A program made the position numbers and the translations under genes. The notes beneath the pieces were generated by a model. It was not told where the DNA came from, did not search any database, and worked only from the letters and a program-made list of their open reading frames with translations. Shown here piece by piece: positions 1-64,000 of a DNA stretch of 64,000 nucleotides (its first letter is position 1; the number at the start of each line of letters is the position of its first letter). Source of the stretch: an uncultured Clostridia bacterium (GTDB taxonomy: Bacteria > Bacillota > Clostridia > Peptostreptococcales > Anaerovoracaceae); NCBI GenBank assembly GCA_934271235.1, contig CAKQQT010000012.1, positions 17,416-81,415 of the forward strand. Reading direction: 5' to 3'.

Positions 1-35
1 CTTGCGTGCCCTCAAAGCGGGCCATTGAGAAAACT

Positions 36-306
36 TGATGCATAAGACTGCTATCTTTTCGGCATTTTCTTCAAAAAAAAGCATGACTTACCAAACGAAA
101 AGCAGTTGTTCGCTTGCTGGGAAGATGGAAATTGTTTTGCGAAACGAAAAAGTAAGAATATTTTTATTACAAAAAACAAAAATAGGAAAAATGTGGAAAC
201 TGAGAACCAAACCCCGGGAAGAAAAAAGCAAAAAACAAGCTGCTCAACAGACGAACCATGCTTTTTTTTGCCGAAAATCGTAATTTAGCACCAGTTCTAT
301 GCATCA
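36..306. repeat. MITE-like element, family B, copy 1
   Basis: This 271-base AT-rich stretch has no credible gene. Its two ends are imperfect inverted repeats of about 50 bases. The outer ends both read TGATGCATA going inward, and both inner ends read CATGCTTTTTTTTG going outward. A diverged second copy lies at 50972-51233 with the same end design and a matching AAAAACAAAAATAG core. Short length, terminal inverted repeats, no coding capacity and dispersal fit a miniature inverted-repeat element. A structured RNA is the alternative. Boundaries are estimated from where the two copies stop matching. Confidence 0.55.
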
Positions 307-339
307 TACTTTTTTCTGCCGAAACACTGGCGATCTTAC

Positions 340-440
340 CCACAATTTGATACAATGTTCTTGGCACTGCGATTGCCAAGGCAAAGCCGCAGGCAGAGCA
401 GATGCAAGACAGGTGCCCGAGCGAAGGCGAGCGGCAGCGA
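340..440 (+). promoter_or_regulatory. Promoter and leader repeat ahead of rlmD
   Basis: An extended -10 element, TGATACAAT (348-356), is followed by a hairpin at 360-380 with stem CTTGGCA/TGCCAAG and loop CTGCGAT. About 60 further bases follow, and all of this matches the tandem leader repeat before rarA (33619-33866). In those copies the hairpin carries a T-to-G pairing change that keeps the stem, which suggests that the RNA structure matters. Its function is unknown. Confidence 0.5.
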
Positions 441-491
441 AGTTTGAATGGCGAAACAGACCAGATGCAAATAAAAAAACGGAGAAGCAAA

Positions 492-2345
492 ATGGAAAAA
501 GGACAAATTGTAACATTGACCATAGAAGATATGAGCACCGAGGGGCAAGGGATCGGCAAACTGTACGAAGCCGGCGCTGCCGGCGCGAGCGCATCGTCCG
601 ATGCAGCCGGAGACAAGGTAGCGAGCGGCGGCCGGGAAGGCACGGCTGATACAGCAGGCAAGGCCGGCGGCCGGGAAGGCACGGCTGATACAGCAGGCAA
701 GGCCGGCGCGGGGGAAGACGCAGCTGATACAGCGGGTGCGGCAGGTGCGGGGAAAGACGCAGCTGATACAGCGAGTACGGCCGGCGTGGGGAAAGGCGCG
801 GCCGCAACCGCAGATGCGCGCGGCTTTGCGGTCTTTGTCAAGGATACGGTCGTCGGCGACCGCGTAAAGGTGGAACTGACCAAGGTGAAAAAACATTACG
901 CATTCGGACGGGTGATCGAAGTGCTCGAAGCATCGCCGGAGCGGATCGAAGCGTTCTGCCCCTATCAGGACCGGTGCGGCGGGTGCGCCTACGGATCACT
1001 GCATTACGACGCGCAGCTTGCGCTCAAGGAAAAACAGGTACGCGATAAACTGATCCGTTTGGGAGGGCTTACGGATCCGGTGATCATGCCGATCCTCGGT
1101 ATGGAAGAAGAATCTTTCCGCTACCGGAGCAAAGCGGTGATGCCGGTCAGCACCGGCGGCCTGCTGACACAAAAAGGCGGGATCGTAAAACCGGTGCATG
1201 AACCGCGTATCGGTTTTTACCGCGCAAAAACCCACGAGGTCGTGGACTGCGAAGATTGCTGGCTGCAATCGGAACCGGCCATGGCAGCAGCGAACGCTCT
1301 GCGGCGTTTCATGGAAGAAGACCATATCACATCCTATGATCCGCGCTGGGAAAAAGGCCTGATGCGGCATCTGATCGTGCGGACTGCGGCCGGGACCGGT
1401 GAAGTCATGGTGATCCTGGTGATCAACGGTAAAGCGATCCCGAACGCGCAGAAACTGGTGCAGATGCTGGATGAAGCGATCTATCAGCTTCCGGTGTATG
1501 AAGATGGACCGTTGGCCGGAGTAGAATGGAATCTGGAGAGCGTGGTGCTGAACATCAACAAATCCAAGACTCTGGATGGACCGATTCTGGGCGAAGAGTG
1601 CGTCACCATTGCCGGCAAACCGACAATCACGGAAGAAGTCGGCGGCCTGAAGTTTGAGATCTCACCGCTGTCGTTCTATCAGGTAAACCGGGAACAAATG
1701 GTGCGGCTTTATGAAAAAGCGTTGGAATATGCGGACCTGAAAGGCGGGGAAACGGTGCTCGACTTGTACTGCGGCGTGGGAACGATCGGCCTCTTTGCGG
1801 CAGCCGAGATGGACCGCAGAGCAAAGGAGGAAAATTTCGGAGCACAAGCTTTGCGCAGCAGTCCGGTGGGCCGTGTGATCGGCATCGAATCAGTCAAAGG
1901 TGCAGCCCTCGATGCGAACCGCAACGCAGTCATCAATGGTATCGTCAATGCGCGATACGTCTGCGGCAAGGCAGAGGAAGAACTGCCGAAGATGGTACGC
2001 ACCAAAGCGCAGGAGGAAGCTGCCGCGCGCGAAGCGGCAAGGAAATTCGGAGAAGATGCGGCCAAGCGGGAAATCCTCAAAGATGAGGCACTGCGCGTCG
2101 CACACGCGGATGTTGCGATCCTCGATCCGCCGCGCGCAGGCTGCGAGCAGCCGCTTCTGCAGGCTGTCGTACAGGCCGCCCCGGACCGCATCGTTTATGT
2201 TTCCTGTGATCCAGCAACTCTGGCACGCGACATCAAATGGCTCGGCGAACACGGCTATAAATTCCGGGAAGCCACCCCATGCGACATGTTCCCGTGGACG
2301 AGCCATGTTGAGACGGTCTGTTTGCTGTCAAGAAAAGATAAATAA
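492..2345 (+). CDS. rlmD: 23S rRNA (uracil-5-)-methyltransferase, RlmD/RlmCD type
   Basis: Adds a methyl group from S-adenosylmethionine to C5 of a uridine in 23S rRNA. The order is an N-terminal TRAM RNA-binding domain, an iron-sulfur cysteine cluster (FCPYQDRCGGCAYG), then a Rossmann methyltransferase domain with LDLYCGVGTIGLF, the ILDPPRAGC motif and the nucleophile cysteine in YVSCDP. ATG at 492 is chosen because GGAGAA lies seven bases upstream and the protein then opens like family members (MEKGQIVTLTIEDM). The 617-residue protein exceeds the usual 450 or so. A five-unit 13-residue repeat splits the TRAM domain, and there are extra Ala/Glu/Lys-rich stretches in the catalytic domain. In Gram-positives one enzyme can modify two positions, so RlmC versus RlmD specificity is not settled. 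Confidence 0.88.
   Translation: MEKGQIVTLTIEDMSTEGQGIGKLYEAGAAGASASSDAAGDKVASGGREGTADTAGKAGGREGTADTAGKAGAGEDAADTAGAAGAGKDAADTASTAGVGKGAAATADARGFAVFVKDTVVGDRVKVELTKVKKHYAFGRVIEVLEASPERIEAFCPYQDRCGGCAYGSLHYDAQLALKEKQVRDKLIRLGGLTDPVIMPILGMEEESFRYRSKAVMPVSTGGLLTQKGGIVKPVHEPRIGFYRAKTHEVVDCEDCWLQSEPAMAAANALRRFMEEDHITSYDPRWEKGLMRHLIVRTAAGTGEVMVILVINGKAIPNAQKLVQMLDEAIYQLPVYEDGPLAGVEWNLESVVLNINKSKTLDGPILGEECVTIAGKPTITEEVGGLKFEISPLSFYQVNREQMVRLYEKALEYADLKGGETVLDLYCGVGTIGLFAAAEMDRRAKEENFGAQALRSSPVGRVIGIESVKGAALDANRNAVINGIVNARYVCGKAEEELPKMVRTKAQEEAAAREAARKFGEDAAKREILKDEALRVAHADVAILDPPRAGCEQPLLQAVVQAAPDRIVYVSCDPATLARDIKWLGEHGYKFREATPCDMFPWTSHVETVCLLSRKDK
627..821 (+). repeat. 39-bp minisatellite inside the rlmD TRAM domain
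   Basis: Five in-frame 39-base units start at 627, 666, 705, 744 and 783. Each encodes 13 residues of the type GGREGTADTAGKA. Units 1 and 2 are identical in DNA and units 3-5 are progressively diverged. The tract lies between the strands GQGIGKLYEAG and FAVFVKDTVVGD, normally joined by a short turn, so it should form a flexible Ala/Gly/Thr/Asp loop. Identical neighbouring units suggest recent slippage or unequal recombination. Confidence 0.9.
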
Positions 2346-2417
2346 AGGCTGAAAAGTGGCGTATATTCTAGCACCGCATTTTGAGAAAGGCTGGTAACCA
2401 CCTGAAAAGAAATAAAT

Positions 2418-2460
2418 AAGGCTCCTCATTACCGGAAATTATTCAGTGGTGAGGAGCCTT
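2418..2460 (+). terminator. Hairpin after rlmD
   Basis: Perfect 11-base inverted repeat, AAGGCTCCTCA/TGAGGAGCCTT, with a 21-base loop. No clear T tract follows, so it may be a weak terminator or the edge of the adjoining phage remnant. Confidence 0.4.
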
Positions 2461-2481
2461 AGTGCGTCTATGAAATTACGC

Positions 2482-2660
2482 ACCAAGACCGAAACTTGGG
2501 ACAGCAGAAAAGAAGCGGCAGATTTTTACCTCCGTGCCATCGCAGGCTCCGAGGGCAGCGAATGTGAACGCTACACAAAATCTACACGAAACTGCTTATT
2601 GGCAAGGAGGTCTGCACGGATGAATACTAAAGTGAAGGAGCAGATTCTCGCCATCCGTGC
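2482..2660 (+). pseudogene. Frameshifted remnant of a small phage protein
   Basis: The reading frame TWDSRKEAADFYLRAIAG is followed by SECERYTK, then continues as IYTKLLIGKEVCTDE in another frame. One A appears to be missing from the run near 2577, shifting the frame. This composition is typical of short uncharacterised proteins next to packaging genes in Clostridial phages. No function is assigned. It directly precedes a terminase fragment, so both are read as one decayed prophage piece. Confidence 0.5.
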
Positions 2661-2865
2661 CACACCAAAGGCACATGGGCGGGAAAAGCGTTTGAACTGA
2701 TAGATTGGCAGGAGCAGATTATTCGAGACGTATTCGGAACGCTCAAACCAAACGGCTGCCGTCAGTTCAATATGGCATACATTGAAATTCCGAAAAAACA
2801 GGGCAAGTCAGAACTTGCCGCTGTGATTGATGGTGCGGTGGCAACCATTATGGTACTCGACCGTG
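2661..2865 (+). pseudogene. Phage terminase large subunit fragment
   Basis: The frame reads HTKGTWAGKAFELIDWQEQ and later MAYIEIPKKQGKSELAA. This is the start of the ATPase domain of a phage terminase large subunit, whose Walker A-like motif is usually RKNGKS or KKQGKS. Similarity is lost soon after SELAA and the rest of the roughly 550-residue protein is absent. With the upstream fragment it marks an old prophage or phage-derived insertion that has been deleted down to a few hundred bases. Confidence 0.65.
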
Positions 2866-2940
2866 CAATCCGCTGTGGTACAGTAACAGTGCTTCGGTCT
2901 ACGATGACCGCTGGATTTTGTTTATATAATTTCAGAATAA

Positions 2941-3026
2941 ATTCCCTTAAAAGTGCGATACTATTAAGGAAACTTCCCCTTAGCTCGTTGATTTTACCCT
3001 TATTTTCTGCTATAATTTAAGGGAAT
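2941..3026 (+). promoter_or_regulatory. fic promoter with inverted-repeat operator
   Basis: TTGATT (2988-2993), a 17-base spacer and TATAAT (3011-3016) form a good promoter. ATTCCCTTAA at 2941-2950 and TTAAGGGAAT at 3017-3026 are perfect 10-base inverted repeats that bracket it. A related ATTCCCT/TTAAGGAAAT pair lies after the gene near 4110-4142. The Fic protein has a C-terminal winged helix, so autoregulation through these sites is plausible. Confidence 0.55.
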
Positions 3027-3043
3027 GACTCGGAGGTGAGGTT

Positions 3044-4090
3044 ATGAGAAATTTTAATTATTCTGAAATTAAGAATCAAAAGTGGGATTCAGATATCCTT
3101 GGTCTGATTGCAGCAATATATAAAGAAGCCGGAAAACAGGAAATGTATCTGAAACAGAGACCGGAGGAACTTGAGAAACTTGTTGAGATTGCAAAAATTC
3201 AAAGTACCGAAGCATCCAACGCTATCGAAGGCATTGTAACAACAAGCACCCGTATCAAGCAGTTGGTGGAAGAAAAAACTACACCAAAGAACCGTGATGA
3301 ACAGGAAATTGCAGGCTACCGTGATGTATTGAACATTATTCACGAAAGTTTTGATGCGATTCCGATTTCGCAGAATTATATCTTGCAGCTTCATAAAATT
3401 CTGTATAGCCATATGAATAATCCTATGGCAGGAAGAACGAAAAGTGTGCAGAACTATATCAGCGCGACTTACCCGGACGGTCATGTGGAGACCTTGTTTA
3501 CTCCCCTTGCGCCTTATGAAACACCGGAAGCATTGGATAGAATCTGTGAGGAATACAATCGTGTTATTGGAAATATGGAAGTCGAACCGCTGATTGCGAT
3601 TCCCGTATTTATTCATGATTTCCTATGTATCCATCCGTTCAACGATGGCAATGGCAGGATGAGCCGACTGCTCACAACCCTGTTGCTTTATAGAAGTGGT
3701 TTCTATGTTGGAAAGTATATCTCTTTGGAAGCCAAGATTGCCAAAAACAAAGACCTATATTATGACGCACTCAGTCAGGCGCAAAACGGATGGCATGAAG
3801 GTACGGAGGACGCTGTTCCTTTCATCAAATATCTGCTTGGAACTGTTCTTGCTGCCTGCAAGGATTTTGAAGACCGCTTTGCGTTGGTAGAAACAAAACT
3901 GCCTGCTTTGGAAACCGTAAGACGTGCCACAATGAATAAAATCGGTCGATTTACCAAGCAGGACATTCGTGAACTTTGTCCGTCTCTCAGTATAAGTTCC
4001 ATCGAAGGTGCCCTCCGTAAATTGGTCGCATCCGGTGAACTGAAACGAGAAGGCTCCGGGAAGAACATCTGTTATTACAGATTGAAGTGA
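3044..4090 (+). CDS. Fic family protein with C-terminal winged helix
   Basis: Fic domains transfer AMP, or another nucleotide moiety, to hydroxyl side chains of target proteins. The full active-site motif HPFNDGNGR is at residues 197-205 (catalytic His197). An N-terminal inhibitory motif SNAIEG lies at 58-63, whose Glu62 should clash with ATP gamma-phosphate as in class II Fic proteins. The last 70 or so residues look like a winged helix (FTKQDIRELCPSLSISSIEGALRKLVASGEL). The 348-residue length is normal for this architecture. ATG at 3044 follows GGAGGTGAGG. No antitoxin gene is adjacent, consistent with self-inhibition. The gene is more AT-rich than its neighbours and sits beside phage remnants, suggesting transfer. 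The target is unknown. Confidence 0.88.
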   Translation: MRNFNYSEIKNQKWDSDILGLIAAIYKEAGKQEMYLKQRPEELEKLVEIAKIQSTEASNAIEGIVTTSTRIKQLVEEKTTPKNRDEQEIAGYRDVLNIIHESFDAIPISQNYILQLHKILYSHMNNPMAGRTKSVQNYISATYPDGHVETLFTPLAPYETPEALDRICEEYNRVIGNMEVEPLIAIPVFIHDFLCIHPFNDGNGRMSRLLTTLLLYRSGFYVGKYISLEAKIAKNKDLYYDALSQAQNGWHEGTEDAVPFIKYLLGTVLAACKDFEDRFALVETKLPALETVRRATMNKIGRFTKQDIRELCPSLSISSIEGALRKLVASGELKREGSGKNICYYRLK

Positions 4091-4221
4091 TTCCATCAAA
4101 TAAATATCCATTCCCTCAAAAAAACAACGAATTAAGGAAATGGTCATATTGATAAGGTTAAGCATCTATCGAAAATGATCGGTGCGAAAATTATTGAGAA
4201 CCGGACGAAACAATATTGAAA

Positions 4222-4250
4222 CGATCAGATCTTTAGTGGTAGACTTCCTT
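4222..4250 (+). repeat. 29-base dispersed repeat, copy 1
   Basis: The segment starting CGATCAGAT and ending in TAGACTTCCTT matches 24081-24109 with three C/T differences. At the second site it is half of a hairpin after a resistance-type acetyltransferase gene. Here it ends in a T-rich run upstream of the blaI promoter. It may be a mobile terminator fragment. Confidence 0.4.
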
Positions 4251-4275
4251 TTTTTGTAAACCATGCTTAGACCGA

Positions 4276-4332
4276 TTGACTTTTATTGTCTAACGGTGTA
4301 GACTGCGATTGGAGTTTACTTGTGTAGACAAG
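4276..4332 (+). promoter_or_regulatory. blaI promoter and operators
   Basis: TTGACT (4276-4281), a 17-base spacer and TAGACT (4299-4304) form the promoter. The dyad GTCTA-N6-TAGAC (4288-4303) overlaps the -10 box. A second dyad, CTTGT-N4-ACAAG (4319-4332), lies downstream. Both contain TGTAGAC, in keeping with the TGTA/TACA half-sites of BlaI/MecI repressors. Autorepression by the gene at 4357 is inferred. Confidence 0.55.
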
Positions 4333-4356
4333 AAAGCTGTCAAGGAGGCTATGAAG

Positions 4357-4728
4357 ATGGAGATTCCGAAGATCCACGAAAGTGAATATCGTTTTTGTTT
4401 GATCCTGTGGGAGCATGAGCCGGTGACTGCGGTCGAGCTCGTAAAGCTCTGTCAGGAGCAGCTTGGCTGGAAACGGACCACGACCTATACGGTGATCAAA
4501 CGCCTTGGGGAACGTGGCGTATTAAAGAATGATAACAGCGTCGTTACATCGCTCGTTTCGAAAGACGAAGCGCAGATGTGTGAGATCGATGAACTGGTGG
4601 AGAAAAAATTTGAGGGTTCTTTGCCGGCGTTTATTGTTGCGTTTACAAAACGTCAGGACCTATCCGAAAAAGATCTTGACGAGGTCCAGCGCATGATCGA
4701 CCGCATCCGGAAAGGAGGCGCACGATGA
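4357..4728 (+). CDS. BlaI/MecI family transcriptional repressor
   Basis: A 123-residue winged-helix repressor. The N-terminal DNA-binding part runs from MEIPKIHESEYRF through TTTYTVIKRLGERGVL. The C-terminal dimerisation helix follows (LSEKDLDEVQRMIDRI). ATG at 4357 is chosen over 4351 and 4309 because GGAGG is eight bases upstream and BlaI proteins start MEIPKI. Family members are inactivated by cleavage through the membrane sensor-protease BlaR1 when a beta-lactam binds. The partner gene overlaps by four bases but is truncated to its first 100 or so codons, so the normal induction route is probably lost. No beta-lactamase gene is visible nearby. Confidence 0.85.
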   Translation: MEIPKIHESEYRFCLILWEHEPVTAVELVKLCQEQLGWKRTTTYTVIKRLGERGVLKNDNSVVTSLVSKDEAQMCEIDELVEKKFEGSLPAFIVAFTKRQDLSEKDLDEVQRMIDRIRKGGAR

Positions 4729-5075
4729 GCACCGTCTTTTTGAAGATCCTGAATATGAGTATCGCAGCGAGTTGGCTTATTCCGGCGGTGCTGCTGCTCA
4801 GACTGATCTTGAAGAAAGCCCCTAAATGGGTGACGGTTTTCCTTTGGGGCATCGTCGCGGTCCGCTTGATCTGTCCGTTTTCTCTTGCGAGCGCATGGAG
4901 CCTGATCCCGAGTGCGGAAACCATACCCTTGGACATCGGCATGGATCCAACGCCTGCCATTCACAGCGGCATAGAGGCGATCAATCAGGCAGTGAACCCG
5001 GTTCTCAGCCGCTCCAACACGCCGGTGCAAGGTGTGTTTTTCGCTAAGATTCTTGAAATAAAAGAAAAGCAATAA
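4725..5075 (+). pseudogene. Truncated BlaR1-like M56 sensor peptidase
   Basis: Starts in an ATGA overlap with the blaI stop. The 116 residues match the beginning of BlaR1/M56 proteins: two membrane segments (about 8-28 and 36-56) and the typical RLICPFSLASAWSLIPSAE. Then the frame ends with GVFFAKILEIKEKQ. The zinc protease motif HExxH and the beta-lactam-binding extracellular domain, which make up most of the usual 500 or more residues, are missing. It is read as a deletion remnant, although a short membrane peptide could still be made. Confidence 0.75.
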
Positions 5076-5087
5076 ATTATCACTTGC

Positions 5088-5136
5088 AAATACTCCGAAA
5101 TCGCAGTAACATAAAAACTACGATTTCGGAGTATTT
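5088..5136 (+). terminator. Long perfect hairpin between blaR1 remnant and marR
   Basis: A 16-base perfect inverted repeat, AAATACTCCGAAATCG and its complement, encloses a 17-base loop 18 bases before the next ATG. The right arm runs into ATTTATTTG. It could end transcription of the blaI unit or be a large operator for the MarR gene that follows. Confidence 0.5.
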
Positions 5137-5154
5137 ATTTGTTGGAGGAAAACG

Positions 5155-5634
5155 ATGGAACCAAAGAGCAAGTACCAATTAGAAGAGCTGATCCAAATAT
5201 ACGAACGGATCGAAGATATCTACGACCGCTATGCGGCTTCGTCCGGGATCACGGATGCGGAGCTGTGCATTCTTTATGCACTGGCGGAACATAACGGAGA
5301 CTATCTGCAGACGGATATCTGCCGCGGATGGTCTTACAGCCTGCAGACCATCCATACCGCCATTAAAAATATGGAAAAGAAAGGTTTCATCACCTTGCTC
5401 TGTCAGCCGGGAAATAAGAAGAACAAGTATATCCATCTGACGGAAGCAGGCGCAAAGCTGGTGGATAAGATCGCGCTGCCTCTGATGCAGGCAGAACAGG
5501 AAGCGTTCTCCGCGCTGACCGAGGAAGAGCAGGCGCTGCTGCTGCCGCTTCTGCGGAAGCACGCGAATGCGCTCAAGACAGCGGTCGAAAAGATCCATCA
5601 TCCAAAGGAGGAAGAAACATGTTCAAACTGCTGA
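5155..5634 (+). CDS. MarR family transcriptional regulator
   Basis: A 159-residue winged-helix regulator with the MarR layout: N-terminal helices, the DNA-binding segment (QTDICRGWSYSLQTIHTAIKNMEKKGFI), a wing containing PGNKKNKYIHLTEAGAKLV, and a C-terminal dimerisation helix. The start follows GGAGGAAAACG. Its end overlaps the first ABC exporter gene by 16 bases, so it is the first gene of a three-gene operon and very likely a local repressor of the pump. The same marR-ABC-ABC arrangement recurs at 12157-16625. Confidence 0.88.
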   Translation: MEPKSKYQLEELIQIYERIEDIYDRYAASSGITDAELCILYALAEHNGDYLQTDICRGWSYSLQTIHTAIKNMEKKGFITLLCQPGNKKNKYIHLTEAGAKLVDKIALPLMQAEQEAFSALTEEEQALLLPLLRKHANALKTAVEKIHHPKEEETCSNC

Positions 5635-7367
5635 GATACCTGCGGCCCTACAAGGGGCGGGCGGCTCTGATGGTTTTCCTGCTGTTCGGGCAGGTACTGG
5701 GGACTTTATATATCCCGACCCTGACGGCGGACATTGTCAACAAGGGCATTGTCACCGGCATGGTGGACGAAGTCCGGAGGATCGGCGGCGCGATGCTGGC
5801 TGTCGCTGTGCTGACCGCCGCTGTCTCGATCCTGGAGACACGACTGTCTACTTCTGTTTTCGCAGCCGTGAGCCGGGATATCCGCTGCAGTTTTTTCCGC
5901 AGAGCGCAGGCGCTTACGATCAACGAGTTTAACCGCTTCGGCCCGGCCTCGATGATCACCCGCTGCACCAATGACCTGATGCAGATCCAGCAGGGCTATA
6001 TGGCCGCGACGGAGATGCTGCTGCCCGCGCCGATCATGACGGTCGCGGGACTTGTGCTGGCATTCCGCAAAAACAGCGGCATGGCGCTGCTGATCGTGGC
6101 GGCGATGGTGATCGTCTGCGTGCTCGTGGCAGCTGTCGGCTCCAAAGCGATCCGCCTCTTTGCCAGTCTGCAGACCATACTGGATAAGATCAACCGCGTC
6201 CTGCGGGAAAATCTGACCGGCATCCGGGTCATCCGTGCGTTCAACCGCGCGGGATATGAAGAGGCACGGAGCGGCCGGATCTATGAAGAATATGCGGCGA
6301 CTGCGATCCGTGTCAACCGGATCTTTGCTGTGCTGATGCCGGTCATCATGATGATCATGAATGTCTGCACAGTGCTGCTGATCGCCGTCGGCGGCCAGAG
6401 CGCGGCAAACGGGAGCATCGAGATCGGCGATATCATGGCCATGATCGAGTATGCATTCCTAATCCTGATGTATCTGATCATGGGGATCATGGTAGCTATG
6501 ATCATTCCGCGCGCGCAGACCTGTGCTGACCGTATCTGCGAAGTCCTGGAACTGCGATCCGAACAGGAACAGAAACCGGAAGCGGAAACTGCGCGGCAGA
6601 TCAAAGCCGCGGCATCCTGTACCGCGCCCAAGCTGGAATTTCGCCATGTGACCTTTCAGTATCAAGGCGCAGAGGAACCGGTTTTGAGTGACATCAGTTT
6701 TACTGCCGAGGCCGGTAAAACGACTGCCATCATCGGGGCGACCGGCTCCGGCAAATCCACGATCGCGAATCTGATCCCGCGCTTTTATGACATCAAGAGC
6801 GGCAGCATCCTTCTGGACGGACAGGACATCACGACGATCTCGCTCGAAGCTCTGCGTGACCGTATCGGCTTCGTGCCGCAAAAGGCGTTCCTGTTCAGCG
6901 GTACGATCCTGGATAATTTCCGCCACGGGAAACCGGACGCCACGATGGAAGAGATACGTCATGCCGCCGAGGTCGCACAGATCGGCGATTTCATCAACGG
7001 TCTGGAGGATGGTTATGATACGGCAGTCGCACAGGGCGGCAGCAATTTTTCCGGCGGCCAGCGGCAGCGTCTTTCGATCGCCAGAGCTCTGGTCCGCAAA
7101 CCGGAGATCTATGTTTTTGACGACAGCTTTTCGGCACTGGATTTCAAGACCGACGCCAAGCTTCGGGCAGCGCTGAAAGAAGAAGTCAAAGACGCGGCGA
7201 TCATCCTTGTGGCGCAGCGGATCAGTACGATCTTAGACGCTGAACAGATCCTGGTCTTGGACGAGGGCCGGATCGCCGGGATTGGTACCCACCGGCAGCT
7301 GATGGCAGACTGCGAGATCTATCGGCAGATCGCCAAATCCCAATTAAGTGAGGAGGAACTTCAATGA
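5619..7367 (+). CDS. ABC exporter half-transporter, degenerate ATPase site subunit (pair 1)
   Basis: A 582-residue fusion of a six-helix transmembrane domain (about 15-310) and an ABC ATPase domain (about 335-575). Walker A is GATGSGKST (373-381), the signature is FSGGQRQR, and Walker B reads YVFDDSFSALD. The catalytic Glu after Walker B is Asp, and the H-loop reads VAQRIS with Gln instead of His. This is the pattern of the catalytically weak half of heterodimeric exporters such as BmrCD, LmrCD or TM287/288. The next gene, overlapping by four bases, is the canonical half. Likely exports lipophilic toxic compounds; the substrate is unknown. Confidence 0.9.
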   Translation: MFKLLRYLRPYKGRAALMVFLLFGQVLGTLYIPTLTADIVNKGIVTGMVDEVRRIGGAMLAVAVLTAAVSILETRLSTSVFAAVSRDIRCSFFRRAQALTINEFNRFGPASMITRCTNDLMQIQQGYMAATEMLLPAPIMTVAGLVLAFRKNSGMALLIVAAMVIVCVLVAAVGSKAIRLFASLQTILDKINRVLRENLTGIRVIRAFNRAGYEEARSGRIYEEYAATAIRVNRIFAVLMPVIMMIMNVCTVLLIAVGGQSAANGSIEIGDIMAMIEYAFLILMYLIMGIMVAMIIPRAQTCADRICEVLELRSEQEQKPEAETARQIKAAASCTAPKLEFRHVTFQYQGAEEPVLSDISFTAEAGKTTAIIGATGSGKSTIANLIPRFYDIKSGSILLDGQDITTISLEALRDRIGFVPQKAFLFSGTILDNFRHGKPDATMEEIRHAAEVAQIGDFINGLEDGYDTAVAQGGSNFSGGQRQRLSIARALVRKPEIYVFDDSFSALDFKTDAKLRAALKEEVKDAAIILVAQRISTILDAEQILVLDEGRIAGIGTHRQLMADCEIYRQIAKSQLSEEELQ

Positions 7368-9229
7368 GCGGACAGGAACAGAAAGAGCAGCAGGGATCGC
7401 AGGCCGACCTTTTCGGTGAGGAATACAGCGTGGAGAAAGCCAAGGATTCCAGAGGGACGGCAAGACGCCTGCTGAAAAACCTCATGGAGCAGAAATGGAA
7501 GCTGCTGATCGTCCTGATCAGTACCGTTTCCGCATCCGCGTTCGGGCTGCTTTCACCAAAAGTCATGGGCATTGCCATCAATCAGATCTTCGACGGGATC
7601 AAAACTGCGGTCCGCAGCGGCGGCAGCTTCCGCGTGGATCTTGAGACCATGGGCTGGATCTTATCCCTCTTGCTGGGGCTTTATCTTTTGCAGGCACTGT
7701 TCATTTTCGTGCAGCAAAAGACCATGGCAAGCGTTTCGCAGACTTTGAGCCTGCACCTGCGCAAACAGGTCAGCGCCAAGCTCAACCGTCTGCCGCTGCG
7801 TTATTTTGACGGCCATAAAAAGGGTGACATCCTGAGCCGCGTTACCAGCGACCTCGAAAAAGTAGCCGATACGATGCAGGACAGCCTGACGCAGCTGTTT
7901 TCTTCGGTGATCGGGATCGTGGGCGCGTTCGGCATGATGCTGCTGATCAGCCCGCTGCTGACGCTGATCGCCGTGGGGACCATTACGCTCAGCATGGTCG
8001 TCGCGTTGCTCGTAGCCAAAAGGACGGAGCGGAACTTCGCCGCCAATCAGGAAGCACTGGGCAAGCTGAACGCCAGCATCGAGGAAGCTTTTACCGGCAA
8101 CACGGTCATCAAAGCCTTCAATCTGGAGCAGCAGGCCATCGAGGATGTCGATGCGCTCAGTCAGCAGCTTTACGAGGTGGGCTCGAAAGCGATGTTTTCC
8201 AACTATGTCATCAGTCCGGTGATCCGGCTGGTCAACCAGTTCGGCTACGTTGCCATCGCGGTGCGCGGCGCGATCTCAGTGTTGAACGGCAAGATCTCCA
8301 TCGGCGACATCCAGGCGTTCATTCAGTATGTCAATCAGGTATCCGAGCCGATCACGGAGGTCTCCTATACCCTTAATACGCTGCAGGGTGCGGTGGCCGC
8401 GGCGGAGCGCGTGTTTGAACTGCTGGACGAGGAGGAAGAGAGCGCCGAGCAGCCGGAAGCGCCGGTTCTGGAACATCCGCGAGGCAACGTACGCTTCGAG
8501 CACGTTCGGTTCGGTTACAGCGATGATGCGATCCTGATGCAAGACATTTCGATCGATGTCCAAGCCGGCAGCAAGATCGCCATTGTCGGGCCGACTGGTG
8601 CCGGCAAGACCACGCTGGTCAATCTCCTGATGCGCTTTTACGAACTGCAGGACGGCCGGATCACCATTGACGGCGTCAATATCGCGGACATGAACCGCAG
8701 CGATCTGCGCGCGCTCATGGGAATGGTGCTGCAGGACAGCTGGCTGTTCGGCGGTACGATCCGAGAAAACATTGCTTACAGCCGTGAACACGCGACGGAC
8801 GAAGAGATCCGCATCGCCGCGAAGGCCGCTCGCGCGGACCATTTCATCCGCACCATGCCGCAAGGCTACGATACGGTGCTCAGCGATGAGATCGCCAGCC
8901 TTTCGCAGGGACAGCGGCAGCTTTTGACGATCGCCAGAGCAATCCTGGCCGACCCGACGATCCTGATCTTGGACGAGGCGACCTCCAGCGTGGATACCCG
9001 GACGGAACTTGAGATCCAGCAGGCGATGGACAGACTGATGAAAGGGCGCACCAGCTTTGTGATCGCGCATCGCTTGTCGACCATTCGGGACGCGGACTGC
9101 ATCCTGATGATGGATCACGGCACGATCATCGAGCAGGGCAGCCACGAGAAACTGCTCAAACAGAACGGCTTCTACGCCGACCTTTACAACAGCCAGTTCG
9201 CGGTCAAAGCCGATGCGGAAATCGTATAG
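7364..9229 (+). CDS. ABC exporter half-transporter, canonical subunit (pair 1)
   Basis: A 621-residue half-transporter with a cytoplasmic N-terminal tail, six membrane helices (about 45-330) and an ATPase domain (about 370-610). Walker A is GPTGAGKTT, the signature is the variant LSQGQRQ, Walker B is LILDEATSSVD with the catalytic Glu, and the H-loop is IAHRLST. Starts in an ATGA overlap with the preceding gene, consistent with a 1:1 heterodimer. The variant LSQGQ signature and intact Glu complement the degenerate partner. The stop codon abuts the promoter of the yjdF unit; no terminator is visible between them. Confidence 0.9.
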   Translation: MSGQEQKEQQGSQADLFGEEYSVEKAKDSRGTARRLLKNLMEQKWKLLIVLISTVSASAFGLLSPKVMGIAINQIFDGIKTAVRSGGSFRVDLETMGWILSLLLGLYLLQALFIFVQQKTMASVSQTLSLHLRKQVSAKLNRLPLRYFDGHKKGDILSRVTSDLEKVADTMQDSLTQLFSSVIGIVGAFGMMLLISPLLTLIAVGTITLSMVVALLVAKRTERNFAANQEALGKLNASIEEAFTGNTVIKAFNLEQQAIEDVDALSQQLYEVGSKAMFSNYVISPVIRLVNQFGYVAIAVRGAISVLNGKISIGDIQAFIQYVNQVSEPITEVSYTLNTLQGAVAAAERVFELLDEEEESAEQPEAPVLEHPRGNVRFEHVRFGYSDDAILMQDISIDVQAGSKIAIVGPTGAGKTTLVNLLMRFYELQDGRITIDGVNIADMNRSDLRALMGMVLQDSWLFGGTIRENIAYSREHATDEEIRIAAKAARADHFIRTMPQGYDTVLSDEIASLSQGQRQLLTIARAILADPTILILDEATSSVDTRTELEIQQAMDRLMKGRTSFVIAHRLSTIRDADCILMMDHGTIIEQGSHEKLLKQNGFYADLYNSQFAVKADAEIV

Positions 9230-9257
9230 AGACAGAGCTTAGAACTTATGGTATAAT
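9229..9257 (+). promoter_or_regulatory. Promoter of the yjdF leader
   Basis: GAGACA (9229-9234), a 17-base spacer and TATAAT (9252-9257). The -35 box touches the stop codon of the preceding ABC gene. Transcription would start near 9264, giving a leader of about 210 bases. Confidence 0.6.
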
Positions 9258-9263
9258 CAAATT

Positions 9264-9448
9264 AACCCCGGACAGAAGTACTGGGGATCAGAAAAAGCAA
9301 AGATAAAAACGCAACGTATGTATGGAGCACCGGGCAGCGGCAAAGCCGTTAGGTTTCCAAAGGTCCTGCATACCAGAGCCGGTAGGTAGCCCGGCCGTCC
9401 TGCTTGTCAGGGTAAGTAACCTGCCCCTCCGGGTTGTCCGTTTTTTGC
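9264..9448 (+). ncRNA. Probable yjdF-motif riboswitch leader
   Basis: A long, GC-rich, non-coding leader precedes a YjdF/DUF2992 gene, the usual partner of the yjdF RNA motif, which binds azaaromatic compounds. It contains AACGCAACGTATG at 9308-9320, which I recall as part of the conserved core. It ends in nested stems (CCCGG with CCGGG around CAGG-N8-CCTG), then CGTTTTTTG at about 9439-9447, resembling a terminator-type expression platform. Identity rests mainly on the gene partner. A covariance-model search with the Rfam yjdF model would settle it. Confidence 0.65.
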
Positions 9449-9477
9449 GCATTGCAATGAAAAAAGGAGGGATTGTC

Positions 9478-9894
9478 ATGTGCAAAGTAAACGGCAGGCT
9501 GATGGTATATTTCGAAGAACCGTTCTGGATCGGCGTATTTGAGAAGATCGACGGCGGTTGCCTTTTCGCGGCAAAAGTTACGTTCGGAACAGAACCGCGA
9601 GAACGGGAACTTTATGAATGGATCTTGAAGCACTATGAAGAGCTGCAGTTCAGTCCCGCTGTGACGGCTTCCGCAAAGAACGATGTCAAAAATCCAAAAC
9701 GGAGACAGCGGGAAGCCAAAAAGCAGATGCAGGATACCGGGATCGGTACGAAAGCGCAGCAGGCTTTAAAAATGCAGCAGGAGCAGAACAAACAAGAACG
9801 CAAAGTCAAAAGCCGCCAGCAGAAACTGGAAGAAGCAAAGCGTAGGTTTGCACTGAAACAGCAAAAGAAAAAAGACCGACACCGAGGGCACTGA
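9478..9894 (+). CDS. yjdF: YjdF family protein (DUF2992)
   Basis: A 138-residue protein of the family controlled by the yjdF riboswitch. The N-terminal domain (MCKVNGRLMVYFEEPFW onward, about 1-70) carries the family pattern. The rest is a very basic, Lys/Gln/Arg-rich helix (about 75-138) likely to bind nucleic acid or form a coiled coil. ATG at 9478 has GGAGG seven bases upstream; longer readings would run into the structured leader. The molecular function is unknown. The downstream nitroreductase, with a gap of 43 bases, suggests a joint role in handling aromatic or nitroaromatic compounds. Confidence 0.85.
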   Translation: MCKVNGRLMVYFEEPFWIGVFEKIDGGCLFAAKVTFGTEPRERELYEWILKHYEELQFSPAVTASAKNDVKNPKRRQREAKKQMQDTGIGTKAQQALKMQQEQNKQERKVKSRQQKLEEAKRRFALKQQKKKDRHRGH

Positions 9895-9937
9895 CCGTGT
9901 CAGGGTCCGCAGGAAAAACTGAAACGGAGGCAGTAAA

Positions 9938-10465
9938 ATGAGTGAAATGATCAGCAAAATGAAAACAAGAAGAAGCATCCGCAAGTATAAACCGGATGCA
10001 GTCCCGCAGGAATTGATCGATCAGGTCATCGAAGCCGGACTTTACGCGGCGAGCGGAAAAGGCGAGCAGGACGTAATCATTGTTCAGGTCGCGGATCGCA
10101 AGGTGCGCGATCAGCTTGCGGAGATGAACCGCAAGATCGGCGGATGGGAAGACGAAAAGTTCGATCCGTTTTACGGTGCGCCGGAGGTATTGATCGTGCT
10201 GGCACGCAAGGACTGGCCGCTGCGCGTATATGACGGCAGCCTGGTCCTCGGCAACCTCATGCTCGCGGCACATGACTTGGGACTCGGCAGCTGCTGGATC
10301 CACAGAGCAAAAGAGGAATTTGAGAGCGAATGGGGCAGAGGATTCTTAAAGTCACTGGGTATCAACGAAGAATACGAAGGGATCGGACACTGCATTCTCG
10401 GCTATGCGGACGGCGAAGCGCCAAAAGCCGCGGAACGAAAACCGAACCGTGTTTACAAGATCTGA
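9938..10465 (+). CDS. Nitroreductase family flavoprotein
   Basis: A 175-residue FMN-dependent oxidoreductase of the nitroreductase fold. The N-terminal FMN-binding motif is TRRSIRKYKPDAVP (9-22). The family pattern continues with GLYAASGKGEQ, the central GAPEVLIVLA and the FMN-contact region DLGLGSCWIHRAKEEF. The length is normal for the short subfamily. A ribosome site (ACGGAGG) lies ten bases before the ATG. It probably reduces quinones or nitro compounds with NAD(P)H. Position behind yjdF suggests co-transcription and control by the same ligand-sensing leader. Confidence 0.88.
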   Translation: MSEMISKMKTRRSIRKYKPDAVPQELIDQVIEAGLYAASGKGEQDVIIVQVADRKVRDQLAEMNRKIGGWEDEKFDPFYGAPEVLIVLARKDWPLRVYDGSLVLGNLMLAAHDLGLGSCWIHRAKEEFESEWGRGFLKSLGINEEYEGIGHCILGYADGEAPKAAERKPNRVYKI

Positions 10466-10588
10466 GTGACCGCGGGTCAGCAGGATATTGGTTGACCGAA
10501 TCTGAAACATTCGGTGGAAATCTCCTCGAAGCTGTGTTAGAATGGTGATTGGCTGTCGCCATACTTAGGAGAAGAGGAGATTGAAAAT

Positions 10589-11911
10589 ATGAGTGATCAA
10601 CATACAGACAGAGCCAAGAATTTCGGGAGCAAATGGGGCTTCATCCTGGCATCGGTCGGGTCCGCGGTCGGAATGGCGAACGTTTGGGGCTTTCCGAACA
10701 AGTTGGGGAGCAACGGCGGAGGCGCGTTCCTGCTGGTATATTTATTTTTTGTCGTTGTATTCAGTTACGTGGGACTTCCGGCGGAGTTCGCCATCGGACG
10801 CCGCGCGGGCACAGGTACGCTGGGGGCGTATCAATGCGTCTGGGCAACACGCAGTGAAAAAGCCGGAAAAGTCGGCGGCGTTCTCGCCTGGCTGCCATTG
10901 GCGGGGTCTTTGTGCATCGCGATCGGCTATGCCATCATTATCGCCTATATTCTGAAAGCGTTTGCGGATTCGCTGTTCGGCGATCTGATGACCGTGGACA
11001 CCGCAGCGTGGTTTGAAAGCTTTTCCATGACCTCATACTCGGTGATCCCGTACCATATCATCGTCGTGGTCGGCACACTGCTGACGTTATTTTTGGGTGC
11101 GCACAGCATCGAAAAGACGAATAAGATCATGATGCCGCTGTTTTTTATCATCTTTGTGATCCTGGCGGTGCGCGTTGCGCTGATGCCGGGTGCATGGGAG
11201 GGCTACAAGTTCATCTTCACGCCGAAGTGGGAAGCGCTGATCGATCCGATGACTTGGATCTGGGCGATGGGGCAGGCTTTCTTTTCCCTTTCGGTGACCG
11301 GAAGCGGGATGATCGTCTACGGCGCATATTTGTCGAAAGAGGAAAACGTCATCGGCGTCGCACAGCATACGGCGCTCTTTGACACCATTGCCGCGGTCGT
11401 GGCGGCGCTGGTCATCATTCCAGCATGTTTTGCTTACGGCACCGACGTCGGCGCGGGCCCGAGCCTGTTGTTCGTGACCCTGCCTGCGATCCTGCAGGAT
11501 GTACCGATGGGGCAGCTGTTTGCGATCATTTTGTATGCCGCGATGATCTTCGCGGGAGTCAGTTCGCTGCAAAATATGTTCGAAGCGGTCGCGGAATCTT
11601 TGCTGCACAAGTTCCCGAAGCTGAGCCGGTGGACGGTACTCATCGTCCTCTGCGTACTGTGTCTGGGCTTCGGCATCGGCATGGAAGCGATCCCGAAGTG
11701 GGGGACCTGGATGGACTGGGTATCCATTTACATCATCCCGATCGGCGCGACGTTCGGCGCGATCTCATGGTTCTACATCATGAAAAAAGATCAGCTGATG
11801 GATGCGGTCGGCACCAAGAGCAGACTCTGGTACGCAGTCGGCAGATACCTGTATGTTCCGGCAGCGCTGATCCTTTGTCTGGTAGCGCTGTTTATGAAAG
11901 TTGCATTTTAA
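10589..11911 (+). CDS. Sodium-dependent amino acid transporter (NSS/SNF family)
   Basis: A 440-residue integral membrane protein of the neurotransmitter:sodium symporter family, comparable in length to bacterial members with eleven helices such as MhsT. The unwound first helix with the sodium and substrate site is clear in SVGSAVGMANVWGFPNKLG followed by GGGAFLLVY. It imports an amino acid with sodium; the family suggests hydrophobic or aromatic substrates, but specificity cannot be read here. It is a single-gene unit: a CCGAAT/ATTCGG hairpin and a likely TGGAAA-17-TAGAAT promoter lie upstream, and a terminator follows. Confidence 0.88.
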   Translation: MSDQHTDRAKNFGSKWGFILASVGSAVGMANVWGFPNKLGSNGGGAFLLVYLFFVVVFSYVGLPAEFAIGRRAGTGTLGAYQCVWATRSEKAGKVGGVLAWLPLAGSLCIAIGYAIIIAYILKAFADSLFGDLMTVDTAAWFESFSMTSYSVIPYHIIVVVGTLLTLFLGAHSIEKTNKIMMPLFFIIFVILAVRVALMPGAWEGYKFIFTPKWEALIDPMTWIWAMGQAFFSLSVTGSGMIVYGAYLSKEENVIGVAQHTALFDTIAAVVAALVIIPACFAYGTDVGAGPSLLFVTLPAILQDVPMGQLFAIILYAAMIFAGVSSLQNMFEAVAESLLHKFPKLSRWTVLIVLCVLCLGFGIGMEAIPKWGTWMDWVSIYIIPIGATFGAISWFYIMKKDQLMDAVGTKSRLWYAVGRYLYVPAALILCLVALFMKVAF

Positions 11912-11933
11912 TTTAAAAAAACGATCTCCCTGT

Positions 11934-11970
11934 GTGCATCAGATCAGTACCGGCACCGGGGAGATTTTTT
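11934..11970 (+). terminator. Terminator of the NSS transporter
   Basis: Stem ATCTCCC (11934-11940) with GGGAGAT (11959-11965) followed by TTTTT. Confidence 0.7.
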
Positions 11971-12025
11971 ATGCAAAGAAATCGTGAAATTCGGTGAAAA
12001 TAAGGTGAAAGTCCTGTGCGGGCGC

Positions 12026-12082
12026 TTGACATTAGGGAAAAGAAGTGATAATATTTGACGGTGATAAAACGTAACAATGTTA
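12026..12082 (+). promoter_or_regulatory. Promoter of the second marR-ABC operon
   Basis: TTGACA (12026-12031), a 17-base spacer and TAATAT (12049-12054). The small palindrome TAACAATGTTA (12072-12082) is a candidate MarR operator. The leader to the ATG at 12157 is about 95 bases. Confidence 0.65.
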
Positions 12083-12156
12083 AATAATAACCATGTGATA
12101 TATTTGTCAAAAAACAGACAAAGCTGAGGCCACAAGGAAAGAATAAAGGAGATACT

Positions 12157-12624
12157 ATGGAAGATCTGTATATGGAACTGTTTAAGGCGATGAACCAGTT
12201 TCGTAAATTGCATATGGGCGATATGATGCCGGGCGGGCTCAGCCGGGCGGATTTTTTTACCCTGAACTGCATTATGGATGCGGAAGAAGGGAAGATCACC
12301 ATTTCAAAGCTGGCATGCAAGTCCAAGGTACTGCCTTCTGCAATTTCCCGGACGCTCAGAGGGCTGGAGGAACAGCAGTATGTCGAGCGGAATGTGGACA
12401 AAGGAGATCGGCGCAATACGTATGTGACGCTGACGGACAAAGGGCGTGCGATCACGCTGCAGAGCCGGCAGATCATGTGTGATTTCGGCAAAGCGGTCAC
12501 AAGCCGTCTGGATGAAAACGACGTGAAACAGCTGATCGGCTATTTAGACGAAATTTATCAAATCTCGAAGACCGAGATCGAGGCAAGAAAACAGAGTGAC
12601 AGAAAGGGGATAAGGGATGAGTAA
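12157..12624 (+). CDS. MarR family transcriptional regulator
   Basis: A 155-residue MarR protein. The helix-turn-helix core is ITISKLACKSKVLPSAISRTLRGLEEQQYVER and the wing is DKGDRRNTYVTLTDKG, followed by a dimerisation helix. The start follows AGGAGATACT. The gene overlaps the next ABC gene by eight bases. It is only distantly similar to the MarR protein at 5155, so the two operons share design rather than a recent duplication of the regulator. Expected to repress its own operon until a pump substrate binds. Confidence 0.88.
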   Translation: MEDLYMELFKAMNQFRKLHMGDMMPGGLSRADFFTLNCIMDAEEGKITISKLACKSKVLPSAISRTLRGLEEQQYVERNVDKGDRRNTYVTLTDKGRAITLQSRQIMCDFGKAVTSRLDENDVKQLIGYLDEIYQISKTEIEARKQSDRKGIRDE

Positions 12625-14758
12625 AATATTTAAGAATATGGTGCCGTATTGGAAAACCGTGGTCATCATCCTGGCGCTGCTGCTCGTGCAGGCGATGTGT
12701 GATCTGGCGCTGCCATCCTATACGTCGGACATTATCGACGTGGGGATCCAAAAAAGCGGTGTGGAACATGTGGTGCCGGAAGCTGTGACGGCGGAGGAGT
12801 TTGAGACGGTGCAGCAGATGATGACGGAGGATGAGGCGAACCTGTGGCAGAGTCTTTATGCGCAGGATGGGGAGATTTACCGTTTGACGGAGACTTCCCA
12901 AAAAAAGCTGGACGAAATTGATGATGACCTGGTGCTGCCGCTGATCCTGCGGTACCAGATGCAAAACACAGGGACGGGGGAATCCATAGATCCGCAGGTT
13001 GTCGCTGCGATGCGCGAAAATATGCAGAAGACGATCGACACGATGGGAAACTCCATGGTCAAGTCGATGGGGGTCGCTTATGCGGTTGCCTGTGACAAGG
13101 CGGCCGGACTGGATGTGGATGCGATCCAGACTTCGTATCTATGGTCGGCAGGTCTGAAGATGGTCGGCATGGCGCTGATCATGGGTCTGGCAACGATACT
13201 GGTCAGCTTCTTTGCTTCCCGTGTCGGTGCGGGCATCGGCAGAGACCTGCGAGACGGCGTTTTCAAGAGGGTTGTTGGATTTTCCAACGCAGAAATGGAT
13301 CAATTCTCGACGGCTTCTCTGATCACCAGAAGTACCAACGATATCCAGCAGATCCAGATGGTATCGGCCATGCTGCTGAGGATGGTGGCTTATGCGCCGA
13401 TCATGGGGATCGGCGGTGTGATCAAGGCGATGCAGACAGGCGCCGGCATGGGCTGGATCATCGCGCTGGCGCTGCTGGTCATCTTAGGCTATGTGATGCT
13501 GCTGATGTCAGCTTCCATGCCGAAGTTCAAGCTGATGCAGAAGTTAGTCGACCGGCTGAACTTGGTTTCCCGGGAAATCCTGACCGGCCTTTCGGTCATC
13601 CGTGCATTTAAGCGGGAGGATAAGGAAGAAGAACGGTTCGATGACGCCAACCGTGCGCTGACCAAGACCATGCTCTTTACCAACCGTGTGATGACATTCA
13701 TGATGCCGGGCATGATGATGATCATGAACGTGCTGACAGTTGCGATCGTATGGTTCGGCGCTCATCAGATCGATGCGGGGACCATGCAGGTTGGTGCGAT
13801 GACTGCCTTCATTACCTATGCGATGATGATCGTCATGTCATTCCTGATGCTGACCATGATGTCCATCATGCTTCCAAGAGCAGCGGTTGCAGCAGAGCGT
13901 ATCGACGAAGTGATTCAGACGGAATCATCCATTCAGGACCCGGAGCAGCCGGAAAAGCTGGATGCACATCAGGGTGTGGTTCGTTTCCATCATGTGGATT
14001 TCCAATATCCGGGTGCAGAAGAAGATGTGCTGCATGATATTGATTTTGAAGCACTGCCCGGTACAACTACAGCGATCATCGGCAGTACCGGCTGCGGCAA
14101 ATCCACGCTGGTCAATCTGATCCCGCGTCTGTATGACGTGACGGGCGGCAGTATTGAGATCGATGGTAAGGATATCCGCAAGATCTCGATGGAAGAGCTG
14201 CGCAGTGAGATCGGTTTCGTGCCGCAAAAGGGCGTACTGTTCTCCGGCACCATTGCGTCGAATCTGCGTTTCGGCAAGGATGATGCAAGCGAGGAACAGA
14301 TCCGGCGTGCGGCGAAGATCGCACAGGCGGAAGATTTTATTGAGGAAAAAGAAGAAAAATATGACAGCCCGATCGCACAGGGCGGCAGCAACGTTTCCGG
14401 CGGACAGAAACAGCGTCTGGCGATTGCCAGAGCCATTGCCAAAGATCCGAAGATCTTTATCTTTGACGACAGCTTCTCGGCGCTGGATATGAAGACGGAT
14501 GCTGCGCTCCGTAAGGCACTGGGCGAGAATGTCAAGGACAGCACGGTGATCATCGTGGCACAGCGGATCAGCACGATCCTGCATGCAGAGCAGATCCTGG
14601 TGCTGGATGATGGACGGATCGTTGGCAGAGGTACCCATGAAGAACTGCTGGCAGGCTGCGAAGTTTATCAGCAAATTGCAAAATCACAGCTTTCTGCGAA
14701 GGAGCTGGGGCTGGAAGATACTGCGAAAGAAAGTGAGGTGAGCGGAAATGAACAATAA
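12617..14758 (+). CDS. ABC exporter half-transporter, degenerate ATPase site subunit (pair 2)
   Basis: A 713-residue half-transporter. The catalytic domain mirrors pair 1: signature VSGGQKQR, Walker B FIFDDSFSALD with Asp for the catalytic Glu, and H-loop VAQRIS with Gln. It is about 130 residues longer than its counterpart because the first extracellular loop, between helices 1 and 2 (about residues 50-175), holds a large acidic, Gln/Met-rich insertion. Such loops occur in some Clostridial multidrug exporters and may act as an external gate or lid. It overlaps the regulator gene before it and the canonical partner gene after it. Confidence 0.9.
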   Translation: MSKIFKNMVPYWKTVVIILALLLVQAMCDLALPSYTSDIIDVGIQKSGVEHVVPEAVTAEEFETVQQMMTEDEANLWQSLYAQDGEIYRLTETSQKKLDEIDDDLVLPLILRYQMQNTGTGESIDPQVVAAMRENMQKTIDTMGNSMVKSMGVAYAVACDKAAGLDVDAIQTSYLWSAGLKMVGMALIMGLATILVSFFASRVGAGIGRDLRDGVFKRVVGFSNAEMDQFSTASLITRSTNDIQQIQMVSAMLLRMVAYAPIMGIGGVIKAMQTGAGMGWIIALALLVILGYVMLLMSASMPKFKLMQKLVDRLNLVSREILTGLSVIRAFKREDKEEERFDDANRALTKTMLFTNRVMTFMMPGMMMIMNVLTVAIVWFGAHQIDAGTMQVGAMTAFITYAMMIVMSFLMLTMMSIMLPRAAVAAERIDEVIQTESSIQDPEQPEKLDAHQGVVRFHHVDFQYPGAEEDVLHDIDFEALPGTTTAIIGSTGCGKSTLVNLIPRLYDVTGGSIEIDGKDIRKISMEELRSEIGFVPQKGVLFSGTIASNLRFGKDDASEEQIRRAAKIAQAEDFIEEKEEKYDSPIAQGGSNVSGGQKQRLAIARAIAKDPKIFIFDDSFSALDMKTDAALRKALGENVKDSTVIIVAQRISTILHAEQILVLDDGRIVGRGTHEELLAGCEVYQQIAKSQLSAKELGLEDTAKESEVSGNEQ

Positions 14759-16625
14759 CCATCAAAACCCAAATCAGGAAAGTGCATACCGCCCGCCGAG
14801 AAGAAGAGGTCCGCGTGGGCCGATGGGCGGCCGTGGCATGGTGCCCGGCGAAAAGCCGAAGAATCTGAAAAAATCTCTGGCAGCGTTGATACGTTATATG
14901 GGAAAATATAAATTTGGTATTTTTGCCGTTATGATCTTTGCAGCATGTTCTACCGTCTTCAGTGTAGTCGGGCCGAAGATCCTCGGAAATGCCACGACAG
15001 AACTGTACAACGGGCTGATCGCGAAGATCCAGGGCATCGGGGCGATCGACTTCGGAAAGATCGGTCAGATCCTGCTGTTTGTCCTGGGGCTGTATCTGTG
15101 CAGCGCACTGCTCAGCTTTCTGCAGGGCTGGATCATGACCGGTATTACCCAAAAAGTATGTTATCGCCTGCGAAAAGAGATCTCCCAGAAGATCAACCGC
15201 ATGCCGATGAAATATTTTGAGAGCAGAACCTATGGCGAAGTGCTTTCACGGATCACAAACGATGTGGACACGCTGGGACAGGGACTGAACCAGAGTATTA
15301 CCACGATCATCACAGCGACGGCAACGATGATCGGAGTTCTGATCATGATGCTGAGCATTTCTCCGCTGATGACGCTGATCGCGATTATCATCCTGCCGAT
15401 CTCCATGGGGCTGATCGGACTGGTGACGAAAAAGTCGCAGAAGTTTTTCCGCGCACAGCAGGAATATCTGGGGCATATCAACGGCCAGGTGGAGGAAGTT
15501 TACGGCGGCCATATGGTCATCAAGGCGTTCAACCGGGAAAAGGATACCATCGAGGAGTTTGAAAAGACGAATAACATCCTTTACGATTCTGCGTGGAAAT
15601 CGCAGTTCTTGTCCGGCATGATACATCCGATCATGATGTTTGTCGGCAACCTGGGTTATGCCTGTGTGGCGCTTTCCGGCGGCTTGCTGGCCATTCGCGG
15701 CGTGATCACGGTCGGCGATATCCAGGCGTTTATCCAGTATGTCAAGAACTTTACGCAGCCGATCCAGCAGATCGCCCAGGTGATCAATCTGGTGCAGTCT
15801 ATGTCGGCGGCTTCGGAGCGGGTGTTTGAGTTCCTGGATGAAGAGGAAGAGCAGCAGCTTCTGGAACATCCGGCGGACATTACGAAGATTACCGGCGAGG
15901 TAACTTTCGCTCATGTACGTTTTGGTTATGATCCGGAGCAGGTCATCATCAAGGATTTCAGTGCACATGTGAAACCGGGACAGAAGATCGCCATTGTCGG
16001 ACCGACCGGTGCGGGCAAGACGACCATGGTCAAGCTTTTGATGCGGTTTTATGACGTGAACAGCGGTCAGATCCTTCTGGATGATACGAATATCAAGGAC
16101 TTTAACCGCCGGGATCTGCGAGATGCTTTCGGCATGGTGCTGCAGGATACCTGGTTGTTCAAGGGCAGCATTATGGAAAATATCCGTTATGGCAGACTGG
16201 ATGCAACGGATGAAGAGGTCATTGCGGCAGCGAAAGCGGCAAGGGCGGATCATTTCATCAAGACGCTGCCCGGCGGCTACCGGATGGAGCTGAATGAGGA
16301 TGCCAGCAATGTATCGCAGGGGCAGAAGCAGCTTTTGACGATCGCCAGAGCGATCTTAGCGGATAACAAGATCTTGATCCTTGATGAGGCGACATCTTCG
16401 GTCGATACCAGAACGGAAGTGGAGATCCAGAAGGCGATGGATAATCTGATGCAGGGCAGGACCAGCTTTATCATTGCTCATCGGCTTTCGACGATCCGGA
16501 ATGCGGACTTGATCCTGGTCATGAAAGACGGCGACATCATCGAGCAAGGAAACCACGAACAGCTCCTTGCAGCGGGCGGTTTCTACGCGAATCTGTATAA
16601 TTCTCAGTTTGAAGAGATCGAGTAA
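14748..16625 (+). CDS. ABC exporter half-transporter, canonical subunit (pair 2)
   Basis: A 625-residue half-transporter. The first 40 residues are a cytoplasmic tail rich in Arg, Gly and Pro (RPPRRRGPRGPMGGRG), then six helices, then an ATPase domain with Walker A GPTGAGKTT, signature VSQGQKQ, Walker B LILDEATSSVD and H-loop IAHRLST. The intact Glu and His make it the catalytic half of a heterodimer with the preceding protein. The start overlaps that gene by 11 bases. The stop codon runs straight into a bidirectional terminator. Confidence 0.9.
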   Translation: MNNNHQNPNQESAYRPPRRRGPRGPMGGRGMVPGEKPKNLKKSLAALIRYMGKYKFGIFAVMIFAACSTVFSVVGPKILGNATTELYNGLIAKIQGIGAIDFGKIGQILLFVLGLYLCSALLSFLQGWIMTGITQKVCYRLRKEISQKINRMPMKYFESRTYGEVLSRITNDVDTLGQGLNQSITTIITATATMIGVLIMMLSISPLMTLIAIIILPISMGLIGLVTKKSQKFFRAQQEYLGHINGQVEEVYGGHMVIKAFNREKDTIEEFEKTNNILYDSAWKSQFLSGMIHPIMMFVGNLGYACVALSGGLLAIRGVITVGDIQAFIQYVKNFTQPIQQIAQVINLVQSMSAASERVFEFLDEEEEQQLLEHPADITKITGEVTFAHVRFGYDPEQVIIKDFSAHVKPGQKIAIVGPTGAGKTTMVKLLMRFYDVNSGQILLDDTNIKDFNRRDLRDAFGMVLQDTWLFKGSIMENIRYGRLDATDEEVIAAAKAARADHFIKTLPGGYRMELNEDASNVSQGQKQLLTIARAILADNKILILDEATSSVDTRTEVEIQKAMDNLMQGRTSFIIAHRLSTIRNADLILVMKDGDIIEQGNHEQLLAAGGFYANLYNSQFEEIE

Positions 16626-16676
16626 AAAAGACCTCGCAGCAGGCACCGGCAAAGTGCTTCGGCTGCGAGGTTTTTT
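16624..16676. terminator. Bidirectional terminator, 53-bp repeat copy 1
   Basis: A hairpin with stem CCTCGCAGC/GCTGCGAGG flanked by A6 on the left and T6 on the right. It is identical over 53 bases to 18157-18209. It ends the second marR-ABC operon. Confidence 0.85.
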
Positions 16677-16693
16677 GCTGGTACAAATTTTCC

Positions 16694-16721
16694 TTGAAAA
16701 AATGCGGGAATATGGTAAAAT
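16694..16721 (+). promoter_or_regulatory. Promoter of the AAA ATPase gene
   Basis: TTGAAA (16694-16699), a 16-base spacer and TAAAAT (16716-16721). The AT-rich leader carries three copies of AAAAATGCGG (near 16698, 16731 and 16764), a possible regulatory repeat. Confidence 0.55.
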
Positions 16722-16790
16722 GAATGTATAAAAAATGCGGAAATCTGTAAAAAATAAAAAACAAAAAATGCGGAAAAAAGGAGAGCGTAA

Positions 16791-18137
16791 ATGTTTAAGC
16801 GTAAGATTTATGATAAAATGCTTGCGTGGAAGCACGAATCGAACGGAAAGACGGCACTGATGATCGAGGGAGCCAGACGTGTCGGAAAATCAACGGTAAC
16901 GGAATATTTTGCAAAGAATGAATACGAGAGCTATATTTTGATCGACTTTTCAAGAGCATCACGGGACGTAAGGGCTTTGTTTGACGATGTGTCGGACTTA
17001 AACTATTTATTTTTACAGCTGCAGCTGCAGTATAAGACCGACTTGCATGAGAGAAATTCATTGATCATCTTCGATGAAGTTCAGCTCTGCCCGATGGCAA
17101 GACAGGCGATCAAGGCTTTGGTTGCGGATGGCAGATATGATTATATAGAAACCGGATCGCTGATCTCTATCAAGAAGAATATCAAAGATATTCTGATCCC
17201 GAGTGAGGAACGGAGGATCAGTATGTTTCCGATGGACTATGAGGAATTCCTTTGGGCGATCGGGGATGCGACAACCTTTTCCCTTCTAAAAATGTGTTTT
17301 GAAAAAAATCAGGCATTAGGGGAGGCTCTGAACCGAAAACAATTAAGACAGTTTCGCCTTTATATGCTGATCGGCGGTATGCCCCAAGCAGTGGCTGCGT
17401 ATATCGAAACCAATAATTTCAGAAAGGTGGATGCTGTCAAGAGAGACATCTTAACCTTGTACGAAAGCGATTTTGCCAAGATCGATCCAACCGGAAAGCT
17501 TGCAGCGATTTTTGACGCAGTGCCTGCGCAGCTGAATAAAAACGCAGCAAGATTTCAAGCAGGCAGCGTTCTGAACGGAGAAAAGTCGGATAAGATTTTA
17601 GAATTGCTCGCGGAACTGAAAGATTCTAAAACCGTGTTGGTCGCTTATCATTTAAATGATCCGAATGTCGGCCTGGCGAATACGAAAGATCTATCAAAAT
17701 TCAAGTTGTTTTTAAGCGATACAGGTTTGTTTGTCACCTTAATGTTCAAAGATCGGGATTTTACAGAAAATGAGATCTATGAACGACTCCTGAACGATAA
17801 ACTGAGTGTGAACCTCGGCTACCTGTATGAAAATGTTGTGGCGCAGTGTTTGGCTGCAAGCGGAAATGAATTGTTTTACCATACCATTATGAACGAGAGT
17901 TCGAAACATAATTATGAAATTGATTTTATTCTGGCGCGAAAAAACAAGATCATTCCGCTGGAAGTGAAATCGTCGACCTATCGAACGCATCGATCTTTGG
18001 ATGTTTTTACTGAAAAGTTTTCCGGCCGGATTTTAAAAAGATATTTGATCTATACCAAAGACTTGAGTAAAGACCGGGATGTCTGCTGCATTCCTGTTTA
18101 TATGACACCATTTTTAGGCGATTCTGGTTCGTTCTGA
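16791..18137 (+). CDS. ATP-binding protein, AAA_14/DUF4143 family
   Basis: A 448-residue protein of the archaeal/bacterial AAA_14-DUF4143 group. The N-terminal ATPase has Walker A GARRVGKST (about 29-37) and Walker B SLIIFDEVQLCP. The C-terminal DUF4143 half ends in a PD-(D/E)xK-like core, EIDFILARKNKIIPLEVKSS, so a nuclease-like fold is likely though its activity is unproven. The family is common, often mobile and of unknown function. The gene is more AT-rich than its neighbours and sits alone between two identical 53-base terminators, suggesting insertion as a cassette. ATG at 16791 follows AAGGAGAGC. Confidence 0.85.
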   Translation: MFKRKIYDKMLAWKHESNGKTALMIEGARRVGKSTVTEYFAKNEYESYILIDFSRASRDVRALFDDVSDLNYLFLQLQLQYKTDLHERNSLIIFDEVQLCPMARQAIKALVADGRYDYIETGSLISIKKNIKDILIPSEERRISMFPMDYEEFLWAIGDATTFSLLKMCFEKNQALGEALNRKQLRQFRLYMLIGGMPQAVAAYIETNNFRKVDAVKRDILTLYESDFAKIDPTGKLAAIFDAVPAQLNKNAARFQAGSVLNGEKSDKILELLAELKDSKTVLVAYHLNDPNVGLANTKDLSKFKLFLSDTGLFVTLMFKDRDFTENEIYERLLNDKLSVNLGYLYENVVAQCLAASGNELFYHTIMNESSKHNYEIDFILARKNKIIPLEVKSSTYRTHRSLDVFTEKFSGRILKRYLIYTKDLSKDRDVCCIPVYMTPFLGDSGSF

Positions 18138-18156
18138 TAAACATGCCATAACAAAG

Positions 18157-18209
18157 AAAAAAGACCTCGCAGCAGGCACCGGCAAAGTGCTTCGGCTGCG
18201 AGGTTTTTT
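18157..18209. terminator. Bidirectional terminator, 53-bp repeat copy 2
   Basis: Identical to 16624-16676. It serves the ATPase gene on the plus strand and the agcS remnant on the minus strand. Confidence 0.85.
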
Positions 18210-18216
18210 ACTGCGG

Positions 18217-19361
18217 TTATTTCCAAAAATCCAGATCGGCATCGATCCCTGCGTCTTTCGCGATGAAGACCGGATTCTTGCCTTCTTTTTTCTGCCTGCA
18301 GTAGTCTTCTAAGCAGAGCATCGCCGGTTTCGCGAGGATCAGGATGACCGGGACATTGACGAGGACCATCAGACCCTGCGTCATGTCGGCAAGGTTCCAG
18401 ACCGTGCCGGCACTCGCGATCGCGCCTACAAACACGAGGCATGTGGCAAAGATCCGGAATACCAGAAGCCCGCCCTTGCTGATGTCGCGGTTTAAGATAA
18501 AGCGCAGGCAGCCCTCACAATAGGAATAGTTTCCGATCAAGGTCGTGAACGCGAACAGCGTCATGGCCGCGCTCAGGAAAATAGGCCCGAAGCCTCCGAG
18601 ATTGCTTTAAAGTCAAACGCGCTCCGGAAGATCATGGAAAACATTTCGCCCAGACGGTCGGCGTTCAAGACCAGCACGATGAGGGAGACCAGCACATAGA
18701 TGATACCCATGAAAGGGACCATGATCTCGGTTGAGCGGGTCAGTCTTTTCGCGCCGCCGATGACGATGATGCCGAATAACACTGCCAGGATCGCACCGAT
18801 GATGAGCGGCGTGGTCCCTTTGGCGTAGAAGCTGAACACGGAGAACGTATCCTGCAGGTTGTAGGCAGCGAGCATATTATAGCCGACTGCATAGGTCAGG
18901 ATGATTAAGAACGAAAAAAGAACGCCTAACCATCTCTGCTTGAGCGCGTCACGCATGTAAAAAGCCGGACCGCCGTAGCTTGTCCCGTCCGCGTTCCTTT
19001 TTTTGTAGATCTGCGCCAGCGTAGATTCCACGAAAGCAGAAGCTCCGCCGATGATCGCGGTGATCCACATCCAGAACACAGCGCCCGCGCCGCCTGCGCA
19101 GATCGCGGTCGCAACGCCGATGATATTGCCGGTACCGACACGGGACGCAGTCGAGACCATCAGAGCGCCGAACGAGGAGATCCCGTTTTCGGTCGTGGGC
19201 TTTTCCGTGATGACCTTAAAACATTCTGTGAATAAACGAACTTGAATGAATTTTGAGCGAACGGTAAGGATGATCCCGCCGACAAGCAGGATCAGCGGAA
19301 CGCACCAAGGCTGGTACAGCACGCCGCTCACCGCACTGATAAAATTGTTAAGAAAGTCCAT
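18217..19361 (-). pseudogene. Sodium:alanine symporter (AgcS family), internally deleted
   Basis: Reading from 19361 leftward, 262 residues match the N-terminal half of sodium:alanine/glycine symporters, including TASRVGTGNIIGVATAI and GGPAFYMRDAL. The frame then hits TGA at 18573-18575. The C-terminal part resumes in another frame from LSAAMTLFAFTTLIGNYSYCEG to the end at 18217. The segment between, which in the family carries the conserved SNEAGMGSAP region and about 100 residues, is missing. It is therefore read as a deletion plus frameshift, not a simple point mutation. Intact family members have about 450 residues. The promoter is intact. Confidence 0.82.
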
Positions 19362-19403
19362 AAAAAATTCTCCTTATAGAAATCGTGTGTATACATTCCT
19401 GCT

Positions 19404-19432
19404 ATCATAGCATTTTTCTTGACAAATTTCAA
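19404..19432 (-). promoter_or_regulatory. Promoter of the agcS remnant
   Basis: On the minus strand, TTGAAA (19432-19427), a 17-base spacer and TATGAT (19409-19404). GGAG precedes the ATG at 19361. Confidence 0.65.
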
Positions 19433-19470
19433 TCAAACTTTCGTGCGGCTTGAAAATCATTGAGAAAAAG

Positions 19471-19512
19471 AATAAAATAAATAGAGTTATCGATAAATTA
19501 ATTTATTTTATT
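19471..19512. promoter_or_regulatory. Inverted repeat upstream of tetR-MATE
   Basis: AATAAAATAAAT (19471-19482) and ATTTATTTTATT (19501-19512) are perfect inverted repeats around an 18-base centre, 33 bases before the TetR start. A candidate operator for that regulator; low sequence complexity weakens the case. Confidence 0.4.
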
Positions 19513-19544
19513 TTCATGATACACTTGAAATTTGAGGTGAACCG

Positions 19545-20123
19545 ATGCCTGCGAAGAAACAGATCACGAGAGAAAAAATTTTAGAGGCAGCGACGCAGCT
19601 GCTCCTGGAGGGCGGTATGGAAGCCGTAAACATCAAGGCGCTGGCCAAAGCCCTGCACTGCTCCACCCAGCCGATCTACTTATCGTTTGAGAACATGGAA
19701 GACCTCCGGCGGGCGCTGATACCGCTCGCGGTGCAGCGCTTCGCGGAACTTTTGCGGACCGGAACGGCTGATAACAAGGTCCCTTGCCTTTATGACATGA
19801 ACTATATCCGCTTGGCTCAAAAAGAACCGCAGCTGTTCCGGTTCCTGTTCATGCGTCGGAACGCGTTCGCGGAGGCGCGCGAAGCATTGCGGGGATTGAC
19901 GGAATACGCAATCGAGCGATTTATGCAGGACTATGAGCTCGATTATGATGAAGCGCATTTTTTGCACGATCAGCTTTGGATGCAGGCGCATGGCATCGCC
20001 TCGATGCTGGCGACCGGGTTCTGCGACTGGGACATGGAAAAAGCGGAACGCCTGCTGCGGGAAACCCGCGGCCTGCTGCTCGATCGATACAAACAGACGG
20101 GGGGCAAGCCGCATGCGCTTTAG
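19545..20123 (+). CDS. TetR/AcrR family transcriptional regulator
   Basis: A 192-residue TetR protein. The N-terminal helix-turn-helix spans about 10-55 (ITREKILEAATQLLLEGG, then IKALAKALHCSTQPIYLSFENMEDL). The ligand-binding half is helical and specific to a subfamily that often sits beside efflux genes. The start follows TGAGGTGAACCG. The end overlaps the MATE pump remnant by 11 bases, so the two form one operon in which TetR probably repressed the pump. The pump is now internally deleted, leaving the regulator without an obvious intact target. Confidence 0.87.
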   Translation: MPAKKQITREKILEAATQLLLEGGMEAVNIKALAKALHCSTQPIYLSFENMEDLRRALIPLAVQRFAELLRTGTADNKVPCLYDMNYIRLAQKEPQLFRFLFMRRNAFAEAREALRGLTEYAIERFMQDYELDYDEAHFLHDQLWMQAHGIASMLATGFCDWDMEKAERLLRETRGLLLDRYKQTGGKPHAL

Positions 20124-20670
20124 CGATCGGGACTTAAAGCAGCAGATCCTTCCGCTGTTCGTGGAGCAGTTCCTGCTGATCCTGGTCGGCATGGCGGATA
20201 CGTTCGTGGTCAGCTATGCCGGTGAAGCCGCAGTTTCGGGTGTCTCGCTGGTCAATTCGTTCAATACGGTGATGATCTTCTTATTTACTGCGCTTTCGTC
20301 GGGCGGCGCGGTCATCATCAGCCAATATATCGGCAATGGAAACAAGCCCTTGGCGCAGCGGTCGGCAGGCCAGCTGCTGATGATCTCCGCGGTGATCTCC
20401 GCAGCGCTTGCGGCGCTGATCCTGCTGTTTGATGGAACGTTGTTATCACTGCTTTTCGGTAAGGTTGAGGCGGATGTCATGGAGTCCTGCCGTATATACC
20501 TGCGCATTACAACTTGGTCCCTGCCGGCATTGGCGATCTACGACGCCGGCGTGGCGCTGGGCATGAGCATGGATTTGGTATTCCGCGGGCTGATCTTTAT
20601 CCGGCGATATCATACGCAGAAGTGGACGACCTTCCGGCTGATCCAGCATGCGGAAATTTTCCTCCGGTGA
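20113..20670 (+). pseudogene. MATE family efflux pump with large in-frame internal deletion
   Basis: The first 150 or so residues match MATE multidrug/sodium antiporters: LPLFVEQFLLILVGMADTF, ALSSGGAVIISQYIG, and helices up to LPALAIYDAGVALG. The frame then passes directly into MSMDLVFRGLIFIRRYHTQKW, which is typical of the C-terminal end of the same family. About 250 residues are missing although the frame is kept, giving 185 residues instead of about 450. The ATG overlaps the TetR stop. Six or more helices are lost, so no transport is expected. Confidence 0.8.
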
Positions 20671-20714
20671 AGATCCGCTGCAAGCGAAGAAATCAAGGCG
20701 GCAAGGCTATTATA

Positions 20715-21174
20715 TTATAGGTATCGCGTGAAATGATCAAAGTCCTCCTGCAGGGATTCCAAAAAGCATTTGACATGCCAGCCGTCGGCAGCGGCGTGGT
20801 GACAGGTCAGAGAAAGCGGCATCTGTGTGCGGCCTGCGTCGGAAACGAACTTGCCTGTCTCTACGGACGGAAAGTAGTACGGCTTGTTTTCATAACTGTG
20901 GACCGCGAAATGCGTGAAATCGATCCACGGCACACAGGACACCGTATAGGCGTTTGGCGGCGGAGTCTGCGGCTGTGAAAGCACGCCTTGGACGTTTGGT
21001 GACCAGCCACAGGTAGGCTGGGAAAAATTTCAGGCCGCTGTCTTTGACGGTTTTGCGCAGGGCCGTCACATCCGTTTGCACGGTAAGAGAATAGCCGGTA
21101 GGCGCCATTTTGGCAAAGCAGCAGAACATCTGGCTGCGAGGCCAGGTTTGCAGATCGATCGGTGTAAAGTACAT
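20715..21174 (-). pseudogene. Chloramphenicol acetyltransferase-like gene, deleted and frameshifted
   Basis: Reading leftward from 21174, the protein starts MYFTPIDLQTWPRSQMF and SLTVQTDVTALRKTVKDSG, matching the N-terminus of the CAT family. After LWLVTK the frame is lost. The C-terminal part resumes as NAYTVSCVPWIDFTHFAVHS and then LSLTCHHAAADGWHV, which contains the catalytic His segment HHxxxDG. About 70 residues are missing between the two parts. AGGAGG precedes the start. With three frames needed and the middle absent, an active enzyme is unlikely. Confidence 0.75.
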
Positions 21175-21258
21175 CTTGTTTCCTCCTGTTTTCGCTTTTT
21201 CTGCATCGTAACATACAAATACGACGAGAAAAACCGACGCTGCGTAGAGTTAAAAAAA

Positions 21259-21293
21259 GAACGTTTGTTCTGCCTCGGATTTTATGATATTAT
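21259..21293 (+). promoter_or_regulatory. Promoter with LexA-like box upstream of tfoX-like gene
   Basis: TTGTTC (21265-21270), a 17-base spacer and TATTAT (21288-21293) form the promoter. GAACGTTTGTTC (21259-21270) overlaps the -35 and matches the Gram-positive SOS box GAAC-N4-GTTC with one departure in the centre. Confidence 0.45.
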
Positions 21294-21326
21294 GAAAACA
21301 GCAACAATAGAAAGGCGGTGCGCGGC

Positions 21327-21650
21327 ATGGCGACATCAAAGGAATATCTGGAGTTTATTTTGGAACAGCTTTCGGACTTGGAAGACATCACTTACCGCAG
21401 TATGATGGGAGAATATATTTTGTATTACAAAGGCCGGATCGCAGCCTATCTTTGCGATGATCGGTTTCTGGCAAAGCCCGTCGAGGCGGCCAAACGGCTG
21501 ATGCCAAACGCGCAGCAGGAACCGCCTTACGAGGGCGCGAAACCGATGCTTCTGGTGGAAGAAGTCGACGATCGAGATTTTCTGACGGACTTATTCCGTG
21601 CGATGTATGAGGAACTTCCGGAGCCAAAGAAGAAAAAGGCGAAAAAATGA
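21327..21650 (+). CDS. TfoX/Sxy N-terminal domain protein
   Basis: A 107-residue stand-alone TfoX N-terminal domain. The core is YLEFILEQLSDLEDITYRSMMGEY, then GRIAAYLCDDRFLAKPVEAAK and PPYEGAKPMLLVEEVDD, followed by a Lys-rich tail. Full Sxy/TfoX proteins regulate competence in Proteobacteria, but single-domain Bacillota versions have no established role. ATG at 21327 is preferred to GTG at 21318 because AAAGGCGG then sits at normal spacing. A possible SOS box in its promoter hints at stress control. It may be co-transcribed with the rhuM remnant 18 bases downstream. Confidence 0.8.
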   Translation: MATSKEYLEFILEQLSDLEDITYRSMMGEYILYYKGRIAAYLCDDRFLAKPVEAAKRLMPNAQQEPPYEGAKPMLLVEEVDDRDFLTDLFRAMYEELPEPKKKKAKK

Positions 21651-21668
21651 CAGAAAGGCGGTGTGTGC

Positions 21669-22094
21669 GTGGAACAATACGGAGAAATGCTCATTTATCA
21701 GACCGAGGATGGGATGACAAAGATCAGTGTGAGTATGCATGATGAAACAGTTTGGCTGTCATTAGACCAAATGGCGGAGCTGTTTCAACGAGATAAATCA
21801 ACGATCTCACGACATATCAAAAATGTATTTGAAGATGGAGAATTGCAGCGGGAGGCAACTGTTGCAAAAATTGCAACAGTTCAAAGCGAGGGAAACAGGC
21901 AGGTCGAAAGAGCAATAGAATATTACAATTTAGATGTCATCATTTCTGTGGGCTATCGTGTAAAATCAAAGCGCGGCGTGCAGTTCAGGATCTGGGCGAC
22001 GAAGATTTTGAAAGAATACTTGCTCAAGGGCTTTGCCATGGACGATGAACGCCTGAAAGGAAACGGCAGTAAAAAGGAGGAACCCGGATCATGA
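21669..22094 (+). pseudogene. RhuM family protein, C-terminally truncated
   Basis: About 140 residues match the start of RhuM family (virulence protein) sequences: VWLSLDQMAELFQRDKSTI with a helix-turn-helix, then RAIEYYNLDVIISVGYRVKS and FRIWATKILKEYLLKGFAMDDERLK. Intact members have about 330 residues. Here the text stops at RLKGNG and joins a ribosome site for the next gene. GTG at 21669 is preferred because AAAGGCGG is at the same spacing as in the gene before. The domain that is lost has no known catalytic role, so a DNA-binding fragment could persist. Confidence 0.7.
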
Positions 22095-22480
22095 AATTTG
22101 TTATGTCTTACAGCTGCGGCAAGGACAGCACGCTGGCACTGCATCATATGATCGCGCAGGGGCATGAGCCGATCGCGCTGCTCACGATGTTCAATGAAGA
22201 TGCGGAACGGACTTTTTTTCATGGAGCGGATCGAAACATGCTGGAAGCTTATGCAGAGGCTTTACAGCTTCCGCTTTTGCTGACTCCGGCAAAGGGCGAA
22301 AATTATCATCTGGAGATGGAGAAGATGGAGAACTGCGGGATCGATATCTGCGGCGAAAACGGGGAATATCATACTTTGGTGATGAACGGACCGATTTTTC
22401 ATACGCCGATCCCATATCGCACCGGAGAAATCCTGGAATTTGGAGATTTTTCAATTATAACGGTTGATGTACCGCTTTAA
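22091..22480 (+). pseudogene. Dph6/MJ0570-type ATP-binding protein with in-frame internal deletion
   Basis: The N-terminus MKFVMSYSCGKDSTLALHHM is the PP-loop of the adenine nucleotide alpha-hydrolase-like Dph6 family. The C-terminus ENCGIDICGENGEYHTLVMNG is the family's other conserved end. Between them only about 50 residues remain (up to YHLEMEKM), whereas intact members have about 220 residues. The missing stretch of about 90 residues includes the region usually reading VFGDI. The frame is preserved, so a 129-residue protein may be made, but the active site should be incomplete. The start overlaps the rhuM remnant by four bases. Confidence 0.72.
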
Positions 22481-22538
22481 GATCAGAGAGCACGAATTTC
22501 GAGCGCAGAAAAAACGAAGACGAGCGTCAAAAATATGC

Positions 22539-22589
22539 TTGACAAGTAACCGATTGGTAACTATAATAAAAAGTAACCGAACGGTTACT
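22539..22589 (+). promoter_or_regulatory. Consensus promoter with twin palindromic operators
   Basis: TTGACA (22539-22544), exactly 17 bases, TATAAT (22562-22567). Operator 1 (22545-22562) fills the spacer: AGTAACC-N4-GGTAACT. Operator 2 (22572-22589) is AGTAACCG-AA-CGGTTACT. Centres are 27 bases apart. The layout implies tight repression, probably by a TetR- or MarR-type protein not identified here. Confidence 0.8.
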
Positions 22590-22614
22590 TTTGCAAAAAG
22601 GGGGAAAAAATAGA

Positions 22615-23253
22615 ATGACAGAAAACAAGATCGTCATCCGTCTCGAGGAGGAGGCGGATCAACGTAAGAACGAAGATCTGACACGCGAAGCGTTTTGGAA
22701 TGTATACCGTCCCGGCTGCATGGAGCATTATGTACTGCATTGCTACCGGAACGATCCGGCGTTTGTACCGGAGCTGAATTTTGTGATGGAACTGGACGGA
22801 GAACTGATCGGACAGGTCATCTATGTGCGTTCGGAGATCCTATGTGATGACGGACGGACGGTACCGATCATGACCTTTGGTCCCATCAGCATCGCACCCG
22901 CTTATAAGCGGCAGGGATACGGCAAGCAGCTGCTGGACTATTCCATGGAGCAGGCACAGAAAATGGGCGCGGGCGCGCTGGCCATCACCGGGAATACCGG
23001 CTTTTACGGTAAATCCGGTTTCGTACCGGCGAAGACAAAGGGTGTTCGCTATGCCGATGATCCGGACGCGGATTACTTCCTGATCAAGGAACTGACACCG
23101 GGATTCCTGGAGGGTATCTCCGGTACCTATAAAGATCCGGCAGGGTATTTTGTCTGCGCACAAGATCCGGAAGCCTTTGCGCAGTTTGAGGCGACGTTTC
23201 CGCCGAAGCAGAAATTAAAGCTGCCGGGTCAGATATTCGAAAGCGGCGTATAG
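22615..23253 (+). CDS. GNAT family N-acetyltransferase
   Basis: A 212-residue acetyltransferase of the GNAT fold. The acetyl-CoA-binding segment is FGPISIAPAYKRQGYGKQLL, with the R/Q-x-x-G-x-G/A pattern at KRQGYGKQ. Later come the family's AITGNTGFYGKSGF and a C-terminal extension (about 140-212). ATG at 22615 is preceded by AAGGGGGAA. The substrate is unknown. The gene stands under a perfect promoter with two operators, which implies inducible expression, and the adjacent Vat-type acetyltransferase suggests a stress or drug-modification setting. Confidence 0.87.
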   Translation: MTENKIVIRLEEEADQRKNEDLTREAFWNVYRPGCMEHYVLHCYRNDPAFVPELNFVMELDGELIGQVIYVRSEILCDDGRTVPIMTFGPISIAPAYKRQGYGKQLLDYSMEQAQKMGAGALAITGNTGFYGKSGFVPAKTKGVRYADDPDADYFLIKELTPGFLEGISGTYKDPAGYFVCAQDPEAFAQFEATFPPKQKLKLPGQIFESGV

Positions 23254-23402
23254 GCGTATAGGCCTTGCAATTTCATATGGAAAGCCATATAATAAAAACA
23301 GCAAAAAAGGGATCGAGGTGGTATGCGGTGAGGCTCTGTATTGCAGTATGCCGAATGGGAAAAGAAGTTCATGAAATCTAAGCACCATTCGGAGGAACAA
23401 TT

Positions 23403-24062
23403 ATGATACCAAATTGGAAAATTTATCCACGTTCACAAGGAAAAACAACCGTTTACTTAAAAAATGTCGTGACAGATCCGACGATCACGGTCGGAGAATA
23501 TACCATGTACGATGATTTCGCCCATGATCCGCGGGACTTTGAAAAAAACAATGTGCTGTACCATTATCCGGAGTGTAATCACGACCGGCTGGTGATCGGC
23601 AAGTTCTGTTCCATTGCCTGCGGCGCGAAGTTCATTTTTAACGCCGCAAATCACGCACTTGGAAGCCTTTCGACCTATCCGTTTCCGATCTTCTTTGAAG
23701 AATGGGGACTTTCGCCGGAGCCGGAGAAGATCGCCGCGGCTTGGGACAACAAAGGCGATATCCTTGTCGGCAACGACGTATGGATCGGCTATGAAGCGAT
23801 CATTCTGGCAGGCGTGACCATCGGTGACGGCGCGATCATCGGCAGCCGTGCGGTTGTGACCAAGGACGTACCGCCTTATACCATCGTCGGCGGGATCCCG
23901 GCAAAGCCGATCCGCAGACGGTTTGACGATGCAGTTGTCGAGAAGCTGGAAACACTGCGTTGGTGGGATTGGGATGAAGAAACGATCCGGCGGAACCTCC
24001 CGGCCATTCAGGCCGGCGATCTTGCCGCACTGACGGCAGCAAAAGGACAAAAGCGCACATAA
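23403..24062 (+). CDS. Vat/CatB-type xenobiotic O-acetyltransferase
   Basis: A 219-residue left-handed beta-helix acetyltransferase. The catalytic His lies in FNAANHALG, the position of the Vat/XAT histidine. Hexapeptide repeats follow ([22 protein letters not shown]), and the C-terminal [14 protein letters not shown] closes the fold. Relatives acetylate streptogramin A or chloramphenicol with acetyl-CoA, but many chromosomal members have unknown substrates. A weaker start region and 149 bases separate it from the GNAT gene. Twin hairpins follow the stop codon. Confidence 0.83.
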
Positions 24063-24140
24063 TAAGAAAGTCGGCTTCGCCGATCAGATTTTTAGCGGTA
24101 GACTTTCTTGTTATTCCGGAAATATCGAAACGATATTTCC
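24063..24140 (+). terminator. Twin hairpins after the Vat-type gene
   Basis: First, TAAGAAAGTC (24063-24072) pairs with GACTTTCTT (24101-24109), ending in GTTATT. Second, GGAAATATCG (24118-24127) pairs perfectly with CGATATTTCC (24131-24140). The first includes the 29-base repeat shared with 4222-4250. A third stem, CCGCCGA/TCGGCGG at 24156-24177, is followed by a T run only on the minus strand. Confidence 0.55.
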
Positions 24141-24197
24141 TATCTAATAAAAAGGCCGCCGAAAGGTTCGTCGGCGGAGCGATAGGAGAGGCAGAGT

Positions 24198-24761
24198 ATG
24201 TCACAAACAACCAAGCGGGCGCTGGAGACTTCGCTCAAAAATCTTCTGGCGAAAAAGCCGCTGGACAAGATCACGATCAACGATATTGCGGAGGACTGCG
24301 GCATCAGTCGGATGACCTTCTATTATCATTTTAAAGATATCTACGACCTGATCGAATGGTCCTGCATTGAGGAAGCCTCACGGGTGATCGAGGGCAATAA
24401 GACCTACGATACCTGGCAGGAGGGTTTTCTGCGCATTTTCGAAGCAGTTCTAGCGAACAAACCGTTTGTGATGAATGTCTATCACTCGGTCAGCCGGGAA
24501 CAGATCGAGCAGTTCCTTTACAAGGTCACCTATCATCTTTTGATTTCGGTCGTAGAGGAAAAAGCGTCCGGCATGCAGGTACGGGAGGAAGACAAGGCGT
24601 TCATCGCGGACTTTTATAAGTATGCATTTGTGGGACTGATGCTCGACTGGATCCGCAAGGGCATGAAAGAGGATCCGCATCGGATCATTGAGGATCTGAG
24701 CCTGCTGGTGCAGGGAAGTGTCAGCGCAGCGTTGGAACGTTACCGCACGGATCGGCCTTGA
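24198..24761 (+). CDS. TetR/AcrR family regulator (DhaS-like)
   Basis: A 187-residue TetR protein. The N-terminus TTKRALETSLKNLLAKKPLDKITI, then CGISRMTFYYHFKDIYDLI, is typical of the DhaS/YbiH-like branch with a C-terminal domain of the TetR_C_33 kind. The start follows AGGAGAGGCAG. It ends 133 bases before the oleate hydratase gene, with a terminator and a separate promoter between, so it is transcribed alone. Fatty-acid-responsive TetR regulators next to oleate hydratases are common, so control of ohyA is plausible but inferred. It could also bind the twin operators at 22545-22589. Confidence 0.85.
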   Translation: MSQTTKRALETSLKNLLAKKPLDKITINDIAEDCGISRMTFYYHFKDIYDLIEWSCIEEASRVIEGNKTYDTWQEGFLRIFEAVLANKPFVMNVYHSVSREQIEQFLYKVTYHLLISVVEEKASGMQVREEDKAFIADFYKYAFVGLMLDWIRKGMKEDPHRIIEDLSLLVQGSVSAALERYRTDRP

Positions 24762-24789
24762 GGTCCGGGCAGAAAATTTATACAAAACA

Positions 24790-24827
24790 GCCGCTTTGAT
24801 AAAAGTTTTATCAAGGCGGCTTTTTTG
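24790..24827 (+). terminator. Terminator after tetR
   Basis: A long stem of AGCCGCTTTGATAAAA with TTTTATCAAGGCGGCT, followed by TTTTTG. Confidence 0.85.
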
Positions 24828-24831
24828 TTTA

Positions 24832-24859
24832 TTGTTTTGTTTTGCGGAAAGACTATAAT
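24832..24859 (+). promoter_or_regulatory. Promoter of oleate hydratase
   Basis: TTGTTT (24832-24837), a 16-base spacer and TATAAT (24854-24859). The leader is short. Confidence 0.55.
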
Positions 24860-24894
24860 CAGGCTATCAAATGAAATGAAAGGGGAAATCAAGT

Positions 24895-26670
24895 ATGTAT
24901 TATGCAAGCGGCAATTATGAAGCATTCGCGCGCCCGCGCAAACCGGAGGGCGTAGATCGGAAATCGGCGTATATCATCGGAAGCGGCTTGGCGGCGCTTT
25001 CGGCAGCGTGCTTTTTGGTCAGAGACGGGCAGATGAAAGGGGAGCATGTGCACATTCTGGAGAAAGATCCGATCCCGGGCGGAGCCTGTGACGGCTATAA
25101 ATATGAAAATGTCGGCTATGTGATGCGGGGCGGCCGGGAAATGGACAATCACTTCGAGTGCATGTGGGATCTGTTCCGCTCGATCCCGTCCATTGAGACC
25201 GAGGGCGTTTCGGTGTTGGATGAATATTACTGGCTGAACAAGGAGGACCCGAACTTTTCGCTGTGCAGGGCGACGGTCAACCGCGGAGAAGACGCGCACA
25301 CGGACGGCAAGTTCGCGATCTCCGATAAGGGAGCGATGGAGATCATGAAACTGTTCTTCACACCGGACGAAGAACTGGAAGATAAGCGCATCACCGATGT
25401 TTTCGATGAGGAGGTGCTGAACTCCAACTTCTGGCTGTACTGGCGGACGATGTTCGCATTCGAAAACTGGCACAGCGCGCTGGAGATGAAGATCTACATC
25501 AAGCGTTATATCCACCATATCGGCGGACTGCCGGATTTCACGGCGCTGCGTTTCACAAAGTACAACCAGTATGAGTCGATGATCCTGCCGATGGTAAAGT
25601 ATCTCAAGAGCTTCGGCGTGCAGTTCCACTACGGCGTCAAGGTGATCAATGTGGAATTTGAATGCAGCGAGGAGAAGAAACAGGCCGTACGCATCGACGT
25701 GGAGATGGACGGCAGGAACGATCACATCGATCTGACGGAAAACGATCTGGTCTTCATCACCAACGGCGGCTGCGTGGAAAACTCGGCGATCGGCAGCCAG
25801 AACGAACCGGCGGCTTTCAACAAGGAGATCAAAGAGGGAGGCGGCTGGGATATGTGGCGTAAGATCGCGGCGCAGGATCCGGCCTTCGGCCACCCGGACA
25901 AGTTCTGCTATGACCCGGAACAGTCCAACTGGATGAGTGCAACGGTCAATACCCTCGACCAGCGCATCGTACCGTATATCAAGAAAATCTGCAAGCGCGA
26001 TCCTTTCTCGGGAAAAGTCGTGACCGGCGGTATCGTGACCGTCAAGGATTCTTCCTGGCTGCTCAGCTGGACGATCAATCGTCAGCCGCAGTTCCGGGAC
26101 CAGCCGAAGGATCAGCTTCTGGTCTGGGTCTACGGTTTGTTCTCGGATCAGCCGGGCGATTTCGTCAAGAAACCGATGCGCGACTGCACCGGTAAGGAGA
26201 TCTGCATGGAATGGCTGTATCACTTAGGCGTACCGGAGAACGAGATCGAAGATATGGCAGAGCACAGTGCCAACACGGTACCTTGCATGATGCCGTATAT
26301 CACCGCATTCTTCATGCCGCGTGCGCACGGCGACCGGCCGGACGTTGTGCCGCAGGGCGCTGTCAACTTCGCATTCCTGGGACAGTTCGCAGAAACCGCA
26401 CGCGATACGATCTTTACGACCGAGTATTCGATCCGTACCGGTATGGAAGCCGTTTACACGCTGCTTGATGTGGACCGCGGCGTGCCGGAGGTCTGGGGCA
26501 GCACCTATGATGTCCGCGACTTGCTGAATGCAACGGTCAAACTGCGCGACGGCAAGAAGATCACCGATATGGATCTTGGTTTCAAGGAAAAGATCGCGCT
26601 GCATGAGGTCCTCAAAAAGATCAGCGGCACGGATCTAGAGAAGATTTTGAAAGAATATGAGGTGATCTAA
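24895..26670 (+). CDS. ohyA: Oleate hydratase
   Basis: A 591-residue FAD-dependent enzyme of the family once called myosin-cross-reactive antigen. It adds water across the cis-9 double bond of oleate or linoleate to give 10-hydroxy fatty acids. Visible motifs are the FAD-binding IIGSGLAALSAACFLVRDG (27-45), the regulatory/catalytic segment GGREMDNHFECMWD with the catalytic Glu, VFITNGGCVENSAIG, and the C-terminal FLGQFAETARDTIFTTEYS. Length is normal and no defects are seen. AAAGGGGAAAT precedes the ATG. In gut anaerobes this detoxifies unsaturated host or dietary fatty acids. Confidence 0.95.
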   Translation: MYYASGNYEAFARPRKPEGVDRKSAYIIGSGLAALSAACFLVRDGQMKGEHVHILEKDPIPGGACDGYKYENVGYVMRGGREMDNHFECMWDLFRSIPSIETEGVSVLDEYYWLNKEDPNFSLCRATVNRGEDAHTDGKFAISDKGAMEIMKLFFTPDEELEDKRITDVFDEEVLNSNFWLYWRTMFAFENWHSALEMKIYIKRYIHHIGGLPDFTALRFTKYNQYESMILPMVKYLKSFGVQFHYGVKVINVEFECSEEKKQAVRIDVEMDGRNDHIDLTENDLVFITNGGCVENSAIGSQNEPAAFNKEIKEGGGWDMWRKIAAQDPAFGHPDKFCYDPEQSNWMSATVNTLDQRIVPYIKKICKRDPFSGKVVTGGIVTVKDSSWLLSWTINRQPQFRDQPKDQLLVWVYGLFSDQPGDFVKKPMRDCTGKEICMEWLYHLGVPENEIEDMAEHSANTVPCMMPYITAFFMPRAHGDRPDVVPQGAVNFAFLGQFAETARDTIFTTEYSIRTGMEAVYTLLDVDRGVPEVWGSTYDVRDLLNATVKLRDGKKITDMDLGFKEKIALHEVLKKISGTDLEKILKEYEVI

Positions 26671-26725
26671 GGGACAGAGCAGCAACAGGATCAAAAAGAA
26701 AAACATTACAGATCATTTCCAAAAC

Positions 26726-26766
26726 ACCCTCCCGGCGCATGATAAGGACGCCGGGAGGGTGTTGTT
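26726..26766 (+). terminator. Terminator after oleate hydratase
   Basis: A 13-base stem CACCCTCCCGGCG/CGCCGGGAGGGTG with an ATGATAAGGA loop, followed by TTGTTT. Confidence 0.8.
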
Positions 26767-26818
26767 TACGCGCTGCGATTTGGGCGCGCTTCGAGGATCG
26801 AAAACGGATTTTGGATGC

Positions 26819-27132
26819 CAGATCATTTTCCGGATGAATAATGTACTGCTTTTCGGCGGCTTTTCGAAAATTTGCACGCGGCAGGAAAATTAAAATAATA
26901 AAAGTTTACAAATAAAGAAATGATTTCCTACCAATGAGGCGAGCCTATTGTCGAATCTTGTTGAAAAAGCTCGATCCATGTCACCGCGAACATGCAGCGG
27001 AAGCTTCTCAGCCTGTCTTTCTTTGAAAAAATGTAAAAAAGTACGAAAATGTGTCGGAGCAAGCGAAAATCCCGTGCAGATTTTACAAAAAGGGCATATA
27101 AGCAGTACAATATGCATACTTAGAAAATTCTG
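26819..27132. repeat. MITE-like element, family A, copy 1
   Basis: A 314-base non-coding segment related to 51874-52209. Its left end (CAGA...CCGGATGAATAATGTACTGC) and right end (GCAGTACAATATGCATACTT...ATTCTG) match those of the other copy. The terminal inverted repeats are more eroded here: only TGTACTGCTT is perfect. Internal matches include GTGCAGATTTT and a TTGAAAAAATGTAAAAAA-type stretch. No gene of its own is credible. It lies between ohyA and the MGMT-like gene. Confidence 0.65.
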
Positions 27133-27306
27133 GAAGCGCGCAGCTAGTCAGAAATCGGAGTCAAAAATTAAGAAGCGTGCGGCGCTTCGGGGAAGCACTC
27201 AGGGATCCGAGGGTCGGAACGAGGTTGACAAGCAGACGTTTTGCGCATATGATTTTGATAGCATGTGTTTTAGCAGAAACAGCAGCGAAGGGGAGGATAC
27301 GGAAAC

Positions 27307-27615
27307 ATGAAACGGACCTTAGATGAGGATCTGATCTATGAGATCCTGGCGGTCGTCGAAGAAATCCCGGAAGGGCGCGTGGCGTCCTATGGCCAGATCG
27401 CGCGGCTGATCGGCCGTGATAAAAACGCCAGGTTGGTCGGCAAGGTTTTGAGTATGGCGGAGTTTTATGGAGATTATCCCTGCCACCGGGTCGTGAATCA
27501 CGCCGGACGGACCGCGCCGGGCTGGCGGATGCAGCGAGCCTTGCTGGAAGAAGAGGGCGTGGGATTCCGCCCGAGCGGCTGTGTAGACATGAAGCGATAT
27601 CAATGGGAATGCTGA
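27307..27615 (+). CDS. MGMT/alkyltransferase-like DNA repair protein
   Basis: A 102-residue protein equal to the DNA-binding domain of O6-methylguanine-DNA methyltransferase. The helix-turn-helix with arginine finger is EGRVASYGQIARLIG. The active-site loop reads PCHRVVN, so the acceptor Cys is present. That separates it from alkyltransferase-like proteins with Trp or Ala at this place. It lacks the N-terminal domain of Ada/Ogt. It could repair or flag O6-alkylguanine; the short form's activity varies. GGAGG lies upstream, and the gene is 12 bases from the kinase gene, suggesting co-transcription. Confidence 0.85.
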   Translation: MKRTLDEDLIYEILAVVEEIPEGRVASYGQIARLIGRDKNARLVGKVLSMAEFYGDYPCHRVVNHAGRTAPGWRMQRALLEEEGVGFRPSGCVDMKRYQWEC

Positions 27616-27627
27616 GGTGGACAAATT

Positions 27628-28632
27628 ATGATACGAATGGAAATCGCATTGTTTTTAGTGCTGGTCTTTATTGCCTGCATGTATTTTTCGGCGAAACGCA
27701 GGTCCGGTATGCTGCACCGGACGTTCAGCGCGCTGCTGCTTGTGGTCCCGGTGCATCTGATCTTTGACGCTGTGACGATCTATACCGTCAACCGTTTGGA
27801 TACCGTGCCGCAAACGGTGAACGACATCCTGCACCGCTGCTTTATCGGCACGATGGTCGTGGTCATGTATCTGTTTTATCAGTACATCGCAGTCCTCGTG
27901 GAGGATGAAACCGGAAAACCCCGCAGGCTGGATTTCGCAGCAAGACTGTACCTTGCAGCGGCGGTTATCGCGGCACTGCTTCTGCCGATCGATTACACGA
28001 TCACGCCGGCCGGCAACTATTCGAGCGGCTATGCGGCAGACATCTGTTATGTGAGCGTGGCGGCCTATCTCCTGCTTTGCGTCGGCATGATGGCCGGAAA
28101 CTGGAAACAGCTGCATCTTAAAAAACGTCTGGCGATTGGCGCGGCGCTGCTGATCGAGCTGACCGTTTGCCTGCTGCAGGGACTGCATCCGACCTGGCTG
28201 ATCAGCGGCATGGGACTGACGCTGATGACGCTGGCCTTTTATCTGACATTGGAAAACCCGGATATCCTCCGTGCGCAGCTGAATGAACAGCAGATGTCGA
28301 TGCGTTATCTCAAAAGTCAGATCAACCCGCATTTCCTGTATAATACACTGGACGCGATCCGCATTCAGGCACAGCTCAACGACGACAAAAAGGTCGCGGA
28401 CCTGCTCATGCAGCTAGTCGATTTTTTCCGCCGCAGCGTCAAAGTCGATCAGCCGATGGTCGCGTTGGAAGATGAACTGGAGCTTTTGGACGCCTATATG
28501 AGCCTGATGTGTTACCGCTATCCGCAGATCCGATATGTCTGCGGACGAAAATACGGACTTTCTTATACCGAAAATGAAAACGGCGGCGTGACAGCCCATC
28601 TGCTGCTGCCGGCAAAGGAGGAAGAAGTTTGA
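27628..28632 (+). pseudogene. Sensor histidine kinase lacking its ATPase core (in-frame deletion)
   Basis: The N-terminal 210 residues hold about six membrane helices. Then comes the phospho-acceptor segment QINPHFLYNTLDAIRI with His235, as in the His_kinase (LytS/YesM-like) family, and the helix DELELLDAYMSLMCYRYPQIRYV. At this point the family continues with the N box (LxPLVENAIxHG) and the glycine-rich ATP lid. Here it jumps directly to YGLSYTENENGGVTAHLLLPA, the family's last strand. The ATPase core, about 90 residues, is missing while frame and both ends are intact. The kinase should be unable to phosphorylate itself. Confidence 0.78.
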
Positions 28633-28728
28633 AACAAATAAGTAGAGGACAGCCAAGAAACAAAGGGCATAGCAAATAAACCACCGAAATTGCCGGTTTT
28701 GAAAATTGAATATTAACACAACACCGAA

Positions 28729-29727
28729 TCAGGGAGCAGGAACAATATCATCTTTGATAATGTAGCCTCGTCGTTTCAATAGATTCCGTGCCTGTGAAGT
28801 AGTCAATACTTTTGCTTCATTCACAGGACGTGATTCAAGAAAGCCTTCAGAAGTATATGGCTTTAAATCTGTGAGTTGGATTTGATTAAAGCATTTGCAA
28901 CTTGCACCAAAACTGGTTTAAAATAAGAAACGGCACGGGAAATCCCAGTGGATTTGATTTTGTGATTGCTTTGATCATTACGAGGACAACATCCAGCCCA
29001 TGAAACGAGGTTTTTCGCTGTGGGGAAGACAGACATATCACCTCCGATTTCAGATAGCACCTGAATGGCAGTCAATGGGTTCTTATCGAATCCCGGTATG
29101 GTCCTGTATTTCCTCAATGGGGGTTTTACACCTGCCATCCACAAAAGGAGCTACATCAAAAGTTTCCCCAGGGTGTTGTAAAATCTGTTCTGTAATAGAA
29201 CGAGAAGATTTCCCAAATATATCGGAAAAAACATCATCTAACTTTAAGTTTGATACAGTAAGACAATTATGAGCACGATTTTTCTCGCCGGTGATCATAC
29301 AGGTGAGCTTAAAACGGTATCTTACCAAATCTCTTAATTCACGGATATCAGCAGGTGGGATAAAGGATGGTTTTACCATGCCGCACATATATAAATCACA
29401 AATCCACCTGGCATCCTTACGATCTGTTTTGTTGCCCTTTTGAGGCTTGGTATATTTGGGATGGGAAAGAGTAACCCGGATGTTATTCTTCTCTAGGACA
29501 TTAAAAACAGGGAGCCAGTACTTACCGGCAGATTCCATGCAGACATCCGTACAGTTGTATTTGGAAAGCCAGCCACACAACTCTTGCAAACCTTTGGAAA
29601 AGGAAGAAAAGCGAGCTTCTTTGTACTCCGTACGCTTAAGGGAATCCGTGATGCCGATACAGGCATAGATCCAGGTTTTGTGGACATCAAGACCGCAACA
29701 GTTATTTTTAAGAATTTTAAACGACAA
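28729..29727 (-). pseudogene. IS110 family transposase, with two internal deletions
   Basis: From 29727 leftward, the DEDD/RuvC-like domain is well preserved: CCGLDVHKTWIYACI, CMESAGKYWLPV, and KTDRKDARWICDLY supply the acidic residues. After GRCKTPIEEIQ the frame is lost. The Transposase_20 domain resumes as IPGFDKNPLTAIQVLSEIGG and SVFPTAKNLVSWAGCCP in another frame (from about 29105). After ALIKSN a second break occurs, and the tail KPYTSEGFLESRPVNEAKV runs in a third frame to TGA at 28729-28731. About 60 residues are missing at the first junction and about 40 at the second, judged from family length. It cannot make active transposase. Confidence 0.82.
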
Positions 29728-29945
29728 AAAAATACCTCCTGATAATTGTAATTTTAAAACTGACAGTGACTGGTCATCCGGCTAAATCGAGTCGACTTTG
29801 GAAGAGATAAGTTTACGGGCTACGATATGCGCCAATCCTTGATGCCTTAACGGATGACCGACAACATATAAGCATGCGAGGTCGCCGCTATACAGCCCCG
29901 CCACGCACCTCCACGTGTTCTGTAGTGTGTCAGTCTTATAACATA
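29728..29945 (-). ncRNA. Candidate IS110 bridge-RNA region
   Basis: A non-coding stretch upstream of the transposase start. CGGATGACC (29851-29859) and GGTCATCCG (29772-29780) are perfect nine-base inverted repeats enclosing 70 bases, consistent with a large stem-loop. IS110 elements express a structured bridge RNA from this side of the transposase gene. The RNA boundaries and guide loops cannot be fixed by eye. Confidence 0.45.
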
Positions 29946-30039
29946 ATAATATCAGAAGGAAGCTAGATTAGAAAAGCGAAAGTAAGCCAAGATGTTTCAT
30001 GACGCATTGGTGCCTTTCGCAGAAAGGCGGATTATAAGC

Positions 30040-30432
30040 ATGAAAAAACTGCGTGTACTGTTAGTCGATGATGAGATCATGATCCGTGAGGGGTTCAAAC
30101 GACTTTTTGATTGGGAAGCGCACGACTGCGAAGTCGTGGGTGAAGCAGCAGACGGCATGGAGGCGCAGAGCCGGATCGATGAATTCCACCTCAATCCGCA
30201 GTACATCAGTCAGCTGTTTAAGAATGAGATCGGCGTGAATTTTCTCACCTACCTGACCAATATCCGTATGGAAAAAGCAAAAAAACTGCTGCTGGCCACA
30301 GCGCTTCCGATCACGGAGATCGCGGAGCAGGCCGGCTACGGAGATTACCGCGTTTTTACGAAAGTTTTCAAAAAAGCGGAGGGCGTGACGCCGTCCCAGT
30401 ATCGCAAGGCTTTCCTGGAAGAAGGGATTTGA
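30040..30432 (+). pseudogene. Response regulator reduced to receiver start plus AraC output domain
   Basis: The start MKKLRVLLVDDEIMIREGFKR and DWEAHDCEVVGEAADG is the first 45 residues of a YesN-type receiver domain with the acidic pocket DD. The frame then passes from EAQSRIDE straight to FHLNPQYISQLFKNEIG, inside the C-terminal AraC-type DNA-binding domain, which is complete to the end (GYGDYRVFTKVFKKAEG). The phosphorylated Asp and about 350 residues of a typical YesN-like protein are missing, in frame. The 130-residue product might still bind DNA but cannot be phosphorylated. AAAGGCGG lies upstream of ATG 30040. Confidence 0.78.
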
Positions 30433-30611
30433 CACACCGAAACTATAAATCCGACACATTCCCCTGCAAAACGGGTCTATCGGAGAACACCTCGATCCGA
30501 TAGAATAAAGAGGAAGATGCGGGACACCGCATCCGCAAAAGGGAAAAGGGGAAAACAAAAGGGGTATTTTCACGAATACAAAAAAAGATATGCAAAGGAG
30601 AGACGAAAGAC

Positions 30612-30908
30612 ATGAAAGAATTTGCAGCCGCCGCTTTGCCTTGGGTGCTGGCGGGCATTGCAGTCGTGATCATCTGCGCAAGCTTTTCCAAGACAAAACG
30701 CACGAAGGATCAGGAAGAATGGGAAAAGGAAAGAAAAAAGGAACGGAAATTGGAAACGCGTATGGCAGTGGGAATGCTGCTGGGACTTTTGGTCGGCGCA
30801 GGCGTTTCGGCAATGAATTTATTTGATAACACAGGAACCGCTTATGCGCTGGGGTCGCTTTGGGGAATGGCGATCGCGGCTGCGACCGGAGATACGGAGA
30901 AAAAATAA
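30612..30908 (+). CDS. Small membrane protein of unknown function
   Basis: A 98-residue protein not recognised as a named family. One membrane helix (about 7-24) is followed by a charged stretch, KTKRTKDQEEWEKERKKERK, then a second helix pair (about 50-90, MAVGMLLGLLVGAGVSAM and ALGSLWGMAIAAA). AAGGAGAGACG precedes the ATG. It ends 12 bases before the DUF2812 gene and is probably co-transcribed with it. Confidence 0.65.
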   Translation: MKEFAAAALPWVLAGIAVVIICASFSKTKRTKDQEEWEKERKKERKLETRMAVGMLLGLLVGAGVSAMNLFDNTGTAYALGSLWGMAIAAATGDTEKK

Positions 30909-30920
30909 AGAGGTGAAAAA

Positions 30921-31436
30921 ATGAACGAGAAAAAAGTAGTACAGAAACTGTTCTTTGTATGGGACTTTGAAAAGGAAGAAAAGTGGCTCAATGAGATGGC
31001 TGATGACGGCTGGATGCTGGAGTCGGTCGGCTTCTGCCGCTATACGTTCGTGCCTTGTGAACCGGGCACCTATACGCTCCGGCTGGAAATGCACGACAAA
31101 GACATGAAGTACATTGACGGACTGGAAGATACCGGAGCGGAATTTGTCGGCAACGTCATGTCCTGGCTTTACTTCCGCAAGAAAAAAGAACTCGGCGACT
31201 TTGATCTTTTCTCGGACTGCAAGGAACGGATCGCGCATCTGGACCGTATCAGCAAAATGCTGCTCTGCCTCGGCGCAGCCAACTTATGCATCGGCTTGGG
31301 CTTTTTCAACTTGGATTCTACGCTGTTCGTCAACTTCAATATCATTCTCGCAGCAGTGGTGATGTACGGCTATGCGCGCATCCAGGGGAAAAAAGAGTAT
31401 TTGCAGGACGCCTGCCAAAAAAACGAAAAGAATTGA
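30921..31436 (+). CDS. DUF2812 domain-containing membrane protein
   Basis: A 171-residue protein with the DUF2812 start pattern: KLFFVWDFEKEEKWLNEMADDGWMLESV, then FCRYTFVPCEPGTYTLRLE. Two membrane helices fill the C-terminal third (about 112-128 and 132-150). In Bacillota this family usually accompanies a PadR-type repressor; none is seen here. The function is unknown. AGAGGTGAAAAA precedes the start. Confidence 0.78.
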   Translation: MNEKKVVQKLFFVWDFEKEEKWLNEMADDGWMLESVGFCRYTFVPCEPGTYTLRLEMHDKDMKYIDGLEDTGAEFVGNVMSWLYFRKKKELGDFDLFSDCKERIAHLDRISKMLLCLGAANLCIGLGFFNLDSTLFVNFNIILAAVVMYGYARIQGKKEYLQDACQKNEKN

Positions 31437-31454
31437 AAGAAAAACGAAAAACGA

Positions 31455-31483
31455 TTGACTTGATGATATCAAAATGATATCAT
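31455..31483 (+). promoter_or_regulatory. SPFH gene promoter with twin TGATATCA boxes
   Basis: TTGACT (31455-31460), a 17-base spacer and TATCAT (31478-31483). Two perfect palindromes TGATATCA at 31464-31471 and 31475-31482 fill the spacer and overlap the -10 box. A dimeric repressor is expected; it could be the ribbon-helix-helix protein at 32574. Confidence 0.6.
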
Positions 31484-31545
31484 TATGATGTAAAAGGGGA
31501 ATGAAAATAGAAAGAACATCAAAAGTCAAACGGAGGGTATCAAAA

Positions 31546-32562
31546 ATGGAAGAGAAGATTTTACACGGAAAGAAAAAAGGTATGCTCGTATTGATCCTGA
31601 CACTTGTCCTGTACGCCGCGGCTGTTGCCGGTCTGGTCCTGGGGATCCTGAACGAAGCGCTCGCACTGCTCGTCGTCTGCATTGTATGGCTGGCGATCGG
31701 CTGGTTCCCGCTGCTGGGGCTGAAAGTCCTGAAACCGCAGGAAGCGCTTGTGCTGACGCTGTTCGGCAAATATTACGGGACGTTAAGAGAGGACGGATTT
31801 TACTTTGTCAATCCGTTCTGCGTTGGCGTCAACCCGGCTGCGCAGACCAAGCTCAACCAATCCGGTGACGTAGACAGCGGCAAGAAAGCGGCGCTGAGCC
31901 TTGCGCTTGGCGGCGGCGACGCAGCTGTGCAGACTCCGGAGGCGAGCGGAAAGAAGATCTCCATGAAGATCATGACGCTGAACAACAACAAACAGAAGAT
32001 CAATGACTGTCTGGGCAATCCGGTGGAGATCGGCATTGCGGTCATGTGGCGTGTCACAGACACAGCCAAAGCGGTATTCAACGTCGATAACTATAAAGAG
32101 TATTTGAGCCTGCAGTGTGATTCCGCGCTGCGCAACATCGTGCGGATCTATCCTTATGACGTAGCGCCGGGCATCGATACGACCGGAGACGGCATCGCGG
32201 ATGAGGGCAGTCTCAGAGGCTCCTCGGAAGTCGTGGCGCAGCGTATCAAGGACGAGATCCAGTCCAAAGTCAATGAAGCCGGATTGGAGATCCTCGAAGC
32301 GCGGATCACGTATCTTGCTTACGCACCGGAGATCGCGGCCGTTATGCTGCAGAGACAACAGGCGAGCGCGGTTGTGGACGCCAGAGCGATGATCGTAGAC
32401 GGCGCGGTCGGCATGGTCAAAATGGCACTCGAAAAACTGAGCGAAGACGGCATTGTCGATCTCGACGAAGAGCGCAAGGCGGCGATGGTTTCCAATCTGT
32501 TGGTCGTACTGTGCGGCAATCATGACGCGCAGCCGGTCGTCAATTCCGGATCGCTGTATTAG
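31546..32562 (+). CDS. SPFH/band 7 domain membrane protein
   Basis: A 338-residue protein with two N-terminal membrane helices (about 12-31 and 35-55) and an SPFH/prohibitin domain (about 60-275). Recognisable parts are [30 protein letters not shown], given here only as family evidence from its two halves [17 protein letters not shown] and GFYFVNPF, the CVGVNP segment and [21 protein letters not shown] at the end of the coiled region. Such proteins scaffold membrane microdomains. ATG at 31546 follows CGGAGGG. The gene is followed after 11 bases by a ribbon-helix-helix gene, an association often seen in Clostridia. Confidence 0.85.
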
Positions 32563-32573
32563 GAGGCGAGCGC

Positions 32574-32768
32574 TTGGCAGAGAAAAAACAGGTACCGCTG
32601 CGGATCTCCGCGAAGTTGTTCGAGGAAATTTCCGCGTGGGCAGAGGATGATTTCCGCTCGGTTAACGGGCAGATCGAATATCTTCTGACGGAATGCGTCC
32701 GGCAGCGAAAAAAGAACGGAAAATATGTCGGAGAAGAGATCGACAAACCGCTGGAGATCGATATTTAA
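32574..32768 (+). CDS. Arc-type ribbon-helix-helix protein
   Basis: A 64-residue protein starting with TTG. It has the Arc/MetJ-like pattern: the strand QVPLRISAKLFEEI, then helices ISAWAEDDFRSVNGQIEYLLTE. GGAGG lies nine bases before the TTG. It is translationally close to the SPFH gene and may bind the twin TGATATCA boxes in that promoter, although no direct evidence exists. A DNA-binding antitoxin role is a less likely alternative because no toxin is adjacent. Confidence 0.75.
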   Translation: MAEKKQVPLRISAKLFEEISAWAEDDFRSVNGQIEYLLTECVRQRKKNGKYVGEEIDKPLEIDI

Positions 32769-32801
32769 AAATATGGAAAGAAGGACAAAAATGTCGTAAC
32801 A

Positions 32802-32856
32802 AAAAGCAGCCCGCGGGGAAGAACGAAAAGGTTCTGCCTTGCGAGCTGCTTCTTTT
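32802..32856. terminator. Terminator between convergent genes
   Basis: AAAAGCAGC-CGC pairs with GCG-AGCTGCTTCTTTT around an inner GAAC/GTTC loop. It can act on both strands. Confidence 0.7.
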
Positions 32857-32894
32857 GGCTTTTATCGAAGAGCCGATCGGCGAGGTCGGCTTAC

Positions 32895-33482
32895 CTATGC
32901 TTCGGGAGCCTCCGGCTGCGCGTCTGCGGCTTCCTTTGCTTTCTGGATCTTTTTGAGCTGGCGCGTGAAGAAGATATCCGATACGAAGTCGGAAAGGCCG
33001 CTGACGAAAAGTCCGAGACCGAGCATGAAGAACAGCAGCTTCGCGGTGGAGAACGGGTTCATCATGACCAGAACGCCGAAAAGCGCGATGATAACGGAAA
33101 CGATCAGAACGCCTTTTGAGGTCGGATAACCGAATTTTCGGAAGTTGATGACATTCTGGATCCCTTCCAGACCTTTATAGGTGATCATGAAGCCGAGGAT
33201 GAACGGGATCGCGGCGATGATCATGGTCCCCTTGAAGCAGAGGAAAACGCCGAGGACGACAAGGCTGACGCCGATCGCGAAGCCGTTGGTATCGTTCAGG
33301 ATACGGCTTTCCACTTTTGTGATGCTGTAGCCGATCAGCTTGAGCACGCCGAGCGCGATCACGCACAGGGCGAGGATCGTACAGATCACGTTTTCGATTT
33401 TTTGCGGCCAGAGCATCAGAGCCAGTCCGAAGAGAATATAAATAAAGGAAGTAACGAATTTCATAATACCGGATTCTTTCAT
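32895..33482 (-). CDS. DUF308/HdeD-like membrane protein
   Basis: A 195-residue protein with six predicted membrane helices arranged in three pairs: SFIYILFGLALMLWP, VICTILALCVIALG, FAIGVSLVVLGVFLC, IIAAIPFILGFMITY, GVLIVSVIIALFGVL and LLFFMLGLGLFVSG. This resembles the DUF308/HdeD family. The C-terminal tail is Ala/Glu/Lys-rich. ATG at 33482 is chosen because AAGGAGACAAAGAA lies directly upstream on the minus strand; the frame stays open further only through repeat sequence. The biological role in Bacillota is unknown. Confidence 0.8.
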   Translation of the reverse strand: MKESGIMKFVTSFIYILFGLALMLWPQKIENVICTILALCVIALGVLKLIGYSITKVESRILNDTNGFAIGVSLVVLGVFLCFKGTMIIAAIPFILGFMITYKGLEGIQNVINFRKFGYPTSKGVLIVSVIIALFGVLVMMNPFSTAKLLFFMLGLGLFVSGLSDFVSDIFFTRQLKKIQKAKEAADAQPEAPEA

Positions 33483-33618
33483 TTCTTTGTCTCCTTTTTT
33501 GGTATGATTCACTGACACCATTATACTACACCTGCTCAAAAAAGCAATGCCTGACCGACAGGATTCCCTGCGCGTGCCAAAATTCCCCCCGAGGCACTGG
33601 CATCTTGTCACAAAATGT

Positions 33619-33866
33619 GATACAATGTCCTTGGCACTGCGATTGCCGAGTTGAAAACGACGGCAGAGCAGATGCAAGACAGGTGTCCGAGTGAAGGCGA
33701 CTGCGGAGCGAGAGCGACAGCAGAGCCGCTCAGCGACCGGACCAATGTCCTTGGCACTGCGATTGCCGAGTTGAAAACGACGGCAGAGCAGATGCAAGAC
33801 AGGTGTCCGAGCGAAGGCGACTGCGGAGCGAGAGCGACAGCAGAGCCGCTCAGCGACCGGACGAAT
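33619..33866 (+). repeat. Promoter plus two tandem 120-bp leader repeats ahead of rarA
   Basis: An extended -10, TGATACAAT (33618-33626), is followed by two copies of a 120-base unit (33627-33746 and 33747-33866) that differ at only two positions. Each begins with the hairpin CTTGGCA-CTGCGAT-TGCCGAG. The first 75 or so bases match the leader of rlmD (360-440). The unit length is a multiple of three and both strands stay open, but no translated product is supported. Confidence 0.75.
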
Positions 33867-33906
33867 ATCCTAAACGTAAATAAAACAAAGGAAACAGGAA
33901 GAAACC

Positions 33907-35235
33907 ATGGAACAGACCACCATGTTCGATAATCGGACCGAGCAGCCGCTGGCATCGCGGCTCCGGCCGGAGTCGCTGGAAGAATTTGCAGGTCAGAAGC
34001 ATCTTTTGGGTGAGGGAAAGGTGCTGCGCCGGCTGATCGAAAGCGACCATATTACGTCGATGATCTTCTGGGGACCGCCGGGGGTCGGCAAGACCACGCT
34101 GGCAAGGATCATCGCCAACCGCACAAAAGCGACTTTCATTGATTTTTCAGCTGTGACCAGCGGGATCAAGGAGATCAAGACCGTCATGCAGCGCGCGGAG
34201 AACAACCGCCGTTTCGGGGAAAAAACGATCGTCTTTGTGGACGAGATCCATCGCTTTAACAAGGCGCAGCAGGACGCCTTTTTGCCGTTTGTGGAAAAAG
34301 GAAGCATCATCCTCATCGGCGCGACGACCGAAAATCCGTCGTTTGAAGTCAACGGCGCGCTGCTGTCCCGCTGTAAGGTCTTTGTCCTGCAGGGGCTTAA
34401 GACGGAAGATCTGACTGCGCTTTTGAACCGGGCGCTGTCCGATCCGCGCGGATTCGGAGAACAGAAGATCCGTATGGAGGGCGACGCGCTGGAAATGATC
34501 GCCAACTTTGCCAACGGCGATGCGCGCATGGCGCTTTCCACCTTGGAGATGGCGGTACTGAACGGCGATATCGTACAGGAGGACGGGCAGGAAGTAACGA
34601 TTGTAACGCCGGAAACGCTGGAACAGTGTACTTCCAAAAAATCGCTGCTGTATGATAAAAAAGGAGAAGAACATTACAATCTGATCTCGGCGCTGCATAA
34701 GTCGATGCGTAATTCCGACCCGGATGCGGCCGTCTATTGGCTGGCGCGCATGCTGGAAGCGGGCGAGGACCCGCTGTATGTGGCACGCCGCGTGGTGCGG
34801 TTTGCCAGCGAGGATATCGGGCTGGCAGATCCGCGCGCGCTGGAGATTGCCGTGGCGGCCTATCAGGCCTGCCACTTTATCGGGATGCCGGAGTGCTCGG
34901 TCAATCTGACACAGGCCGTGACCTACATGGCGATGGTGCCGAAATCGAACGCCATGGAAGTGGCTTATCTGGAAGCGCGCCGGGACGCGATCTCGCAGCT
35001 TGCAGAGCCGGTGCCGCTGGTCATCCGCAACGCGCCGACTAAGCTGATGAAAGAACTGAATTACGGAAAGGGCTATCAATACGCGCACGATACCGAAGAG
35101 AAGCTGACGAATATGCAGTGCCTGCCGGACTCCCTCGCGGACCGGGAATACTATCATCCGACGGATCAGGGGCTGGAGGCGCGCTTCAAAGAACGACTCG
35201 CGCAGATCAAAGACTGGAAGCGCAGGCACAGATAA
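33907..35235 (+). CDS. rarA: Replication-associated recombination protein A (RarA/MgsA)
   Basis: A 442-residue AAA+ clamp-loader-like ATPase that acts at stalled replication forks. Motifs are PLASRLRPESLEEFAGQKHLL, Walker A WGPPGVGKTT, Walker B FVDEIHRFNKAQQD, sensor IGATTENPSFEVN with the arginine finger in LLSRCKVF, and the C-terminal tetramerisation part with VRFASEDIGLADPRALEIA and YLEARRDAI. The length is normal. GGAAACAGGAAGAAACC precedes the ATG. The long repeat-bearing leader, shared with rlmD, is unusual and may control expression. Confidence 0.93.
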   Translation: MEQTTMFDNRTEQPLASRLRPESLEEFAGQKHLLGEGKVLRRLIESDHITSMIFWGPPGVGKTTLARIIANRTKATFIDFSAVTSGIKEIKTVMQRAENNRRFGEKTIVFVDEIHRFNKAQQDAFLPFVEKGSIILIGATTENPSFEVNGALLSRCKVFVLQGLKTEDLTALLNRALSDPRGFGEQKIRMEGDALEMIANFANGDARMALSTLEMAVLNGDIVQEDGQEVTIVTPETLEQCTSKKSLLYDKKGEEHYNLISALHKSMRNSDPDAAVYWLARMLEAGEDPLYVARRVVRFASEDIGLADPRALEIAVAAYQACHFIGMPECSVNLTQAVTYMAMVPKSNAMEVAYLEARRDAISQLAEPVPLVIRNAPTKLMKELNYGKGYQYAHDTEEKLTNMQCLPDSLADREYYHPTDQGLEARFKERLAQIKDWKRRHR

Positions 35236-35253
35236 CCGGCGCCTGCGCAGACG

Positions 35254-35772
35254 TTATTCCGCGTACCGTACGTTCAGCTCGATGGTATCCGGAAGCCCGG
35301 TGAGATCGGTTTCGGCGACCAGATACGGATAGGTGATGATGCGGGAGACCGTTTCCCCCTCGGCAGGTTCTCGGAACAGAGCGGTCACGACCAGATTGGA
35401 ACCGTCTTCGGTCTTTTCCAGCAGCATTTTTTCGATGGAAAGATCGTAACCGGCGGTGGGTTTTTCTCCGCGCGTGACGACCACGTAGACCTTGCCGTCG
35501 ACCAGACAGCCGAGCGCGCGTTCCAGATCGCGATATTCCGGGATCACGTCTTTTTCGATGGTCTGCGGGATCTCCTCTTTTGTGAGCTGCGTAAAGCCGA
35601 CGGCCTTGCCGCTGAAAAGCTGACCCGGAAACCCGGCGCTGACGGCCAGATAGGTCAGCGCGCCCAGAAGAAGGATCGCCGCGCCGCTGATGATCGTTTT
35701 TTTGGATGGTTTATGAAAGAATTTCTCACTGCCCCGCTCACGGGGTTCTTTCTTTTTGGTATGATCCGCCAT
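35254..35772 (-). CDS. PrcB-like C-terminal domain protein, membrane anchored
   Basis: A 172-residue protein with a charged N-terminus, one membrane helix (about 28-48, TIISGAAILLLGALTYLAVSA), and an extracellular domain resembling PrcB_C: KVYVVVTRGEKPTAGYDLSIEKM, split here as KVYVVVTRGEKPTAGYDLS and the following strands, then LVVTALFREPAEGETV. PrcB-type domains assist proteases in spirochaetes, but the Bacillota versions are uncharacterised. It is convergent with rarA, only 18 bases away. Confidence 0.75.
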   Translation of the reverse strand: MADHTKKKEPRERGSEKFFHKPSKKTIISGAAILLLGALTYLAVSAGFPGQLFSGKAVGFTQLTKEEIPQTIEKDVIPEYRDLERALGCLVDGKVYVVVTRGEKPTAGYDLSIEKMLLEKTEDGSNLVVTALFREPAEGETVSRIITYPYLVAETDLTGLPDTIELNVRYAE

Positions 35773-36030
35773 AAATCGTTTTCCTCCGCTTCAAAGATTT
35801 AAATGATCTCAAATCATATGTTTACGACATCCTATGCAGGTCGGCCGCGGAATATGCCGCCCGGAAGAGCTTGCCGGAAGATCGCCGAAAAAAGCGAACA
35901 ATCCGACTATGGAAAAAGGCAAAAGTTTGTGAAAAAAATAGGAATCGGACCGAAAAACCATCGGTTTGTGAAATATGGGTAAAATAACTGAAAATAGTTA
36001 CCAAAAAACAAAATTTATAATAAAAAATAG
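35773..36030. other. AT-rich intergenic region
   Basis: No gene was found in this region. TAACT-N6-AGTTA at 35985-36000 lies just upstream of the amidohydrolase promoter and is a candidate regulator site. GTTTGTGAAA occurs twice (near 35927 and 35964). Confidence 0.4.
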
Positions 36031-36059
36031 TTGACAAAAAACAAAAACGGGAGTAAAAT
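36031..36059 (+). promoter_or_regulatory. Promoter of the M20 amidohydrolase group
   Basis: TTGACA (36031-36036), a 17-base spacer and TAAAAT (36054-36059). Confidence 0.75.
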
Positions 36060-36136
36060 TCGATTTGGCAAAAACAAATGTGAAAGAACTGCTAAGAAAT
36101 CTGAAAACAGAACGTCACCAAACAGGAGGCAGACAA

Positions 36137-37327
36137 ATGAGTATATATGAAGAAGCGCAGCAGCTGCAAGAGGAGATCACCCAGATCCGGCGTACCTTTC
36201 ACCGGCACCCGGAGATCGGACGGAAAGAATTCCGTACTTCTAAGCTGATCCGCGAAAAACTGGAGGAGATCGGCGTGGATGAGATCCAGTCGCCGGTACC
36301 GACCGCGGTCATCGCACTGATCCACGGCGGCAAGGGTCCGGGCAAGTGTGTGGCGCTTCGCGCGGATATCGATGCGCTCCCGGTCACGGAAGAGACCGGG
36401 CTTCCTTACAGCAGTGAGGAACCGGGCATGATGCACGCCTGCGGACATGATCTGCACGCATCCATGCTTTTGGGGACCGCGAAGCTGCTCTGCAAGCACA
36501 GAGATGATTTTGCGGGAACCGTAAAACTGATCTTCCAGCACAGTGAAGACACTCTCCCGGGCGGCGCCAAAGAACTCGTCGAAGTCGGCGCGTTAGAGAA
36601 CCCGCACGTTGACGCGATCTTCGGCATGCATGTTTTCCCGGATGAACAAGTCGGCAAGATCGGCTTTCATGCAGGCCCGCTGACCACTTCGGTAGACCTT
36701 TATGATGTAACAGTCAAGGGCAAGGGCGGGCACGGCTCGACGCCGCATCTGACCAAAGACCCGATCCTGGCAGCCTGCCAGGCGGTCGTCCTGCTGCAGC
36801 AGATCCCGGCTCGTTACGTGGATCCGTTGGAGACCGTGATCTTCCCGGTCTGCAGCATCCACAGCGGAGACGCGCCGAACGTCATTCCGGGCGAAGCGAA
36901 ATTCAGCGGCATCGCAAGATCCTATGTGGACAGCATCCGTGCGGATGTGACCAAGCAGGTCTTTGACATTGCCGCCGGCGTGGAAAAGATCTCGGGATGT
37001 GAATTCGACATCGATCATTACGAAGGCTATCCGGCCTGCTATAATGATGAAGCGTTGACGGAACTGGCAGAAAGCGCAGTCTGCGAAGCACTCGGTGAAG
37101 AACGCATCATCCACATTGAAAAACCGCTGTCTTTCAGCGAGGACTTCAGTTATTACACGAAGATGACCGGCACACCGGGATGCTACATGATGCTCTACGC
37201 AGGACATGAGGGTCCGCTGGTCGCACTCCATAATCCGAAATGCGCCGTCAAAGAAGAAGCGATGCCTTACGGCATGACGGCCATGACATCGGCAGCGCTG
37301 AAATATCTGAACAGCGCAGATGCATAA
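36137..37327 (+). CDS. M20 family amidohydrolase (peptidase M20D)
   Basis: A 396-residue metal-dependent amidohydrolase related to N-acyl-amino acid and indole-acetyl-amino acid hydrolases. Visible are the metal ligands in MHACGHDLHASML, the FRTSKLI/RADIDALPVTEETGL segment, EDTLPGGAKELVE (Glu-Asp where many have Glu-Glu), the lid domain with GKGGHGSTPH, and the C-terminal SFSEDFSYY. ATG at 36137 is chosen because AGGAGG is nine bases upstream; an in-frame extension upstream lacks a ribosome site. It probably frees amino acids from acylated or dipeptide-like substrates. Confidence 0.9.
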   Translation: MSIYEEAQQLQEEITQIRRTFHRHPEIGRKEFRTSKLIREKLEEIGVDEIQSPVPTAVIALIHGGKGPGKCVALRADIDALPVTEETGLPYSSEEPGMMHACGHDLHASMLLGTAKLLCKHRDDFAGTVKLIFQHSEDTLPGGAKELVEVGALENPHVDAIFGMHVFPDEQVGKIGFHAGPLTTSVDLYDVTVKGKGGHGSTPHLTKDPILAACQAVVLLQQIPARYVDPLETVIFPVCSIHSGDAPNVIPGEAKFSGIARSYVDSIRADVTKQVFDIAAGVEKISGCEFDIDHYEGYPACYNDEALTELAESAVCEALGEERIIHIEKPLSFSEDFSYYTKMTGTPGCYMMLYAGHEGPLVALHNPKCAVKEEAMPYGMTAMTSAALKYLNSADA

Positions 37328-37473
37328 CTTTGTTTATCGGGCAGTCCCTTTTTGCAATTATCCAAGAATCTTAAGCAGGCTGCCTGAAGCCTCGTCCGCG
37401 AAAGAATAGCGCTTTCGTGCCGGGAGGCGAAGATATAATTACTTAACACAAAACGAAAGAGAGGAAAAACGCT

Positions 37474-38691
37474 ATGTATAACTTTGTACTTGCATTTGTA
37501 ATCTGCGCCATCGTTTACATCATCGGTGAACTGGTCGCAACCGTTACCAAAGCATGGGTCCCGTCCGTATTCGTAACCGCAGTGGTTCTGCTGATCGGAT
37601 ACTGGACCGTCATTCCGAAGACCGTTGTCAGTGACTCCGTATTGATCCCATTCGGAAGCAGCATCGGTATTTATCTTTTGATCACCCACATGGGTACCGT
37701 TATCAGTTTGAAGCAGCTCAAAGAGCAGTGGAGGACCATCGTTGTCTGCCTGGCAGGTCTTGCCGGTATGATGATCCTCGGTTACTTCGTCGGCAGCCTG
37801 GTCATGGACAGAAACCTCATCATTGCCGGCCTTCCGCCTCTGACAGGCGGTATCATCGCTGCAACTATGATGCAGACTGCTGCACAGGAAGCAGGATTGG
37901 AACTTGCCGCGGTATTCGCGATCGCGATGTACTGTATCCAGGGCTTCATCGGCTACCCGCTGACCGCCCTTTGTCTGCAGTCCTACGGCAAAAAGCTTGT
38001 CAAAGGTCTGCGTGACGGTTCCATCGTGATCACCGAGCAGGACAGACTCGAAATGGCAAACGCCGGTATGACCGCAGTGCCGACCGACGACGGCAAGAAA
38101 AAGCTGATCCCGGCACTTCCGGCAAAATACAACACGCCGATCATGATGCTCTTGAAGCTCGGTATCGTTGCATGGTTTGCAACCTTGATGGGACAGATTC
38201 AGTTCCCAGTCATCGGCAGCATCAGCGGCGCGATCTGGGCATTGGTACTCGGCGTTATCTTCACGACCATCGGTTTCCTGGACACCAACCTGCTGAACAG
38301 AGCAAACTCTTTCCAGATCACCATGTTCGCGCTGATGATGTACGTATTCGACGGCCTGAAAGACTGCACACCGGATATGCTGAAGCAGATTATCGGACCA
38401 ATGCTGCTCCTCATCGTGATCGGCGTTGCCGGTATGGCACTGTTCGCATTCATCATCTCCAAGATCTTAAAGATGTCCTTCCCGCTCGCATTCGCAAACG
38501 GCCTGACCGCTTTATACGGATTCCCTTGTGACGCGATCATCACAGAATCCACTTGCAACGGCGTCGGAGAGACAGAAGAAGAAAGAAAGTACTTACTGAG
38601 CAAGATGTTCCCATCCATGGTTGTCGGCGGTTTCATCACAGTTACCATCACTTCCGTATTTATCGCGGGCGCATTCGCAAAATTACTGTAA
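37474..38691 (+). CDS. Membrane carrier, GltS-like (putative)
   Basis: A 405-residue protein with about eleven membrane helices. Two similar halves each contain a re-entrant-type glycine-rich loop: GLPPLTGGIIAATMMQTAAQEAG and NGLTALYGFPCDAIITE (first quoted in part as GGIIAATMMQTAAQEAG). These resemble the ESS/GltS and 2-hydroxycarboxylate carrier folds. The specific family is not certain. TATAAT at 37434-37439 and AGAGAGGAAAAACG before the ATG support independent expression. Lying amid three M20 amidohydrolase genes, it probably imports their substrate or exports a product. Confidence 0.65.
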   Translation: MYNFVLAFVICAIVYIIGELVATVTKAWVPSVFVTAVVLLIGYWTVIPKTVVSDSVLIPFGSSIGIYLLITHMGTVISLKQLKEQWRTIVVCLAGLAGMMILGYFVGSLVMDRNLIIAGLPPLTGGIIAATMMQTAAQEAGLELAAVFAIAMYCIQGFIGYPLTALCLQSYGKKLVKGLRDGSIVITEQDRLEMANAGMTAVPTDDGKKKLIPALPAKYNTPIMMLLKLGIVAWFATLMGQIQFPVIGSISGAIWALVLGVIFTTIGFLDTNLLNRANSFQITMFALMMYVFDGLKDCTPDMLKQIIGPMLLLIVIGVAGMALFAFIISKILKMSFPLAFANGLTALYGFPCDAIITESTCNGVGETEEERKYLLSKMFPSMVVGGFITVTITSVFIAGAFAKLL

Positions 38692-38704
38692 TTGCAAACC
38701 CTGC

Positions 38705-38734
38705 ACCCGTCTGCATCTGCAGGCGGGTGTTTTT
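38705..38734 (+). terminator. Terminator after the carrier gene
   Basis: ACCCGTCTGC-ATCT-GCAGGCGGGT followed by GTTTTT. A TTACTC-17-TATGAT promoter for the next gene lies near 38800-38828. Confidence 0.75.
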
Positions 38735-38879
38735 CATGCAGCAGGAAGCGGACAGGGAAGTTTTTCCGGCGCAGACGACCTGTTTTCACCGGAAACACAC
38801 TTACTCGCCGCATACAAATTTGATATGATAAAAGCGGAAGATTCCGCAAGAAAAAATACAACAGAAAGGGAGATTCAAA

Positions 38880-40058
38880 ATGAAAAACGTTTGGGAAATG
38901 GCGAAAGCCAATGAGGACTATATCATAGACAGAAGAAGATACTATCATGCGCATCCGGAGCCATCTATGCATGAAGTAGAGACCACCAAAGCCATCGCAA
39001 AAGATCTGGAAGCGATGGGCATCGAATATAAGACATTCCCGGATCACACCGGCGTACTCGGCGTCATCCACGGCGGCAAGCCGGGCAGGGGTATCATGCT
39101 GCGCGCGGATATCGACGGACTTTCGGGCGTCCATGAAGGCACTGGACTGCCGTTCGCGAGCCAGAATCCGGAATGCATGCACGCGTGCGGACATGATACG
39201 CACATCAGTGTCCTGCTCGGCGCGGCAAAGATCTTAAACGAGATCAAAGACGAACTCTGCGGCACCATCAATCTCTGCTTTGAACCGGCAGAAGAGACCC
39301 TGCAGGGAGCTTCCTTGATGATCAAGGACGGCTGCCTGGACGGCATGGACGCCTGCTTCGGCATGCACACTTGGGCGGCGGGCCACAGCGGCAAGGCAAC
39401 GTTCACCAAGGGCAATATCATGGCTGCCGGCGGTATGTTCACCGTAACGGTCGACGGATATGCTTCCCACGGCGCAGAACCGCAGAAAGGGCATGACGCA
39501 GTTATCGCGGCCTGCAGCATCGCGATGAACCTGCAGACTTATGTTTCCCGCAGAAACGATCCGCTGAACCCGCTGGTACTGACCATCGGCACCATCCACG
39601 GCGGCGCGCGCTGGAACTGCGTAGCCAATCAGGTCGTCATGGAAGGTACGCTGCGTACCTTTGATCCGGAAGTCCGCAAAAACCTGAAGAAAGACCTCAG
39701 CCAGATCGTCGAGAACACCGGCAAGGCACTCGGCGTGAACGCGCGCATCGACTATGAAGAAATGTGGCCGCCGACAATCAACTCAGACGACGAGATGCTT
39801 TCCATCAGCCGCAACGCAGCGGTCAAGCTGTTCGGAGAAGAGGTACTGGAGGAACTTCCTCCGACGATGGGCGGAGAATCCTTCTCCTTGTATCTGGAAA
39901 GGATCCCGGGCGTATTCGGCTTCATGGGCAGCTACGACGACGCACACTGCTACAGCAACCACAATGAAAAATACGATATCGATGAGGGGATCTTAAAACG
40001 CAGTGTTGCTCTGTTCGTACAGGTTACCGTTGATTTCCTGAACAAGGACGAAAAATAG
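38880..40058 (+). CDS. M20 family amidohydrolase (peptidase M20D)
   Basis: A 392-residue M20D enzyme. Metal-binding motifs are HACGHDTHISVLLGAAK and the Glu pair in EPAEETLQGASLM; the dimerisation lid has YASHGAEPQKGHDA; the end has GGESFSLYLERIPGVFGFMG with GG before the ligand Glu. It is clearly diverged from both neighbours, so the three are paralogues with different substrates, not recent copies. AAAGGGAGATTC precedes the ATG. Confidence 0.9.
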   Translation: MKNVWEMAKANEDYIIDRRRYYHAHPEPSMHEVETTKAIAKDLEAMGIEYKTFPDHTGVLGVIHGGKPGRGIMLRADIDGLSGVHEGTGLPFASQNPECMHACGHDTHISVLLGAAKILNEIKDELCGTINLCFEPAEETLQGASLMIKDGCLDGMDACFGMHTWAAGHSGKATFTKGNIMAAGGMFTVTVDGYASHGAEPQKGHDAVIAACSIAMNLQTYVSRRNDPLNPLVLTIGTIHGGARWNCVANQVVMEGTLRTFDPEVRKNLKKDLSQIVENTGKALGVNARIDYEEMWPPTINSDDEMLSISRNAAVKLFGEEVLEELPPTMGGESFSLYLERIPGVFGFMGSYDDAHCYSNHNEKYDIDEGILKRSVALFVQVTVDFLNKDEK

Positions 40059-40099
40059 CGCAGAACAAAAGTTAAGAGTGAAAAAGAGAGGACAAGAAG

Positions 40100-41266
40100 A
40101 TGAACATTGCTGAAGCAGCGCAGAAATACGCTGATTATACGATTGAAATGAGAAGATACTTCCACAAATATCCGGAACTGGGTTTGCAGGAAGAAAACAC
40201 ATCCAAAAAGATCCGGGAAGAACTGACCAAGATGGGCATCCCGTTCGTTACCATGGCGAACTACGGCACCGTTGCCACCATCGGCGGCAAGAAACCGGGA
40301 AAATGCGTGCTGCTGCGCGCGGATATGGACGCGCTTCCGGTACAGGAAGAAAACGATTTTGATTATGCTTCTTCCAAGCCGGGGATCATGCATGCCTGCG
40401 GACATGACAGCCACAGCGCGATGCTGCTTGGCTGTGCGAAGATCCTCAAGGATATGGAAGACGAGATCAACGGTACGGTCCGCCTGTGCTTCCAGCTTTC
40501 GGAGGAAAATGGGCAGGGCGCGAAGCTGATGATCAAGGAAGGCCTGCTCGAGGGCGTAGACGCCTGCTTCGCACTGCATGTATGGGCTGACGTCGACAGC
40601 GGTTATGTCGCGGTCGCGCCGGGTCCGGTCATGGCAGGCGCAAACCTGTTTGAGATCCGGATCAAGGGCAAGGGCAGCCACGGCTCCGCGCCGCAGCAGG
40701 GCATCGACGCACTGACTACCGGCTGCGCGGTCGTCGAAGAAATGCAGAAGATCGTCAGCCGTGAGATCGACCCGCAGGACCCTGCGGTCATTACGGTCGG
40801 CGTTTTTGAGAGCGGTACCGGCTGGAACATCATCGCCGATTCCGCAAAATTGGTTGGAACGACCCGTTGCTACTCCAAGGAAGTCAACGCATTGCTGCCG
40901 GAAGCAATGAAACGTGTTGTTGAAAACGTCTGCGCGGCGCATCGCTGCGAGGGCAAGCTGATCTACACGCCGATCGTAGATCCGACTATCAACGATGAAA
41001 AACTGGCAGCTCTGGCACAGGGAGCTGTGACCAAGGTCTTCGGCGAGGGCAAAGTCCGGCATCTGAAACCGGTGACCGGCGGCGAGGATTTCTCGGAAAT
41101 GATCCGTGACCTTCCGGGCGCGATCTGCATGGTCGGCGTGCGCAATCCGGAGATTGACGCGGTTTACGCAAACCACCACGGAAAATTCAAAGTCGATGAA
41201 AAAGAAATGGTCAAGGGCGCAGGTCTGTACGCACAGCTTGCGGTCGACTACCTGAACCAGCAATAA
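40100..41266 (+). CDS. M20 family amidohydrolase (peptidase M20D)
   Basis: A 388-residue M20D enzyme, 41 bases after its paralogue and probably in the same transcript. The metal site is MHACGHDSHSAMLLG with SEENGQGAKLM; the lid carries GKGSHGSAPQQGIDAL; the C-terminus has VTGGEDFSEMIRDLPGAI. GAGAGGACAAG precedes the ATG. Together with the carrier upstream this forms a small uptake-and-hydrolysis module for an N-acylated or conjugated amino acid. Confidence 0.9.
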   Translation: MNIAEAAQKYADYTIEMRRYFHKYPELGLQEENTSKKIREELTKMGIPFVTMANYGTVATIGGKKPGKCVLLRADMDALPVQEENDFDYASSKPGIMHACGHDSHSAMLLGCAKILKDMEDEINGTVRLCFQLSEENGQGAKLMIKEGLLEGVDACFALHVWADVDSGYVAVAPGPVMAGANLFEIRIKGKGSHGSAPQQGIDALTTGCAVVEEMQKIVSREIDPQDPAVITVGVFESGTGWNIIADSAKLVGTTRCYSKEVNALLPEAMKRVVENVCAAHRCEGKLIYTPIVDPTINDEKLAALAQGAVTKVFGEGKVRHLKPVTGGEDFSEMIRDLPGAICMVGVRNPEIDAVYANHHGKFKVDEKEMVKGAGLYAQLAVDYLNQQ

Positions 41267-41315
41267 GCAATAGGCTCTGAGGCCTCTATGAAACAAAACG
41301 GCGCGGCCCGCGCGG

Positions 41316-41358
41316 ATCCCTTCCTTTTGAGAAGACCCGCGCGGGCCGCGCTTTTGTA
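41316..41358 (+). terminator. Terminator after the amidohydrolase group
   Basis: A very stable stem formed by GGCGCGGCCCGCGCGG and CCGCGCGGGCCGCGC, followed by TTTTG. Confidence 0.85.
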
Positions 41359-41466
41359 AAATTTGCGTGAAACAGGTAGAAAACGGTTTTAAAAAGTGGT
41401 ATACTACAACTATCTATGGGGTATTGCCGCTTTTTTCTTTTTGGAAAAAGCAGAGAGGAGACAAAC

Positions 41467-42354
41467 ATGACAACCACTAAAAAACGATGGGGAGACCGCA
41501 GAGACGCTGTGTGGCTGCGTGATCTGGACGCGCTGCATGTTTTCCTGCCGTACATCTACCCGAATCGCGCAGACAATGAAGCTTTTATCAGCGAGACCAT
41601 AGACTTGGAGAATATCGAAACGTATCTGGCGGAGAAGAACGCCGCGCTCCCGGAGGGCGAAGAACCGTACAAGCTGTTTTACCTTTTGCTGGCGGCACTG
41701 GTCAAGACGATCACTCTGCGGCCCAAAATGAACCGCTTTATCAAAGGCGGCCGTATTTACCAGCGGGACAAGCTGTCCCTGGCTTTTGTCGTCAAAAAGC
41801 AGTTTCAAGATGACGCCCACGAGGCTCTGGCCTTTATCGAGTTTGATAAGGACACGACCATCGACGATGTCCGGCGAAAGCTCGCGGCGGAGATCCACGA
41901 ATGCAGGAGCGACAAGGTGGACAATTCGACGGCCGGTATGGACATGCTGGGCAAGCTGCCGCGGCCGATCCTGCGTTTTGTGATGTGGATCCTGCATAAA
42001 CTGGATTATTACGGCAGAGTCCCATACAGCCTGGTCAAGACCGATCCGAATTACGCGACCTGCTTTGTGACCAATCTGGGCTCGATCGGACTGAAAGCCG
42101 GCTATCATCACCTTTCCAACTGGGGTACGAATTCGATCTTCATCGTGATCGGCGAGAAAAAACTGCAGCCGCGCTGGGAGACAGACGGCAGCATGACGAT
42201 GCGCGAAGTGCTGCAGCTGGGATTGACCCTCGACGAACGTATCGCGGACGGCTATTACTATTCGAAGACCGTGAAGCTTTTGAAATATCTGCTGCACAAC
42301 CCGCAGCTGCTGGAAACTCCGGCAAAAGAGGAGGTCAATTATGGAGCAATTTGA
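41467..42354 (+). CDS. E2-like 2-oxoacid dehydrogenase acyltransferase domain protein, catalytic His absent
   Basis: A 295-residue stand-alone protein with the CAT-like fold of dihydrolipoyl acyltransferases. The C-terminal motif that normally reads DHRxxDG is DERIADG here (residues 256-262), so Glu replaces the catalytic His. The lipoyl and E1/E3-binding domains of true E2 proteins are absent. Conserved parts include FVTNLGSIGLKAGYHHLSNWG and SIFIVIGEKK. AGAGGAGACAA precedes ATG 41467. It overlaps the acyl-CoA ligase gene by 14 bases, implying translational coupling. The role is unknown; an acyl-binding or alternative acyl-transfer function using the ligase product is inferred. Confidence 0.82.
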   Translation: MTTTKKRWGDRRDAVWLRDLDALHVFLPYIYPNRADNEAFISETIDLENIETYLAEKNAALPEGEEPYKLFYLLLAALVKTITLRPKMNRFIKGGRIYQRDKLSLAFVVKKQFQDDAHEALAFIEFDKDTTIDDVRRKLAAEIHECRSDKVDNSTAGMDMLGKLPRPILRFVMWILHKLDYYGRVPYSLVKTDPNYATCFVTNLGSIGLKAGYHHLSNWGTNSIFIVIGEKKLQPRWETDGSMTMREVLQLGLTLDERIADGYYYSKTVKLLKYLLHNPQLLETPAKEEVNYGAI

Positions 42355-44065
42355 GAATTTGAATGTGAAGACACCGTGGATCAAAAACCTCGGCGGCGTA
42401 CCGGCTCATCTGGATTACTATCAGGGCAGTATGTACGACAAAGTGGCCGAGATCGCGGTGCATTACCCGGATTATATCGCGTATGACTTCATGGGCGGCA
42501 AGGTCCGCTACAAGGACTTCATCCGCAAAGTGGATGACTGCGCCAGAGCGCTGGCAGCCATCGGCGTCAAAGAGGGAGAAAGCGTGACCATCTGCATGCC
42601 GAACGCGCCGCAGGCAGTCATCATGTTCTACGCGGTCAACAAGGTCGGCGCGATCGCCAATATGGTGCATCCGCTGTCCAGTGAAGCGGAGATCGAATTT
42701 TGTCTGCGCCAGTCCGCCAGCGTGGTCTGCCTGACACTTGATCAGTTCTACGGCAAGTTTGCCAATATCCGCGGCAGCGTACCGCTGCGCAGCCTGATCC
42801 TGACCAGCATCAAGGATGCTCTCAGTCCGGTCAAACAAAAAGGCTATTATCTGGCAGAAGGGCGCAAGGTCAAAAAAGTCCCGGCCAGCGCGGAGATCGT
42901 ATGGTGGGAAAAATTCCTGCGCGACGGCAATGACTATCACGGTCCGTATCACGTCGTGCGCAAAGCCAAAGATCCGGCAGCGATCCTTTACAGCGGCGGC
43001 ACGACCGGGACTATGAAAGGTATTCTGCTTTCCAACCTGAACTTCAACGCGCTCGGACAGCAGATCATCGCCACCAATCCGATGTTCAAGCCGGGCGACA
43101 AGATGCTGGCAGTCATGCCGATCTTCCACGGCTTCGGTCTGGGCGTCTGCATCCATTCCATGCTTTCGCAGGGCGGACGCTGTCTGCTGATCCCGCGGTT
43201 CAATCCGGAAAGCTACGCGAAACTTCTCAAAAAGCATAAACCGAACTTTATCGCCGGCGTACCGACGCTCTACGAAGCACTGCTGCGCCTCAAGAGCCTG
43301 AAACGTGCCGATCTGTCCTGCCTCAAAGGCGTTTTCAGCGGCGGAGATTCGCTTTCCATCGAACTGAAAAAGCGCTTTGACAAGTTCCTGAAGGAACACA
43401 ACGCGGCGATCCCGGTCCGCGAGGGCTACGGCACGACCGAATGCGTCACCGCCAGCTGTCTGACCCCGTCGCACTGGGCGAAAGAGGGAAGCATCGGACT
43501 TCCTTTCCCGGATACGTTCTATAAGATCGTCAAACCGGGCACCGAGGAAGAAGTTCCTTACGGCGAAGAGGGTGAGATCTGTCTGACCGGCCCGACGATG
43601 ATGATGGAATACATCAACAATCCGGAGGAAACCGCCAATACGCTGCGCAAGCATCCGGACGGCCTGACCTGGCTGCATACCGGAGACCTGGGCATGATGG
43701 ACGAGGACGGCTTCGTCTATTTCCGTCAGCGGATCAAGCGTATGATCGTGACCAGCGGCTACAATGTCTATCCGTCGCAGATCGAAAACGTGCTCGACGC
43801 GCATGAGCTGGTACATATGAGCTGCGTCATCGGCGTACCGGATCCGTATAAAATGCAGAAAGTCATCGCTTTTGTCGTGCTGAAGCCGGACGTCAAGGTT
43901 TCACAGGAAGAGGCGCGCAAGATCTTGCTGGCATACTGCGAAAAACATGTCGCGAAATACGCGATGCCGAAAGAGATCCATTTCCGCGAAAGCCTGCCGA
44001 AGACTTTGGTCGGCAAGGTCGCATACCGTGTTCTGGAAGAGGAAGAAGCGAAAAATTACGCATAA
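42341..44065 (+). CDS. Long-chain acyl-CoA synthetase / AMP-dependent ligase
   Basis: A 574-residue adenylate-forming enzyme that activates a carboxylic acid with ATP and joins it to CoA. Motifs are the P-loop ILYSGGTTGTMKGILLS, the aromatic-rich REGYGTTECVTA, TGDLGMMDEDGFVYF, the hinge QRIKRMIVTSGYNVYP, and the catalytic Lys near the end (PKTLVGKVAYR). The length suits fatty-acid or aryl-acid ligases; the chain length cannot be deduced. It is translationally coupled to the E2-like protein upstream, which is unusual. A terminator follows. Confidence 0.88.
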   Translation: MEQFENLNVKTPWIKNLGGVPAHLDYYQGSMYDKVAEIAVHYPDYIAYDFMGGKVRYKDFIRKVDDCARALAAIGVKEGESVTICMPNAPQAVIMFYAVNKVGAIANMVHPLSSEAEIEFCLRQSASVVCLTLDQFYGKFANIRGSVPLRSLILTSIKDALSPVKQKGYYLAEGRKVKKVPASAEIVWWEKFLRDGNDYHGPYHVVRKAKDPAAILYSGGTTGTMKGILLSNLNFNALGQQIIATNPMFKPGDKMLAVMPIFHGFGLGVCIHSMLSQGGRCLLIPRFNPESYAKLLKKHKPNFIAGVPTLYEALLRLKSLKRADLSCLKGVFSGGDSLSIELKKRFDKFLKEHNAAIPVREGYGTTECVTASCLTPSHWAKEGSIGLPFPDTFYKIVKPGTEEEVPYGEEGEICLTGPTMMMEYINNPEETANTLRKHPDGLTWLHTGDLGMMDEDGFVYFRQRIKRMIVTSGYNVYPSQIENVLDAHELVHMSCVIGVPDPYKMQKVIAFVVLKPDVKVSQEEARKILLAYCEKHVAKYAMPKEIHFRESLPKTLVGKVAYRVLEEEEAKNYA

Positions 44066-44140
44066 TTTCCAATATCTTTTCGGAGCAGAGAAGATTATAA
44101 TAGAAAAAAGAGCCAAATAAAACGAAACAAAATAAAAACG

Positions 44141-44177
44141 CACGCGCCCCGGCTTTTGCGGCCGGGACGCTTCTTTG
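44141..44177 (+). terminator. Terminator after the acyl-CoA ligase
   Basis: GCGCCCCGGC pairs with GCCGGGACGC around TTTTGCG, followed by TTCTTTG. It lies just ahead of the lysozyme start, so it may also attenuate that gene. Confidence 0.6.
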
Positions 44178-44190
44178 CAGGAGGGGGAGC

Positions 44191-46335
44191 ATGAGGAAAT
44201 TGAGAAAATTGGGAAAACTGAAAAAACAAGGAATTTTGGCATGCGTTCTGGCGATCGCGATGGTGCTCAGCACCGCGTTCGCCTTTGCCGGAACGAGTGT
44301 ATCCAGATATACCGGGAGCACTTATACGCATAACAGCCGGTTCGACAGCTGTATCCTCGCGAATGGGATCGATGTGTCGGCGTATCAGGAAAAGATCGAT
44401 TGGCAGGCGGTAAAAGCCAGCGGCGTTGATTTTGCGATCATCCGTATCGGTTATCGCGGTTATGGCGCAGCGGGAAATATGCAGCCGGACAATTGTTTCC
44501 TGTCGCATATCGAGGGCGCTAAAGCAGCCGGCATCATGGTCGGCGTCTATTTCTTTTCACAGGCGCTGAACACGCTGGAAGCGAGAGCCGAAGCGCGTTA
44601 CGCGCTGGAGCTTCTGGGCAGCTATGACCTGGACCTGCCGATCTTTATGGACTATGAATTTTCGACGTCCTCCAGCGGACGCTTTACCAGCGGCACGATC
44701 ACGAAGCTGCAGGCGACCGAAAACGCGCAGGCGTTCTGCGACTACATCCGTGAAAACAGTCAGTATGAATCCGGCGTTTACGCGAATCTGAACTTCCTCA
44801 ACAAGACGGTGGACGGCAACATCCTCAGCCAGTCTTATCCGATCTGGGTCGCGCAGTACAACAAATCCTGCGGCTACGCGAACGCTTACGACTTCTGGCA
44901 GTACAGCTCAAGCGGCAGTGTTTCCGGCATCAGCGGCAGAACGGACGTGAATGTGTGGTATGTGGACCCTTATCGGGCGTCAACATCCTATTATTCTATG
45001 GTTGACGCACAGGCGAGCATCGTTGGAACAACAAACTTTACATATCATAACGGACAAGCGTTCACCCCGCAGGTGACCGTTTACCACAGCGGCCGCTCCT
45101 TGATCGAGGGCGTGGACTATAAGGTTCGCTATATCGGCAACACGCAGGGCGGGACCGCTTATGCGATGATCCTCGGCATGGGCATGTACACGGATTACAA
45201 GCTGGTGCCGTTTACCATCCAGCCATCCTCTGATATTTCCGGTATCACGGTCGCAAAACCGGCGGATCGTACCTACACCGGCAAAGAGAACAAACCGACC
45301 TCGCTGACCGTCAAGGATGCTTCCGGCAAAACCCTGCGTGAGGGTCTGGACTATACCTGGACCGTCAGCAACGCGATCGAAGCCGGGACTGCGACCGTGA
45401 CGGTGCAGCTGATCGGAAACTATACCGGCAGACTGACGACATCCTATCAGATCAAAAAGGCCGGACAGACGATCACCATCGGCAATCGCAAAACGGAAAC
45501 TTTCCTGAGTGATGGGCCGTTCAATCTGAATGTTTCCCTGTCCGCGTCCGGAAGTAAAGTGACCTATACTTCAAGCAATCCGGACGTGGCCTCGGTTTCG
45601 GCAGACGGGACCGTAATTCCGAAGAAGAGCGGGCAGACGACGATCACCGTCAAAGCCGCGGCGAGCACAGACTATGCGGCGGCGTCGGAATCCTTTGTCC
45701 TCAAAGTCAAAGGCGCGGCACAGACCGTCACGACCGCCTATACCCGCTATACCCGTCAAGTCGGCGGCAAAGGCTTCAACCTGAAAGCCAAGACGGACGG
45801 CGACGGCGCGCTCAGCTATACTTCCAGCGACGGATCGATCGCCGTCATTGACCAGACCGGACAGGTCGAACTGACCGGCGGCGCCGGCGTGGTGCAGTTT
45901 ACCGTTACTGCGGCTGAAACCGAATACTACGGCGCCGGACAGAAGATCGTAACGCTGACCGTAAATGAGATCCCGGAAAAAACGCGGGAAGAAGAACTGG
46001 CAGAGCGCGTCAGCGCGCTGCGGCTCAAGGCGCGTTCCTCCAAGACGGCGGCCGGCAGCATCAAGGTGGTCCTGGAAGTGAGCGCGGGCGATATCGCGTC
46101 GATCGAGGAACTGGGCTATACGGTCAAGTACAAATTCTTCCGCTCTTTGAAGCCAAGCACGGCTTACGAGGCGAAGTCCACTAAGAGCAATGCGGCTTAC
46201 GTCAACACAGTCGGCAAGAAAGGCACCCGCTACTACTATAAGGCGCGCGTCATGGTCTACGACGAAGACGGCACGCTGGTGACCTACAGCAAGCTGACGC
46301 AATGTAACTACGCGGCGCGCATCTGGACAAAATAG
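44191..46335 (+). CDS. Secreted GH25 lysozyme with Ig-like repeats
   Basis: A 714-residue exported muramidase. A basic N-terminus and hydrophobic core (about 14-33, ILACVLAIAMVLSTAFAFA) form a signal peptide. The GH25 domain (about 57-265) has ANGIDVSAYQEKIDW with the catalytic Asp, then IFMDYEF and AYDFWQYSSSG. Downstream are three beta-rich modules: one ending near residue 345, a YTGKENKPTSLTV module, and a bacterial Ig-like region with VTYTSSNPDVASVSADGTV, plus a fibronectin-like end. No LPxTG or choline-binding repeat is seen. GCAGGAGGGGGAGC precedes the ATG. It cuts peptidoglycan glycan strands outside the cell, for remodelling or against other bacteria. Confidence 0.9.
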   Translation: MRKLRKLGKLKKQGILACVLAIAMVLSTAFAFAGTSVSRYTGSTYTHNSRFDSCILANGIDVSAYQEKIDWQAVKASGVDFAIIRIGYRGYGAAGNMQPDNCFLSHIEGAKAAGIMVGVYFFSQALNTLEARAEARYALELLGSYDLDLPIFMDYEFSTSSSGRFTSGTITKLQATENAQAFCDYIRENSQYESGVYANLNFLNKTVDGNILSQSYPIWVAQYNKSCGYANAYDFWQYSSSGSVSGISGRTDVNVWYVDPYRASTSYYSMVDAQASIVGTTNFTYHNGQAFTPQVTVYHSGRSLIEGVDYKVRYIGNTQGGTAYAMILGMGMYTDYKLVPFTIQPSSDISGITVAKPADRTYTGKENKPTSLTVKDASGKTLREGLDYTWTVSNAIEAGTATVTVQLIGNYTGRLTTSYQIKKAGQTITIGNRKTETFLSDGPFNLNVSLSASGSKVTYTSSNPDVASVSADGTVIPKKSGQTTITVKAAASTDYAAASESFVLKVKGAAQTVTTAYTRYTRQVGGKGFNLKAKTDGDGALSYTSSDGSIAVIDQTGQVELTGGAGVVQFTVTAAETEYYGAGQKIVTLTVNEIPEKTREEELAERVSALRLKARSSKTAAGSIKVVLEVSAGDIASIEELGYTVKYKFFRSLKPSTAYEAKSTKSNAAYVNTVGKKGTRYYYKARVMVYDEDGTLVTYSKLTQCNYAARIWTK

Positions 46336-46388
46336 AGAATATCCCCGATCGGATCGAGCAGGATAGGACAGAATAAAAGAGAACGGAG

Positions 46389-46434
46389 CAGCTGCTTCGG
46401 CGTATCGGAAACGAACGCCGAGGCAGCTGTTTTT
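46389..46434 (+). terminator. Terminator after the GH25 gene
   Basis: A perfect 14-base stem, CAGCTGCTTCGGCG with CGCCGAGGCAGCTG, followed by TTTTTG. The next 90 bases contain several copies of TGCGCAC. Confidence 0.88.
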
Positions 46435-46535
46435 GCGTGGCGTGCACAGTTCTTTCGCTTGTGCGCACGTATGCGCACGCAGGCATCCTCTTGTGCGCAC
46501 GCATATCGGTTGCCTTCGCTTGCGCGCAAAAGAGG

Positions 46536-46579
46536 TTGACAGGTGCTTGTGAATTTAGTATACTTAAAGTATACTAAAT
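46536..46579 (+). promoter_or_regulatory. tetR promoter with 27-base palindromic operator
   Basis: TTGACA (46536-46541), exactly 17 bases, TATACT (46559-46564). A near-perfect palindrome (46553-46579) made of ATTTAGTATACTT and AAGTATACTAAAT around one central base covers the -10 box. It fits autorepression by the TetR protein that follows. Confidence 0.85.
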
Positions 46580-46639
46580 AAAATAGATGTGAAAGTAAAA
46601 GCTGAAGATCCGGTCGGATCACGAGAAAAGGAGAAAGTT

Positions 46640-47353
46640 ATGGGACGAGAGAACAAAAAAGAAGCGGTGGCGGCCCTGCATCGCGCGCAGATCCTTGCCG
46701 CGGCGCAGGAGCTGTTCTGCACGAAAGGGTTCACGCAGACCTCGATCGAGGACATTTCCAAGGCGTCGGCGTACAGCAGACGGACGCTGTACGCCTATTA
46801 CGAGAATAAAGAAGATATTTTGCACCATATCCTGGTACAAGGTCTGGCATCGCTGAAAGACGATCTGACAGCGGCGGTGCAGCAGGGAGACTTTTATACG
46901 GTGTACCGGGCGATCTGCGCGGCCATGACGGCGTATTACCGCCGCTATCCGTGTTCCATGCAGACTGTCATGCACACGCCGACAGCCCAAAAGCGTCCGG
47001 CTGCCGCTCCGGATCCCGAAGACCGGGCTGCCGGCGAGGAAGAGTCCGCGGCTTCCCCGGCCGTACAGCAGATCTTTCGGCTTGGCGAGGAGATCCACGC
47101 GCTGCTCGCTGCATGGATCCGCCGCGGTCAAAAAGAGGGCGTGGTCAGCCGAGAACAAGATCCGGATCTGACTGTATATATTTTGTCCGCGGAGCTCACC
47201 GCGTTTCTGGAACTGTGTGAAACGAAAGGCAGCTATATCCGCAGCAGTCTGGACCTGAGTGAAGAAGCAATGCTGGAATATGGATTCCGCCGGATTTTAT
47301 GCGGGATCGCGGGCGGGTCTGCCGACTGCGGGGAAAGCAGGTGCGGACGATGA
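46640..47353 (+). CDS. TetR/AcrR family regulator of the DUF6323-DUF6179 locus
   Basis: A 237-residue TetR protein. The DNA-binding part is RAQILAAAQELFCTKGFTQTSIEDISKASAYS, shown by its pieces QELFCTKGFTQTSIED and SRRTLYAYYENKEDIL. The ligand-binding half contains a Pro/Glu/Ala-rich insertion (about 120-150). ATG at 46640 has AAAGGAG at good spacing; an upstream in-frame ATG at 46589 lies inside the likely transcript start and has no ribosome site. It overlaps the DUF6323 gene by four bases, so all three genes form one operon under the palindromic operator. Confidence 0.87.
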   Translation: MGRENKKEAVAALHRAQILAAAQELFCTKGFTQTSIEDISKASAYSRRTLYAYYENKEDILHHILVQGLASLKDDLTAAVQQGDFYTVYRAICAAMTAYYRRYPCSMQTVMHTPTAQKRPAAAPDPEDRAAGEEESAASPAVQQIFRLGEEIHALLAAWIRRGQKEGVVSREQDPDLTVYILSAELTAFLELCETKGSYIRSSLDLSEEAMLEYGFRRILCGIAGGSADCGESRCGR

Positions 47354-47829
47354 AGCAGGAACTAGCGGCCGCGCTGTCCGGGATGCTCTGCGGCAGTACG
47401 ATACAGGAGCAGAGCGAAAAACTGCTGGCCTGCAATGAAAAGACCGCGCAGTACGGACTCACCTTGACGCCGCTGCAGGCGCAGGCGCTGACGGTCACCC
47501 GGGCCGAAGCGTTATCCAAGGCCGGCCGGATCGAGCTGGGCGACGGGATCACCGAAAAGCTGATCCTTGCCTTTTGCGATTCACCGTACTTGTCCGGCGA
47601 AAATTACGAGGAAGTCCTGCATGAACTGCTCGAATGCTTTTACCTTTTTAAGAATGAAACGGCAGACTGCATCGGAGATGACGCGCTGCTCCGTTTTCTG
47701 CGGAAGCAGTTCGACGGTCCCTGCGGCGGGTCGGTACGGCTGCTGACCGAAGACGCTTTACCGAACTTGGCCCGCAAAGTCGGCCGCATGCAGACAAAAG
47801 CGTTTTCCTTGGAGAAAGGTTCTGTATAG
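47350..47829 (+). CDS. DUF6323 family protein
   Basis: A 159-residue protein that I recognise as DUF6323, of unknown function. It is predicted to be helical. Characteristic stretches are EQSEKLLACNEKTAQYGLTL, FCDSPYLSGENYEEVLHEL and ECFYLFKNETADCIGDDALL. No membrane segment, signal peptide or catalytic motif is apparent. ATG at 47350 overlaps the tetR stop. In Clostridial genomes this family is usually next to DUF6179, as it is here. Confidence 0.78.
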   Translation: MKQELAAALSGMLCGSTIQEQSEKLLACNEKTAQYGLTLTPLQAQALTVTRAEALSKAGRIELGDGITEKLILAFCDSPYLSGENYEEVLHELLECFYLFKNETADCIGDDALLRFLRKQFDGPCGGSVRLLTEDALPNLARKVGRMQTKAFSLEKGSV

Positions 47830-47854
47830 AGGAAGAAATAGAGAGGAAACCAAG

Positions 47855-48934
47855 ATGTGGGATACGAGAAAGGATGAATGGGGAAAAGAGGACGGGCGGC
47901 AGTCGCTGCCGCTGACGGTCGGGGGCGGAGCGCGCATAGACGCGCAGCGGCTCAGCGGCAAAATGTTTTTTGCCGACCTGCTTGCCGAGGGCGCACGGTG
48001 GGGAATGCTTTCCGCTGCGGACGCGGGACGCATCCAAGCGGAAAGTCTGGAACTGCTTGCGGAAAGCGTCAAGCTGCTGTGCGGCGAAAAGAGCAGTTCG
48101 GTGCGCGTGGAGAAAGCGCAGGAACTGCTGGGATCGATCTTTTATACCGTCGGCACGGCGCTCAAGGAGTTCGCGGAACCGGAGGCAGCATTACGGACGC
48201 TGCGGGAAAGGCCGCTTGCGGAATTATTTCAGCAGGGGCAGCATATCCTGCGGCGCAGGCTGCTGGCCGCGAACGTTATGCAGCAGCAGCTGAAAAAAGA
48301 GCTGTTCCGGACGCCCAATGTTTTTTACCGCGCGACGATCGTAGAGGGGATCAACGGCTTTTTTAAGCTGTACCGACCGGCGCTGTTTGCGCAGGAGACG
48401 CATATCACCGCGGACTATCCGGTCTTCCTGCCGCAGGATGATCCGTGCGGCGTGGAGTTTATCGAGACCTACCTGCAAAAACTGACCTGTGAAAACCGCT
48501 TTTGCCGCTTGTTCGCGCCCGAGCGGATCCACGCGCTCCTGCGCGGGCTGGACGAAAATTACGCGCAGATCCCGCTGAACCTGTACGAACCGGTGCTGAC
48601 CGCGGCGCTGTGCTGTGTGCTGACCGGACAGCCGGCGCAGGAACTGATCTGCGACCGCGGCGTCTTGCGCTGTCTCCTGAACGACAAAAGCAAAAGAGAG
48701 ATCGAAACGCTGCTGCGGGAAGCGCTGCCGCTGCTCCTTGCGGAGCTGCGCAGCGCAGCGGACAGCTCGGAAAGTCCGGAAAGGCAAGCAAGCCGGGCGC
48801 AGGCGGCGTTTCTGCGCGAGCAGAGCGAAACAGCCCGGTACATGCAGGAGAGCCTGCCGCCCCTCGCCGGCACCCTGTTCCGCGCTATGCAGCATGACTG
48901 TCTGGACAAAGCAGTGCTGCTGCCGCGTTTGTGA
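47855..48934 (+). CDS. DUF6179 family protein
   Basis: A 359-residue protein recognised as DUF6179, function unknown. It is helical and Leu/Ala/Arg-rich, with family-like segments KMFFADLLAEGARWGMLS, LFRTPNVFYRATIVEGINGF, and YPVFLPQDDPCGVEFIETYL. No membrane segment or nucleotide-binding motif was seen. GAGAGGAAACC lies before the ATG, 25 bases after DUF6323. The two proteins probably act together, and the TetR operator suggests response to a small molecule or lipid. Confidence 0.75.
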   Translation: MWDTRKDEWGKEDGRQSLPLTVGGGARIDAQRLSGKMFFADLLAEGARWGMLSAADAGRIQAESLELLAESVKLLCGEKSSSVRVEKAQELLGSIFYTVGTALKEFAEPEAALRTLRERPLAELFQQGQHILRRRLLAANVMQQQLKKELFRTPNVFYRATIVEGINGFFKLYRPALFAQETHITADYPVFLPQDDPCGVEFIETYLQKLTCENRFCRLFAPERIHALLRGLDENYAQIPLNLYEPVLTAALCCVLTGQPAQELICDRGVLRCLLNDKSKREIETLLREALPLLLAELRSAADSSESPERQASRAQAAFLREQSETARYMQESLPPLAGTLFRAMQHDCLDKAVLLPRL

Positions 48935-48989
48935 TGCGCATGTACTCAAAAATATCTTGACGCGGGGAAGATTCTATGATATTTTGTAT

Positions 48990-49008
48990 ATAGTTAATAC
49001 GCTTAATT
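48990..49008 (+). promoter_or_regulatory. MarR operator, site 1
   Basis: ATAGTTAA-N4-CTTAATT-type sequence 40 bases before the marR start. The same pattern occurs at 49603-49621 before the aminotransferase. A TTGACG box lies upstream near 48957. Confidence 0.55.
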
Positions 49009-49047
49009 GTTTAGCAGCTTATTTATGAAGAAGGCAGAGGAACAGCG

Positions 49048-49530
49048 ATGAACGATAAAGAGGAGCGCTATCAAACTTTCTGTGAGGCGATCGAGGTTTT
49101 GGACGAAGGCGTCGAACTGATCAATGCCTATGACGCTCTGCTGCACGATTATGACGGCGAAAAAATGTTTCAGGCGGAATCACAGATGATCAAGGCGATC
49201 GGCAGTCATCCGGGCATTACGGCAGCACTGCTCGCGGACCGTTTCGGCAAAACGGCGAGTGCGTGCTCGCAGCTGATCCGTAAGCTCAAGAGCAAGGGTT
49301 GGGTCTTGCAACAGAGAAATCCTGAGAACAGCCGGGAATATCATCTTTTCCTGAGCGAGGCGGGGATGAAGATCTTTGAGAAACATCACAAGTTTGAAAC
49401 AGCTTGCTACCGGAGGACCTTCGCGATGCTGGGAGAGATCTCAAAGGAGGAACTTCAGACCTATATCCGCATCCAGCAATGCCTGAACCGCGCATTTGCT
49501 CTGGATGTAGAGGAAAGCCGGAAGCTGTAG
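49048..49530 (+). CDS. MarR family transcriptional regulator
   Basis: A 160-residue MarR protein. The helix-turn-helix is GITAALLADRFGKTASACSQLIRKLKSKGW and is visible in its parts GITAALLADRFGKTAS and CSQLIRKLKSKGWV; the wing is NPENSREYHLFLSEAG. AGGCAGAGGAAC precedes the ATG. It has its own operator and appears to control the PLP enzyme 124 bases downstream, whose promoter carries the same site. Confidence 0.86.
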   Translation: MNDKEERYQTFCEAIEVLDEGVELINAYDALLHDYDGEKMFQAESQMIKAIGSHPGITAALLADRFGKTASACSQLIRKLKSKGWVLQQRNPENSREYHLFLSEAGMKIFEKHHKFETACYRRTFAMLGEISKEELQTYIRIQQCLNRAFALDVEESRKL

Positions 49531-49602
49531 ATCTTCCCGAGAAAGGGAACCGCTGCGGTGATCGGCATCACGGGACTGATCGCTGTGCAGAATGTTGTCC
49601 GA

Positions 49603-49621
49603 ATAGTTAAGGAACTTAATT
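49603..49621 (+). promoter_or_regulatory. MarR operator, site 2, at the aminotransferase promoter
   Basis: ATAGTTAAGGAACTTAATT, near-palindromic with GTTAAG/CTTAAT halves. TTGTCC (49595-49600) could serve as -35, with a weak AATTAT or TTATAT -10 box after the site. Confidence 0.55.
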
Positions 49622-49653
49622 ATATAAGATCGAAAAAAGAGGAGGTCGGTATC

Positions 49654-50871
49654 ATGAAGTACAATTTTGACGAGATCATTGACAGGACACACACAAATTC
49701 CGAAAATGTGGATGGTTGGCGGCCGTACATTTTTAAGTGCGGACCGGAAAAAAAGTTCCCTTATGCGGATGATGAATTTATCCGGATGTGGGTTGCGGAC
49801 ATGGAATTCGCGGTCGCGCCGGAGATCCGCGAGGCGATCAAGGAACGTGTGGATCGCAAGATCCTCGGTTACACGATCGTGTCCGATGACGGATATTATG
49901 AAGCTTTGCGCGGTTGGTGCCGCAGTCATTACGGATGGGAGTTCCCGAAAGAACAGCTGGAATTCTCTCCGGGCGTGATCCCTGCATTGTACCAACTGGT
50001 CGAGGATCTGGTCAAACCGGACAACGGAAAGGTGCTGACGATGACGCCGGCTTACGGATTCTTCCTGCATGCGTGTGAATACAACGAGGTAGAACTGGTC
50101 ACATCCCCGCTCAAAAAGGAGAACGGTCGGTTTGTGATCGATTTTGAAGATCTCGCGGCAAAAGCTGCAGACCCGCAGGTCAAAATGCTGATGCTCTGCA
50201 ATCCGCACAATCCGTCCGGACGGATCTGGACCGAGGAAGAACTGAAAAAGATCGCGCAGATCGTTGAAAAGAATGATCTTTGGGTCGTTTCGGACGAGAT
50301 CCACTGCGACCTGATCCGTACCGGTCTTTCGCATATCCCGATGGGCAAGATCATGCCGGATTATGATAAGCTGATCACCACGATGTCCGCAAGCAAGACC
50401 TTTAACCTCGCCGGGATGCTGTTTTCCAACATCATCATCCGCTGCCCGGAAGAACGCGCGAGATTCGAAGCACGGGATAAAAATATCGGCGCCGCCAATC
50501 CGCTGTCGATCGCGGCCCACAAAGCTGCCTACGAGCACGGCTTGCAGTGGCTGGAAGAGCTGAAGCTTTATATCGATCAGAACCTTGCGTTTGTAAAAGA
50601 ATTTTTGAATGCCGAGATGCCGGACGCGGAATTCGAGATCCCGGAAGCGACCTACTTCGCATGGGTCGACCTGTCAAAGGTACTGCCGGACGTGGAGGAC
50701 CTGCCGCTGTTCTTTGCAAACAACGCGGGCGTTTTGCTGGAGGGCGGCGACAAGCTGTTTGTCGGCAACGCCAAGGGCTACATCCGCCTGAACCTGGCAA
50801 TGCCGCGCGCGGTACTGGAAACTGGTCTCGTACGCATGGCAGAAGCCGTACGGAAGCATAGAGAATCGTAG
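49654..50871 (+). CDS. MalY/PatB-type PLP-dependent lyase or aminotransferase
   Basis: A 405-residue fold-type I PLP enzyme. The family signature is clear: MWVADMEFAVAPEIREAI near the N-terminus, LGYTIVSDDGYYEAL, LCNPHNPSGRIWTEEEL, the PLP Lys in MSASKTFNLAGM (Lys about 244), and IRLNLAMPR with the carboxylate-binding Arg. Relatives are C-S beta-lyases that split cystathionine or cysteine conjugates, giving pyruvate, ammonia and a thiol. ATG at 49654 is preferred because GAGGAGG sits upstream. MarR control suggests induction by a substrate. A terminator follows. Confidence 0.88.
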   Translation: MKYNFDEIIDRTHTNSENVDGWRPYIFKCGPEKKFPYADDEFIRMWVADMEFAVAPEIREAIKERVDRKILGYTIVSDDGYYEALRGWCRSHYGWEFPKEQLEFSPGVIPALYQLVEDLVKPDNGKVLTMTPAYGFFLHACEYNEVELVTSPLKKENGRFVIDFEDLAAKAADPQVKMLMLCNPHNPSGRIWTEEELKKIAQIVEKNDLWVVSDEIHCDLIRTGLSHIPMGKIMPDYDKLITTMSASKTFNLAGMLFSNIIIRCPEERARFEARDKNIGAANPLSIAAHKAAYEHGLQWLEELKLYIDQNLAFVKEFLNAEMPDAEFEIPEATYFAWVDLSKVLPDVEDLPLFFANNAGVLLEGGDKLFVGNAKGYIRLNLAMPRAVLETGLVRMAEAVRKHRES

Positions 50872-50904
50872 AGAAGTTTAGAGAAGCATAGAGAATCGTA
50901 GAGA
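50854..50904 (+). repeat. 30-bp imperfect tandem repeat at the gene end
   Basis: AAGCATAGAGAATCGTAGAG occurs at 50854 and again at 50884. The first copy supplies the last codons and stop of the PLP enzyme gene. Confidence 0.7.
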
Positions 50905-50930
50905 GCAAGTTCATAAAAAGCAACCGGGGA

Positions 50931-50974
50931 AACCTGCATCGAGATGAGAAATCCAGATGCAGGTTCTCTTTTTG
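50931..50974 (+). terminator. Terminator after the PLP enzyme gene
   Basis: A perfect ten-base stem AACCTGCATC/GATGCAGGTT followed by CTCTTTTTG. Confidence 0.88.
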
Positions 50975-51233
50975 ATGTATAAACCTGCTATCAAATCGAG
51001 ATTTTCTTCAAAAAAAAGCATGGCGTGCGGGAGTCAACAAAATTGCCTGCGCAGAAACTGGACGACACAACAATTAAAATGGTTATTAATTGTTCTGAAA
51101 AACAAAAATAGAGGAGGGAAAGAAAAATTTTCCCAAGAGAGCGGCCTTTTGGACCGGAAAAGATGCGATCATCCGCGGCAGCGATACTTTTTTTTGACGG
51201 GAATTGCAATTTAGATCTAGTTCTATGCAGCAA
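50972..51233. repeat. MITE-like element, family B, copy 2
   Basis: A 262-base non-coding segment related to 36-306. The left end reads TTGATGTATAAACCTGCTAT and the right end, read inward, TTGCTGCATAGAACTAGAT. The inner ends are CTTCAAAAAAAAGCATG and its counterpart CGTCAAAAAAAAGTATC. These are about 50-base imperfect terminal inverted repeats. The element abuts the terminator before it, so the T run may be part of its insertion site. Confidence 0.55.
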
Positions 51234-51405
51234 AGAACTTTTTTAAGGCGGGCATGCTGGCTCGCGGAAGCTTGGAGAGAGCATAAAGATCGTGAGAAAA
51301 AAACAGGCTTTACAATTCGATCTTTTTCGGTTAGAATGGGAATTGCAAACGATGAAGAGAGGATAACCCCATGTACGCAGAGCAGATGAACCGGATTAAA
51401 ACTGG

Positions 51406-51469
<64 letters not shown>

Positions 51470-51607
51470 ACATATAAGTCTGCAGTTTTCGCGTACAGAC
51501 AAATTTCAGATAGAAACAAAAAAGCAAGACTTCTTTTGTTTGGCGTTTAGCTGAGCAGAGGGAGTCTTTCTATTTAACTAATAAAATAAAATACGAGGCG
51601 CAAGTTT

Positions 51608-51796
51608 ATGACATTCGAGTATTATGTAAAAGAGAAAGCAGAGCGCGCATATGAGGATGGTCAGAAAGTCGGGCGCGAGGAAAGCGCGGCACAGAAGGAG
51701 CGTGAGATCACAAAAAGCATGAAAGCCAAGGGCTTGGAAACAGCAATGATCGCTGAGATCACAGGACTGACACCGGAAGAAGTCGCAGAACTATAA
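51608..51796 (+). CDS. Small protein resembling the tail of Rpn/PDDEXK-type transposase-like nucleases
   Basis: A 62-residue, highly charged helical protein. Its second half, EREITKSMKAKGLETAMIAE plus TGLTPEEVAEL, is like the C-terminal tail found on Rpn family and related PD-(D/E)xK proteins, where a Lys/Glu-rich helix precedes an IAxxTGLxxEEI motif. The nuclease domain is absent, so this is either a remnant or a free-standing tail. ACGAGGCGCAAG precedes the ATG. The microsatellite promoter lies about 190 bases upstream. Confidence 0.5.
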   Translation: MTFEYYVKEKAERAYEDGQKVGREESAAQKEREITKSMKAKGLETAMIAEITGLTPEEVAEL

Positions 51797-51812
51797 GCGA
51801 TAGAGTAAAAAC

Positions 51813-51858
51813 TGCAGGTTGAACGACAAGGAGAATGTCGGACGGCCTGCATTTTTTT
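51813..51858 (+). terminator. Terminator after the small gene
   Basis: TGCAGG (51813-51818) pairs with CCTGCA (51846-51851), followed by TTTTTTT. Confidence 0.65.
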
Positions 51859-51873
51859 GATCGTTTTTATGAG

Positions 51874-52209
51874 CAGAATTTCCGGATGAATAATGTACTG
51901 CTTTTCGGCGGGTTTTCGAAATTTTGTACGCGGCAGGGACTATATGGATGAGAGAATTTTACAAATAGAGAAAAAGTCTCCTGTCACCCCAGAGCTTCTT
52001 TTGTCGAACCTTGTTGAACATGCTCGATGCTTGTCGAAGCGAGTGCGGCTCAGAGATCATGCAGCCTGATTTACCTTGAAGAAAATGTAAAAAATGAGCA
52101 AAAGTGTACTCGAGCAGGCAGAAATCCTGCGCCAATCCTGCGAAAATCCGTGCAGATTTTTTCAAAAATGACTCAAAAGCAGTACATTATGCATACTTAG
52201 AAAATTCTG
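51874..52209. repeat. MITE-like element, family A, copy 2
   Basis: A 336-base non-coding segment. Sixteen-base perfect terminal inverted repeats ATAATGTACTGCTTTT (51890-51905) and the complement (52175-52190) lie inside outer CAGAATT/AATTCTG ends. The copy at 26819-27132 has the same ends and partly matching interior. No transposase is encoded. No clear target-site duplication was seen. Confidence 0.72.
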
Positions 52210-52226
52210 GAAGTACTGAGGGTAAA

Positions 52227-52280
52227 GGGGTTTCAAACTCTCGAGGGATTTTAAACTTTCAAGGGATTTCGAGTTTTCAA
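52227..52280 (+). repeat. Three 18-bp tandem repeats
   Basis: Units at 52227, 52245 and 52263 follow the pattern GGGATTTTAAACTTTCAA with several substitutions. Between a MITE-like element and the HerA-like gene; function unknown. Confidence 0.65.
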
Positions 52281-52385
52281 GGGCTTCCGGGACCCTTCCG
52301 GGACCGAGCACTGTGAAAACCGCTTGCGCCGCGCCGACGCATCACGTATAATACAAGTATCATAAGGAAAACGGAGGGAAACAGA

Positions 52386-54017
52386 ATGTACGAGAACGGT
52401 AGGATCTATATGGGCCTTGCGGGCGATGCACGCGTGGAAATGGCTCTGAATATGTGCAACCGCCATGGGCTGATCGCCGGAGCGAGCGGGACCGGCAAGA
52501 CGATCACGATGAAAGTGATGGCCGAGTCCTTTTCGGATGCGGGAGTACCGGTATTCCTGTGCGATGTCAAAGGCGATGTGGCGGGCATCTGCACGGCGGG
52601 CGAGACGAACGAGGGCATGGAAAAGCGCATCGACAAGTTCGGGATACGCGGCAGCTTTTCCTACCGGGGTTATCCGACGACATTCTGGGATATTTATCAG
52701 ACCGGCGGCCACGCGGTGCGGGCGACCGTCAGTGAAATGGGGCCGGAACTGCTTTCGCGGATCCTCGATCTGACCCCGGCGCAAGAGGGCATTCTGCATA
52801 TCGTTTTTCGGATCGCGGATGATAAAGGCTTGCTGCTGATCGATCTGAAAGACCTGCGTGCGATGCTGAACTATGTGAACGAGCATCGGGAAGAATATAT
52901 GCTGAGCTACGGCAACATCACGCCGCAGTCAGTCGCGGCGATCCTGCGCGCGCTGCTTCCGCTGGAACAGCAGGGCGGCGACCTGTTCTTCGGAGAACCG
53001 GCGCTGGACATGCAGGACTGGATGCGCACGGATGAAAACGGACGCGGGATGATCAACGTTCTGGACTGTGTGAAACTGGTACAGAACCCGAAGCTGTACG
53101 CGAGCTTTTTGCTGTGGATGCTGTCTGAGCTCTTTGAGAGCCTGCCGGAAGCCGGTGATCTGGAAAAGCCGAAGCTGGTCTTTTTCTTTGATGAGGCGCA
53201 TATGCTGTTCCGTGACGCACCGGCGGTACTGGTGCAGAAGATCGAACAGACCGTTAAGCTGATCCGTTCCCGCGGCATCGGGATCTTCTTTGTGACACAG
53301 AGTCCGAGCGATATTCCGGATACCGTTCTGGCGCAGCTTTCCAACCGGGTGCAGCACGCGCTGCGCGCCTATACTCCGGCCGAGCTGAAAGCGGTGCGTG
53401 TTGCGGCACAGGCTTTCCGCGCCAACCCGGATTTTCAGGCGGAGGACGCGATCATGGAACTGGGCGTCGGCGAGGCACTGACTTCGTTCCTGGACGAAAG
53501 CGGAGTCCCGGCAATGGTGCAGCGCACGAAGATCATCTGTCCGCAGAGTCTGATGGGAGCGCCGGAACCGATGGTCCGCGCGAAAGTGATGATGCACGAC
53601 GGCATGGAAAAGTATGACGACTATGTGGATAATCTTTCGGCTTACGAGGTGCTGAGCGAAGAAGCGAACGCCGCGGCGGAAGCCAAGCAGCAGGAGATCG
53701 AGCGCAAGGCACAGGAAAAAGCAGCACAGGAGCAGGAAAAGCAGCGCCTGAAAGAAGAAGCCGCGGATCGCAAACGACAGGAAAAACTGGAGGATGAGGA
53801 GCGCAAGCGTCAGCAGAAGCTGGAAGACGAAGCGCGCCGCCGTCAGCTGAAACTGGAAGACGAGGCGCGAAAGAAAGCGGAGAAACAGCGGGAACGCGAA
53901 GAAGCAGCTGCCAAGAAGCAGGCGGAACGTATCCAGGCGAAGATCGAAACCCAGCTGGTGTCGGTAGGCGGACAGATCCTCAAACGCGGGCTGATGGGCA
54001 TTCTGAAAAATAAGTAG
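52386..54017 (+). CDS. HerA-like ATPase (DUF853 family)
   Basis: A 543-residue ATPase of the HerA/FtsK superfamily. Walker A is GASGTGKTITMK (about 33-44), Walker B is LVFFFDEAHMLF, and the sensor/arginine region is FFVTQSPSDIPDTVLAQLSNR. After the ATPase domain (about 1-400) comes a long charged coiled coil (about 430-525) built from about 11-residue repeats such as RQEKLEDEERK and RQQKLEDEARR. DUF853 proteins are widespread but their substrate is unknown; HerA relatives translocate DNA. AACGGAGGGAAACAG precedes the ATG. No NurA nuclease partner is adjacent. Confidence 0.88.
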   Translation: MYENGRIYMGLAGDARVEMALNMCNRHGLIAGASGTGKTITMKVMAESFSDAGVPVFLCDVKGDVAGICTAGETNEGMEKRIDKFGIRGSFSYRGYPTTFWDIYQTGGHAVRATVSEMGPELLSRILDLTPAQEGILHIVFRIADDKGLLLIDLKDLRAMLNYVNEHREEYMLSYGNITPQSVAAILRALLPLEQQGGDLFFGEPALDMQDWMRTDENGRGMINVLDCVKLVQNPKLYASFLLWMLSELFESLPEAGDLEKPKLVFFFDEAHMLFRDAPAVLVQKIEQTVKLIRSRGIGIFFVTQSPSDIPDTVLAQLSNRVQHALRAYTPAELKAVRVAAQAFRANPDFQAEDAIMELGVGEALTSFLDESGVPAMVQRTKIICPQSLMGAPEPMVRAKVMMHDGMEKYDDYVDNLSAYEVLSEEANAAAEAKQQEIERKAQEKAAQEQEKQRLKEEAADRKRQEKLEDEERKRQQKLEDEARRRQLKLEDEARKKAEKQREREEAAAKKQAERIQAKIETQLVSVGGQILKRGLMGILKNK

Positions 54018-54031
54018 ATCATAAAATACAA

Positions 54032-54085
54032 GACCCTGCCGGTGAGCCGTCTGCAGCAGCTCGCTGACAGGGTCCTCGCTTTTTT
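54032..54085 (+). terminator. Terminator after the HerA-like gene
   Basis: GACCCTG pairs with CAGGGTC around an inner GAGC/GCTC stem, followed by CTCGCTTTTTT. Confidence 0.7.
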
Positions 54086-54111
54086 GGCCGGGATCCTGCT
54101 GCGGTGATGGG

Positions 54112-55875
54112 TTACTCTGCAGCTTCGGCACTGATCCGCCAGCCTTCGGCTTTTTGACGGATTTCGGTAAAGTGCCGGTAAAGACCCTCTTCCTGCATCA
54201 GTGCCGCATGGGTGCCTGCCTGTGCGATCCGACCATCCGCAACGACCAGGATCTGGTCTGCCTGCTGGATCGTGGCCAGACGATGGGCGATGGTAATGAT
54301 CGTTTTGCCGCAGGTCAGTTCGGAAATTGCCTGCTGGATCAGGTGCTCATTCTCCGGATCGATGCTGGCAGTTGCCTCGTCCAGAATGATGATCGGGGCG
54401 TCCTTGAGGATGGCACGGGCAATCGAGATACTCTGCTTTTCTCCCCCGGAAAGCGTGCCGCCGCCCTCGCCGATGATCGTATCGTAGCCTTGCGGCAACG
54501 CTTGGATGAAGTCATGACAGCGAGCCTTTTTGGCTGCTGCGATCATTTCCTCCTCCGTTGCATCCGGTTTGCCAAAACAGATATTGGCGCGGATCGTATC
54601 GTGGAACAGATATACGTTCTGAAATACCATAGAAATATTCGCCAGCAGACTATCGCAGGTAAATTCCCGCAGATCATGACCGCCCACCGTGATCCTGCCG
54701 GCCTGCGGATCATAAAACCTTGCCAACAGGATGCAGATGGTCGTTTTGCCGGAACCGGACGGACCGACGATGGCAGTCGATGTTTTTTCCGGGATGGAAA
54801 AGCTGACGTCCCTCAGCACCTGTCGGGCGTCGTAGCCGAAATCGACATGCTGAAATGCAATATCATAATGCTGCAGCTTGATATCGTGACCGTCCGCATC
54901 GATGAAATTTTCATCCTGCAAAGCATCCAGCTGATCCATGGCGTCATCGATGACCCCCAGCGTATGCGCACTGTCGCTGATCGGTTCCAGACTGGCAAAA
55001 ATACTGAAGGAGAAAAAGACGAACATCAGCATCATCGAAAGCTGCATCTCTCCGCCAAGACACATCCAGGCGGCGGCAAACGCCAGTCCGACAGAGCCGC
55101 ATTTGAGCGCCAGCAGGTGCAGTGCATTGCCCGGCAGATAGCCCCACTCGATTTTGAGATGGATCCGTTTGCTGTCCTCGATGGCTTTTGTCACAGCCTC
55201 CATCGAAGCACCTGCTTTGCCGAAAGACTTCACAACAGCAAGTCCGCGCGCATATTCGATTACCGCTCCGGTCATATCCTTGTTGGCCTGTGCTTCTACC
55301 GGTGCATTAACACGGCTGTAATGGGAAATGATCAGCATAAAACAGAGGGACAAGGCGGCTGCTGCCAGGGCGATCAATGCAGTCAGCGGGCTGCAAACAG
55401 TAAGACAGATAAAAATGACCAGGAAGTTTAAGTAGCCTCCGACAAAATTATCGATCATGCGGATGCCCATGCCCTCCAAGGTGGAGAGTCCGGTCGTAAT
55501 GGAGCTGAGGATATTGCCTGTGCTGACGGTCTGAAAATAACCGAGAGACACACGTTTCAGCGCATCGCCGATGGCAAGCCGGTCGCGGGCAGTCAGCTGG
55601 TAACTGATCGGCTCCTGCAGCCGCGCACGGAAATAGTCAAACAGAAAGCGGAAGAATACGAGCACCACCTGGATCAGAATACTCCTGCCGATCCACGCCG
55701 CATCGAAGGTGGTTCCGTTTTGCTCTGCCTCCATCAAAAGGCCGACGGTATAAGCCGCAAGTGCCAGCGGCATAGCGGTAAAGAGATGCGAGAAGAAGGT
55801 CATGACAAAGCCCAGATACAGCTTTCCCTTAAAGTCTCCGCACCAGTCTATGATTCGTTTTACAGTTCTGAACAT
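54112..55875 (-). CDS. ABC half-transporter (pair 3, second subunit)
   Basis: A 587-residue half-transporter with six membrane helices (about 15-310) and an ATPase domain with Walker A GPSGSGKTT, signature LSGGEKQS, Walker B IIILDEATASIDPENE and H-loop IAHRLAT. Both catalytic Glu and His are present, unlike pairs 1 and 2. It is three bases from the partner gene upstream on the minus strand and under an AraC regulator. The combination resembles YbtPQ/IrtAB-type siderophore importers, which have exporter folds, but export cannot be excluded. Confidence 0.88.
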   Translation of the reverse strand: MFRTVKRIIDWCGDFKGKLYLGFVMTFFSHLFTAMPLALAAYTVGLLMEAEQNGTTFDAAWIGRSILIQVVLVFFRFLFDYFRARLQEPISYQLTARDRLAIGDALKRVSLGYFQTVSTGNILSSITTGLSTLEGMGIRMIDNFVGGYLNFLVIFICLTVCSPLTALIALAAAALSLCFMLIISHYSRVNAPVEAQANKDMTGAVIEYARGLAVVKSFGKAGASMEAVTKAIEDSKRIHLKIEWGYLPGNALHLLALKCGSVGLAFAAAWMCLGGEMQLSMMLMFVFFSFSIFASLEPISDSAHTLGVIDDAMDQLDALQDENFIDADGHDIKLQHYDIAFQHVDFGYDARQVLRDVSFSIPEKTSTAIVGPSGSGKTTICILLARFYDPQAGRITVGGHDLREFTCDSLLANISMVFQNVYLFHDTIRANICFGKPDATEEEMIAAAKKARCHDFIQALPQGYDTIIGEGGGTLSGGEKQSISIARAILKDAPIIILDEATASIDPENEHLIQQAISELTCGKTIITIAHRLATIQQADQILVVADGRIAQAGTHAALMQEEGLYRHFTEIRQKAEGWRISAEAAE

Positions 55876-55878
55876 CCT

Positions 55879-57657
55879 CTACACCTCCTTGGATGCGGTT
55901 GATACCGCCCAGTTCTTCGCGCCGATATGCGCCTCCCACATGTCACGGTACAGCGGACAAGACTCAAGCAAGTCGTCCTGTTTTCCCTCGGCGATGATCT
56001 CGCCGTTTTTCAGTACCACGATATGATCTGCATTTTTGATGGTAGACAGCCGATGGGCGATGACCAGCAGCGTTTTGCCCTTGGTCAGGGCTGCAATGCT
56101 CTGCTGGATCTTGTCCTCATTTTCGGGATCTGTGAACGCCGTCGCCTCATCGAGAATGACGATCGGGGCATTTTTGAGCATCATGCGGGCGATGGCAATT
56201 CTCTGTTTTTCACCACCGGAAAGACGTCTGCCTGCCTCACCGGCCGGGGTATCATAGCCATGCGGCAGCTTGCGGATAAACTCTTCGCACTGCGCTGCTC
56301 TGGCGGCCGCCTTCACTTCCTCATCGGTTGCGTTCGGATTTCCCAGACGGATGTTTTCCAGAAAGGAACAGCGGAACAGGAAATTATCCTGCGTCACGAA
56401 GCTGACGTACTCCGAAAGCTGTGCCAGCGGCATCTCTTTGATATTGACACCGCCGATCCTGATCTCGCCTGCCGACACATCCCAAAAACGAGCGATCAGC
56501 TTGGCTACGGTAGATTTTCCGCCGCCGGACGGTCCCACCAGTGCCGTAAAGCTGCCCTCCGGCAGTTGGAGGTCAATACCATGCAGAACTTCATCCTGCA
56601 CCTCGCCGGTATAGGAAAAATGCACGTCTTTCAGTGTAACATCGGTATGCTGCACGTCAGCACGCACCGCAGGCTCCGGCAGTGCCGGCATTTCCAGGAA
56701 TTCTTCCAGACTCTCGACTGTAAATTTTACCTGCCGCATGTTCTCGGAGAACACCTCCAGTTTTGCCAGCGACCCGACCATGGAGATGGAAAGCATGACA
56801 GCAAGGGCCGCCTGCGCCGCTGTGATCGTGCCGCTATTTGCCAGGGCCAGTGCCGCCGGAAGCGTGCCGATCAAGGTCGATGGAAACAGTGCAAAGCTCA
56901 ATTTCATCGTGACAAAGGTCGAAGTCAGCCACTTCACAACAAACGTACGGAAATCCGTGATGGCCGCAGCATATTTTTCATAAGAAACCCCTGCCCTGCC
57001 AAAGGCTTTGATCACTTCAATCCCCTCGATATATTCCACAATGGTGCTGTTCATCGCATTGGCGGACTGGTCGTACTTCGCAAAATTCTGCCCGCTGATC
57101 TTGAACGTCAGCCCCATGCACACAAGGGACAACGGAAACGTCACCAGCGATGCCAATGCCAGCCGCCAGTCGATCACCGCCAGTGCCAGAATACTGACGA
57201 TCGGAAGCACTACATGACCGGCCCCTTCCGGGATCATATGCGCCAGCGGCGGTTCCAGGTTTTCAATCTTGTCGACCATCATATTCTTGATCTCGCCGAT
57301 GGTATGATTCTCCACATTCCCCAGCGGTGCGTGCAGGAACCGATCTGCAAGCCGCAGCCGCAATGCCTGCAGGATCGCATAAGCCATGCTGTGTGAAACA
57401 CCTGTTGACAAGGTAAACAGCAGGATCTTGACGACGTAAGCCGCCAGCGCCCAGAGACACCAGCCGGCCACAGCGGATGCAGACGCTGCTGCACTTCCTG
57501 CCGCAAACAGGCAGATGACTTGATACATACAATAGAACGGTACCAGCCCTGTGATGACGGAAAGCACCGACAGTATGACGGACAAAACCAGCTTTTTCTT
57601 TTCCTCTCCGGCATAAGCAAACAGTGCGTCCAGCCAGCTCTTTTTCTCATTTTTCAT
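55879..57657 (-). CDS. ABC half-transporter (pair 3, first subunit)
   Basis: A 592-residue half-transporter: six helices (about 20-315), then an ATPase domain with Walker A GPSGGGKST, signature LSGGEKQR, Walker B IVILDEATAFTDPENE and H-loop IAHRLST. All catalytic residues are intact. The start overlaps the AraC-type regulator gene by 11 bases. It is clearly related to the first subunit of pair 4 (60033-61775), with matching stretches such as MIEYINGIEVIKAF versus VEYIEGIEVIKAF. Confidence 0.88.
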   Translation of the reverse strand: MKNEKKSWLDALFAYAGEEKKKLVLSVILSVLSVITGLVPFYCMYQVICLFAAGSAAASASAVAGWCLWALAAYVVKILLFTLSTGVSHSMAYAILQALRLRLADRFLHAPLGNVENHTIGEIKNMMVDKIENLEPPLAHMIPEGAGHVVLPIVSILALAVIDWRLALASLVTFPLSLVCMGLTFKISGQNFAKYDQSANAMNSTIVEYIEGIEVIKAFGRAGVSYEKYAAAITDFRTFVVKWLTSTFVTMKLSFALFPSTLIGTLPAALALANSGTITAAQAALAVMLSISMVGSLAKLEVFSENMRQVKFTVESLEEFLEMPALPEPAVRADVQHTDVTLKDVHFSYTGEVQDEVLHGIDLQLPEGSFTALVGPSGGGKSTVAKLIARFWDVSAGEIRIGGVNIKEMPLAQLSEYVSFVTQDNFLFRCSFLENIRLGNPNATDEEVKAAARAAQCEEFIRKLPHGYDTPAGEAGRRLSGGEKQRIAIARMMLKNAPIVILDEATAFTDPENEDKIQQSIAALTKGKTLLVIAHRLSTIKNADHIVVLKNGEIIAEGKQDDLLESCPLYRDMWEAHIGAKNWAVSTASKEV

Positions 57658-58633
57658 AGCTTATCCCTCTTTCTCTCCGATACGCAGACGGAGTCAGTTT
57701 CATGATCTTTTTGAACGCAGCGGTAAACTTGCCTGCATTGTCATAGCCGACCAGACTGCCGATCTCGGCAATGCTCCGCTCCGGCTCCCGCAGCAAAAGT
57801 TCTGCCGCCCGGTTCATGCGATACCCGGTCAGCCAGGCACCGATCGCCTGTCCGTAGACGGAACGGAAACAGGTTTTCATGGAAGTCATCGGCATATCAA
57901 AACGGTGGGACAGCTCCTCCTGCGTGAAATTTTCTGCCATATGTGCCTCCAAAAAGTGCTTGATAGCTTTGACCTTTTCGGTCTGCGTTTTATAAAAATA
58001 CGGATGCTCCGGCGCATCTTTAGGCACCGTCATGGCGTCAAGATACAGGAGCAGCTCCAAGATCTTTACCTTAAAATACGGAATGCGGATTTTTTCCGGG
58101 ACGCGATACATCTCGCCAAAAATCGGTTCCATGCCTGCCGCATCATGCAGCACCCGTGGATAGGGTCCCAGTGAAAACCGCTCGATGATGCTCGCAGGCG
58201 TTGCCGGAAAATCTTTTACCTCATCAGCCAGCGTGTTCTGGATGACCGCAAGGTCAAACGCAACCGTCAAGCCATGATAATGACAGGACGGAAACTGAAA
58301 AGTCCCGGTATGCTGCTCCCGCAGGTCCAGTTTCAGATCGCCCGCTGCCGTGTAAGCCACCATGCCATCTCCGGCGGCATATTCCATCCGCCCTTCGCGG
58401 CAGTGGTCGATGGCAAGGATGCGCCGGTCTGCAACATAGCAGCTTTCGTAATGCTCCATGTGAAAATCGTTAAAGCAGAGCATAACGCCCGGAAACACAT
58501 CGTAGGCAGTCATGGTGCCGTCTCCGGTCTCATTGCGAAACTGCCATACGGTGCAGCCGTCGCTGTGTGCCAGCAGGATCGCCCCTTGCGCAGTAAAGGT
58601 TTTCGATTGGTCGTTCTGTTTTTTCTCATGCAT
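57647..58633 (-). CDS. AraC family transcriptional regulator
   Basis: A 328-residue activator with a C-terminal AraC DNA-binding domain (about 225-328): FTQEELSHRFDMPMTSMKTCF and IAEIGSLVGYDNAGKFTAAF are the two helix-turn-helix motifs. The N-terminal domain is unlike AraC's sugar cupin but like that of regulators beside YbtPQ-type transporters. It probably senses the transported ligand, perhaps a siderophore, and activates its own operon. GGAAG lies upstream of the ATG. Confidence 0.87.
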   Translation of the reverse strand: MHEKKQNDQSKTFTAQGAILLAHSDGCTVWQFRNETGDGTMTAYDVFPGVMLCFNDFHMEHYESCYVADRRILAIDHCREGRMEYAAGDGMVAYTAAGDLKLDLREQHTGTFQFPSCHYHGLTVAFDLAVIQNTLADEVKDFPATPASIIERFSLGPYPRVLHDAAGMEPIFGEMYRVPEKIRIPYFKVKILELLLYLDAMTVPKDAPEHPYFYKTQTEKVKAIKHFLEAHMAENFTQEELSHRFDMPMTSMKTCFRSVYGQAIGAWLTGYRMNRAAELLLREPERSIAEIGSLVGYDNAGKFTAAFKKIMKLTPSAYRRERGISYEK

Positions 58634-58658
58634 GATTCGGAAAACTTCCTTTCTTTCG

Positions 58659-58711
58659 GTTAGTTCTTGCTAACTGGTGCATAGTATAGCGTGTTCTGCT
58701 CCGTTTGTCTA
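58659..58711 (-). promoter_or_regulatory. Promoter and dyad of the AraC-ABC operon
   Basis: On the minus strand, TAGACA (58711-58706), a 17-base spacer and TATACT (58688-58683). A dyad GTTAG-N6-CTAAC at 58659-58674 (plus-strand coordinates) lies just downstream. Confidence 0.65.
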
Positions 58712-58876
58712 TACCGAACGGACGAAAATATCCCGATCGGACATTTATTTTTGCGGGCAGGCTTATCCGGCAATCTGAAGATCTGACACAATCGACTGCA
58801 AAATGCGCCTAGAGCAAAGGGGTGTTCAGCCGCTATAATAGTAGCATCAAATCGGAAATCAGGAGGGAATCCATTT

Positions 58877-59089
58877 ATGAAAAGTCTTCAAACCATTCAA
58901 AAACTTTATCAGATCGCGAAGGTACTCAGCCGGATCGCGTTTGTATGTTCGATCGTAGGTTTCTGCGGATGCATCCTCGGCATGATCACCGCGGCTTTTG
59001 GCAGCAGTGAAGTCCTGAAGCTGGGCGTGATGTTCATCCTCGCTTCTCTGCTGTGCAGTTACGGTGCGGAGCTTGCGGAACAGAAATAA
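58877..59089 (+). pseudogene. Small membrane protein, probably internally deleted
   Basis: A 70-residue protein with two membrane helices. The start MKSLQTIQKLYQIAKVLSRIAF and the end LGVMFILASLLCSYGAELAEQK match, from memory of the family, the two ends of a Clostridial membrane protein of about 170-190 residues (DUF2975-like). The middle, about 100 residues, would be missing in frame. CAGGAGGGAATCC precedes the ATG and a terminator follows. A genuine short protein is the alternative. Confidence 0.5.
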
Positions 59090-59125
59090 GAAATAAGAAA
59101 GAAAAAAGATCCAAAAGATGCAAAG

Positions 59126-59157
59126 AAAAAAAGCAATTTGATATTGCTTTTTTTGTT
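59126..59157 (+). terminator. Terminator before tetR
   Basis: AAAAAAGCAAT-TTGAT-ATTGCTTTTTTT, a compact A/T-rich hairpin with T tail. Confidence 0.8.
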
Positions 59158-59186
59158 TTGCGGTTATATAATAAGTAACACTGTTA
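59144..59186 (+). promoter_or_regulatory. tetR promoter with small palindrome
   Basis: TTGCTT (59144-59149), a 17-base spacer and TATAAT (59167-59172). TAACACTGTTA (59176-59186) lies at the start of transcription and is a candidate TetR operator. Confidence 0.6.
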
Positions 59187-59218
59187 TGAAACGGCGTTAT
59201 GAATCAAAGGAGAAACGA

Positions 59219-59926
59219 ATGGCCAAACAGATCGAGGGGGTCGCAGAACGGATCATCGCTGCAGCCAAGCAGGAATTTTTAGAGAAGGGGTATGTGGATG
59301 CGTCGCTGCGCACAATTGCCGCTGCCGCCGAAACCAGTACCAATTCCATCTATGTCCGTTTCGGTGATAAAGAGGGATTGTTCTCGGCGATCGTGGAGCC
59401 GGTCCTGAGCGAAATGGCAGAGCGGTTCATCCGGATCCAGGAGGATTTTCATCAGAAGGACCGCGCTGCGCAGGCCGCACAGATGCCGGAATATGCCGAC
59501 GGCGGTACCGCGGAGCTGCTGGATTATATGTACGACCATCTGGATGAATTTCGTTTGCTGTTGGACGCTTCCTACGGCACACGCTTTCATAACTTTGTAG
59601 ACCAGCTGGTGCGGATCGAGGTGGAATACACCTACAAATATATGGAGACGGTCGGCTGCCCGGCACAGTTCGGCGATGCGCTGACCGAAAAGCTGCTCCA
59701 CATTGTCACCACTTCGCGTTTTGAGAGTATCTTTGAAGTCATCCGGCACGGCATGAGCCGCGAAGAAGCACACCAATATATCGACCTTTTGAGCCGCTAT
59801 CACCGCACCGGATTTTTGGAGATCTTCGGTTCCGGCGGCCCGACGGGTGCCGATGATGCGCACGGCGCAGATCGGACAAGCCGCTCGAAAGCTGCGGATC
59901 CGCAGGCTGCATCAAAAAACACATAA
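59219..59926 (+). CDS. TetR/AcrR family regulator of ABC pair 4
   Basis: A 235-residue TetR protein. The DNA-binding part includes AERIIAAAKQEFLEKGYVDA and AAETSTNSIYVRFGDKEGLF. The ligand-binding half follows, and the last 25 residues are a disordered Gly/Ala/Ser tail. ATG at 59219 follows AAAGGAG; an earlier in-frame start at 59138 would begin inside the upstream terminator. It ends 106 bases before the first ABC gene; a GGGCT/AGCCC hairpin in the gap may reduce read-through. Confidence 0.86.
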   Translation: MAKQIEGVAERIIAAAKQEFLEKGYVDASLRTIAAAAETSTNSIYVRFGDKEGLFSAIVEPVLSEMAERFIRIQEDFHQKDRAAQAAQMPEYADGGTAELLDYMYDHLDEFRLLLDASYGTRFHNFVDQLVRIEVEYTYKYMETVGCPAQFGDALTEKLLHIVTTSRFESIFEVIRHGMSREEAHQYIDLLSRYHRTGFLEIFGSGGPTGADDAHGADRTSRSKAADPQAASKNT

Positions 59927-60032
59927 ACCACACGAAAACAGGGCTTGCTCCGGCGGGATCTTTTACTTCCGCGGCAGCCCTTTTCATCAGACCGGCGGTT
60001 AGCAGCCGCTAATTTACAAGGAGGGATCATAT

Positions 60033-61775
60033 ATGAAAGAACAAAGCCCGGTTGGGCGTATTTGGGAGCTGGGTGAGCAGGAACACGGCAAACTCATCAC
60101 AGCCGTTATCCTTGCCGTGCTCGGCGTCATCTGCGGCATGGTGCCGTATTTCGCGGCAGCGAAGATGATCGTCCTGCTGCTGGCAGGCGAAAAGGCTGCG
60201 GCAGCCTATCTGCCATGGCTCTTGGCGGCATTGGCAGGTTTTCTTGCCCGCACCGTTTTTTACAACGGCGCACTGGGCATTTCACATAAAGCAACCTTTG
60301 GCATTTTGAAGACCATCCGCGAGATGCTGCTTGCCAAACTGCCGCGTCTGCCGCTTGGCACTGTCATGGATACCTCGAGCGGCAAGCTCAAGGAGACCAT
60401 CGTAGACCAGGTCGCAGGCATGGAAACGACGCTGGCGCATCTTTTCCCGGAAATGACCGCGAATGTCGCAGCTCCGCTGCTGATGGTCATTTACCTCTTC
60501 GTCCTCGACTGGCGTCTGGCGCTCCTGTCGCTGGCGGTCTTCCCGATCGCTTTTGTCTTTATGATGATGGTGATGGGCAATTACGCCAAGGACTATGAGG
60601 GCGCGGTCAAGGCCACCAACGAAATGAGCGGTACCATGATCGAATACATCAACGGCATTGAGGTGATCAAGGCGTTCAATCAGGGCAAGCAGTCCTATAC
60701 GCGCTTGATCGATAAAGTACGTGCCAACGCACAATATTACTACGACTGGATGCGGCGAAGCCAGCTCGGCATGTCCATGGCTTACGCCTTTTTCCCGGCA
60801 CAGATGCTGACCGTGCTGCCGCTGGGCTGGGTCTTCTACACCCACAGAACCTTGACTGCGGAAACCTTTATCACCGTGATCATTCTCGCCCTCGGTATGG
60901 CAGCCCCGATCGTCGCGGCTTTTAACTTTGTCGATACGCTGGCGCAGGTGAACACGACGGTCGCGCAGGTCGATGAGATCCTCAAGGCAGAAGAACAGGA
61001 ACATGCTGCGGAGAATGTTGCCTTTGCAGATCACAACCTTGAAGTCAAGGACGTTTTCTTCGGCTATCATGCGGAGCAGGAGATCCTCCATGGCGTGAGC
61101 CTTTCCATTCCGCAGAACAGCATGACCGCGCTGGTCGGTCCGTCCGGTTCCGGTAAATCGACGCTGGCCAAGCTGATCACCGGTTTCTGGGACGTCAGCC
61201 GCGGCACGATCACCATGGGCGGACATGATCTCAAAGAGATCCCGCTGGCGCAGCTTTACGATCAGGTCGCGTTTGTTTCGCAGGATAATTATCTGTTCGA
61301 TGATACCGTCCGCGAAAACATCCGGATGGGACGCATGGACGCTTCGGATGCGGAAGTGGAAGCGGCCGCGCATGCGGCCGGATGCGACAGCTTTATCGCA
61401 GAACTTGCGGGCGGCTATGATACGATGGTCGGCGGAGGCGGCGCGCACCTTTCCGGCGGAGAACGGCAGCGGATCGCGATCGCCCGCGCGATGCTCAAGA
61501 ACGCGCCGATCGTCATCCTCGATGAAGCAACCGCCTATATCGATCCGGAAAACGAGGCGGTGATCCAAAAGGCGGTCAACGCGCTGGTCAAGGATAAGAC
61601 CGTCATCGTCATCGCCCACCGGCTGTCTACCATTACCGATGCAGACTGCATCGCCGTAGTCAATGACGGACGCATCGAGGCACAGGGAAAACACGAAGAC
61701 CTGCTCGCGGACTGCGCGCTTTATCGCGAAATGTGGCAGGCACATATCGGAGCAAAGGATGGTGACATAGCATGA
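60033..61775 (+). CDS. ABC half-transporter (pair 4, first subunit)
   Basis: A 580-residue half-transporter. Six membrane helices (about 20-310) precede an ATPase domain with Walker A GPSGSGKST, signature LSGGERQR, Walker B IVILDEATAYIDPENE and H-loop IAHRLST; all catalytic residues are present. AAGGAGGGATC precedes the ATG. It is homologous to the first subunit of pair 3. The family resembles siderophore-type ABC pairs, so iron chelate or lipid-like substrates are possible. Confidence 0.88.
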   Translation: MKEQSPVGRIWELGEQEHGKLITAVILAVLGVICGMVPYFAAAKMIVLLLAGEKAAAAYLPWLLAALAGFLARTVFYNGALGISHKATFGILKTIREMLLAKLPRLPLGTVMDTSSGKLKETIVDQVAGMETTLAHLFPEMTANVAAPLLMVIYLFVLDWRLALLSLAVFPIAFVFMMMVMGNYAKDYEGAVKATNEMSGTMIEYINGIEVIKAFNQGKQSYTRLIDKVRANAQYYYDWMRRSQLGMSMAYAFFPAQMLTVLPLGWVFYTHRTLTAETFITVIILALGMAAPIVAAFNFVDTLAQVNTTVAQVDEILKAEEQEHAAENVAFADHNLEVKDVFFGYHAEQEILHGVSLSIPQNSMTALVGPSGSGKSTLAKLITGFWDVSRGTITMGGHDLKEIPLAQLYDQVAFVSQDNYLFDDTVRENIRMGRMDASDAEVEAAAHAAGCDSFIAELAGGYDTMVGGGGAHLSGGERQRIAIARAMLKNAPIVILDEATAYIDPENEAVIQKAVNALVKDKTVIVIAHRLSTITDADCIAVVNDGRIEAQGKHEDLLADCALYREMWQAHIGAKDGDIA

Positions 61776-63502
61776 TAGAGGCATTCCGCAAGATCTGGCA
61801 GTTTGCCGGAGCAGAAAAAAAGAATATCAACAAATCCGTCGCGGTCGGCTTTCTCAACGCTGCGCTGCAGATGTTCCAGGTCGCGGCGATCTACTTTGTC
61901 GTACTGGCGCTGACCGATGGCACACAAGGCGGCAGGACAGCTTGGCTGGCGCTGATCTGCGAGCTGATCAGCATCTTCGGCGGCGCGGTGAGCGCGAGCT
62001 TTTCCAAAATGCTGCAGACCCATGCCGGTTACTTCATGGCGGCAGACCGCCGCATCTCGATCGCGGATCGCTTAAAGAGCGTGCCGATGGGATTTTTCAA
62101 CGAAAACAGCCTGGGTCAGGTCTCCGGCGTCTGCACGACTGTCGTCGGCGGCATCGAGGGCATGGTACCGATGGTATTGGTCAATATCCTCGGCGGCTTG
62201 ATCACGACCGCGGTGTTTACGGTACTGATTCTACTCTTTGACTGGCGCATCGGCTTGATCGTTCTGGCAGGCATCCTCCTTTATCTGGGTGCGGTTTCCG
62301 CCATGGAGAAGAAGTCCGTCACCATTGCGGAGGATACGCAAAAGTCGCAGACTGCGCTGATCGAGGCAGTCTTGGAAGCGATCCAGGGCATGAGCGTCAT
62401 CAAGTCGTTCAATCTTACCGGAAAAGGCGATAAAAAGCTGCAGGACGCTTTGGAATACAATCGCCGCAGCAGCTTGCAGGTCGAGCAGGTACTCACGCCG
62501 TATACCGCGCTGGAAGAGGGCGTTTTGCAGGTCGCGAGCGTCGGCATGATGCTGGCAGCTGTCCTGCTTTGGATGCAGAGCAGTATGAGCATTGCCAACG
62601 CACTGATGACCTTCGTCATGTCCTTCCTGGTATTCAATCAGATCAAGGCTTTCGGCATGGGCGTTTCCATGCTGCGCATGACCGCGGCCGCCATCGACCG
62701 TACGTTAGAAACAGAAGAGATGCCGCGCATGGACGAAAACGGCAAGGCGCTTGTTCCGGAGAAACATGACATCGTTTTCGATCATGTCAACTTCTCGTAT
62801 GAGGAAAAACCGATCCTGCACGATATTTCGGTGACGCTGCCGGATAAGACTACGACTGCGGTCATCGGCCCGTCGGGCAGCGGAAAGACAACGTTCTGCA
62901 ATCTGATCGCCCGTTTCTGGGATGTCGACAGCGGCAGATGCAAGATCGGCGGTCACGATGTGCGGGATTATACCTTAGAATCTCTGATGGATCAGATCAG
63001 TGTGGTGTTCCAAAACGTTTGTCTGTTTGCGGATACGATTGAGAACAACATCAAGTTCGGCTGCCCGGACGCGACCCATGAGCAGATTGTCGAAGCCGCG
63101 AAAGCTGCCTGCTGTGACGACTTCATCGAAGCGCTGCCGGACGGTTACCGGACCGTCATCGGCGAAGGCGGCGCCAGCCTTTCCGGCGGCGAAAAGCAGC
63201 GGATCTCCATTGCCCGCGCGATGCTCAAAAACGCGCCGATCGTCATTCTGGATGAAGCGACCGCCAACGTTGACCCCGAAAACGAAGATCGCCTGCAAAA
63301 AGCCATTGAGGCTCTGACTCGCGACAAGACCATTATCATGATCGCGCATCGGCTCAAAACGGTACGCCACGCAGACCGGATCCTTGTCATCGATCACGGC
63401 CGCATTGTCCAGCAGGGCAAGCACGAAGAACTGATCGCCCAGCCTGGCATCTACGCAGACTTCGTCGGCGGCAAGAAAGAGACCGTCGGCTGGAAGCTGT
63501 GA
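61772..63502 (+). CDS. ABC half-transporter (pair 4, second subunit)
   Basis: A 576-residue half-transporter starting in an ATGA overlap with its partner. Helices occupy about 20-300. The ATPase domain has Walker A GPSGSGKTT, signature LSGGEKQR, Walker B IVILDEATANVDPENE and H-loop IAHRLKT. Both halves of this pair are catalytically complete. It resembles the second subunit of pair 3, so pairs 3 and 4 are related modules under different regulators. A terminator follows. Confidence 0.88.
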   Translation: MIEAFRKIWQFAGAEKKNINKSVAVGFLNAALQMFQVAAIYFVVLALTDGTQGGRTAWLALICELISIFGGAVSASFSKMLQTHAGYFMAADRRISIADRLKSVPMGFFNENSLGQVSGVCTTVVGGIEGMVPMVLVNILGGLITTAVFTVLILLFDWRIGLIVLAGILLYLGAVSAMEKKSVTIAEDTQKSQTALIEAVLEAIQGMSVIKSFNLTGKGDKKLQDALEYNRRSSLQVEQVLTPYTALEEGVLQVASVGMMLAAVLLWMQSSMSIANALMTFVMSFLVFNQIKAFGMGVSMLRMTAAAIDRTLETEEMPRMDENGKALVPEKHDIVFDHVNFSYEEKPILHDISVTLPDKTTTAVIGPSGSGKTTFCNLIARFWDVDSGRCKIGGHDVRDYTLESLMDQISVVFQNVCLFADTIENNIKFGCPDATHEQIVEAAKAACCDDFIEALPDGYRTVIGEGGASLSGGEKQRISIARAMLKNAPIVILDEATANVDPENEDRLQKAIEALTRDKTIIMIAHRLKTVRHADRILVIDHGRIVQQGKHEELIAQPGIYADFVGGKKETVGWKL

Positions 63503-63511
63503 GAACAACAA

Positions 63512-63573
63512 CCGCAGCCCACGAGGCCTCTCGGCTCATGCCGAGAGCGCACGCAGGGCTGCGGCTGTTTTAT
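63512..63573 (+). terminator. Terminator after ABC pair 4
   Basis: An outer stem CCGCAGCCC/GGGCTGCGG encloses an inner stem CTCTCGGC/GCCGAGAG; CTGTTTTATT follows. Confidence 0.8.
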
Positions 63574-63599
63574 TATGTAGCTTCCTGTATAATTCAAAG

Positions 63600-64000
63600 T
63601 GTAGAGAGTAAATGATTTTACAAAAATAGATACCTAAGTTAAACTGTCATTACTGACCGGCCAGTTAGCAAATGAACAGAATAAGGAAGGTATCTACAAA
63701 TGAATTCTACACGAAATAAGAAGATTGAGCAAGTAAAAGAAACAACAATGATTGTCGGCATTGATGTTGGCAGTGAAAAGCATTATTTCAGAGCTTTTAA
63801 CTGGAGAGGCATCGAGCTTACCAGAAAGCCTGTAGCGTTTTCAAACTCTATGGAGGGATTCAACAGCTTTTACAATACGATTGTGGAACTGATACAGAAA
63901 AGTGAACTTGAAGAAGCACTGGTAGGAATAGAGCCAACCGGTCACTACTGGTTTGATCTTGGTCAGTTCATGGGCGAAAAGAACATAAAGTTTGTGATGG
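63600..64000 (+). mobile_element. IS110-family element, left part, cut by the window edge
   Basis: Begins after the ABC terminator. The untranslated part before the transposase has TAGATACCT (63627-63635) and its complement AGGTATCTA (63688-63696) as inverted arms around 52 bases, with a near-palindrome ACTGACCGGCCAGT in the centre. The element is AT-rich compared with the ABC genes. The left boundary is approximate. Confidence 0.65.
63700..64000 (+). CDS. IS110 family transposase, N-terminal part
   Basis: An open frame of 100 codons that runs off the window. The DEDD/RuvC-like start is clear: MIVGIDVGSEKHYFRAFNWRG contains the first Asp (quoted also as VGIDVGSEKHYF), and LVGIEPTGHYWFDLGQF contains the conserved Glu with the PTGHYW motif. 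GGAAGG lies upstream of the ATG. It differs clearly from the broken IS110 transposase at 28729-29727, so it is a separate element. Whether it is intact cannot be judged here. Confidence 0.85.
   Translation, partial: MNSTRNKKIEQVKETTMIVGIDVGSEKHYFRAFNWRGIELTRKPVAFSNSMEGFNSFYNTIVELIQKSELEEALVGIEPTGHYWFDLGQFMGEKNIKFVM

Follow-up and report, generated by a model that had tools for sequence, protein, structure and literature searches.

The window analysed here, a 64-kb stretch of DNA, carries between 18.2 and 30.4 kb six chromosomal genes and one copy of an IS110-family insertion sequence (IS) in which family profiles, together with alignments or distance counts, recover both ends of the gene with an internal piece gone. 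In each of them a single kind of lesion recurs, namely a contiguous internal gap whose two flanks can still be aligned to full-length relatives. The net losses are ~268 bp in agcS, 795 bp in a MATE-family transporter gene, ~191 bp in a CAT-like acetyltransferase gene, 261 bp in a Dph6-like gene, 297 bp in a sensor kinase gene and 351 bp in a response regulator gene, with a further 109 and 152 bp missing from the IS; the sizes for agcS, MATE and the CAT-like gene are approximate, being measured against best relatives that are only 64–71% identical. The joins are in frame in MATE, the Dph6-like gene, the kinase and the regulator, and out of frame in agcS, the CAT-like gene and the IS. Profiles and full-length relatives thus bear out the preliminary description of this DNA in its central observation, that the listed genes keep their N- and C-termini and lack the middle, as well as in its count of four in-frame deletions; the internal losses it placed at 40–350 residues are real, though they span ~36–265 residues. 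Interspersed among the remnants are genes for OhyA, a GNAT, a TetR and a hexapeptide acetyltransferase that cover their family profiles over most of their length, and the genes outside this stretch are mostly full-length family matches.

The remnant of the agcS-type amino acid symporter gene (18217..19361, minus strand) is split over two ORFs that match TIGR00835 at positions 6–234 and 341–424 of 424; its 5' part runs to 18600, where the join shifts the frame, and its 3' part continues from 18600 to 18217. Between the corresponding matching points, two relatives (L100 and L104) have 89 residues, and the loss amounts to 17–19% of the gene. The MATE-family efflux transporter remnant (20113..20670, plus strand) has its in-frame join at 20559/20560 and, compared with the relatives L108 and L109, lacks ~265 residues, which is more than half of the gene length; the MatE profile is matched at positions 1–129 of 161 only. 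The CAT-like (PF00302) acetyltransferase remnant (20715..21174, minus strand) is joined out of frame at 20995–20987 and matches profile positions 1–60 and 130–205 of 205 in two frames.

For the other three chromosomal genes there are far closer intact alleles, at 95–99% identity, against which the retained parts can be compared residue by residue. The Dph6-like ATP pyrophosphatase remnant (22091..22480, plus strand) lacks 87 residues in frame, with the join falling within 22316–22325, and 126 of its 129 retained residues are identical to those of the intact protein P0122. In the sensor histidine kinase remnant (27628..28632, plus strand; 330 of 334 retained residues identical to intact P0001), 99 residues of the ATP-binding part are missing in frame at a join around 28540–28543, and a HATPase profile finds no match in the window's kinase protein. 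The AraC-type response regulator remnant (30040..30432, plus strand; 123 of 130 retained residues identical to intact P0242) lacks 117 residues in frame, with the join at 30178–30184 lying at a two-residue repeat, and compared with P0242 it is devoid of most of the receiver domain.

The relatives of the window's AgcS, MATE, CAT-like, kinase and Dph6-like proteins are not short by nature. AgcS relatives measure 475–515 aa in 10 of 10 places, MATE relatives 446–472 aa in 7 of 7 and CAT-like relatives 222–239 aa in 3 of 3, each family being searched in 130 genomes under strict E limits. In the protein searches, which cover lengths of 0.55–1.75 times that of the query, Dph6-like relatives have 211–225 aa in 119 of the 120 matches listed (of 906), the remaining one being the window's own, and kinase relatives have 432–533 aa in all 120 matches listed (of 1838). 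The shortened kinase is absent among these 120 listed matches and may be hidden inside the P0001 cluster.

Between the kinase and the regulator lies the IS110-family element (~28626..30036, minus strand), which we assign to this family on account of its DEDD transposase, its C-terminal domain and its upstream non-coding region (pieces of NF033542, PF01548, PF02371); ~300 bp separate the transposase start from the right end. The earlier claim that its transposase was hit twice holds, as DNA alignment to three relatives shows 109 bp to be missing after 28875 and a further 152 bp to be missing after 29102, with lengths that do not vary from one relative to the next. Each of these deletions taken alone is a frameshift. 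The stop codon of the kinase gene falls within the left end of the element. Across 17 copies, comprising the window's own and those at 16 fetched loci selected for their likeness to this IS, the right end always precedes three variable bases and then an ATG. Among the 16 fetched copies, this ATG opens an ORF of at least 108 aa in 13 and one of 5–14 aa in the other three. On the other side, a loosely defined purine-rich, Shine-Dalgarno-like stretch precedes 12 of 13 left ends, the thirteenth being cut by a contig end.

Besides these, the window holds genes that have been truncated rather than hollowed out. The 5' part of a rhuM-like gene (21663..22070, plus strand) matches PF13310 at positions 1–72 of 252 and has lost its 3' part along with the spacer up to the ribosome-binding region of the next gene; its relatives have 335–347 aa, and rhuM is often short elsewhere too, with less than 220 aa in 10 of 55 places listed. 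The 5' part of a blaR1-like (M56) gene (4725..5072, plus strand; PF05569 positions ~1–98 of 296) adjoins an upstream blaI-like repressor gene at 4309–4728 (PF03965). An ORF at 2631..3017 (plus strand) contains a short phage large terminase piece (PF03354 positions 1–41 of 178), which at an E-value of 0.0016 stays under the family cut-off. The blaR1 and rhuM genes had been put forward as extending the pattern seen in the 12-kb stretch. They are indeed truncated but, as their 3' parts are lost, they are not cases in which both ends are kept. The gene at 58877, which had been added to them as a probable case, yielded no usable family match in the profile search.

Several lines of evidence bear on the age and reality of these deletions. 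The close intact alleles of the kinase, the Dph6-like gene and the regulator make the losses look recent. In a tally of seven broken chromosomal genes (the six above and rhuM), no stop codon interrupts what remains of the coding sequence up to the join or the natural end. Together, the intact alleles and the absence of stops suggest that the remnants are young pseudogenes. The preliminary description had also raised an assembly artefact as an alternative. Chimeric molecules likewise join at short repeats, and false deletions could arise from such joins during library preparation or assembly. However, the shortened Dph6-like protein recurs in exactly the same form (P0121) on 6 contigs, in a cluster of 4 member sequences, as does the shortened regulator (P0241) on 7 contigs, in a cluster of 3 member sequences; the longest contig in either set has 81,415 bases and is probably the window's own source. 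The same joins are therefore present in different assemblies, and a one-off assembly error is unlikely, even though the contigs carrying these two proteins may all stem from repeated assembly of a single sample and might share a library fault. Moreover, only deletions are seen in the region and the genes on both sides are intact. In light of these points, we regard an artefactual origin as very improbable and treat the deletions as genuine.

The window's OhyA has 80 related loci, the best at 87% identity, and a contig scan showed a shared neighbourhood that reaches no further than the adjoining TetR gene. RarA has its best relatives at 73–76% protein identity and places the window nearest to Lachnospiraceae-type genomes, to which three of the five best loci belong, the other two being assigned to Anaeromassilibacillus and Oscillospiraceae. 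Family, order and genus searches with RarA gave no match above 76% DNA identity, one of them under a limit so strict that its negative result carries little weight. A search of viral_contigs returned no relatives of P0122 or P0001, and the ATPase relatives there numbered two, at 59%.

It had been argued that the loss of the middle of so many genes is itself a departure from gradual decay. We simulated random deletions with lengths of 109, 152, 200 (the CAT-like value rounded), 261, 268, 297, 351 and 795 bp on the gene layout of the intact flanks: 55% fell inside one gene, 30% cut one end and 14% spanned genes. Since random placement removes the middle of a gene 55% of the time, the inference from the retention of both ends fails. 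The observed 8 of 11 in-gene deletions are unremarkable (P 0.20), where the total of 11 events counts rhuM, blaR1 and the weak terminase match among the losses at a gene boundary, and other totals would shift the P values. Likewise, 4 in-frame joins out of 8 fit chance (binomial P 0.26). Accordingly, both the retention of the two ends and the in-frame share were rejected as signs of a special process. The in-frame joins, with all four frames still open, could alternatively reflect selected deletions that yield small functional proteins. We find this hardly credible: apart from the chance level of in-frame joins, the kinase is left with no recognizable ATP-binding domain and the regulator without most of its receiver domain, more than half of MATE is gone, and the reading frame is shifted in agcS, in the CAT-like gene and in the IS.

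The junctions bear on how the deletions formed. Judged against the closest intact proteins, the residues common to both break points number 1 in the kinase, 2 in the regulator and 3 in the Dph6-like protein; relative to random deletions of 30–150 residues in the same protein, the corresponding P values are 0.126, 0.010 and 0.002, or 0.00025 combined. These values depend on the reference: if P0243 is used for the regulator, 1 residue is shared and the combined P rises to 0.002, while the Dph6-like join shares 0 residues when it is compared with P0123, a more distant protein. The repeats in the chromosomal genes are read from proteins at three junctions; in DNA they could measure up to ~6, 8 and 10 bp, and synonymous codons could shorten them. 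The joins read at the DNA level are those of the IS, which overlap by 1 and 0 bp. Taken together, the residue repeats at three joins and the near-blunt joins of the IS indicate that the deletions are probably a mix of short-repeat and nearly repeat-free joining. The earlier proposal of active deletion through microhomology or slippage is thus supported in part: it accords with the internal deletions, with their occurrence more than once in an IS and with the repeats at some joins; the microhomology predicted at the junctions appears as 1–3 residues at three of them and is minimal in the IS.

Joining of this type has precedents. In Escherichia coli, RecA-independent recombination acts between short direct repeats and deletes the sequence between them (PMC5426353), which is the likeness to the present joins, whereas the systems described there are experimental models and not a natural cluster of pseudogenes. 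Another parallel comes from natural strains of Haloquadratum walsbyi, between which deletions at direct repeats of 4–20 bp differ; these have produced many pseudogenes and have also cut transposon copies (PMC3119063). However, this is an archaeon, and its repeats were read in DNA between two complete genomes, in contrast to the window, where they are deduced from proteins at three joins and the joins in the IS are nearly repeat-free.

What stands out instead is the spectrum of lesions, with large deletions and no stops in the retained coding parts. Large deletions or truncations number at least 11 in the 64 kb, and no gene was seen to be broken by a point change only. Five of the six internally cut chromosomal genes have lost >20% of their length, with none seen broken by a stop alone. 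A survey of Salmonella pseudogenes offers a yardstick, as these too are young, have mostly suffered one inactivating change and commonly result from deletions (PMC2916853). Of the 346 single-hit pseudogenes reported in that survey, deletions of ≤20% of the gene explain 141, insertions 17% and point changes 133, and stop codons are frequent, at 131 of 346 (PMC2916853); by subtraction from these figures, deletions of >20% would make up ~13 of 346. Hence, most deletions there are small and stops are frequent, whereas those in the window mostly exceed 20% and no stop-only case is seen. Internal losses of >20% in 5 of 9 chromosomal pseudogenes (with the IS left out and agcS scored as a miss) have a P of 8e-6 under the Salmonella share, a comparison that crosses organisms and uses a region picked for its oddness, and is therefore only a lead.

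This excess of large deletions, being unlike the Salmonella survey (PMC2916853), leaves the spectrum partly unexplained by an ordinary process. It could point to a deletion-prone lineage, in which an altered state of repair or replication raises the rate of 100–800 bp deletions that then accumulate where selection is weak. The abundance of large lesions, the departure from the Salmonella share (PMC2916853) and the precedent of Haloquadratum for such a spectrum becoming dominant (PMC3119063) argue for it. Against it, the evidence comes from one 64-kb window chosen for its oddness and measured by the yardstick of a different organism, and most genes outside the 12-kb stretch are complete by comparison with their families. 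We consider such a lineage rather unlikely on balance. Its stronger form, a natural deletion mutator in which large deletions outpace point inactivation such that accessory genes and ISs are gutted before stops appear, is likewise a doubtful proposition. Should the spectrum hold genome-wide, this lineage would show gene loss at an early stage in a host-associated bacterium, with intact and deleted alleles still coexisting, and one could then measure how fast large deletions arise relative to point inactivation; a spectrum that is peculiar to this region by accident would make the case an ordinary one.

We therefore favor, as the likely reading, that the accessory genes clustered here on a Lachnospiraceae-like chromosome are young pseudogenes undergoing recent, deletion-dominated decay by known joining processes. 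Each gene would have been broken by a deletion of ~100–800 bp formed through ordinary RecA-independent joining, involving slippage or annealing at short direct repeats at some sites and nearly repeat-free events at others. The persistence of the deletions would reflect the dispensability of these genes to the lineage, with selection presumably absent. The IS110 element probably disturbed the kinase–regulator pair before or during its decay, and its landing between the two genes would have helped to free them from selection. The order of these events is our reconstruction around the observed deletions, the close intact alleles, the recurrent shortened proteins and the position of the IS. Irrespective of their cause, in-frame internal deletions leave plausible short ORFs, which should serve as a warning in genome annotation.

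Finally, the IS110 subgroup represented in the window appears to insert at sites with a Shine-Dalgarno-like stretch on one side and a start codon on the other. In this, judging from the sequences of its copies, its targeting appears to resemble that of IS900. IS900, of Mycobacterium avium subsp. paratuberculosis, is also an IS110-family element aimed at translation initiation signals (PMC8141618), and in the literature as far as it was searched, insertion of an IS110 element at translation starts was found for IS900 only. In contrast to IS900, no long hed-like frame was seen in the window's element. The two are different elements from hosts of different phyla, and in the window's subgroup exactly 3 nt separate the right end from an ATG in each of the 17 copies.

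In the IS110 subgroup represented in the window by the copy at 28626-30036, an ATG begins exactly 3 nt past the right end of the element in all 17 copies compared, namely this one and its relatives at the 16 loci fetched by similarity to it (L092, L094 and L124-L137). A Shine-Dalgarno-like stretch precedes the left end in 12 of 13 cases, the remaining left end being cut off. At the right end the sequence forms a short hairpin, and some copies show matching changes on both sides of it. The window's right-hand edge holds the start of a second IS110-family transposase (63685-63999).

Among the non-coding sequences, a dispersed repeat of ~310-335 bp occurs at 26827-27136 and 51879-52213, with well-conserved ends (95% and 88%) flanking a more diverged middle with indels; it is possibly a MITE-like element. 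A 57-nt terminator-like sequence, present in two copies of 98% identity (16624-16680 and 18157-18213), flanks the DUF4143 ATPase gene (16791-18137) on both sides, an arrangement that looks as if the gene had arrived together with a copied terminator. A 120-nt unit is repeated in tandem at 33623-33862 (99% identity), with a third copy near 353-472 (66% identity), and the GCAA tetranucleotide is present in ~13 perfect copies at 51418-51468, inside a long non-coding stretch.

Elsewhere, the segment at 2631-3017 shows weak similarity to the beginning of a large terminase from phages and is possibly a prophage remnant. A DUF2992 gene is preceded by a match to the yjdF (azaaromatic) riboswitch (9293-9457).
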